Origin: Aurantiacibacter xanthus
Lineage (GTDB): Bacteria > Pseudomonadota > Alphaproteobacteria > Sphingomonadales > Sphingomonadaceae
Assembly: GCF_003584015.1 (NCBI RefSeq)
Contig: NZ_QXFM01000121.1
Coordinates: 1-34,791, forward strand
Direction of reading: 5' to 3'
DNA length: 34,791 nucleotides
Shown: positions 1 through 34,791 of the stretch, in pieces
Numbering within the stretch: the first letter of the stretch is position 1
Layout of the letters: the number at the start of each line of letters is the position of its first letter
The notes under the pieces: generated by a model
Databases searched by the model: none
The model's input: only the letters and a program-made list of their open reading frames with translations
What the model was told of the DNA's origin: nothing
Program-made: the position numbers and the translations under genes

Positions 1-15
1 CACTACTTTGGCAGA
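1..15. repeat. Left terminal inverted repeat of the IS
   Basis: This 15-bp arm is exactly complementary to 1418-1432. It is the transposase binding and cleavage end of the element. The next 15 bases of the two arms share only partial identity. Confidence 0.9.
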
Positions 16-87
16 TTTTCTGGTGTCGGGTCAGATATGCAGCGACCGCAGTGCGGGCATGGCCGATCCGGTGGCTTGGAGAAGCGG

Positions 88-1344
88 TCAATGATGGCCT
101 GTCTGATCGCTGGTAAGCTCGGCTGTGGAGGCGGACCGGCAGTCCTTTTTTTCCCCCTTGGCCTGCTTGAGGCGCTGGGTCTGCAAGAAGGCCAGGGCGA
201 TCATGGACATCAGCGCGTGTCGGTGCAGCCCCTTCCATGATCTACCCTCGAAGTGATCGAGGCCGAGTTCTTCCTTGAGTTGCTGATGCCCCTGCTCACA
301 GACCCAGCGGGCCTTGATGGCGCCGGCAAGCTGCCTGATTGGCGTGCTGGCAGGCAGGTTGGAGAGGTAGTATTTGCGCTCGCCAGTCGAGCGATGCTCC
401 CCGACCAACCACACCTCCTCGCCGGGCAGATGTTGCGCACCCATGTCCCGGATGCGCTGGGGCGGACCATCGGCGACACGCACGCGAACGGCAGCGAACC
501 GCGCCGAGAGTGGCCCTTTGGTCCCGCGCCGCCAACTCACCTTGCGCCACCTTGCCATCTCCAGCATTGCCTTGGCGGATATCGATTTTGCGTCGGGGAT
601 GGCGTTCTTGCGAGGGCGACCTCTTCCAGCGATCGGGAAGATCATCCCAACATCGGCGGGGTAGACCTTCTGTCTGAAAGGTATGCCCACCGCCCATGCA
701 AGCCCGCGCTCACTCAGCCCCTGTCGGAACGGTGCGGACATGCCATAGCCCGCATCCGCCAGGACACAGCCGAAACGAACACCCGCAGCGCCGACCCGAT
801 CGATCTCAGCGAGCGCGATCTCGGGCTTGGTCCTGTAGGGGCAGCAATCGAGAGGAACTCCAGTCCGTTCCAGGCGGGCCACGTCTCCGGTCCAGCTCTC
901 GGGCAGGAACAGGCGCAGGCCGACCATGATGGGGACTTCGCCAGATGCCAGCGTCACCGACACCAGCGTCTGGCAGTTGGCATTCTTGCCCAGTGCCGAC
1001 GCATATTGCGGCGCCACGCCGACGGAATGGCGCCCCTTCTTGGGCAGCGCCGTGTCGTCGATGATCAGCCAGGCCTTCTCGCCGCCTACCTGCCGGTCGG
1101 CCTCGGCGAGCAGAGCTGCCTCCAGCGGTGCTTCGTCCCACACGCCGCTGGCGATGAAATGATGCAGCCGATCGTAGCTGACATCATCTGTCCGGGCGGC
1201 CATCGGCTGTATGCTTTTGCGATCCCCCGGGCCGATCAGTCCCGCGATATACGCCGGACACATCCGGCCACGCGTCTTGTGTCGCAACGCCGCTACAAAC
1301 GGTGCCAACCACTCGTCCAGTTCGCCACGCCAATCCGTATCCAT
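88..1344 (-). CDS. IS701 family transposase (DDE type)
   Basis: The 418-residue protein has the RNase-H-like DDE fold organisation of IS701-family transposases. The first acidic residue is in IIDDTALPKKG (D96/D97) and the second in LADAGYG (D197). The C-terminal Glu block CEQGHQQLKEELGLDHFEG (about 350-368) is followed by the RSWxGLHRHALM signature of the family. It catalyses cut-and-paste movement of the surrounding element. The ATG at 1344 is preceded by AAGGGG with a 6-nt spacer. The frame is intact, so the copy is potentially active. Family assignment is from recognised motifs; the exact IS name would need a reference comparison. Confidence 0.93.
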   Translation of the reverse strand: MDTDWRGELDEWLAPFVAALRHKTRGRMCPAYIAGLIGPGDRKSIQPMAARTDDVSYDRLHHFIASGVWDEAPLEAALLAEADRQVGGEKAWLIIDDTALPKKGRHSVGVAPQYASALGKNANCQTLVSVTLASGEVPIMVGLRLFLPESWTGDVARLERTGVPLDCCPYRTKPEIALAEIDRVGAAGVRFGCVLADAGYGMSAPFRQGLSERGLAWAVGIPFRQKVYPADVGMIFPIAGRGRPRKNAIPDAKSISAKAMLEMARWRKVSWRRGTKGPLSARFAAVRVRVADGPPQRIRDMGAQHLPGEEVWLVGEHRSTGERKYYLSNLPASTPIRQLAGAIKARWVCEQGHQQLKEELGLDHFEGRSWKGLHRHALMSMIALAFLQTQRLKQAKGEKKDCRSASTAELTSDQTGHH

Positions 1345-1417
1345 CGCCAGCCCCTTCGAAAAGCTGGCTCCCTATGAATCACTGGAATCCCACCTTGGGA
1401 ATCCCAAAAATCAGATT

Positions 1418-1432
1418 TCTGCCAAAGTAGTG
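1418..1432. repeat. Right terminal inverted repeat of the IS
   Basis: This 15-bp arm is exactly complementary to 1-15. A TAG within it (1428-1430) closes the receptor reading frame upstream, so no fusion protein runs from the IS into the receptor remnant. Confidence 0.9.
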
Positions 1433-3527
1433 CTATGCGCTCTATACCAATCAGATGCTCGACCCCGAGATCATCGAGAACGCGACCGTCAGCCTCGGCG
1501 CGACCGACGTCGACAGTCCGACCGCTTCAGCCGCCGGTGGCACGATCAACATCCTCTCGCTGACGCCCAGCGACGAGATGGGTGTCATGGTCAGCGCCAG
1601 CTACGGCAACATCATCGCGCGCGGCGGCCCGGGCAGCCGCCCCTACCGCCGCCTGTTCGGCCTGATCCAGACCGGCGAGTTCACCTCGGCTGGCACCAAG
1701 GCCTGGTTCTCGGCCTCGCTCGCGCGCAACGATTCGTCGTTCTCGAACTACGGCGGCGTCGACAAGCAGCAGTACAACGGCAAGATCTACCAGCCGATCG
1801 GTGACAACGGCGACTTCATCTCGATCGCCGGCCACTACAACCAGAACCGCAACAACTTCAACGGTTCGCCGATGAGGAACACCGCCGACTTCACCCCGGC
1901 CAGCCGCTTCTACAAGCTTTATGACGGCACGCCCTGCACCACGGCAACCCCGGTGAAGGAAGACGTTACGGTGGAGGAAGCCCGCGCAGATGGTTACGCC
2001 GATCCCGACAAGCCCAACAGCTGCGGCACCCCGTTCGAGCGGCGCTACAACCCGTCGAACACCGGCAACATCCGCGTCAATTCGCTGTTCTCGCTGACCG
2101 ACCAGATGACCCTGACCGTCGACCCGTACTTCCAGTATGTGAAGGCCAACGGCGGCGGCACCAGCAAGGGCTACGAATATGCCGATCCGGACAGCGGCCT
2201 GACCGGCCAGATCGATGGCAACTTCTATGCCGGGATCGACCTCAACGGCGACGGTGACCTCGTCGATGCCGTGACCATCCTGACCCCGAGCCAGACCGTC
2301 ACCCACCGCGTCGGCGTGATCGCCAACCTCATCTACGAGCTTAACGATCAGAACCGCGTGCGTCTGTCCTATACGTTTGACCGCGCCAAGCACCGTCAGT
2401 CGGGCCAGGCAGGCTATCTCTATTCGAACGGCGAGCCCTTCGACGTGTTCCCGATCAACGATCCGATCCTGACCGACAAGGGCTTTGCCCTCAACAAGCG
2501 TGATCGCAAGTCGTTCGCCACTCTGAACCAGATCTCGGGCGAATATCGCGGCTCGTTCATGGACGATGCGCTGGTTCTCAACCTGGGAGCGCGCGCGCCG
2601 TTCTTCACCCGCGACCTGAACCAGTACTGCTACACCGCCGAAATCGGCGACGGCTATGGCTATTGCGTTGCACCGAGCGATGGTGCGGCATTGCAAGCGG
2701 CCTACCCCGACATCATCGCGCCGACTGCGCGCAAGATCGACTATAACCGTCTGCTGCCGAACGCCGGCCTGACCTACAACTTCACCCCCGAAGCCAGCAT
2801 GTTCTTCAGCTATGCCAAGAACCTGTCGGTTCCGGGCACCGACGATCTCTACGGCGCGCTGTACCTTGCCGAGGGCGAACCCGGGGCCGAGCCGAAGCCG
2901 GAAACCTCGGACTCGTTCGATCTGGGCCTGCGCTACCAGACCCGCAACGTGCAGGCACAGATTTCGGGCTGGTACAACTCGTACCAGAACCGCCTCGCCT
3001 CGGCCTACAATCCGGAGTGTGACTGCACCATCACCACCAACCTCGGCAAGGTCGAGAAGTACGGTGTCGATGGCAGCCTGGCCTGGTATCCGATCGACGA
3101 CCTGATGTTCTATGCCTTCGGTTCGTACCTGAAGTCGAAGATCAAGGACAACGTGCAGTTGGGTGCCGACAACTTCGTCGAAACCGCCGGCAAGCGTGAA
3201 CGCGGTGCGCCGATCTACACGCTGGGTGCGCGCGTCCAGGGCACGCTGGGCCCGCTCGATCTGGGCTTCCAGATCAAACGCACCGGCAAGCGCTACCTGA
3301 ACGACATCAACACCGTCGAACTGCCCGCCTACACGGTCGCCGATATCGATATCCGCTTCTCGCTCGAAGATGCCGGACTGGAGAAGTCCTATCTCCAGCT
3401 CAACGTCACCAACCTGTTCGACGAGGTCTACATCGGTTCGGCCTCGGGCGGCCTGCAAACCCCGTCGACCTTTGTGAACATCGGCCCGCCGCGTGCGATC
3501 ACCGGTTCGATCGTGATGGCTTTCTGA
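1431..3527 (+). pseudogene. TonB-dependent receptor, 5' part removed by IS insertion
   Basis: The frame opens at the IS edge with YTNQMLDPEIIEN, a segment that normally lies inside the plug domain. The signal peptide, TonB box and first half of the plug are therefore absent. The rest looks intact: a plug remainder (TDVDSPTASAAGGTINI), a long beta-barrel and a C-terminal phenylalanine (IVMAF), as expected for an outer-membrane protein. The first in-frame ATG is at 1455, but a product from it would lack a signal peptide and could not reach the outer membrane. The original substrate is unknown. The 5'-nucleotidase downstream hints at a nucleotide or phosphate-ester ligand, which is only a guess from neighbourhood. 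Confidence 0.9.
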
Positions 3528-3566
3528 TCCCGGCCTTGCCGGAATTGCGATCCATGACCTGAGGAG

Positions 3567-3596
3567 ACAGCGGGGCCTGAGGGCTCCGCTGTTTTC
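3567..3596 (+). terminator. Rho-independent terminator after the receptor remnant
   Basis: An 11-bp stem (ACAGCGGGGCC / GGCTCCGCTGT, one G-T wobble) with a TGAG loop is followed by TTTT. It lies 40 bp after the receptor stop codon and before the nucleotidase gene. The two genes are therefore probably separate, or only partly co-transcribed. Confidence 0.8.
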
Positions 3597-3653
3597 CAAT
3601 CCGGCGCACCTGCGCCGCTTCTGCCACCAACAGCTCTGGAAAGACGACCGCTC

Positions 3654-5333
3654 ATGACCCGTCGGAGATTTGCCCCGCTCTTCACCCTCGTCGCGCTTGG
3701 CGCCTGCGCCACGGTGCCGGCGGCTGACCGGCAGCCGGTCACGGTGCAGATCCTTGCGATCAACGATTTTCACGGCAACCTCGAAACCCCGCTCAGCCCG
3801 ACCCATTTTGCCGATGGGGACAAACTGCGCCAATCCCGCCTTGGCGGTGCGGCGCAGCTCGCGGCGACCGTGGAGCACCTGCGAACCGGCAATTCGATCA
3901 CGGTGGCCGCAGGCGACCTGATCGGCGCCAGCCCGCTCGTTTCCTCGCTGTTTCTCGACGAGCCGTCGATCCGCGTCCTGTCCGATCTCGGGCTGGAGCT
4001 GGCTGCGGTCGGCAACCACGAGTTCGACCGCGGGATTGCCGAACTTCAGCGGATGCAGAACGGCGGCTGTGATCAGTATACGCGGCGCACGCCCTGCGCG
4101 CTCGAGCCCTTCGCCGGTGCCGGTTTCACCTATCTGGCCGCCAACGTGGTCGATGAGGACGGAGCAACGCTGTTTCCGGCCACCGCCATGCGGACAATTG
4201 GCGACGCCAGGATCGGCTTCATCGGCATGACCTTGAAAGGCACCGCCGGGCTTGTCGCCAATCAGGCGACGGCGGGCTACGAATTTCACGACGAGGCCAC
4301 CACCGCCAACCGGCTCGCCCGTGCGCTTCGGGCCGCAGGCGCCGATACGGTCGTGGTGCTGATCCATGAAGGGGCCAACGTCGATCCCCGCTTCAACGTG
4401 GCCGGTTGTCCCGGGCTGTCAGGCCCGATCGTGCCGATTGCCGAAGCGCTTGATCCGGCGATCTCGCTGGTCGTTTCAGGACACACCCACCAGGCCTACA
4501 GCTGCAAGCTTGCCACCAATGCAGGAGCCGAGGTGCTGCTGACATCGGGCGGACGCTATGGCGGTTTCGTCACCGATATCACCATGCGGATCGACCCCGC
4601 TGCCAATCGCGTTCTGTCGCTCGAAGGGCGCAATGTCGCGGTCGATGGCAGCGCCGGCAGCGTGCCCGCGGTCGCATCCTATGTTGCGCGCTATGCGCAA
4701 GCATCCGAGGGGGTAGCCAACCGCGAGATCGGCCCAATCGCCCCGCCCGCTGGCGAAGGAGCCGATTGCGGCGACCGCATCGCGCAGGACCTTGTGGCCG
4801 ACGCCTACCTCTTCGGGGCCAATGCGGCGCTGGACGATACGGTAGACCTCGCCTTCGTCAATTCAGGCGGGGTGCGGGCCGATCTGGCCGGAGCCGATGA
4901 TGGCGTGCTCACCTTCGGCGAGCTTTCGGCCATGGCGCCGTTCGGCAACAGCGTGATCGTGCTGGAGATGAACGGAGCTGACATCAAGGCTCTGCTCGAA
5001 CAGCAGTTTTGCGAGAATGACCCGGCCATAGTCTGCAACTCGCTGCTGATCCCCTCTGCCGGAACAACCTACACGGTGGACCTCGACGGCCCGGCAGGCA
5101 GCCGGATATCGGCGCTGAGCATCAACGGCCAGCCGCTCGATCCGGCCCGCACCTATCGCGTGGCAACCAACAATTTTCTCGCCGGTGGCGGGGATGGCTT
5201 CCACACGTTCACGCAGGTTCCGCAGGTCGCCAATGTCGGTTTCGATATCGATGCGCTCGAAGCCTATGTCGCCACCGGGACCATCGTGGTGCCGATCTGC
5301 GGCCGGATCAGCCACGTCTCGCCGGTCGACTGA
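3654..5333 (+). CDS. Bifunctional metallophosphatase/5'-nucleotidase lipoprotein
   Basis: This 559-residue UshA-like enzyme would hydrolyse nucleotides or related phosphate esters in the periplasm. The N-terminus is a lipoprotein signal with lipobox LGAC (Cys18). The N-terminal calcineurin-like metallophosphatase domain shows the metal motifs INDFHGN (D38, H40), AGDLIG, GNHEFD and GHTH. The C-terminal substrate domain shows NSGGVR and the GGGDGF loop typical of 5'-nucleotidases. GGAAAG precedes the ATG by 10 nt. It stands alone between the terminator upstream and a convergent marR gene. The family is clear; the preferred substrate cannot be read from sequence. Confidence 0.93.
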   Translation: MTRRRFAPLFTLVALGACATVPAADRQPVTVQILAINDFHGNLETPLSPTHFADGDKLRQSRLGGAAQLAATVEHLRTGNSITVAAGDLIGASPLVSSLFLDEPSIRVLSDLGLELAAVGNHEFDRGIAELQRMQNGGCDQYTRRTPCALEPFAGAGFTYLAANVVDEDGATLFPATAMRTIGDARIGFIGMTLKGTAGLVANQATAGYEFHDEATTANRLARALRAAGADTVVVLIHEGANVDPRFNVAGCPGLSGPIVPIAEALDPAISLVVSGHTHQAYSCKLATNAGAEVLLTSGGRYGGFVTDITMRIDPAANRVLSLEGRNVAVDGSAGSVPAVASYVARYAQASEGVANREIGPIAPPAGEGADCGDRIAQDLVADAYLFGANAALDDTVDLAFVNSGGVRADLAGADDGVLTFGELSAMAPFGNSVIVLEMNGADIKALLEQQFCENDPAIVCNSLLIPSAGTTYTVDLDGPAGSRISALSINGQPLDPARTYRVATNNFLAGGGDGFHTFTQVPQVANVGFDIDALEAYVATGTIVVPICGRISHVSPVD

Positions 5334-5375
5334 GAAGCGGTCAATTCCGATTGCGACAGTTGCCCTCTTGCGCCG

Positions 5376-5816
5376 TCATCCGACGTCGTCGCGCAACACG
5401 GTGAGCGCACCGCCAACCTTGTCGAGCAATTGCTGTAACGCGGCGCGCTCCCCGTCATCCAGAACGCCGAAGGTCTGATCGACGATCTGCCTGCGGAGCG
5501 GATCGGTCTTGCGCACCGCCTCGACGCCGCTGGCGGTTATCTCCACCAGTTTCGCCCGGCGATCTGTCGCATCCGCCGTACGCCTGAGAAACCCGTCGCG
5601 TTCCAGCGCATCGATTGCCTCGGTCACGGTGCGGGGCGACTGATTGAGATATTCGGCAATTGCGGTGCCACGCATCGGCCCCCGCCGGTCCAGAATAATC
5701 AGCAATTTCGTGCGCGCAAACGACATGCCCTCTTCCGCCATACGCCGGTCGAGCGTGCGCATCAGGTCTCGATAAAGACATACGTAAGCAGACACGAGAT
5801 CTTCCAGATCGGACAT
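5376..5816 (-). CDS. MarR family transcriptional regulator
   Basis: The 146-residue protein is a MarR-type winged-helix dimer. A helix-rich N-terminus (MSDLEDLVSAYVCLYRDL) leads to the recognition helix region around LNQSPRTVTEAIDALERDG and the wing RRTADATDRRAKLVEIT. The frame stays open upstream, but homology begins at the ATG at 5816, so that start was chosen; an ATG at 5861 is a less likely alternative. It is divergent from an EmrAB-type efflux operon, the usual arrangement for a local repressor released by the drug or phenolic ligand exported by its target pump. Palindromes in the shared promoter are candidate operators. Confidence 0.92.
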   Translation of the reverse strand: MSDLEDLVSAYVCLYRDLMRTLDRRMAEEGMSFARTKLLIILDRRGPMRGTAIAEYLNQSPRTVTEAIDALERDGFLRRTADATDRRAKLVEITASGVEAVRKTDPLRRQIVDQTFGVLDDGERAALQQLLDKVGGALTVLRDDVG

Positions 5817-5919
5817 TTTTTGCAGAGGGCCCTCAATATATGGTCTTGCAATATGCTGCATGTGCGAGCATCTGGCAAGTGCATTTCGATTCGAAACGAA
5901 TCTCGCAAAGGACGAGCAC
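5817..5919. promoter_or_regulatory. Divergent marR/efflux promoter with nested palindromes
   Basis: The 103-bp gap holds a perfect 6-3-6 palindrome GATTCG-AAA-CGAATC (5888-5902), the best MarR operator candidate. It is enclosed by a longer perfect 13-bp inverted repeat, ATCTGGCAAGTGC (5870-5882) and GCACTTGCCAGAT (5916-5928). The right arm covers the TTG start of the efflux gene, and its ribosome site AAGGA (5908-5912) lies in the loop. A GAGGGCCCTC palindrome (5825-5834) sits just upstream of marR. No clear sigma-70 boxes were identified. Confidence 0.6.
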
Positions 5920-7062
5920 TTGCCAGATACCGACCCACAAACCGTGCCTGCCGCCGCTGCGGATGACGCGTCGACGGCTCCCCAGTCCTCCCCGCTCAAG
6001 CGTCGCCGCATGCGAACTGTGCTGCTGGTCGCAGCGATTGCGGTGCTGGCGCTCGGTGGATACTGGCTGTTCGAGTATCTGACGCATGGCCGCTACATGG
6101 TCAGCACCGACGATGCCTACATGCAGGCGGACACCGTTGTCGTCTCGCCACGCGTGGGCGGTTACGTGCAGGAGATCTATGTCGAGGAGAACCAGCAGGT
6201 CGCCGTCGGCGATCCGCTGTTCCGCATCGATCAGGCCGACTACGAAGCGCAGGTAGCGCAGGCTCAGGCGCAGATCGATGCAGCGCACGCCGATGCGGCC
6301 AGCCTGGGCGCGCAGATCGCCGAACAGCAGGCAGCGGTGCAACAGGCGCGGGCCAATCTCGCCTCCGCCATGGCCGACCAGCGCTTCGCCCGAAATGAGG
6401 AGCAGCGCTACGCTCCCCTGGCGGAAAGCGGCGCGGTGGCGCGCGAAACCTACGCACAGAAGCACAGCCAGCGCGAGAAGGCCGATGCCGCCGTGGCCGC
6501 GGCACAGGCGCAGGTCGCCGCCGCCACCCGGCGTATCAACACCTTGCGCGCGCAGGTCGGTCAGGCGCAGGCACAGGTCGAGGGCGGCGAGGCCCAGCGC
6601 AACGCCGCCAATACCGACCTTGGCTCCACCATCGTGCGCGCCAGCATTGCCGGACGGATCGGCAACAAGACCGTCCAGCTTGGCCAGCTGGCCCAGCCGG
6701 GCACCCGGACCATGTCGATCGTGCCTGTCGACAAAATCTACGTCACCGCCAATTTCAAGGAAACGCAGCTCGGCGAGATCCGCCCCGGCCAGCACGCCAC
6801 GGTCGAGATCGATGCCCTCGGCGGGCGTGAGATCGCAGGACGGGTCGAGAGCTTTGCCCCCGGCACCGGAGCCGAGTTCTCGCTGCTCCCGCCCGAGAAT
6901 GCGACGGGCAACTTCACCAAGATCGTCCAGCGTGTGCCGGTTCGCATCGCGATTGATCCTCCCGCCGATCTGCGCGCCGTGCTGGTGCCGGGGCTGTCGG
7001 TTGTCGTAACCATCGACAGCCGCACCGGCGGCAATGCCGGTTCGGAGCGGGTCTCCGACTAA
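5920..7062 (+). CDS. emrA: EmrA-like membrane fusion protein of MFS drug efflux
   Basis: This HlyD/EmrA-type periplasmic adaptor links the inner-membrane MFS pump to the outer-membrane channel. A TTG start at 5920 was chosen because AAGGA precedes it by 7 nt and homology begins shortly after; the frame is open further upstream to an ATG at 5860. The protein (380 aa) has a cytosolic tail, one membrane segment (about 30-48), the biotinyl-lipoyl half STDDAYMQADTVVVSPRV, a long Ala/Gln-rich coiled-coil hairpin, the second lipoyl half (ASIAGRIGNKTVQLGQ) and a beta-barrel domain. The TAA overlaps the next ATG by one base, so it is coupled to the MFS gene. Confidence 0.92.
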   Translation: MPDTDPQTVPAAAADDASTAPQSSPLKRRRMRTVLLVAAIAVLALGGYWLFEYLTHGRYMVSTDDAYMQADTVVVSPRVGGYVQEIYVEENQQVAVGDPLFRIDQADYEAQVAQAQAQIDAAHADAASLGAQIAEQQAAVQQARANLASAMADQRFARNEEQRYAPLAESGAVARETYAQKHSQREKADAAVAAAQAQVAAATRRINTLRAQVGQAQAQVEGGEAQRNAANTDLGSTIVRASIAGRIGNKTVQLGQLAQPGTRTMSIVPVDKIYVTANFKETQLGEIRPGQHATVEIDALGGREIAGRVESFAPGTGAEFSLLPPENATGNFTKIVQRVPVRIAIDPPADLRAVLVPGLSVVVTIDSRTGGNAGSERVSD

Positions 7063-8639
7063 TGGCTTCGGTTGCAGCCGACACCGACGGAGGCCTGCCC
7101 GCAGTGGCCAAACCCCGGCAAAACGCCGACATGGGTGCCTGGCTGGCCGTAGCCGCGGGCACCCTCGGCGCGATGATGGCGACGCTCGATATCTCCATCG
7201 TCAATTCGGCGCTGCCGACGATTCAGGGCAGTATCGGCGCCACCGGAACCGAGGCGACCTGGGTCGCCACGTCCTACCTTGTCGCCGAGATTGTGATCAT
7301 CCCGCTCGCCGCATGGTTCGAGAAAGTGTTCGGCCTGCGCCGCTTCCTGCTGGTCGCGGCGATCCTGTTCACCCTGTTTTCGGTGCTGTGCGGCACCGCC
7401 ACCAACCTCACCACCATGATCATCGGGCGGGCCGGACAAGGCTTTACCGGCGGCGCGATGATCCCCACCGCGATGACGATTATCGCCACCCGTCTGCCGC
7501 CCCACCAGCAGCCGATCGGCACCGCCGCTTTCGGCGTTACCGCCATTCTCGGACCGGTGATCGGGCCGATCCTCGGTGGATGGCTGACCGAGGCCTACAG
7601 CTGGCACTATGCTTTCCTCATCAATGTACCCATCTGCGGCCTGCTGGTGGTGATGCTTCTGGTCGGCTTGCCCAAAGGCCGTATGCAGCTCGGCCTGATC
7701 GGCCAGGCCGACTGGCTGGGCCTGTTCGGTCTGGCGATGTTCCTCGGCTGCCTCACCGTGGTGCTGGAAGAGGGTAACCGCGAACAGTGGTTCTCCTCGC
7801 CGACGATCATCCAGCTTTCGCTCGTGTCTGCGCTTGGGCTGGCGATGCTGGTGTCAGGCCAGTTCCTTGCCCGCGAGCCGATCATCCGGCTCAAGCTGAT
7901 CTTCGACCGCCAGTTCGGAAGTGTCATGATCATGGGCATAATGATCGGCATGGTCCTTTACGGCACCGCCTTCATGATCCCGCAGTTCCTTGCCGCAATT
8001 GCCGACTATAACGCGCTGCAGGCAGGCAAGATCGTCGCCATTTCGGGCATCCCGTCGATCACGCTGATGTTCTTCACGCCGCTGCTGATGCGGCTGTTCG
8101 ACATCCGCCTGGCAGTGATCTCCGGGCTGCTCATTCTTTCGCTCAGCTGCTATGTCGATACCTCGCTGACAGCGCAGGCGACCGGCGGTGACTTCATCGA
8201 ATCGCAGATCCTGCGCGGCACCGGCACGGTGATGGCTTTCATGTTCCTCAATCAGGCGGCCATCTCCTCCGTCCCGGTGCAATATGCTGGCGACGCGTCG
8301 GGGTTGTTCAACACCGCGCGTAACCTTGGCGGCTCGCTCGCGCTGGCGGCCATCGCCACCGTGCAGGAACAGCGCGTGTGGCTGCACACCCGGCGGATGG
8401 AAGAGACGCTGCAGGCGAATGCCGTTGCCGTGCAGGACTACGTCGCCAATGCCGCCCGCACCTTCGGCAGCGAGGCCGCCGCGCTGCGATCGATCGCCGG
8501 GCAAATCCAGCGCGAGGCTCTGGTGATGACCTACAACGATATGTTCTGGCTGCTGTTCGTCGGCATTCTGGCCGTCGTTCCGCTGGCCCTCATGCTGCGC
8601 CCCCTCCCCTCGGATATTTCTTCAGGACCTGCCCATTGA
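7062..8639 (+). CDS. emrB: DHA2-type MFS multidrug transporter (EmrB-like)
   Basis: This 525-residue inner-membrane drug:proton antiporter of the 14-helix DHA2 group exports substrates through the adaptor and channel encoded beside it. TM1 carries LDISIVNSALPTI, typical of EmrB relatives. Motif C in TM5 is GPVIGPILGGWLTE, a hallmark of drug antiporters. The C-terminal part holds a periplasmic loop and a final helix (MFWLLFVGILAVVPLAL). It overlaps emrA by one base and the downstream gene by the TTGA junction. Substrate is not predictable; MarR-linked EmrAB pumps commonly handle hydrophobic acids and aromatic compounds. Confidence 0.93.
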   Translation: MASVAADTDGGLPAVAKPRQNADMGAWLAVAAGTLGAMMATLDISIVNSALPTIQGSIGATGTEATWVATSYLVAEIVIIPLAAWFEKVFGLRRFLLVAAILFTLFSVLCGTATNLTTMIIGRAGQGFTGGAMIPTAMTIIATRLPPHQQPIGTAAFGVTAILGPVIGPILGGWLTEAYSWHYAFLINVPICGLLVVMLLVGLPKGRMQLGLIGQADWLGLFGLAMFLGCLTVVLEEGNREQWFSSPTIIQLSLVSALGLAMLVSGQFLAREPIIRLKLIFDRQFGSVMIMGIMIGMVLYGTAFMIPQFLAAIADYNALQAGKIVAISGIPSITLMFFTPLLMRLFDIRLAVISGLLILSLSCYVDTSLTAQATGGDFIESQILRGTGTVMAFMFLNQAAISSVPVQYAGDASGLFNTARNLGGSLALAAIATVQEQRVWLHTRRMEETLQANAVAVQDYVANAARTFGSEAAALRSIAGQIQREALVMTYNDMFWLLFVGILAVVPLALMLRPLPSDISSGPAH

Positions 8640-10099
8640 CCCGCTTTCTTCGCCCGTTACTGGCAAGCGCCGGCCTCCTTGCCCTTGCCGCCTGCACCGT
8701 CGGTCCTGACTATGCCGGGCCGCCGACCGTGGCCGTTGCCGCCGGTCAGAATGCGCAATTCGCGCGCACCGGACCGGAGCTGCAAGGTGACCTGCCGCAA
8801 TTGGCCAACTGGTGGGAAAGCCTCGCCGATCCCGTGCTCAACAGGCTGGAGGAGCAGGCGCTGGCCAGCAACCCCGATCTCGATGTGGCGCGCGCCCGCG
8901 TCGCCGAAGCGCGCGGAGCGCTCGCCGGGGTCGACGCGGATTCCTACCCCAGCCTCAGCGCCATGGCCACGGCAGCCCACATTCGCGTCCCCGGACTCGA
9001 CCTCGGCGAAAGCGAAGGCAATTCGGGCGGCGCAGAAGGCGACAATTCGTCCTCTTCAAGCGGCACGACCTCGACCAACTTCTTCAACCTCGGCCTCAAC
9101 GCCAGTTGGCAGATCGACCTGTTCGGAGGCCAAAGGCGGCAGGCAGAGGCCGCGCGTGCCGACATCGGCGCGAGCGATGCCAGCCTGGCCGATGCGCAGG
9201 TGGCCCTGACGGCCTCCGTCGCCGATACCTACGTCGACCTGCGATCGGCAGGTGAACGGCTGGCACTGGCGGAACAGGCTGTCCGACACCGCGAGCAGAT
9301 CGCCGAACTGACGCAGCAGCTTTTCGACCGGGGTGCAGCTCCGCAGGCGCAAGTCGATCAGGCGCAAAGTGCGCTCGTGGCGGCACGACGCCAGGCATCG
9401 GCTCTGCGCGCCGACACCGCCAAGTTCCTCAACGCTCTGGCCGTCCTCACCGGGCAGGTACCGGGCGCGGTTGACGAACTGGCGACCAGCGAGCTGCCCC
9501 CGCCGCTTCCTCCGGCCAGCGTGGCCGTGGGCGATCCCGCCGCGCTGATCGCACGCCGGCCCGATATCCGCGCCGCCGAGCGACGCCTTGCCGCAGCGAG
9601 CGCGCGCATCGGCGTCGCGCGGGCGGCCGAACTGCCGAGCATCAGCTTCATGGGCCTTCTCGGCATCGGCGGCACACGGCTTGACGACCTGACACGGCTT
9701 GGCGACTTCACCGCCATCGCCGCGCCGGTGCTGCAATGGAACTTCCTCGATTTCGGCCGGAACGCCGCGCGCCGCACACAGGCCGAAGCACGAATGGCCG
9801 CAGCGGAAGGCCAGTATCGCCAGAGCGTTCTGGTGGCCTTGCGCGAAGTCGAGGACGGCTTCGTTTCATTCCGCTACCGGCGCGAAGACCTTGCTCAGGC
9901 GGCTGAGATCGAAGCTCTGGCCGCGCGGCAGGAGGATCGGACGCGCGAGCTGTTCGAACAGGGCGTGCAATCGCGCATCGACCTGCTTGCCGCCTCGCTG
10001 GATCTGCTCGACGCCAGACAGAGCGTGGCCAGTTCGCGCGCAGCCCTGACCAAGGGGTTCATCGAAATGGAAACCGCGCTCGGCCTTGGCTGGCGCTGA
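8636..10099 (+). CDS. NodT/OprM-type outer-membrane efflux lipoprotein
   Basis: This 487-residue outer membrane factor completes the tripartite pump. The TTG start at 8636 overlaps the emrB stop (TTGA) and has AGGA 8 nt upstream. The leader LASAGLLALAAC ends in a lipobox, followed by TVGPDYAGPP, the classic N-terminus of RND/MFS outer-membrane lipoproteins. Two OEP repeats follow, with helix signatures such as ASWQIDLFGGQRRQ and APVLQWNFLDFGRNAAR. A Ser/Gly-rich insert (about residues 125-145) in the first repeat is probably an extracellular loop. This is the last gene of the operon and converges on the GntR gene with 41 bp between them. Confidence 0.93.
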   Translation: MTRFLRPLLASAGLLALAACTVGPDYAGPPTVAVAAGQNAQFARTGPELQGDLPQLANWWESLADPVLNRLEEQALASNPDLDVARARVAEARGALAGVDADSYPSLSAMATAAHIRVPGLDLGESEGNSGGAEGDNSSSSSGTTSTNFFNLGLNASWQIDLFGGQRRQAEAARADIGASDASLADAQVALTASVADTYVDLRSAGERLALAEQAVRHREQIAELTQQLFDRGAAPQAQVDQAQSALVAARRQASALRADTAKFLNALAVLTGQVPGAVDELATSELPPPLPPASVAVGDPAALIARRPDIRAAERRLAAASARIGVARAAELPSISFMGLLGIGGTRLDDLTRLGDFTAIAAPVLQWNFLDFGRNAARRTQAEARMAAAEGQYRQSVLVALREVEDGFVSFRYRREDLAQAAEIEALAARQEDRTRELFEQGVQSRIDLLAASLDLLDARQSVASSRAALTKGFIEMETALGLGWR

Positions 10100-10140
10100 A
10101 GCTGGCCGAGTATCACCCTCGACCGTGTGAAACGACTGCC

Positions 10141-10872
10141 TCAGATGTCTTTGAGTTCGCTGACGATCTCGTAGCGATCACCGCGATAGACCGACCGCGT
10201 GAACTCCACGATACGGCCATCGGGAATGCGCGTAAGCCGCTCGATCCGCAAAACCTCGGAGTTCTGCTTAACGCTGAGAATTCCCGCCTCGGTCGGTGTT
10301 GCGAGCGACGCCCGCACGCGTTGCTCGCCAAAGGTTGGCCGAAAGCCATTCCGGTCGAGCGCCTCGTATAGGGAATCGCCCAGCATCTCGAGGTCGGGCA
10401 GGAATTGCGCAGGGATCACGGCATGTTCAATCGCCAGCGGCTCGCCGCCTGCGAGACGAACGCGGCCAAGACGAGCGACCTTTGCACTCGCCGACACTTC
10501 CAGCGATGTGGCTTCTTCCTCGGTCGGCTGCGCGTAGGTCTTGTTGATCCAGACGACACCGGGCGCCTCACCGCGCGACCGGGTTTCGTCGCTGAAGCTG
10601 CTCAGCTTGCTGCCGGGAGTCTCGATCCGGCGCGCGACAAAAGTGCCCGAGCCCTGCTTGCGGACCAGAACACCCTCTTCAATCAGTTGCTCGATCCCCT
10701 TGCGGACGGTGACGCGCGACAAGCCCGCCATCTCGCTCAGGTCACGCTCGGAAGGCAAGGCGCTGCCGGGATCTATGCCGCCACTGTTGATGTGCTCGCG
10801 CAGGCTGCGGGCGAGCTGGAGGTAAAGCGGACCTCCCTCGTCGTTTCGGCTCCAGGCAATCTCACGCATCAT
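10141..10872 (-). CDS. GntR/HutC family regulator with UTRA domain, NagR-like
   Basis: The 243-residue protein has an N-terminal GntR winged helix (about 14-82: SERDLSEMAGLSRVTVRKGIEQL, then the wing GVLVRKQGSGTFVA). A UTRA effector-binding domain (about 95-238) senses small phosphorylated sugars or carboxylates in this family. DasR and NagR bind GlcN-6-P or GlcNAc-6-P. It is the last gene of the leftward operon and overlaps murQ by 4 bp (ATGA), so it is probably autoregulated with the pathway it controls. A shared ACYGGTATTGAT motif upstream of both halves of the island is its likely target, by inference. Confidence 0.9.
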   Translation of the reverse strand: MMREIAWSRNDEGGPLYLQLARSLREHINSGGIDPGSALPSERDLSEMAGLSRVTVRKGIEQLIEEGVLVRKQGSGTFVARRIETPGSKLSSFSDETRSRGEAPGVVWINKTYAQPTEEEATSLEVSASAKVARLGRVRLAGGEPLAIEHAVIPAQFLPDLEMLGDSLYEALDRNGFRPTFGEQRVRASLATPTEAGILSVKQNSEVLRIERLTRIPDGRIVEFTRSVYRGDRYEIVSELKDI

Positions 10873-11780
10873 TCGTCAGTCTCGCCTTTTACGGCCTGCT
10901 GGGCAAGCGTCTTGAGAGCCTTTCGCAGATCACCGCCATTGGCGCTGAGCAAAGTCTCCGCCTCGCCCACCGAACGACCGGACGCCACCAGCACGGCGAG
11001 GCGAATTTCGTTGCCCGTCGCCGCGAGCGCGCGCGATGCTGTGCCTTCATCCACTCCGGCAATATCCTGAACCATGCGGCACCCACGTTGCAAGAGCTTC
11101 GCATTGGAGATGCGCATCGCCACCATGCGACCCTCGTAGACAAGGCCTCGCCGGATCATGATCGCGGTCGACAGCAGATTGAGCATGGCCTTCTGCGCGG
11201 TGCCCGCCTTCATGCGCGTCGAACCGCCGACGATCTCGCTGCCCGTGACGGCGCAGATCGGGTGCTCCGCCGCACCCAGCAGGGCGGACCCGGCATTGTT
11301 GGCAATCGCGATGGTGAGCGCGCCTGCGGCCCGCGCCTGTTCGATAGCGGCGAGCGTGTAAGGCGTCCGCCCGCTGGCGGCGACACCGATCACGACATCG
11401 GCGGGACCGATCCCGGCGGCATCGATCTCGGCCCGGCCAGCCTCGACATCGTCCTCGGCCCCCTCATAGGCTTCGGTCAGCGCGCTGACACCCCCGGCCA
11501 TGAGGAAGACCATCCGTTCCATCGGCCAGCCATAGGTCGGCCACAGCTCTGCCCCGTCCTGCACCGCAAGGCGCCCAGAGGTTCCTGCCCCGACAAAGAC
11601 CAGACGCCCGCTGTCACCCAGCCGCTCAGCCGCAGCCTCCGCCGCATTGGCGATCATGGCGGTTTGCGACTGGAGCGCGGCGATCGCCGCCATCTGCCCT
11701 TCGAGCATGGCCTCGACGGCAAGCTCGGTCGGCCAGAGGTCGAGGTCACGGTAACGGGGATCGAGGGCTTCGGTTTTCAT
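10869..11780 (-). CDS. murQ: N-acetylmuramic acid 6-phosphate etherase
   Basis: MurQ cleaves the D-lactyl ether of MurNAc-6-phosphate in the cytosol, giving GlcNAc-6-phosphate and D-lactate. The 303-residue protein is a single SIS domain followed by a UBA-like helical tail, the normal length. It carries GAGTSGRLAVQDGAEL (64-79, sugar-phosphate binding plus the active-site Glu), EGAEDD (106-111) and GSEIVGGSTRMKAGTAQK. AAGG precedes the ATG by 6 nt, and 12 bp separate it from the symporter gene. Both of its products have dedicated enzymes in the divergent operon: NagA for the sugar and D-lactate dehydrogenase for the lactate. Confidence 0.96.
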   Translation of the reverse strand: MKTEALDPRYRDLDLWPTELAVEAMLEGQMAAIAALQSQTAMIANAAEAAAERLGDSGRLVFVGAGTSGRLAVQDGAELWPTYGWPMERMVFLMAGGVSALTEAYEGAEDDVEAGRAEIDAAGIGPADVVIGVAASGRTPYTLAAIEQARAAGALTIAIANNAGSALLGAAEHPICAVTGSEIVGGSTRMKAGTAQKAMLNLLSTAIMIRRGLVYEGRMVAMRISNAKLLQRGCRMVQDIAGVDEGTASRALAATGNEIRLAVLVASGRSVGEAETLLSANGGDLRKALKTLAQQAVKGETDE

Positions 11781-11792
11781 GAGACACCTTGG

Positions 11793-13358
11793 TCAAATAG
11801 CAGCGGCAGCACGGTCCTTGCCGGGCCCGGCAGGGACTACGCAGACTACGAAAGCCACAAGCGTGGCGATGCAAAGCTGGAAGGGGAACGACAGCCCGCT
11901 CAGCACCTGCGGCATGCCGATGATGTGCGCGATGCCGGGCTGAAGCAACAGAACGGTGACAAATCCGATAATCAGCGAAGCAATCACCGAATTGGTCGTA
12001 CCGCGCGATGTGAAGAGGGCTGTGAAATAGACGCCCAGCAGGCCAGCGTAAGTAAACACCATCACCTGCAGCGCGAATTCGAGCAGACCCATGTCGGAAT
12101 AGCGCTGCCAGTAGAACGACACGACCGCCATCACGAACATCGCGAAGCCGATCAAACCCATCCCGGCCCGACCTGCATTGACATAGTGATGCTCGGGCGG
12201 CGTGCTGCGCTTCTCCTTCCACGGACGGTAGAAGTCCTGCACCAGCACCGAGGACATGGCGTTCAGCGCCGAATTGGTGGTGGCAACCGCCGCCGCGCAG
12301 ATGCCGATGGTGACAAGGCCGCGCAGCCCACCCGGAAGCTGGGTCAGGATGTAGTGCATGAAGACGCTGATCTTCTCACCGCCGAATTCACTGCCGAGCG
12401 CAGCGGTGGTGCCGCCCATCAGGTCGGGCCGGTCATAGAAAACGTAAAGCAGCAGGCCGATCACGATGAACATGCCCACCACCGGCACCGTCGCCAGGAC
12501 CGAGAGATAGAGGCTCTTCGCGCCGGTCTTGGCATCCTTGCACGAGAGCAGGCGCTGCGTGGTATCCTGATCCATACCGGCATTGGCGATGTAAAGCAGC
12601 GACAGGCCGCTCACGATCGCCAGCATCGAGAACGGACGCGAGGGATCGACGGAAAAATCGAACAGCCTGAGCTTGTTGATACCTTCGGGTGTATGCATCA
12701 GCCCCTGCACGATATCGCTGGTCGAGGCCGGGATAGACATGCGCAGGAAAACCACCACCGCGACCGCAGAGCCGATATAAATGACGAACTGAATCAGATC
12801 GTTCCACAGCACCGAGCGCAGGCCGCCGATAAAAGTGAACAGCACGCTGGCGATAATCAGCAGCGCAGCGGCAATCATAATCCCGCCCGCTTCGACCGTT
12901 CCGGTGATGACCATCGCCAGAGCAATGGCCGCAAGATAGACGCGCGCACCACCGGCGAACACCCGGCCGACGAGGAACATGCCCCCGGCCCAGCGGGTCG
13001 CCTTTTCCGAAAAGCGCAAGGTCAGAAGTTCGTAAGCGGTGGTTGCCTTCATCGCGTAGAAGCGCGGGATCATCACATGGGCGACGAAGATCGCGCCGAG
13101 CAACCCGCCGATGTTGCCGCTCAGATAGGTAAGGTCGCCGTGGTAGCCGTAGTCCGGCCCGCCAAGGAAGGTCGCGGCGGACTGTGTCGCCGACAAGACC
13201 GAAATGGCCGCGAGCCAGGCCGGCACCGTGCCGCCGGCGAGAAAATAGTCATGGGCCGACGCGGTCTTGCGCGGAGTAAAAATCCATCCGCCCGCAATCA
13301 GCAGCAGCAGATAGGCCGCAATCACCAGCCAGTCCGCCAGGGAAAACGGCAGCGTCAT
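11793..13358 (-). CDS. Sodium:solute symporter (SSS family), amino-sugar uptake candidate
   Basis: This 521-residue inner-membrane symporter has about 13-14 hydrophobic helices and SSS-family features: an N-terminal DYFLAGGT motif, ISVLSATQSAATFLG in TM2, and GGLRSVLWNDLIQF. The ATG at 13358 has GGAG 9 nt upstream and was preferred over a TTG two codons earlier. Placed between the TonB receptor and MurQ, it should take the ligand delivered by the receptor across the inner membrane using the sodium gradient. The sugar would enter unphosphorylated and need the cytosolic kinases encoded nearby. Sugar specificity is inferred from context only. Confidence 0.92.
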   Translation of the reverse strand: MTLPFSLADWLVIAAYLLLLIAGGWIFTPRKTASAHDYFLAGGTVPAWLAAISVLSATQSAATFLGGPDYGYHGDLTYLSGNIGGLLGAIFVAHVMIPRFYAMKATTAYELLTLRFSEKATRWAGGMFLVGRVFAGGARVYLAAIALAMVITGTVEAGGIMIAAALLIIASVLFTFIGGLRSVLWNDLIQFVIYIGSAVAVVVFLRMSIPASTSDIVQGLMHTPEGINKLRLFDFSVDPSRPFSMLAIVSGLSLLYIANAGMDQDTTQRLLSCKDAKTGAKSLYLSVLATVPVVGMFIVIGLLLYVFYDRPDLMGGTTAALGSEFGGEKISVFMHYILTQLPGGLRGLVTIGICAAAVATTNSALNAMSSVLVQDFYRPWKEKRSTPPEHHYVNAGRAGMGLIGFAMFVMAVVSFYWQRYSDMGLLEFALQVMVFTYAGLLGVYFTALFTSRGTTNSVIASLIIGFVTVLLLQPGIAHIIGMPQVLSGLSFPFQLCIATLVAFVVCVVPAGPGKDRAAAAI

Positions 13359-13390
13359 GAACAAGATCTCCGAAATTGGCGCGCCGGGAA

Positions 13391-13428
13391 CCGGGGCCTC
13401 GACAGGTCAAATCCCGCCAAGGCCCCGG
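13391..13428 (-). other. Inverted repeat upstream of the symporter gene
   Basis: A perfect 9-bp inverted repeat (CCGGGGCCT at 13391-13399, AGGCCCCGG at 13420-13428) encloses a 20-nt loop in the 155-bp receptor-symporter gap. No U-tract follows on the transcribed strand, so it is not a standard terminator. It may shape mRNA processing. Confidence 0.5.
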
Positions 13429-13438
13429 CAGCAACCCA

Positions 13439-13502
13439 CCCGACAGGGAGGGGAGGTAGCGGCGTCCGTCAGCAGAGGAGTGCAGCCGGACGCCGTGTCG
13501 GG
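13439..13502 (-). other. Nested hairpin downstream of the TonB receptor gene
   Basis: The outer arms CCCGACA (13439-13445) / TGTCGGG (13496-13502) and inner arms CGGCGTCCG (13460-13468) / CGGACGCCG (13487-13495) form one interrupted stem. It begins 11 bp after the receptor stop codon. The absence of a following T-run argues for an attenuating or RNA-stabilising element rather than a strict terminator. Confidence 0.55.
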
Positions 13503-13513
13503 GGGGCTTCTTC

Positions 13514-16246
13514 TTACAGGCTGGCGGTCAACGAGAGACCGACAGTCCGTCCAAGGATGTCGTAGGTGTCGGGGAAGGTATTGAACACACCGCCCTTCGA
13601 CACTGCCGGCGGATCCTTGTCGAACAGGTTGTAGATGCCGAGGGTCATCGTCAGACCTTCAAGGAAATCGTACGACGCGGCGAGGTCGAACGTGTCCTGC
13701 GCACCGATCGTCTCGGTCGAACCGGCCGTGCTCGAACGCACCTTGCCGATCCGCTGCCAGTCGAACTGGATCACACCCTTGTCGAACAGCAGGCCGACAC
13801 CGACGCTGTGGCGATAGTCGGGCTGCACCAGGGTCGTGCCGTCGCTCGAACAGGTGGCGCCGAACGTCCCCTTGCACTGAATCGCCTCGACGGTCGGGTT
13901 CGCCTGGATCTCGTAGGACGTAACGACATTGCCCTGATAGCTCAGACGCAGGCCGTCACCGGGCACCCAGTCCTCACGCAGCGTGTAACTGGCCGAAAGG
14001 TCCAGGCCGCGCTGCAACAGGCGGCCCAGGTTCTGGTTGTTGACGAAGGCGTCCTTGAACGAACCGTCGGCATTGCGGGTGACGAGGTTGCACAGCGGAT
14101 TACCGGCGGTCGGATTGGTGATGTAGCAGCTGGTGATCGCCGCGATCGGCTGGATCACGCCTACCGCACCCTTGAGGTCGAGTTGATACCAATCGGCGCT
14201 CAGCGTGAGGCCCGGCGCGAAGACCGGCGTGATCACCACACCAGCGGTCGTCGTGAAGCCGGTTTCGGGCTTCAGATCGGGGTTGCCGCCATAGTAGTAG
14301 TTGCCGGTGAGATAGCCTGCCGAGGTCGAATCGACCGAGCCCTGCGCCGGAGCACCGAAGCGCGCGCACTGCTCCGCATTGCCGGTGCCGAGCACACACG
14401 GGTCGCCGCCGTAACGCGGCTTCAGGCGATCGACCGTCACCAGAGCGTTGAACGGCAGCGAGGAAACGCCACCGGCAAACTCACCGAAGTTCGGCGTCCG
14501 CAGCACGCGCTGGTAGGTTGCCCGCAGCCGCACATTGTCGTCGACTTCCCAGTTCCCCTCGACCTTCCAGGTGCCGTGGGTGCCGAACAGGTTATAGTCC
14601 GACAGACGGTAGGCACCGCCCACGTTGAACTCGCGGATCAGCGGCAGATCGTGCAGGACCGGGATCAGCACTTCGCCGTAAAGTTCCTTCACGTCGAACG
14701 AGCCGGTGTAGGCCGCCTGCACGCCCTGACGATAGGTGTTGCCGGTCAGCAGCGCAGTGTCCTGATCGATATCAGCGGTCTCCCGGCGATATTCGGCACC
14801 CACTGCGAAACCAATCGGTCCCGCGGGCAGCGAAAACAGCTCTTCAAGCGTGCCGCTCAAGGTGGCGGCCGCGACGAACTGGTCGCGCTTGCGGCTGAAA
14901 CCGTTGATCGGCTTGCCCAGCGCATCGGCCAGACCGGGCGCATTCGGACCGAAGATATCGATCGTGTTGACGATCGAGGCGAAGTTGTTGGCACCCGCAT
15001 TGTTGGTGACGAGGCCATCGCCGGTGATCAGCGTGTTCTCGGTCGAACGACCATACTGGGCATAGACATTCCAGTCGACCGCGCTGGTGAGCGGACCGCG
15101 CAGGCCCGTCTGGACCTGAAGCGTGTTACGCTCGGTCTGATAGTCGACCAGCCCGAGTTCGTAGAGCGAGCGCGAAACGTTTACATCCGCGGCACCGTTG
15201 ACGAAGGTGAGCTGGCTGCGGATCTGATCGGTCAGGAACGGATTGTCCTCGCTGATCGAAACCGTGCGGTTGACCGAAGCCGGGGTGGCACCGGGCGTAC
15301 CGGTCTCGGTGCTGCGCACGTTGGTGTACATCGCGCGACCGTAAAGCTCGACCTGCGGCGTGATGTCGTACTTGTAGAGCGCCGCGACGTTGATCCGCTT
15401 GAGCGGCGAAACGAGCAGATAGTTTTCCGACACGTTGGATGTGGCCGAGGGCGAGGTGGTGAAGGCACCATCGTCGCCGAAGCCAAACTTGCGACCGCTC
15501 GCCACATCGGTGAAGACACCGCCGATGCTGGCAATGGTCTGGTTCGGCGTCGCCGCCCAATCGCGCTGGTAGGCGCGGATCGGGTCACGCTGGGTATAGT
15601 CCGCCGCGAGCACCAGGTTGCCGCTATCGCCAAGCCCGGTGCCCAGCATCAGCGAACCGCCATACTGCGCGCCGCCATGGGTCGAGAGACGACCGGTCGC
15701 GCTGGCCGTCAGACCTTCGAAATCGTCGTTGAGGATGAAGTTCACGACACCGGCCACGGCGTCTGCGCCGTAGACCGCTGCGGCACCGCCGGTCAGCACA
15801 TCGGTGCGCTTGATCAGCGAGGCGGGAATGGCGTTGACGTCGACCGAGTTGCGGAAGCTGAACGGCGCGGCACGCGTGCCGTCGATCAGAACCAGCGAGC
15901 GGCTCTGGCCGAAGTTGCGCAGCTCCAGGACCTGCGCGCCGAAGGCGTCACTGCCTTGCGAGCCCTGGCGTACACCGCCCGAAAGCTGCGGAAGCGTGGT
16001 CGAGAAATCCTCGATGGTCAGCGCCGAGCGGAGCTTGATCTGCTCCTCGGAGGTCGAGACGATCGGACTGTTGGACTTGGCACCGGGCAGCGCGATACGC
16101 GTTCCGGTGACGACGATGTCGGCGCTCTCGTTCGAACCCGACTCGTCGGCAGACTGAGCATGCGCCGGCACCTGAAGCAGCGCGATGGCAAGCGCGCTCA
16201 ATCCGACAGCGTTCCTGTAAACCTTAACCATGCGATTCTTTTCCAT
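13514..16246 (-). CDS. TonB-dependent receptor for amino-sugar or muropeptide ligand
   Basis: This 910-residue outer-membrane active transporter has a signal peptide (about 1-31, ending VPAHAQ), a DIVVTGTRI TonB-box-like segment, a plug domain (about 45-165, with TGGAAAVYGADAVAGVVNFIL) and a beta-barrel to the C-terminus. The ATG at 16246 was chosen over the longer open frame because GGAGG lies 7 nt upstream and the signal peptide starts there. It is first in the transcript with symporter, murQ and the GntR gene. Its promoter holds three phased CCGGTAT repeats. Ligand identity is inferred from the neighbours and could be GlcNAc, chitooligosaccharide, MurNAc or muropeptide. Confidence 0.94.
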   Translation of the reverse strand: MEKNRMVKVYRNAVGLSALAIALLQVPAHAQSADESGSNESADIVVTGTRIALPGAKSNSPIVSTSEEQIKLRSALTIEDFSTTLPQLSGGVRQGSQGSDAFGAQVLELRNFGQSRSLVLIDGTRAAPFSFRNSVDVNAIPASLIKRTDVLTGGAAAVYGADAVAGVVNFILNDDFEGLTASATGRLSTHGGAQYGGSLMLGTGLGDSGNLVLAADYTQRDPIRAYQRDWAATPNQTIASIGGVFTDVASGRKFGFGDDGAFTTSPSATSNVSENYLLVSPLKRINVAALYKYDITPQVELYGRAMYTNVRSTETGTPGATPASVNRTVSISEDNPFLTDQIRSQLTFVNGAADVNVSRSLYELGLVDYQTERNTLQVQTGLRGPLTSAVDWNVYAQYGRSTENTLITGDGLVTNNAGANNFASIVNTIDIFGPNAPGLADALGKPINGFSRKRDQFVAAATLSGTLEELFSLPAGPIGFAVGAEYRRETADIDQDTALLTGNTYRQGVQAAYTGSFDVKELYGEVLIPVLHDLPLIREFNVGGAYRLSDYNLFGTHGTWKVEGNWEVDDNVRLRATYQRVLRTPNFGEFAGGVSSLPFNALVTVDRLKPRYGGDPCVLGTGNAEQCARFGAPAQGSVDSTSAGYLTGNYYYGGNPDLKPETGFTTTAGVVITPVFAPGLTLSADWYQLDLKGAVGVIQPIAAITSCYITNPTAGNPLCNLVTRNADGSFKDAFVNNQNLGRLLQRGLDLSASYTLREDWVPGDGLRLSYQGNVVTSYEIQANPTVEAIQCKGTFGATCSSDGTTLVQPDYRHSVGVGLLFDKGVIQFDWQRIGKVRSSTAGSTETIGAQDTFDLAASYDFLEGLTMTLGIYNLFDKDPPAVSKGGVFNTFPDTYDILGRTVGLSLTASL

Positions 16247-16377
16247 TTTTTTGCCTCCCTGATGCAGGCCATATCGTTTTTGTGCGCCCGAGGACTCGAC
16301 GGAAACCGCTTCCCGGTATCTAAATTGAAACATACCGGTATTGATTTGTAAAGCACCGGTATTGCATTGGTTTCTCA
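16247..16377 (-). promoter_or_regulatory. Promoter of the TonB receptor operon with phased CCGGTAT repeats
   Basis: The 131-bp gap between anmK and the receptor contains CCGGTAT at 16313-16319, 16335-16341 and 16356-16362, spaced 22 and 21 bp, about two helical turns each. The middle copy sits in the palindrome ATACCGGTAT (16332-16341). The second and third copies extend to ACCGGTATTG. The region also holds the GGAGG ribosome site. A closely matching motif occurs in the divergent promoter near 18461, pointing to a common regulator. Confidence 0.65.
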
Positions 16378-17475
16378 TCACACCCCAATGAGAGCCGGAT
16401 GATAGAGCGTTCCGCCGGTCAGCGGCGCGGGGACTCCCGTGGTTCCGGGGTATGTCAGCGGCAGACCCTGCGCGCTGCGCGCCGCCAGAAATGCCATCGC
16501 CTCTGCCTCGACGAAATCGCTCCGCAAGCCGAGGTCGTCGGCCTTGCGACAATTGCCGAGCCGTTCGCTCAAGGCCTCCATAAGCACCGGATTATGACAG
16601 CCTCCACCGCACACGACCCAGGTGCCGGGCGCTTGCGGCAAACTGCGCGCCGCCAGCGCAACCGAGTCGGCGGTGAAGGCAGTGAGGGTGGCGACTGCGT
16701 TCTCCAGCGAGAAGGCGTCGGCCCAATCGAGCGGAAAGTCGTAGCGATCAAGCGACCTCGGCCCTGTCCCACGGAAATGATCGTGCGACAGCAGCTGCGC
16801 GAGCACATCCTCGTCAACCACACCCGCTGCGGCAAGCCGCCCGCCCTCGTCGAATCGTCCTGCCCCTCGCGCCTGGACGATCTGATCGATCAGGCCGTTC
16901 GCAGGCCCGGTATCGAACGCGATCAGCTCACGCTCGGCGCCGATGAAGGTGAGGTTGGCCACCCCGCCGAGGTTGAGAAATGCCACCGGCAGTTCGAGCG
17001 ACAGCTTCTCCGCCAGCGCTGCGTGATAGGCAGGCACAAGCGGCGCCCCCTGCCCGCCCGCAGCCAGATCATCGAGCCTCATGCCCGCGACGACCGGCAC
17101 ACCAAGCGCATCAGACAAAGCCTGCGCATCGCCGATCTGAACCGTCAGCTTTCGCTCGGGTCGGTGCAGCACCGTCTGGCCGTGAAATCCCACCAGATCG
17201 GGCAACCGCCCCGCCGCCGCCACAACCTCGCGCGCAGCCCGCAAATGAGCTTCGTGCACGGCAGCCTCGGCGGCGCAAAGCGATGCCGGCGGCGCGCCGT
17301 AGCCATTCCACTTCAGCGCCTCCGCCGTGGCGTGCTGGATCAGGTTGCGCTCCGCATCTTCGAACGGCGAAAGGCATGCCGGAGCGAAAGCGTCGACGCG
17401 CCGACCATCGGTCTCGATCAGAGCCGCGTCCACGCCATCCAGCGAGGTGCCGCTCATGAAACCCAAAACCAGCAT
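16378..17475 (-). CDS. anmK: Anhydro-N-acetylmuramic acid kinase
   Basis: AnmK opens the 1,6-anhydro ring of anhMurNAc and phosphorylates it with ATP to MurNAc-6-phosphate, the substrate of MurQ. The 365-residue protein has the ASKHA kinase fold: GFMSGTSLDGVD (5-16), GFHGQTVLHRP, the FDTGPANGLID block, and a C-terminal VCGGGCHNPVLM nucleotide-binding motif. The ATG at 17475 has GGGAG 10 nt upstream; an ATG at 17484 would put that site too close. It follows the PP2C gene by a single base, so the two are co-translated. Its presence implies the substrate includes anhydro-muropeptide products of lytic transglycosylases. Confidence 0.95.
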   Translation of the reverse strand: MLVLGFMSGTSLDGVDAALIETDGRRVDAFAPACLSPFEDAERNLIQHATAEALKWNGYGAPPASLCAAEAAVHEAHLRAAREVVAAAGRLPDLVGFHGQTVLHRPERKLTVQIGDAQALSDALGVPVVAGMRLDDLAAGGQGAPLVPAYHAALAEKLSLELPVAFLNLGGVANLTFIGAERELIAFDTGPANGLIDQIVQARGAGRFDEGGRLAAAGVVDEDVLAQLLSHDHFRGTGPRSLDRYDFPLDWADAFSLENAVATLTAFTADSVALAARSLPQAPGTWVVCGGGCHNPVLMEALSERLGNCRKADDLGLRSDFVEAEAMAFLAARSAQGLPLTYPGTTGVPAPLTGGTLYHPALIGV

Positions 17476-17476
17476 C

Positions 17477-18331
17477 TCAGTCATTCTCCCACTGACAGAC
17501 GACGAGACTGGCATCGTCATGCGGCTTCACCCGCGCATAGCGGCGCAGCGAGTCCGGCTCGCCCTCCAGCGCGCGCAGGCGACCGAGCCAATCCTGCCAG
17601 TCCTGTTCATTGGAAATTGCCAGCATTCCGGCCGCGTCGGTGACGTTGAACAGCTCGATCAACCGCAGAAATCCGTCGCTTGCGAGGGCAAAACGCTGTC
17701 CTGCCGTGATCGGCAAGCGCGCCTGCCAGACGTGATCGGCAGCAGCAGGATCGACGCCGAGGATCCAGTAGCCACCCTCGCGGTTCATCAAGGCACGGTT
17801 GTCTTGCAGCCCCGGCATCAGCCGCGCCTTCAGCTCGTCCGGCGCGATCTCGGGCTCGGCCCGCAGGATCGCCTTCATCGCGGCAATGGTCCGGGCCTCG
17901 ATCTCATCGATAGCGGACGCCCCGTAAAGCCGAGCATTTCCCGTCTCATCGCGCGCCGCAATGCGGCAATCGGCCAAGGTCGTGAATTCCGCCTCGCCAT
18001 CGATTATGCGAACCATTGCAAAGGCAGCGGACGGCATTTCGTGCGGCCCGTCTGCGGAGCGGATTTGCTCGCGCGCCAGTGTCTCCGCGCAACGCGCCAT
18101 CACCTCGCGCAGAACCGCAAGAGTCGGCAACGACGGGCTCTCGGCCAGCACCTGCGCCAGCACCCTGTTGGCGGTTTGCGCGAACCAGGCGGCATCGCTC
18201 GGACCGTCGAGCAGGTTTTCGCCGATACCGGTCGCGCCGTCGATGACCCAGGCCGCATCGCCATAATGGCCCACCGCGTCTTCGTTAACGCGCGATTGCC
18301 CTGCGGAAACGGCAAGATCGATCCTGAGCAT
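17477..18331 (-). CDS. PP2C-like protein phosphatase domain protein
   Basis: The 284-residue protein carries the metal-binding motifs of PPM/PP2C serine/threonine phosphatases: NED (16-18), VIDGATG (29-35), ALASDGF in the C-terminal third and HDDASLVV near the end. No membrane segment, sensor domain or signal peptide is seen. The ATG at 18331 has AGGAG 8 nt upstream. It is first in the leftward operon and touches anmK. No kinase partner is encoded in the window. Its role in amino-sugar use is unknown. It could dephosphorylate a Ser/Thr-phosphorylated enzyme or transporter, or act on a small phosphorylated molecule. Confidence 0.85.
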   Translation of the reverse strand: MLRIDLAVSAGQSRVNEDAVGHYGDAAWVIDGATGIGENLLDGPSDAAWFAQTANRVLAQVLAESPSLPTLAVLREVMARCAETLAREQIRSADGPHEMPSAAFAMVRIIDGEAEFTTLADCRIAARDETGNARLYGASAIDEIEARTIAAMKAILRAEPEIAPDELKARLMPGLQDNRALMNREGGYWILGVDPAAADHVWQARLPITAGQRFALASDGFLRLIELFNVTDAAGMLAISNEQDWQDWLGRLRALEGEPDSLRRYARVKPHDDASLVVCQWEND

Positions 18332-18478
18332 TCGTTTTCTCCTGATTGCAACCTGAAGGGCACATGCATCTCGCTCGTGAACCAAAGGTCACTCGAATCT
18401 CATCCGGGCTACAACCCGCCGATGCAAACCAATCTAATGCCACTTGTGCGATGTCGTCAAACTGGTATTGATAAGCAT
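18332..18478. promoter_or_regulatory. Divergent promoter of the amino-sugar island
   Basis: These 147 bp separate the PP2C-anmK operon from the deaminase operon. ACTGGTATTGATAAG (18461-18475) matches ACCGGTATTGATTTG in the receptor promoter (16334-16348) at 12 of 15 bases and ends just 3 bp before the deaminase ATG. The GntR/UTRA protein is the obvious candidate binder. No strong ribosome site precedes the ATG at 18479, so that transcript may be leaderless or short-leadered. Confidence 0.6.
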
Positions 18479-19534
18479 ATGACCACACCGACGAAAAACA
18501 CCGCCACGAAAATGACGCAGGAGGCTCGCGAAGCTCCTGCGCGCGCCACGGAGCAACTGCGCCTCAATGCAGATCTGGTTCACGAAGCCGGCAAGCGCCT
18601 GCGCGAACTGTCTCCTCCGTTCGTCGCCACGCTCGCACGAGGAAGCTCGGACCAGGCGGCGGCTTTCGCGAAATATCTTCTGGAAGTTCACGCTGGCATA
18701 CCGACGCTGAGCCACGCGCCCTCGGTCGGCTCGCTCTATCACGCCACTTCGCCGCGCTTCAAAGGCGTGCCGCTGATCGCCATTTCGCAATCGGGCCGCA
18801 GCCCTGACCTGATCGCTGCGGCAGAAGATGCGCGCCGACAGGGCGCGGTAGTGATCGCCGTGGTCAACGATGCCGAGTCGCCGCTCGCCCAACTGGCCGA
18901 GATTGTCATTCCCGTGCATGCGGGCGCGGAAACCAGCGTAGCAGCGACAAAGAGCTTCGTGTGCACGCTCGTCGCCCTCACCCACCTCGTCGCCGAATGG
19001 AGCGAGGATTCTGCGCTCCTTGCCGCGCTCGATACGGTCGGCGACGTGCTGGAAGAAGCGGCCAATGCCGACTGGTCCGCTGCCGTCCCGCTGCTCAGGG
19101 ATGCGGAGGAAATGCTGGTGCTGGGCCGAGGCCCGACCCTGCCGATCGCAGGTGAGGCGGCGCTGAAACTCAAGGAAACCTCAAGCCTGCACGCCGAAGC
19201 CTTCTCCAGCGCCGAAGTGGCGCACGGCCCGATGACATTGGTGGGAGAGGGTGACCCCGTGCTGGTCCTTGCGCCGTTCGATGTTGCGCGCACCGGTCTG
19301 CGCGAGCGGCTGGAGGACTTTGCCGCGCGCGGTGCGAATATCATCGCCGCCGGCCTGCCCGAGGATGTCGCGCCCGCCCTGACCGTGTTGCCCTTGCGCT
19401 CGGACACACATCCTGTGCTGGCCGCCATTGCCCAGATCCAGAGTTTCTATGCGCTGGCCGAGACGCTTTCGCTGGCGCGCGGCCGCAACCCTGATAATCC
19501 GCCTCATCTGAACAAGGTGACGCGCACATTATGA
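18479..19534 (+). CDS. Glucosamine-6-phosphate deaminase, SIS type (NagB-II)
   Basis: The 351-residue protein consists of two SIS domains and lacks the glutaminase domain of GlmS, the architecture of NagB-II deaminases that convert GlcN-6-P to fructose-6-P and ammonia. The first domain has ARGSSDQA (53-60), ISQSGRSPD (102-110) and ETSVAATKSF. The second has LGRGPTLPIAGEAALKLKE and AEVAHGP. It sits immediately upstream of nagA with a 4-bp ATGA overlap, which strongly supports catabolic direction. The ATG at 18479 lacks a clear ribosome site; an in-frame ATG at 18512 is the alternative. An aminotransferase role without glutaminase is unlikely. Confidence 0.92.
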   Translation: MTTPTKNTATKMTQEAREAPARATEQLRLNADLVHEAGKRLRELSPPFVATLARGSSDQAAAFAKYLLEVHAGIPTLSHAPSVGSLYHATSPRFKGVPLIAISQSGRSPDLIAAAEDARRQGAVVIAVVNDAESPLAQLAEIVIPVHAGAETSVAATKSFVCTLVALTHLVAEWSEDSALLAALDTVGDVLEEAANADWSAAVPLLRDAEEMLVLGRGPTLPIAGEAALKLKETSSLHAEAFSSAEVAHGPMTLVGEGDPVLVLAPFDVARTGLRERLEDFAARGANIIAAGLPEDVAPALTVLPLRSDTHPVLAAIAQIQSFYALAETLSLARGRNPDNPPHLNKVTRTL

Positions 19535-20694
19535 GTACGCCCTCCCCCAAGCTGACCGCCCTCACCGGCGCGCGCATCGTGATGGCCGACCGCGTGGTAG
19601 AAGGGCAGGCGCTGATCCTCGATACCAATGGCCGCATCCACGCTCTGGCAGAGACCCTGCCTGACAATTGCGAGGTGCAGGATCTGGGCGGCGGCTGGCT
19701 GCTGCCGGGCTTCATCGACACCCAGGTGAACGGCGGCGGCGACGTGCTGCTCAACGACCAGCCGACCGTCGATGGCATCCGCGCCATTGCCGCAGCGCAT
19801 CGTCGCTATGGCACCACAGGCCTGCTGCCGACGCTGATCAGCGACCACGCCCCGGTCGTCGAGGCGGCCATCGCGGCTGGCGAAGAGGCGCTTTCGGCCG
19901 GTGTGCCGGGCGTGCTGGGCGTGCATATCGAAGGCCCCCATCTCAACCCGGTGAAGAAGGGGATTCACGACGCCGAGCGGTTCAGCGCGGTGGACGAGGC
20001 AGTGATCGCGCGGCTCACGGTCCCGACCAGCGGTCGCCGCATCGTCACCCTCGCCCCTGAGCTCGCCCCGGCGGGCACGGTCCGCGCGCTGGCCGAGGCA
20101 GGCGTGCTGGTCTGCGCCGGACACAGCCTTGCCGATTACGACCAGACCCGCGCCGCGCTGGCGGAAGGTCTGGCCGGGTTCACCCATCTGTTCAATGCGA
20201 TGACACAGTTCCTCAGCCGCGATCCGGGCATGGTCGGCGCGGCGCTGGAAGACCGCTCCACGCACTTCGGCCTGATCGTCGACGGGCTGCACGTTCACCC
20301 CGCTTCGCTCAAGGTCGCGCTGGCCGCGCGCGGCATTGAGGGGGCGATGCTCGTCACCGATGCGATGCCTCCCGTGGGTGGGACACTCGAGCACTTTACG
20401 CTGATGGGTCAGGATATCGCCGTGGTCGACGGCACCTGCCGCGGACCGGACGGCACACTCGCCGGTTCGGCATTGACCATGGCGCAGGCATTCCGCAACG
20501 CGATGGATATGATGGGCTGCGATATCGTCACCGCCTCGCGTATGGCCAGCGGCAACCCCGCGCGGTTCCTGCGGATGGACAGCGAAACCGGCACGATTGC
20601 GCCGGGCCTTCGCGCCGACCTCGTCCACCTCGACGACGCCCGCAAGGTCACTGCAACCTGGATCGACGGCGCGCGCGAGGACAGCGGCGAATGA
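19531..20694 (+). CDS. nagA: N-acetylglucosamine-6-phosphate deacetylase
   Basis: NagA removes acetate from GlcNAc-6-phosphate to give GlcN-6-phosphate for the upstream deaminase. The 387-residue amidohydrolase shows the expected metal and catalytic residues: HIEGPH with E134, AGHSLADYD with H198, THLFNAM with H219 and the catalytic TDAMPP with D277. Length is normal. AAGGTGA lies 10 nt before the ATG, and both ends overlap neighbours by 4 bp (ATGA), so the five genes form a tight translationally coupled operon. GlcNAc-6-P arrives from MurQ and from the BadF-type kinase. Confidence 0.96.
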   Translation: MSTPSPKLTALTGARIVMADRVVEGQALILDTNGRIHALAETLPDNCEVQDLGGGWLLPGFIDTQVNGGGDVLLNDQPTVDGIRAIAAAHRRYGTTGLLPTLISDHAPVVEAAIAAGEEALSAGVPGVLGVHIEGPHLNPVKKGIHDAERFSAVDEAVIARLTVPTSGRRIVTLAPELAPAGTVRALAEAGVLVCAGHSLADYDQTRAALAEGLAGFTHLFNAMTQFLSRDPGMVGAALEDRSTHFGLIVDGLHVHPASLKVALAARGIEGAMLVTDAMPPVGGTLEHFTLMGQDIAVVDGTCRGPDGTLAGSALTMAQAFRNAMDMMGCDIVTASRMASGNPARFLRMDSETGTIAPGLRADLVHLDDARKVTATWIDGAREDSGE

Positions 20695-21755
20695 CCCCCG
20701 AGCTGGGCCTGATCGAAGGCCGCTTCGGCCGCATCTGGGACGAGGCCGAGCGCGGTTATGTGGTAAAGACGCTCGCCGATGCCGGCTATGCCTTCTATCA
20801 CTACGGCCCCAAGGCCGACCGGTCGCTGCGGCGCGAATGGCGCATCTCGCCCGACGCAGACTACGCCGAAAGGCTCGCACGGCTGTCTGCCGAAGTGCGC
20901 GCATCGGGAATGCGCTTCGGCATGGCGTTGACGCCGGTTGGCTCCACGCACCCCTTTGACGACGGCGCGCGCGAAGACCTCAAACGCCGCGTGGCGGAGC
21001 TGGACGCCATCGGCATCGACGATCTGTGCGTGCTGTTCGACGACCTGCGCGGCGACATGCCCGACCTCGCCGCCCGACAGGCCGACGTGGTGAACTTCTG
21101 CGCCGACCTCACGCGGGCGACCCGCGTCTACACCTGCCCGACCTACTATTCCGACGACCCGGTGCTCGATCTGGTCTTCGCCCAACGACCCGAAGACTAC
21201 CTCGGCGACCTTGGCCGCCGCCTTGACGCCTCGGTGCAGGTCTACTGGACCGGCGAGGAAGTCTGCGCGCGAGCCATCGAGCCCAGCCATCTGGAGCGGG
21301 TCGCGGGGCAGCTCGGGCGCAAGGTCTGTCTGTGGGACAACTGGCCGGTGAACGACGGCGCCCGCATGTCGCGCTTCCTGCACCTGCGCGCCTTCACCGG
21401 ACGCAGCGCCAAGTGCGCCGACTGGCTGACCGGCCATGCGATCAACCCCGCCATTCAGGCCCATCTCGGCTGCATCCCCGCGCTGACCCTGCCGATGGTC
21501 TATGGTCAAGGCGATAGTTACGCTTACCGAGCTGCCTTCGCCTCCGCCGCGCGCCAGCTTCTGGGCGACGAATTTGCGCTGATGCTACAACAGGATATCG
21601 CAGCCTTGCAGGATGTCGGACTAGAGCGGCTCGGCACACGGGCAGATCGCCTGCGCGCCCGCTACGCGCCAATCGACCACCCTGCCGCCCGCGAGATCAC
21701 CCGTTGGCTCGACGGTCACGACCTGATGACCGACGACGAGGTGCAAACCCAGTGA
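20691..21755 (+). CDS. GH84-type beta-N-acetylglucosaminidase, cytosolic
   Basis: The 354-residue protein matches the GH84 (O-GlcNAcase/hyaluronidase-type) catalytic barrel: LGLIEGRFG near the N-terminus, the catalytic aspartate pair in LFDDLRGD (D117/D118), TCPTYY (148-153), VYWTGEEV (WTG 186-188) and LWDNWPVNDG. GH84 enzymes cleave terminal beta-GlcNAc by substrate-assisted catalysis. It has no signal peptide and lacks the extra domains of secreted relatives, so it should act in the cytosol. Flanked by nagA and D-lactate dehydrogenase (4-bp overlaps on both sides), it probably releases GlcNAc from an imported disaccharide such as GlcNAc-anhMurNAc. Action on O-GlcNAc proteins is an alternative. 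Confidence 0.88.
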   Translation: MTPELGLIEGRFGRIWDEAERGYVVKTLADAGYAFYHYGPKADRSLRREWRISPDADYAERLARLSAEVRASGMRFGMALTPVGSTHPFDDGAREDLKRRVAELDAIGIDDLCVLFDDLRGDMPDLAARQADVVNFCADLTRATRVYTCPTYYSDDPVLDLVFAQRPEDYLGDLGRRLDASVQVYWTGEEVCARAIEPSHLERVAGQLGRKVCLWDNWPVNDGARMSRFLHLRAFTGRSAKCADWLTGHAINPAIQAHLGCIPALTLPMVYGQGDSYAYRAAFASAARQLLGDEFALMLQQDIAALQDVGLERLGTRADRLRARYAPIDHPAAREITRWLDGHDLMTDDEVQTQ

Positions 21756-23437
21756 CCGACCTGCCCGCCACCCTGCGCGAAATTGTGGGCAGGTGGCATG
21801 TGCTGACCTCCGCGCGCGCCACGGCGCGTTACCGCAAGGGTTATCGCACCGGCGAAGGCCCCGCGCTGGCAGTGGTACGGCCGGGCAGTCTGCTCGAATT
21901 CTGGCGGGTCGCGAGCGCCTGCGTGGCCGCCGACGTGTCGATCATCGTCCAGGCCTCGAACACCGGGCTGACCGGTGGCTCCACCCCCGACGGTGCAGAC
22001 TATCCGGGCGGTCTCGTGATCATCAGCACCACGCGGCTCGCCGGGCTCAAGGTCATCCGCGATGGCCAGCAGGTGCTGTGCATGCCCGGCGCGACGCTCA
22101 ACCGGCTCGAACAGGCGCTGCGCCCCTATGGCCGCGAGCCGCATTCGGTGATCGGCTCGTCCTGCCTCGGCGCCTCGGTGGTTGGCGGCGTGTGCAACAA
22201 TTCGGGCGGCTCGCTGGTCCGGCGCGGCCCTGCCTATACCGAGATGGCGCTGTACGCGCAGGTGCAGCCAGATGGCACCCTGCGGCTGATCAATCACCTC
22301 GGCATCGCCCTCGGCGAGGAGCCCGAGGACATTCTTTCCCGCATCGACAGCGGCAACTATAGCGATGCCGACATCGATCCGGCTGAAGACCGCCGCGCCC
22401 ACGATCACGATTACGTCGCCCATGTGCGCGATATCGACAGCGACGTGCCCGCGCGCTTCAATGCCGATCCGCGTTGCCTGTTCGAGGCGGCCGGCAGCGC
22501 GGGCAAGCTGATCGTCTTCGCGGTGCGGCTCGACACCTTCGCGCGCGAGGAGAACACCGCCACCTTCTACCTCGGCACGACTGAGCCTGCGCGCCTGACC
22601 GAACTGCGCCGCACCATGTTGCGCGACTTCGCCGCGCCGCCGATTGCTGGCGAATACATGCACCGCGACGCCTTCGATATCGCCGACCGCTATGGCCGCG
22701 ATACCTTCGTCGCCATCGAGAAGCTGGGCACCGACCGCCTGCCCGCGTTGTTCGCCGCCAAGGCGCGGTTCGACGGGTTTTTCGGCGAAGGCGTGAGCGA
22801 CCGGCTGATGCAGCGTGCAAGCCGTCTGATCCCCGATCACCTCCCTCACCGCATGCGCGCTTTCCGCGATCGCTTCGAGCATCACCTGATCCTCAAGGTC
22901 TCCGCCGATCAGGCCGAGGCGACGCGCGAACTGCTCGCCCGCCTGTTCGCCGACACGCAGGCAGCGCATTTCGAATGCACCGCCGGGGAAAGTGCCAAGG
23001 CCTTCCTTCACCGCTTCGTCGCCGCCGGAGCCGCCGTGCGCTACCGCGCCGTTCATCGTGGTGAGGTGGAGGACATCGTCGCGCTCGACATCGCCTTGCC
23101 CCGCAATACCCACGAGTGGGTCGAGCAGCTTCCCGCCGACCTCGCCCGCCAATCGATCCACACGCTCTATTATGGGCACTTCTTTTGCCAGGTGTTCCAT
23201 CAGGACTACATCGTGGCCAAGGGCACCGATCCGCTCGCCTACGAACATGCGCTGTGGAAGCTGCTCGACGCGCGCGGTGCGCAATATCCGGCCGAGCACA
23301 ATGTCGGCCACCTCTATGTCGCGCGGCCCGAACTGGCGGACTTTTACCGCAGCATAGACCCGCGCAACCAGCTCAACCCCGGCATCGGCCATACCTCCAA
23401 GGCGCGCGACTGGGCGGAGACCGGAGAACAAATATGA
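21752..23437 (+). CDS. dld: Quinone-dependent D-lactate dehydrogenase
   Basis: Dld oxidises D-lactate to pyruvate, passing electrons from FAD to the quinone pool at the inner membrane. The 561-residue protein has the FAD-binding PCMH fold (VQASNTGLTGGSTPDG, 67-82; CLGASVVGGVCNNSGGSLV) and the C-terminal membrane-associated Dld domain with YYGHFFCQVFHQDYIV and EHNVGHLY. The start is GTG at 21752, overlapping the GH84 stop as GTGA; the stop overlaps the next gene as ATGA. D-lactate is the second product of MurQ, encoded in the opposite operon, so its position is metabolically coherent. Confidence 0.95.
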   Translation: MTDLPATLREIVGRWHVLTSARATARYRKGYRTGEGPALAVVRPGSLLEFWRVASACVAADVSIIVQASNTGLTGGSTPDGADYPGGLVIISTTRLAGLKVIRDGQQVLCMPGATLNRLEQALRPYGREPHSVIGSSCLGASVVGGVCNNSGGSLVRRGPAYTEMALYAQVQPDGTLRLINHLGIALGEEPEDILSRIDSGNYSDADIDPAEDRRAHDHDYVAHVRDIDSDVPARFNADPRCLFEAAGSAGKLIVFAVRLDTFAREENTATFYLGTTEPARLTELRRTMLRDFAAPPIAGEYMHRDAFDIADRYGRDTFVAIEKLGTDRLPALFAAKARFDGFFGEGVSDRLMQRASRLIPDHLPHRMRAFRDRFEHHLILKVSADQAEATRELLARLFADTQAAHFECTAGESAKAFLHRFVAAGAAVRYRAVHRGEVEDIVALDIALPRNTHEWVEQLPADLARQSIHTLYYGHFFCQVFHQDYIVAKGTDPLAYEHALWKLLDARGAQYPAEHNVGHLYVARPELADFYRSIDPRNQLNPGIGHTSKARDWAETGEQI

Positions 23438-24303
23438 CCTACTATCTCGGGATCGATGCAGGCGGCAGCAATTGCCGCGCAAGGCTGATCGATGCCAACG
23501 GAGCAGTCATCGGCAACGGGCGTTCCGGCACCGCCAATGCCCGCATCGGCATCGACGCACTGTTCGAGACGCTCCAGGACACGGCCACGCAGGCGCTCAC
23601 CGAAGCGGGACTGAATGAGGCGCAGCGCGCGCAGGTCCATGCCGGGATGGGCATCGCCGGGATCACCCGCCCCGGCATGCGCGAGGCTCTGGCCAAGCTC
23701 GACTTCGGCTTCGCCTCGGTCAACTACGCCACTGACGCGCAGATCGCCAATCTGGGTGCTCATGGAGGTCAGGACGGCGCCATCCTCATCATCGGCACCG
23801 GCAGCGCAGCCCAGTGCCGTGTGGATGGTCAGGATTTCACCATCGGCGGCTACGGCTTCCCGATCTCAGACGAAGGCAGCGGCGCGGCGCTCGGGCTCTC
23901 GGCCATGCGCCACGCCTTGCGCGCGCTCGACGGGCGCACCCGCAAGACCCCGCTCAGCGCCGCCGTGACCGAGCGCTTCAATCACGATACCGCGCAGGCC
24001 ATCGCGTGGATGGATCAGGCCACCCCGCGCGACTACGGCACCTTCGCGCCGCTGGTGATGGATTACGCCGAAGCCGATGACGCGATCGCCCGCTCTATCG
24101 TGGAGAACGCGGCAAGCCATATCGAACGCTTCATCGAGACCATCTTCGAACGCGGTGCCACGCGCTGCACGCTGGTCGGAGGGCTCGCCCCGCGTATGCA
24201 GCCCTGGCTGCGCAATCGCACCGTCGAACGGCTGAGCGAAGCCATGGGCGACTCGCTCGACGGAGCGCTTCGGCTGGCAGGCTATGTAAGCGAGCCTGGG
24301 TGA
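23434..24303 (+). CDS. BadF/BadG-type N-acetylhexosamine kinase
   Basis: The 289-residue ASKHA-fold kinase has the phosphate-1 motif YLGIDAGGSNCRARL (D8), the phosphate-2/adenosine motifs IIGTGSAAQ and PISDEGSGAALG, and LVGGLAPRM near the C-terminus. Relatives include GlcNAc kinases, glucosamine kinases and the dual MurNAc/GlcNAc kinase MurK. It would phosphorylate the free sugar imported by the symporter or released by GH84. Last gene of the rightward operon, it ends 16 bp from the convergent histidine kinase gene with no evident terminator between. Whether it accepts MurNAc as well as GlcNAc cannot be told from sequence. Confidence 0.9.
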   Translation: MTYYLGIDAGGSNCRARLIDANGAVIGNGRSGTANARIGIDALFETLQDTATQALTEAGLNEAQRAQVHAGMGIAGITRPGMREALAKLDFGFASVNYATDAQIANLGAHGGQDGAILIIGTGSAAQCRVDGQDFTIGGYGFPISDEGSGAALGLSAMRHALRALDGRTRKTPLSAAVTERFNHDTAQAIAWMDQATPRDYGTFAPLVMDYAEADDAIARSIVENAASHIERFIETIFERGATRCTLVGGLAPRMQPWLRNRTVERLSEAMGDSLDGALRLAGYVSEPG

Positions 24304-24319
24304 GCCGGCGGAGAGCCGC

Positions 24320-25489
24320 TCACGCTGCGTGGGTGGCGAGGCTGGACAGGTGGATCTGAAACACCGCTCCTGCCTCATCGCGCGGGACTAGCAGCAGCCT
24401 GCCGCCATGGGCCTGCACGATCTGCTGCGCCAGGCTCAATCCGATGCCGCTTCCGGCGGCCTTGGTCGTCACAAACGGGCGGAAGATCCGATCACGAACA
24501 GCCGGATCGATGCCGCCGCCATTGTCGGCTATCTCGATGACGACCGGGCCCTGTCCTGTCACCGTGAGCCCGATGCGTGGTTCGGAGGAATGTTCGATCG
24601 CCGCCTCGGCCCCGTTCTGCAGCAAGGCCCACAGCGCCTGTTCGAGCTGATCGCGATCTGCCGCGACCGTCACCCTCTCTTCGATCGAGCAGGACAGCCG
24701 TACGCGCTCGCCCCAGCGCGCCGCGAACATGCGGGAAAGATCCACCACGAGTTGGTCCAGCGAAACAATGCCCACAGCCGGCTCGGGCAGCCGGGCCAAC
24801 TCGCGATAGGCTGCGGTAAACTGAAGCAGCCCGCCCGAGCGCCTGCCGAGCGTACCAATCGCGTCGCGCAGGGCAGCTGCCGGGACCGGCTCCTCGTCCA
24901 GCATAAGCAGAGCGCTTTCGGCGAGCGAAGAAATCGGCGTGATGGCGTTCATCACCTCGTGGCTGAGAATATCGAGCACTTCCCGCGTCGCGCGCGCTTC
25001 GGCCATGCGCTCCTCGTTCTCTACATCGATGATTGCGGCAATGGTGCGCATGCTCACGCTCTTCGTGCCTTCGACCCGGTCAATCCTGTAGGTGCGGCCG
25101 AACAGCGTCATCCGCGGCACTCCCGCAGACAGCTCCGGCGGCGGTTCGGGGATGAGGTCGCTCGCGGCGAACAGCTCGCGCGCCGCGCGGTTGAGCGCAC
25201 GGACACGGTTGTCGCTGCCAATCGACACCAGCGCGACGGGCATTTTCTCCAGCACGGCGCGCAGCAGGACATGCATCGCCTTGTCCTCGCTCCCGGCATC
25301 GTTCTCGACCAGCCCGCCGGTAACCGGCGGGCGGCGCCACACCATCAGCGCCGCAAGCCAGGCAGCCATGAGCAAGGCCAGAGCGAACGATGCCAGAAAG
25401 CCGCCCTTCCATGCGGCAACGGACATGGCCCCGCTCCCGAACAGGAACACCGGCACGAGCACCGCCGAGGCCGAGCGACTAAAGGCCAT
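24320..25489 (-). CDS. Sensor histidine kinase
   Basis: This 389-residue inner-membrane kinase starts with two closely spaced hydrophobic helices (about 8-28 and 31-51). A short PAS-like region (about 72-155) follows, then an H-box [14 protein letters not shown] with H177, and an HATPase_c domain with N292 (QNGAEAAIE), DNGGG (322-326) and the GSGIGLSL lid (346-353). The ATG at 25489 overlaps the end of the response regulator gene by 11 bp in another frame; translation is coupled. The tiny periplasmic loop argues for membrane or cytosolic sensing. It partners the regulator upstream and presumably controls the divergent export operon. Confidence 0.92.
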
Positions 25490-26750
25490 GCTTGGCCATC
25501 CGCCGATAGAGCGCGGCACGGCTCAGCCCGAGTTCCTCGGCCGCGTGGCTGATGTTGAAGCCATTGCGCTTGAGCGCGGCTTCGATCAGGCCTCGTTCCG
25601 ATTGCTGCAAATTGAGCATGACGGGTTGCGCCGCCGGCGTCTGCTCGTCACTGCGCTCGGGCTTCAAGCCCAGATCGGCTGGCCCGATCAGACCGCCATC
25701 GCCCAGCACCACCGCCCGCTCGATCGCCTGTTCCAGACCGCGCACTTCGTCTGGCCATGGGGTGATTTTGAGCAGGGCCTCGGTTTCGGGGCTCAGGCCT
25801 TCGAAGGGCCGCCCATGTTGCCGCGCCGCGCGGCGCAGGAAATGGCGGGCGAGCAACAGCGCATCGTCCTCCCGTGCCGCAAGCGGGGGCACGGCGACCT
25901 CGATTGTACCAGCTCTGGCGCGCAAGGCGGGGGACAGCGCTTGCGCCGATTGCGCCGTTGCGATCACCCGCATGTCGGCCTCCAGCCGCGCGATCAGCCG
26001 CGTTTGCCCTGCGGTGTCGAGGCGGTCGACGTGGCGCAGCAGAACTGTCCCGGACTTCGCGCGCGCCAGCTCCGCCCGAGCCAGATCGTCGGTCGGGTCC
26101 GCTGCGGCTGTCGCCTCGATCACCACCATTGCGCGGTTGGCCCGGGGCGAGCCGGAATGGATCGTGCGCGCAATCAGGCTGCGGCCACTGCCCGCGGGTC
26201 CGGTGACCAGCACATCGCTGGTGGTGGGCGCGACACGGCGAACAAGCTGACGGACCTGCTCCATCGCTGCGCTCGATCCCAGCAAGGCGGGCGTATCGGG
26301 GGTGGCCGGCTGGCTCTGCACCAGCGCCGCGATTTCGCGGCGGCGTTGGCGGTGAGCAATGGCGGCGTGGATCCGTTCGAGCAGTTCATCATTGCGCCAG
26401 GGCTTCATCACGAAATCGAATGCCCCTGCCCGCATCGCCGCCACCGCGATGCGAACCCCGCTATGTCCGGTGATCACCACCACGGTCGCTGCGGGATCGT
26501 CATCGAGCAACCGCGCCAGCGCCGCAAACCCTTCCTCCCCCTGCGACTGCCCGCGAGTGAAGTTCAGGTCGAGCAGGATGACCTCCGCCGGCTCAAGCTC
26601 CAGCAACGAATAGGCTTCGTCGGGTGAGGTGGCACCGGCGAAGTCCAGCCCCGCCCGCCGCAGCAGAACAGCGATCGATTGGTGAACGTCGCGATCATCG
26701 TCAATCAGCATGACGCGCGGCGGTGTTGACGGGGGGATGTTTGTGTTCAT
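25479..26750 (-). CDS. NtrC-like response regulator with degenerate AAA+ domain
   Basis: The 423-residue regulator has an intact receiver domain (acidic pocket D17-D19, phosphoacceptor D61, K116), a central AAA+ region (about 155-375) and a C-terminal Fis-type helix-turn-helix (about 388-423, FNISHAAEELGLSRAALYRRM). The AAA+ part is abnormal. Walker A reads GPAGSGRS (184-191) with Arg replacing the catalytic Lys. The Walker B site reads LLRHVDRL where LDEI is expected. The GAFTGA sigma-54 loop is absent, the segment there being shortened. It should bind DNA but not hydrolyse ATP or open sigma-54 promoters. It is divergent from the export operon and upstream of its kinase. Confidence 0.92.
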   Translation of the reverse strand: MNTNIPPSTPPRVMLIDDDRDVHQSIAVLLRRAGLDFAGATSPDEAYSLLELEPAEVILLDLNFTRGQSQGEEGFAALARLLDDDPAATVVVITGHSGVRIAVAAMRAGAFDFVMKPWRNDELLERIHAAIAHRQRRREIAALVQSQPATPDTPALLGSSAAMEQVRQLVRRVAPTTSDVLVTGPAGSGRSLIARTIHSGSPRANRAMVVIEATAAADPTDDLARAELARAKSGTVLLRHVDRLDTAGQTRLIARLEADMRVIATAQSAQALSPALRARAGTIEVAVPPLAAREDDALLLARHFLRRAARQHGRPFEGLSPETEALLKITPWPDEVRGLEQAIERAVVLGDGGLIGPADLGLKPERSDEQTPAAQPVMLNLQQSERGLIEAALKRNGFNISHAAEELGLSRAALYRRMAKHGL

Positions 26751-26858
26751 TTTCGAACACTGTGTGCGATATCGAACGGCACCTTGTCGACCGGTTGCTG
26801 TAATACTCGTAATATCAGCTGGTTAGCGCCAATCCGACATGTGCGGCACAATGTCCGC
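26743..26858. promoter_or_regulatory. Divergent promoter between regulator and export operon, two palindromes
   Basis: GTGTTC-ATTTTC-GAACAC (26743-26760) is a perfect 6-6-6 palindrome overlapping the ATG of the response regulator, suggesting autoregulation. TGTGC-G-GCACA (26840-26850) is a perfect 5-1-5 palindrome flanked by GACA and TGTC, 8 bp before the adaptor ATG. A sigma-54 -24/-12 promoter was looked for and not found, in line with the missing GAFTGA loop. Confidence 0.55.
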
Positions 26859-28142
26859 ATGGCGAACGACTCACTGATCGAATCAACAGATGCAACCGGC
26901 GCGGCGATGGACCGCCGGATCGCACGACCCGGCAAAGGCAAACGGCGCAGGCTGTGGGCCGGGCTCGCTGTCACCCTGGTGGCCGCCCTTGCCATGTGGT
27001 GGTTCATTCCGGCCTCAGGCTCCACCGACATCGACGCGGCCAATATCGAAACCGGCCTCGTCGAGCGCGCACCCTTTGCCGACTACCTGCCGGTGCGCGC
27101 GTCGGTTGCGCCGGCGATCACCACCTATGTCGGCGCGGTTTCGGGCGGCCAGGTGGATCGGCTGCTGGTGCAGGACGGGGCGATGGTGACCGCAGGCCAG
27201 CCGCTCGCGACGCTTGCCAATCCAACGCTCGAGCTTGACGTTCTGACCCGCGAGGCGGCGATTGCCAGCCAGCTCGGCGCACTGAGCGGCGACGAGCTGG
27301 CTCTGGAACGCAGCAAGCTCGACCGCCGCAGCCAGACGTCGGCGGCCAGCTACGATCTGCTCAAGGCCCAGCGCGATCTGGCCACCCGCCAGCAACTGCA
27401 CGATCAGGGCTTCGTGTCCGATGCCGGTGTCAGGAGCTATCAGGAAGAGGCAGACTACCAGCAGCGCCGTCTGGCCCAGTTGCGGTCCGGCGAAGCGCGC
27501 GAAGGGCAGACGGCGGCGCTCCAGTCCTCGCGCCTCGCCGATACCCGCGCGCGGCTGACCAATGCCTTGCGCGCAGTCGAGGCGCAGCTCGGCGCGCTGA
27601 CGCTGCGCGCACCTGCCAGCGGGCGGCTGACCGGCTTCACCATCCAGCCCGGCCAGACCCTCAAGGAAGGGGATCAGGCGGGGCAAGTGGATAGCGAGGG
27701 CAACTGGAAGCTGGTGGCCGATGTCGATGAATATTATCTCGGGCGCATTCACGATGGGCAAACCGCGACGACCGATGACGGCGCGCGCCTGATCGTCTCC
27801 AAGGTCATCCCCACCGTCACCGACGGGCGGTTCCGGGTCGAATTCACCTTTCGCGGAACCATGCCCGCTGGCCTCAATCGGGGGCAGACGATCAACGTTC
27901 GCCTCACGCTGGGCGCGACGCAACCGGCACTGATTGCGCCTGCGGGTGGCTGGCTCGATGCGGGCGGCGGGTCTTCGGCCTTCGTGCTCGATGCAAATGG
28001 CCGCCACGCCTATCGCCGCGAGATCACCATTGGCCGCCGCAATCCCGAACAGGTCGAGATCCTCTCAGGCCTCGCCGAGGGCGAGCGCATCGTCACCACG
28101 AACACCGCCGCCATCACTGGCAACACGATCAATATCCGCTGA
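26859..28142 (+). CDS. HlyD-family periplasmic adaptor of an ABC exporter
   Basis: The 427-residue membrane fusion protein has a basic N-terminus and one membrane anchor (about residues 31-48, LWAGLAVTLVAALAMWWFIP). Lipoyl-like halves (SGGQVDRLLVQDGAMVTAGQPLA and LRAPASGRLTGFTIQPGQTL) flank a coiled-coil hairpin, followed by beta-barrel and membrane-proximal domains. The ATG at 26859 was preferred over an upstream ATG (26784) because recognisable adaptor sequence starts only after it and a palindrome occupies the region before it. No good ribosome site is visible. It begins a four-gene operon with an ATPase, an FtsX permease and a TolC-like channel. Confidence 0.9.
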   Translation: MANDSLIESTDATGAAMDRRIARPGKGKRRRLWAGLAVTLVAALAMWWFIPASGSTDIDAANIETGLVERAPFADYLPVRASVAPAITTYVGAVSGGQVDRLLVQDGAMVTAGQPLATLANPTLELDVLTREAAIASQLGALSGDELALERSKLDRRSQTSAASYDLLKAQRDLATRQQLHDQGFVSDAGVRSYQEEADYQQRRLAQLRSGEAREGQTAALQSSRLADTRARLTNALRAVEAQLGALTLRAPASGRLTGFTIQPGQTLKEGDQAGQVDSEGNWKLVADVDEYYLGRIHDGQTATTDDGARLIVSKVIPTVTDGRFRVEFTFRGTMPAGLNRGQTINVRLTLGATQPALIAPAGGWLDAGGGSSAFVLDANGRHAYRREITIGRRNPEQVEILSGLAEGERIVTTNTAAITGNTINIR

Positions 28143-28154
28143 AGGGTCAGACAG

Positions 28155-28835
28155 ATGATCAAACTCGAACATATCCGCCGCTCCTATGTCTCCGAGGATA
28201 TCGAGACCACGGCGCTTGCCGACATCAATCTGGAGATCGCTGCGGGGGAATTTGTCGCGATCATGGGCCCCTCGGGCTGCGGCAAGTCCACGCTGCTCAA
28301 CACGCTGGGCACGGTCGACCGGCCGACTGGCGGACATTACTGGTTTCACGACAGCGACCTCATGACACTGAACGAAGCGGGGCTGGCGCAATTCCGTGCC
28401 GAAACGCTGGGCTTTGTGTTTCAGAGCTTCAACCTGATCGACGAACTGACGATCGAGGAGAACATCGAACTGGGCCTCGTCTATCGCAAGGCGAATGGCG
28501 GGAACCGGCGCAAGCGCGTGGTCGAGGCGATGGACCGCGTGGGTATTTCGCACCGGGCGCGTCATTATCCCAACCAGCTTTCCGGCGGGCAGCAGCAACG
28601 CGCGGCAATCGCTCGCGCCATCGTGGGCGATCCCAGGATGATCCTCGCCGACGAACCGACCGGCAACCTCGATACCGAGAACGGGCTTCAGGTGATGGAC
28701 ATTCTCGCCTCGCTCAATGCCGATGGCGCGACGGTGGTGATGGTCACCCACTCACCCAGCCATGCCGACATGGCGCAGCGGCGGATCGACATGCTCGACG
28801 GGCGCGTGGTCGCCTCGGCCGCGCGCGCGATCTGA
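28155..28835 (+). CDS. MacB/LolD-type ABC transporter ATPase
   Basis: This 226-residue ATP-binding subunit drives the mechanotransmission-type exporter. It has Walker [10 protein letters not shown] (38-46), the Q-loop Q90, signature LSGGQ (142-146), Walker B MILADEP (D166, E167) and switch H199. Length and motifs match the LolD/MacB group, whose ATPases pair with FtsX-like permeases rather than with channel-forming permeases. AGGG lies 8 nt before the ATG. It is 12 bp downstream of the adaptor and 14 bp upstream of the permease. Confidence 0.95.
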
Positions 28836-28849
28836 GGGGTGACACGACC

Positions 28850-31270
28850 ATGAATACATTCTCTCTTCTCAGACTCTACCGTTCGCTGACCCGCCACAAG
28901 CTCTACAGCGTCCTCAATATCGGCAGTCTGGCCGTGGGCATCGCGGTGTTCCTTGTGCTGGGGCTCTACGTCCGCTTCGAGACCAGCTTCGAGAAATGGC
29001 TGCCGGATCACGACAAAATCTATCTGGTGCAGACGATCTGGCATATCGAAGACAGCCCGTTCAACGGCGCCTTTCCGAACACCATGGGCGGGCTGCTCGA
29101 GCAGATACGCGAGGATTTTCCGGGCACGGTCGGCACGCGTATCATGCCCACGCCGATCAATGTCATTCGCAACGGCGTCGGGATCGAGGAACAGGGTGCG
29201 CAAGTCGATCCGGAGTTCTTTGACGTGTTCGCCCTGCCGATGGTCGCGGGCAACGGTCCGGCGACGCTGAACAGCCCGAGCGGTGTGCTGATCGATCAGG
29301 ACACCGCAGAAAAATACTTCGGAACACTGGATGCCGTCGGTCAAACGCTGACGCTCACCACCGGGGTCGATGGCAAGACGGGCACCTATACGGTCGGCGG
29401 GGTGTTCCAGAACCTGCCCGAAAACACCGATCTCAATTTCAAAGTGCTCGGGCAACTGCCCGCAGTGCAAACCGCGCCGTGGTGGTATCGCTGGGGGAGC
29501 ACCTCGCTGTTCACCTATCTGCGGTTTCCCACACCAGCGGCGGCTCAGGCATTCAATGCGAAACTGGATGGCTTCGTCAATCGTCGCGGAATGAAGGATC
29601 TCGGGCCGGAAACGCCGACCAAGTGGCAACAACTGGCAGTGCTTCCGATCACGGCGGCCCATCTGACCCCTGCGGGAGGGCAGGCCGCTTCGCTCAGTCA
29701 GTCTGTCATTGCGATGGGGGTTGTGGGCGTGATTGCGCTGCTGATCGCCATGGTCAATTACATCAACCTCGCAACCGCGCGGGCCGGACTGCGTGCACGC
29801 GAGGTGGCGATGTCGAAGGTGCTCGGTGCCAATCGTAATGTGCTGATCCGCCAGTTCATTGGCGAGGCGGTCCTGCTGGTGGCGCTGGCGGCTCTGGTCG
29901 GGCTTTCGCTGGCGGAACTGGCCCTGCCCTGGATCAATGCCGCAACCGAGATGTCGCTTGCTATTCCCTATGCTCTGGCGGTGCCGGCGCTCGCGGTCCT
30001 GGCGCTCGTCGTGGGGATCGCTGCCGGGTTCTACCCCGCCGTGCTGCTGGCACGCTATCCGGCTGCCAGCGTGCTGGCATCTGCGCGCGCGCCCGGTGGC
30101 GGGCGGGCCGGGGCCAGAGTGCGCGAACTGCTGGTGATGTTCCAGTTTGCACTCGCGATTTCCTTCATGGTCGGCACTCTGGTGCTGGCTGCGCAAACGG
30201 CGCACGTCCGCAGCGCCGATGTGGGTTTCAAGCGCGATGGTCTGATCGTGGTCCGTTCGATGACGCAGGCCGAGCCCGAACAGATCCAGGCCCTGACAGC
30301 CGGGTGGCGAGCGCTGCCCATGATCCACTCGCTGACTCTGGCAGATAACAGCGCCGGCGGCAGTGGCACCAACAATGCCAACAGCATCGAAATCCCCGGA
30401 CAACCCGGCCCCGGCCCATCCCTTCAGCAAATCGTGGTCGGCCCGGACTTCTTCCGTACCTACGGCGCCCGCTTGCTGGCCGGGCGAGAGTTCGATCTCG
30501 CGCACGGAGCGGACGACTTCGCCAATCGCAAGGACGGCGTCCCCGTAAGCATCGTGATCAATCGCATGGGCGCGAGCGCGCTTGGCTTTGCATCACCGGA
30601 AGCAGCCGTCGGCAAGACGGTCGGCAAAGGCAATCGCACCTTCACCATCATTGGAGTGATCGACAACATGCGCTTCCTCTCGCCGCGCGATGCGACCACC
30701 GCGACCTATTACAGCTTCACCGCGCGCATGGATGAATATGCAACCGCCACGCTCCGCTACTCAGGCGACCTGCGCACGGCGATGGACGCGGTGAAAGGCA
30801 CCTGGCTGCAAGTCGCGCCGCAAGTCCCCTTCGATGCCAGCTCCGCCGACCAGCGCCTGGCCGAACTGTACAAGTCCGACGAGCAGGCCACCCGCCTGTT
30901 CACCATCGGGGCGGTTCTCGCCGTGCTGATCGGTTGTGTGGGATTGTGGGGACTTGCCTCGTTCAACACGGTTCGACGGGTCAAGGAAATCGGCATCCGC
31001 AAGACGCTGGGCGCATCCACGCGCGACATCGTGTTGCTGCTCGTGGGGCAATTCCTGCGCCCGGTGGTGATCGCCAACCTTATCGCCTGGCCGCTGGCCT
31101 GGGTTGCCCTGCGAAATTGGCTGGCCGGCTTTTCCGATCCGGTCGTGCTGTCACCGCTTTACTTTGTCGCGGCGAGCGTTCTGGCACTGCTTATCGCAGC
31201 CCTCACCGTCAGCGTGCAATCGCTGCGGGCCGCTCGGGCAATCCCGGCATGGGCGCTGCGCCATGACTAG
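28850..31270 (+). CDS. FtsX-like ABC permease, MacB-type, two FtsX repeats
   Basis: The 806-residue inner-membrane permease is built as a tandem: N-terminal helix (about 20-43), MacB periplasmic core domain, three-helix FtsX domain (about 285-425), a linker helix, a second periplasmic domain, then a C-terminal FtsX domain (about 680-800, with VRRVKEIGIRKTLGAS). Both FtsX repeats keep the REVAMSKVLGA / KEIGIRKTLGA coupling motif that contacts the ATPase. GAGGGG precedes the ATG by 10 nt. The 3' end overlaps the TolC gene by 8 bp. Substrate is unknown; relatives export peptides, lipoproteins or antibiotics, or confer envelope-stress tolerance. Confidence 0.92.
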   Translation: MNTFSLLRLYRSLTRHKLYSVLNIGSLAVGIAVFLVLGLYVRFETSFEKWLPDHDKIYLVQTIWHIEDSPFNGAFPNTMGGLLEQIREDFPGTVGTRIMPTPINVIRNGVGIEEQGAQVDPEFFDVFALPMVAGNGPATLNSPSGVLIDQDTAEKYFGTLDAVGQTLTLTTGVDGKTGTYTVGGVFQNLPENTDLNFKVLGQLPAVQTAPWWYRWGSTSLFTYLRFPTPAAAQAFNAKLDGFVNRRGMKDLGPETPTKWQQLAVLPITAAHLTPAGGQAASLSQSVIAMGVVGVIALLIAMVNYINLATARAGLRAREVAMSKVLGANRNVLIRQFIGEAVLLVALAALVGLSLAELALPWINAATEMSLAIPYALAVPALAVLALVVGIAAGFYPAVLLARYPAASVLASARAPGGGRAGARVRELLVMFQFALAISFMVGTLVLAAQTAHVRSADVGFKRDGLIVVRSMTQAEPEQIQALTAGWRALPMIHSLTLADNSAGGSGTNNANSIEIPGQPGPGPSLQQIVVGPDFFRTYGARLLAGREFDLAHGADDFANRKDGVPVSIVINRMGASALGFASPEAAVGKTVGKGNRTFTIIGVIDNMRFLSPRDATTATYYSFTARMDEYATATLRYSGDLRTAMDAVKGTWLQVAPQVPFDASSADQRLAELYKSDEQATRLFTIGAVLAVLIGCVGLWGLASFNTVRRVKEIGIRKTLGASTRDIVLLLVGQFLRPVVIANLIAWPLAWVALRNWLAGFSDPVVLSPLYFVAASVLALLIAALTVSVQSLRAARAIPAWALRHD

Positions 31271-32528
31271 GCATGTCCTGTCCGGTCTTGCCAGCGTCAT
31301 GGCTCTCGTCGCGACGCCTTGCGCGGCCGAGACACTCGCCGAAGCCGTGCAGAGCGCCCTGCTCAGCAACCCCGCCCTGAATGCCGAGGAGGCACGCCAG
31401 GAGGCGCTCGCCGAAACGCCCGAACAGGCGCGCGCACGCGGGCGGCTGACCGCTGCGCTGGGCGGCACCGGGGGCTATGATCGGTTCGATTACGACACCG
31501 GCGGCGGGGCGACGATTTCGGCCTCCTTGCCGCTCTGGACCGGCGGACGGGTCTCAAGTGCGGTGCGTGCCGCCCAGCATGATGTGTCGGCTGGCGAGGA
31601 AGGCCTGCGCGATGCGGCCTCCGTGCTGATAACCCAGGTGGTGATGGCCTATGCCGACGTGCTTTACGGCCAGCAGGCGATGGCGATCGTGGAGACCGAC
31701 ATCGGCCTCCTGCACCAGCAGGTCGCCGAAGCCACGGCGCGATACGATCTGGGCCGTGCCACGCTGACCGATGTGGCGCAGCTCGAAGCGCAGCTGGCGG
31801 GCGCGCAGGGCCAGCTGGCCGATGCACGCGCGGCTCTTGAAGGGGCAAAGGCGCAATATCGCACGCTTGTGGGCCGCGATCCCGAAACGCTGGACCCCTT
31901 GCCCGATCTCGCGGGATTACCGCCGACACGCGAACTGGCGCGCGAGCAGGCGCTGGCGGACAACCCGCTCTACCGCCGCGGCGACGAGGCCGTGCAGGCC
32001 GCCGCCGCCCGTGTCGGCGAGGCCCGCTCGCAGGGGGCGCCGACAGTCTCGCTCGATGGCGACTATGGCTATGGCTTCAGCGATGTCCGCAACGACGGAT
32101 ATGTCCGCAGCAACGCGGTCGGGGTGACGCTGCATGTCCCCATCCTCACCGGCGGGCTGGTTGCGTCGCAGGTGCGGCAGGCAAGTGCGGAACTGCGCGC
32201 CGCCCGCTTCGACATGGACGCCGCCGGCAGGGATGCGCTCCGCCAGGTCGATACCGCATGGGCCAGACTGGCGGCGGCCCGTGCCCGCCTCGAAGCGAAC
32301 CAGAGGCGGCTCGAAGCGGCCGATCTGGCCCTGAGCGGGGTGCGGGCGGAATATGCGTATGATCTGCGCTCGACGCTCGATATCCTCGTCGCGGACGAGA
32401 ACCTGCGCGCGGCCCGGCTCGCCCTCGCCCAAAGCCGCAGCGATGTGTTGCTGGCCCAGGCGGCGCTGTTGCGTTCCACGGGCAGCCTTTCCTTCGCCTC
32501 CTTTGCCGCCTCTGGCGAGCAAGACTGA
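31263..32528 (+). CDS. TolC-family outer-membrane efflux protein
   Basis: This 421-residue outer membrane factor is presumably the exit duct of the ABC exporter. It has a signal peptide (about 1-22, ending TPCAAE) and two OEP repeats. Each repeat contains a strand motif (ISASLPLWTGGRVSS; VGVTLHVPILTGGLVASQ) and long Ala-rich helices with the VTQVVMAYADVLYGQQ-like tunnel pattern. It is a TolC type without a lipobox, unlike the NodT-type factor of the MarR-linked pump. The ATG at 31263 overlaps the permease stop by 8 bp. A hairpin follows 45 bp after its stop codon. Confidence 0.92.
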   Translation: MTRHVLSGLASVMALVATPCAAETLAEAVQSALLSNPALNAEEARQEALAETPEQARARGRLTAALGGTGGYDRFDYDTGGGATISASLPLWTGGRVSSAVRAAQHDVSAGEEGLRDAASVLITQVVMAYADVLYGQQAMAIVETDIGLLHQQVAEATARYDLGRATLTDVAQLEAQLAGAQGQLADARAALEGAKAQYRTLVGRDPETLDPLPDLAGLPPTRELAREQALADNPLYRRGDEAVQAAAARVGEARSQGAPTVSLDGDYGYGFSDVRNDGYVRSNAVGVTLHVPILTGGLVASQVRQASAELRAARFDMDAAGRDALRQVDTAWARLAAARARLEANQRRLEAADLALSGVRAEYAYDLRSTLDILVADENLRAARLALAQSRSDVLLAQAALLRSTGSLSFASFAASGEQD

Positions 32529-32572
32529 CCGAATGCAACTTGCGAAGAACGGATAGTCGGGCCTCGCCCGAG

Positions 32573-32609
32573 ACCTGCCATGCCGGATGTACGATGCGGC
32601 ATGGCAGGT
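32573..32609. terminator. Bidirectional hairpin between convergent genes
   Basis: A perfect 13-bp stem ACCTGCCATGCCG / CGGCATGGCAGGT encloses an 11-nt loop. It lies in the 143-bp gap between the convergent TolC and carboxylesterase genes. No T-run follows on either strand, so termination strength is uncertain. Confidence 0.6.
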
Positions 32610-32671
32610 GTTCGAACGCGCGTGACTGCCCAATCGGCTTCACCCATGAGACAGGCGGCCTGCCCTGCCCG

Positions 32672-34240
32672 TCAGTCCGCCGCGCTTTCGGCCAGTGCTT
32701 CGGCCACGTCGAGCCGAGCACGCCACGGGTCTTCGCCACCGTGGTTGCCATCAATCCCGAACAGCATCACCGGACGGGTCGTATCGTCGTAGACCGGCCA
32801 TACAGGCGCACCGGGGCCATTGGGATCGCCGGTCTTGGCAAAGTTGACGAAGGCCGCGCTCATGGCTGCCGAGGCGGCATGATCCGCCGCTGTCGCTTCA
32901 CCCGGATAGCGCGCATCGATGGTGCGGAAGAAGAACGGGATTTCCGTGGCGTGCGGCAGTCCGCTAGCCCACTCCTCACGCATCACTTCGGGCACATAGC
33001 CCGCCCGGTAATGCCAGGTCTTCTGGCCGCTGGCAGCCATCCGTTGCACCATGAAGCGTGCAGGTTCGACCATCATCTCGTCGGCATAGATGGCGGCCTG
33101 CAACGCAGCCGACGGCAGGTCGGAGAGATCGGCATAGGCTGCCCGCGCCTGATCGGCATGGGCCCCGAAATGGGCGGCAAAGACATCGCCTTCCAGCGGA
33201 GGGCCAAAGCCGATATCCGCCGTGTTCGCGCCAGCCATGAACGGTACCGGCGCAGCATCGCCAGCGGCATAGACCTCGTCGAACGGATGCAGCACCACCA
33301 TGCCATCGATCAGCGGCCCGGAATGCGGAGCCACCGGCTGCTGGGCAAGACCGACGCCCGTCGCCAGCACCTCGGCGGGCAGCGCACGCAAGGCGGCCAG
33401 TGCCTCGGCGCCTTCGCCCTCGATCCCGGCCCATTCGGCAAAGCCGAGTCCGGCGTCCTCACCGTCCGGCCCATCGTCGGAATGGACCGGCATTGTCGAG
33501 CGCAGGCCCGCACGGCCCCCGCCCGACATCACTATCGCCTTGTCGAACAGCCCGCGCGTCATCGGGCTGGTCATCATCATGCTGACCGAACCGCCGCCCG
33601 CGCTTTCGCCGAAGATCGTCACCTTGCCCGGATCGCCGCCGAACGCCGCAATATTGCGCTGGACCCAGCGCAGCGCCGCAACCTGATCCATGTAGCCGTA
33701 ATTGCCGAGCAGACCGTTGTCCTCGTTCGCCTCGGTCAAAGCCGGATGCGCGAAGAAACCGAAACGGCCGAGCCGATAGTTGAAGCTCACCAGGATCACG
33801 CCCTGCCGCGCCAGTTCGGACCCGTCATAGACTGCGGGCGACGATCCACCGTTCACGAAGCCGCCGCCATAGATCCAGAACATCACCGGCAGGCGGTCGT
33901 CAGCCGTGGTTCCCTCGGGCCGCCAGACATTGAGATAGAGGCAGTCCTCCGCGGGCGGTGTGCCGAGCGGCGCGGCATCGGCGGCGAAGGGAATCTGCAT
34001 GCAATCGTTGGAAAATTCGGTCGCCTTGTAGACGCCCTCCCACGCCTCGACCGGCTGCGGCGCCCGCCAGCGCAGATCGCCCACCGGCGGCTGGGCGAAG
34101 GGGATGCCCTTCCACGATTCTATTCCGTCAGCCCTCGCTCCCTCGACCTGGCCGACATCGATGGTCACCACCTGCGCCATCGTGGGCGTGGAAAAAGCTG
34201 CCGTCAGCACGGCAAGCGAAGCAATCGTAGTCTTAAGCAT
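32672..34240 (-). CDS. Type-B carboxylesterase, secreted
   Basis: The 522-residue alpha/beta-hydrolase belongs to the PnbA/cholinesterase-like carboxylesterases. It has a signal peptide (about 1-22, ending PTMA), EDCLYLNVWRP (98-108), the oxyanion segment GGGF (125-128), nucleophile S213 in GESAGG and a candidate catalytic His in GLPHATEIPF. The acid is probably the Asp of GANTADIGF, where many relatives have Glu. The ATG at 34240 was chosen since GGAG is 6 nt upstream; an ATG two codons earlier would abut it. It overlaps the LacI-type reading frame by 8 bp. Ester substrate is unknown. Confidence 0.92.
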   Translation of the reverse strand: MLKTTIASLAVLTAAFSTPTMAQVVTIDVGQVEGARADGIESWKGIPFAQPPVGDLRWRAPQPVEAWEGVYKATEFSNDCMQIPFAADAAPLGTPPAEDCLYLNVWRPEGTTADDRLPVMFWIYGGGFVNGGSSPAVYDGSELARQGVILVSFNYRLGRFGFFAHPALTEANEDNGLLGNYGYMDQVAALRWVQRNIAAFGGDPGKVTIFGESAGGGSVSMMMTSPMTRGLFDKAIVMSGGGRAGLRSTMPVHSDDGPDGEDAGLGFAEWAGIEGEGAEALAALRALPAEVLATGVGLAQQPVAPHSGPLIDGMVVLHPFDEVYAAGDAAPVPFMAGANTADIGFGPPLEGDVFAAHFGAHADQARAAYADLSDLPSAALQAAIYADEMMVEPARFMVQRMAASGQKTWHYRAGYVPEVMREEWASGLPHATEIPFFFRTIDARYPGEATAADHAASAAMSAAFVNFAKTGDPNGPGAPVWPVYDDTTRPVMLFGIDGNHGGEDPWRARLDVAEALAESAAD

Positions 34241-34748
34241 CGTCATCTCCCTTGACCGGGCGGCGAACCTTTTCGCTCACCCGCAGATCCCTGATAGTGT
34301 CGCGTTCCACCATACGGTGCGCGAGCAGGACGTTGGCCGTCTCGCGGTTGTCGGCACGGCGATCGAGCAGCAGATTGGCCGCCTGCCGTGCCAGTTCCGC
34401 AATCGGCTGGTAAACCGTCGTTAGGTAAGGCCACACCCTCTTGGCGACGAAGTTGTCGTCGAAGCCGCAGATCGACACGGCATCGGGCACGGCAATGCCG
34501 AGCTGGGTGCAGGCGGTCATCACACCGGCGGCCGAATCGTCGTTGGTGGCGAAGATCGCAGTGGGACGGTCGGCAACGTCCAGCAGCTGACGACCGGCGG
34601 CTATGCCCGCCTCGAACTCGAAATTCCCGTTGGCTTCAGTGATCACGGCATCAGGAGCGATAATTGCGATCCGCTCCAGGAACCCGGCGCGGCGAGCAAC
34701 CGCTGCACCATGGCGCGGCGAACCGGTGACCAGCCCAATTGTCCGTCG
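34233..34748 (-). pseudogene. LacI-family regulator, 3' part only
   Basis: The frame encodes the C-terminal subdomain of a LacI/PurR sugar-binding regulator: RRTIGLVTGSP, PTAIFATNDDSAAGVM, ISICGFDD-like ICGFDD, and TVYQPIAELARQAANLLLDR. LacI-like sequence is continuous up to the codon at 34746-34748. There an in-frame TGA (34749-34751) interrupts it and the 40 bases beyond do not resemble a LacI core in any frame. The HTH and N-terminal core are missing from the window. It could be broken by an insertion, a rearrangement or a misassembled contig end. If intact elsewhere, it would control the overlapping carboxylesterase gene. Confidence 0.8.
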
Positions 34749-34791
34749 TCAGAACATTTGGCACAACTCGCGGCGTAGATCAGCGGAGTGT
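34749..34791. other. Unassigned sequence at the right edge
   Basis: This 43-bp stretch begins where LacI homology stops. It was translated in the three minus-strand frames and two plus-strand frames and matched nothing recognisable. It may be the end of a mobile element, but no inverted repeat can be confirmed in so short a piece. Confidence 0.4.

Follow-up and report, generated by a model that had tools for sequence, protein, structure and literature searches.

A Divergent Two-Operon Island of Aurantiacibacter xanthus with a Stand-Alone GH84 Enzyme and a Proposed Role in Peptidoglycan-Disaccharide Catabolism

Known salvage systems and the A. xanthus locus

In Escherichia coli, MurNAc and anhydro-MurNAc (anhMurNAc) are metabolized by way of AmpG, NagZ, AnmK, MurQ, NagA, NagB, and Dld. 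GH84 is the family of the eukaryotic O-GlcNAcase, the human enzyme included, and the substrates of its known members are O-GlcNAc proteins and other beta-GlcNAc compounds. Bacterial GH84 orthologues have been used for structures of O-GlcNAc hydrolysis, though their own functions are largely unexplored, according to an excerpt of one report (PMC4683255). A nagZ mutant of Agrobacterium accumulates both GlcNAc-anhMurNAc and GlcNAc-MurNAc (PMC9790009, excerpt). Among the titles and abstract openings returned by a literature search, none linked GH84 to peptidoglycan and none described clusters of MurQ with Dld or AnmK.

The window analysed here is a 34,791-nucleotide stretch of A. xanthus DNA, and an island of amino-sugar genes occupies its positions 10141–24303. 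As in the E. coli pathway, anhMurNAc would be converted to MurNAc-6-P and then to GlcNAc-6-P and D-lactate. The island differs from the E. coli system in that the genes lie in one place with dld in the same gene string, NagB-II stands in for NagB, the transporters are of the SSS and TonB-receptor kinds rather than AmpG or the MurP PTS, and a GH84 enzyme is found on top of the GH3 NagZ of the genome. No MurP PTS transporter was detected in the cluster, the transporters found being the symporter and the receptor. The reaction proposed for the GH84 enzyme, cleavage of GlcNAc-anhMurNAc to GlcNAc and anhMurNAc, would be that of alphaproteobacterial NagZ, although the two belong to unrelated glycosidase families. 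The kinase and deaminase of the island match best to the families of the Shewanella-type nag genes (NagK_SO3507 and NagB-II SO3506), in both cases below cut-off; the island has MurQ, AnmK, GH84, and Dld in addition, with a GntR-type regulator. The MurU-route recycling of Caulobacter crescentus likewise has an alphaproteobacterial NagZ, AnmK, and NagA; unlike the island, that organism is described as lacking MurQ (PMC13046382, excerpt).

Gene content and arrangement of the two operons

The two divergent operons of the original prediction are separated by an intergenic region at about 18335–18478, and all nine genes that it named (MurQ, AnmK, NagA, NagB-II, a BadF/NagK-type kinase, a TonB receptor, an SSS symporter, GntR, and an E. 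coli-type Dld) were recovered with family-level profile matches. Its gene list was incomplete, having overlooked the GH84 gene and a PP2C-like gene. The latter (17477–18334; PF13672 29.9 bits, cut-off 24) is the first gene of the minus-strand operon and is present in 7 of the 14 named islands considered below, as well as in L075, L076, and L131. It is followed on the same strand by the genes for the anhMurNAc kinase AnmK (16378–17484; NF007141 471 bits, cut-off 352), a TonB-dependent receptor with barrel and plug domains (13514–16246; PF00593 and PF07715), an SSS-family sodium:solute symporter with an ATG start, a putative inner-membrane importer (11793–13358; PF00474 (SSF) 90 bits, cut-off 22.8), MurQ (10869–11780), and a GntR/UTRA (HutC-type) regulator (10141–10872; PF07702 113.8 bits, PF00392 67 bits), the last two overlapping by 4 bp (10869–10872). 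MurQ, the MurNAc-6-phosphate etherase that releases D-lactate, scored 335 bits against NF003915 (cut-off 168) and 251 bits against the TIGR00274 equivalog, below its cut-off of 302.

The plus-strand operon begins with NagB-II, a putative glucosamine-6-phosphate deaminase with SIS domains (18479–19534; NF046059 319 bits, below the equivalog cut-off of 430), and continues with the GlcNAc-6-phosphate deacetylase NagA (19531–20694; TIGR00221 264 bits, cut-off 226), the GH84 gene, the quinone-linked D-lactate dehydrogenase Dld (21752–23437; NF008387 873 bits, cut-off 391), whose membrane-binding domain PF09330 scored 424 bits against a threshold of 25, and a putative GlcNAc kinase of the BadF family (23434–24303; PF01869 102 bits). 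The best named match of this kinase was NF046058 (NagK_SO3507; 249 bits, below the cut-off of 370), and its structure-database matches included PDB 1zc6 (E 3.6e-36) and the MurNAc/GlcNAc kinase 8zo3 (E 5.6e-14); it may possibly phosphorylate MurNAc as well. ORF coordinates and translations showed that all four plus-strand junctions are 4-bp overlaps, at 19531–19534 (NagB-II/NagA), 20691–20694 (NagA/GH84), 21752–21755 (GH84/Dld), and 23434–23437 (Dld/kinase). The overlaps previously attributed to dld were thus present, its immediate upstream partner being the previously unlisted GH84 gene. The genes of each operon are presumably co-transcribed.

Candidate operators of the form CYGGTATTGAT were noted on the plus strand upstream of the TonB receptor gene (CCGGTATTGAT, 16335–16345) and upstream of nagB-II (CTGGTATTGAT, 18462–18472), the motif having been picked after the sites were viewed. 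The promoter-motif statistics are post hoc, as the matrix was trained on the same promoters in which it then scored sites, and locus L038 had no operator site above the matrix threshold. The GntR protein might control both operons through a common GGTAT-type site.

The GH84 enzyme and the proposed route

The gene between nagA and dld (20691–21755, plus strand) was assigned by profile to NAGidase/GH84 (PF07555 156.1 bits, threshold 25), and its identification as NagZ or a second deacetylase was rejected. The 354-residue product, a predicted stand-alone beta-N-acetylglucosaminidase of the O-GlcNAcase family, contains no GH3 catalytic domain (PF00933), NAGidase being its sole domain at E 0.001. 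By eye it has no signal peptide, and it would be cytoplasmic. D117, D118, K41, Y153, N217, D222, and N252 were invariant in an alignment of 18 GH84 sequences (18 of 18), and they could be aligned to OgOGA; according to the OGA literature, these positions form the catalytic Asp-Asp pair and the pocket Lys, Tyr, Asn, Asp, and Asn. The predicted structure has the OGA fold, which, together with the Asp pair and the pocket positions, is common to OgOGA (2xsa), TtOGA (5diy), CpNagJ, and BtGH84. What sets the island enzyme apart from the known bacterial GH84 proteins is its length and its position within a peptidoglycan-sugar operon. We propose that it cleaves GlcNAc-anhMurNAc and that it is NagZ-like in function, not by GH3 membership.

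The TonB receptor and SSS symporter would take up GlcNAc-1,6-anhydroMurNAc, the product of lytic transglycosylases, and the GH84 enzyme would cleave it in the cytoplasm as NagZ (GH3) does elsewhere. The GlcNAc released would be phosphorylated by the BadF/NagK kinase, while AnmK would open the anhMurNAc ring and phosphorylate it to MurNAc-6-P, which MurQ would split into GlcNAc-6-P and D-lactate. NagA and NagB-II would carry GlcNAc-6-P to fructose-6-P, and Dld would oxidize D-lactate to pyruvate, passing electrons into the quinone pool. A gene set that has both AnmK and a GlcNAc-type kinase also requires a glycosidase. GH84 would provide it, and with this enzyme included the predicted route from GlcNAc-anhMurNAc to fructose-6-P and pyruvate is complete. 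At a probability of roughly 0.7, we regard the island as a self-sufficient, horizontally spread system for peptidoglycan-disaccharide catabolism in which GH84 takes the role of NagZ.

With GH84 present, the disaccharide rather than the monomers becomes the likely substrate. It appears unlikely that the island serves growth on free MurNAc and GlcNAc (or on sugars from chitin), GH84 then being no NagZ analogue but an accessory that removes GlcNAc from assorted imported beta-glycosides. In favour of such a system, GH84 enzymes are broad beta-GlcNAc hydrolases, and NagA, NagB-II, the NagK-type kinase, and the TonB receptor would equally make up a GlcNAc route. NagZ is also still encoded in the genome (L059; NF003740 227 bits, cut-off 207), and four loci have no AnmK within 10 kb: L040, L043, and L050, where GH84 and MurQ occur, likewise have no NagA, NagB-II, kinase, or Dld in that range, and L044 has no NagA or NagB-II. 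Against a monomer system, the substrate of AnmK is an anhydro sugar that lytic transglycosylases make within a disaccharide, and GH84 lies near AnmK, AmpG, MurQ, or NamZ in separate lineages outside the island.

We consider it very unlikely that the enzyme is instead a protein O-GlcNAcase with glycoproteins as substrates and that it sits in the operon for a regulatory reason, as the neighbouring PP2C-like protein might. Its nearest solved relatives are O-GlcNAcases, and the Thermobaculum GH84 strips O-GlcNAc from a protein substrate (PMC4683255, excerpt), but linkage of GH84 to sugar catabolism across several lineages argues against this reading.

Conservation of the island and GH84 in other lineages

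Neighbouring genes were counted by tblastn, our own gene callers having missed some (the PP2C gene of the window and MurQ in L040). Of the 22 named GH84 loci, 14 also carry GntR, MurQ, the SSS symporter, and the TonB receptor, and dld is present in 11 of these 14 islands, including L038, where it is 61% identical and on the opposite strand. Across the order, only 3 genomes of 147 yielded an E. coli-type Dld that scored above its cut-off. All eleven genes occur on two Novosphingobium plasmids (L075 and L076), and the island was found in 1 of 40 congeners; it is mobile-looking and appears to have spread horizontally. Novosphingobium carriers of the island include N. guangzhouense and strain EMRT-2. 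As for matches in the plasmid collection, 82 of 84 records were below 60% identity and 67 of 84 were in Enterococcus; of those below 60%, a single Aeromonas match was taken further.

The plan extends to two further families. L082 (family f58) retains the TonB receptor, GntR, AnmK, MurQ, the kinase, GH84 (52% identity), and Dld (55%); searches there recovered AmpG (TIGR00901 358 bits, cut-off 350) instead of an SSS match, and its GH84 branches outside the sphingomonad island clade. L131 (family f3) has the same plan plus NamZ, with dld present and no GH84 or AnmK on the contig; since the contig stops 0.4 kb beyond dld, both could lie off it. Chance adjacency of dld was therefore rejected, and its predicted linkage to murQ proved conserved in relatives. 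Together with the gene content, this linkage makes the earlier proposal that both halves of MurNAc are routed to central metabolism well supported.

A separate GH84 lineage in family f116 has AnmK or AmpG nearby in 27 of 30 loci, with both MurQ and AnmK in all 4 regions fetched. GH3/NagZ is missing from all 28 high-quality f116 genomes, compared with its presence in 325 of 378 genomes class-wide. Because 10 of the 28 lack GH84 as well, GH3 loss is independent of GH84, and complementarity of the two inside f116 was rejected. In L048 and L049, GH84 adjoins NamZ. None of the queried peptidoglycan-sugar genes was found in 6 of the 22 named GH84 loci (L053 has little downstream sequence). Of 10 further GH84 loci from Alphaproteobacteria, 5 likewise had none of them (L078, L065, which is a 3.3-kb contig, L079, L080, and L081), and inspection by eye of the genes around GH84 gave no hint of peptidoglycan sugars in L077 (Aeromonas), L051 (Pseudohaliea), or L052 (Paludibacterium). 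We lean, somewhat beyond even odds, toward GH84 being a peptidoglycan-salvage hexosaminidase in at least three separate alphaproteobacterial lineages, performing the disaccharide step in mobile islands and standing in for NagZ in a NagZ-less family.

The original prediction favoured feeding over recycling, because amgK and murU had not been seen. Neither is among the window genes that were scanned, but the idea of a genome without recycling genes was rejected, as amgK and murU adjoin each other on another contig (L055, with scores below the NCBIfam equivalog cut-offs). Given these and NagZ, GH84 fills no gap in this genome. An ordinary cell-wall recycling cluster seems doubtful, a little more so than a monomer system. 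AnmK and MurQ of E. coli work in recycling, and AmpG in L082 and in the f116 clusters gives those loci a salvage-like character. The island, on the other hand, comes with a TonB receptor, a Na+ symporter, a Dld, and a regulator of its own, its sporadic and plasmid-borne occurrence does not suit recycling, and AmgK-MurU and NagZ could already serve that purpose, which fits a separate catabolic role.

If correct, the disaccharide reading would give a native role to the orphan bacterial O-GlcNAcase homologues, and linkage to AnmK, AmpG, MurQ, NamZ, and Dld offers a concrete, testable native substrate for bacterial GH84. D-lactate disposal would be bundled with MurNAc use, paralleling the bottleneck in murQ-equipped Corynebacterium glutamicum, where lactate builds up on MurNAc and more dld was proposed (PMC6165865, excerpt). 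A NagZ-independent recycling route is also predicted, which would be of interest because NagZ inhibitors are under development against inducible AmpC beta-lactamase (PMC3920638, excerpt).

Conservation of the island

A scan of the named genomes with GH84, an O-GlcNAcase-family hydrolase gene located between nagA and dld in the window, yielded 22 loci, and the nearest relatives of the island were found in Novosphingobium and Sphingomonas, which suggests a sphingomonad source for the window. GntR, MurQ, SSS, and the TonB receptor stood beside GH84 in 14 of these loci. AnmK, NagB-II, and NagA were found in 10 of the 14 islands, the kinase and Dld in 11 each (the L038 copy of Dld being 61% identical and on the opposite strand), and PP2C in 7, with only a partial match in an eighth, L032. 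The original prediction of a MurNAc/GlcNAc island with its own D-lactate disposal was right in its observation of the island, which is of greater interest than was stated, and, as a matter of conserved gene order, the proposed coupling of dld to the sugar genes is real.

Within 10 kb, AnmK, NagA, NagB-II, the kinase, and Dld were not found in L040, L043, and L050, which possess MurQ, GH84, and importers, and only the kinase and Dld of this set were present in L044. In the remaining eight loci, GntR, MurQ, SSS, the TonB receptor, AnmK, NagB-II, NagA, the kinase, Dld, and PP2C were absent; in two of them, L048 and L049, NamZ, an exo-MurNAcase, was encoded about 0.35 kb upstream of GH84. The Dld and kinase matches in Novosphingobium sp. 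ST904 (L035, 11119-13644) were each split in two pieces, and look either frame-broken or like assembly errors. In Sphingomonas abaci (L045, 11180-12754), the gene after GH84 encodes a YkuD L,D-transpeptidase that has a peptidoglycan-binding domain.

Probable horizontal spread and a candidate operator

The island looks to have spread horizontally. All eleven genes are also carried by each of two plasmids from Novosphingobium, one 757 kb and the other 1.8 Mb in size. Among 40 genomes of the window's genus, MurQ (window protein as query, E 1e-30) and GH84 were each detected in the window genome only and PF09330 in two, while Dld exceeded the cut-off in 3 of 147 genomes of the order. The window is one complete contig of 34,791 bases from a 4.38-Mb genome of 99.86% completeness; a DDE_5-type transposase lies at 88-1203, near its left end, and the contig may terminate in an IS element. 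Downstream of the island (24320-26711), an NtrC-type two-component pair is followed by HlyD, ABC, MacB, and outer-membrane efflux genes, and a second efflux set (MFS/HlyD/OEP) lies upstream.

The window contains exactly two copies of the motif CYGGTATTGAT, one upstream of the receptor gene (16335) and the other upstream of nagB-II (18462), plus one single-mismatch site inside SSS; three matches were attained in 1 of 100 shuffles. An operator matrix built from 35 promoter regions of this kind, and then scored on the same promoters, gave 26 sites over threshold in 18 loci, 25 in training promoters and one within the L044 receptor gene; no site in L038 passed the matrix threshold. The matrix evidence is circular, and these motifs at most hint at a single regulator shared by the two operons.

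Proposed pathway and a diverged island

AnmK, MurQ, NagA, NagB, and Dld catalyse well-established reactions. We infer that GH84 would supply the missing step, splitting GlcNAc-anhMurNAc into GlcNAc and anhMurNAc. The GlcNAc half would then pass through the kinase, NagA, and NagB-II, and the anhMurNAc half through AnmK, MurQ, NagA, and NagB-II, with the D-lactate released by MurQ passing to Dld. In Agrobacterium, the disaccharide is described as being split by NagZ, a nagZ mutant building up GlcNAc-anhMurNAc and GlcNAc-MurNAc (PMC9790009). The window genome still encodes NagZ and AmgK-MurU, which counts against this reading of GH84, as do the four islands short of pathway genes (L040, L043, L044, and L050) and the presence of GH3 in several GH84-positive genomes of the class; AmgK and MurU fall under their NCBIfam equivalog cut-offs, yet are adjacent to each other, with tsaE and addB, identified by eye only, beside them.

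Lactate is reported to build up in C. glutamicum carrying murQ and fed MurNAc, the authors proposing more dld as prevention (PMC6165865), and Dld of this species is described as a quinone-linked enzyme required for growth on D-lactate (PMC3022706). For C. crescentus, a MurU route without MurQ is described (PMC13046382). The functions of bacterial O-GlcNAcase orthologues were described as largely unexplored (PMC4683255). The titles and abstract beginnings searched, a coverage outside which most subscription journals fall, linked neither GH84 or O-GlcNAcase to peptidoglycan nor MurQ to Dld or to AnmK clusters.

A diverged island, L131, from a different family of the same order, has NamZ, MurQ, GntR, PP2C, NagB-II, NagA, a membrane protein, a TonB receptor, SSS, the kinase (63%), and Dld (48%). 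A search of its 17.6-kb contig at E 1e-6 found neither GH84 nor AnmK; both could lie off the contig, which stops 0.4 kb after dld. If their absence is real, an exchange of GH84 and AnmK for NamZ would be expected were the imported substrate a disaccharide: an anhydro disaccharide would call for GH84 and AnmK, a reducing one for NamZ. MurNAc would be freed by NamZ and may then also be a substrate of the BadF kinase, the sole kinase found in L131. An IS240-type transposase immediately adjoins NamZ (2025-2735), and the membrane protein after nagA (8971-10029), with a weak DUF5009 match below cut-off, is suggestive of NagX. The PP2C-like protein that accompanies the island (window 17477-18334; seven named islands; both plasmids) is retained at 34% identity in L131 (5859-6662).

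GH84 across the class and in a family without NagZ

GH84 was found in 11 of 385 genomes of the class, and the GH84 regions of the 10 besides the window genome were compared, two being short contigs. L082 shares the island plan at 45–59% identity, in the order TonB receptor, GntR, AnmK, AmpG (TIGR00901, 358 bits; cut-off 350), GntR, MurQ, then kinase, GH84, and Dld. No SSS match was found in this region, and its GH84 does not group within the supported clade containing the sphingomonad island GH84s. Five remaining genomes had none of the queried peptidoglycan-sugar genes near GH84. GH3, the family of NagZ, was present in 7 of the 11 GH84-positive genomes, although the G304 and G407 matches lie solely in open frames of 714–867 aa, and that of G502 is divided between two short frames (174 and 221 aa).

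A single family, f116, accounts for four of the ten, and MurQ and AnmK are present in each of these four regions. Three (L084, L085, and L086) also carry AmpG (349 against the cut-off of 350 in L085) and a YkuD protein, and L085 additionally an amidase and an NlpC/P60 protein. In a wider census, GH84 occurred in 33 of 61 f116 genomes (18 of 28 at high quality). Of the 33 loci, 30 were inspected with flanks up to 1.5 kb: AnmK lay near GH84 in 18, and a further 9 had AmpG, which brings the total to 27 of 30; the other three had a PIG-L gene only, one of these also an M19 dipeptidase. A PIG-L deacetylase lies between AnmK and GH84 in L084, L085, and L086, and near GH84 in 18 of the 30 loci.

GH3, and with it NagZ, was detected in 2 of 61 f116 genomes and was absent from all 28 high-quality ones, with or without GH84, compared with the presence of GH3 in 325 of 378 high-quality genomes of the class. 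The GH3 loss is not explained by GH84, because 10 of the 28 good genomes lack both. The role of GH84 is a stronger finding than the D-lactate coupling: the NagZ step in peptidoglycan-sugar islands is most likely performed by an O-GlcNAcase-family enzyme, and most likely also in this separate lineage, a family without NagZ.
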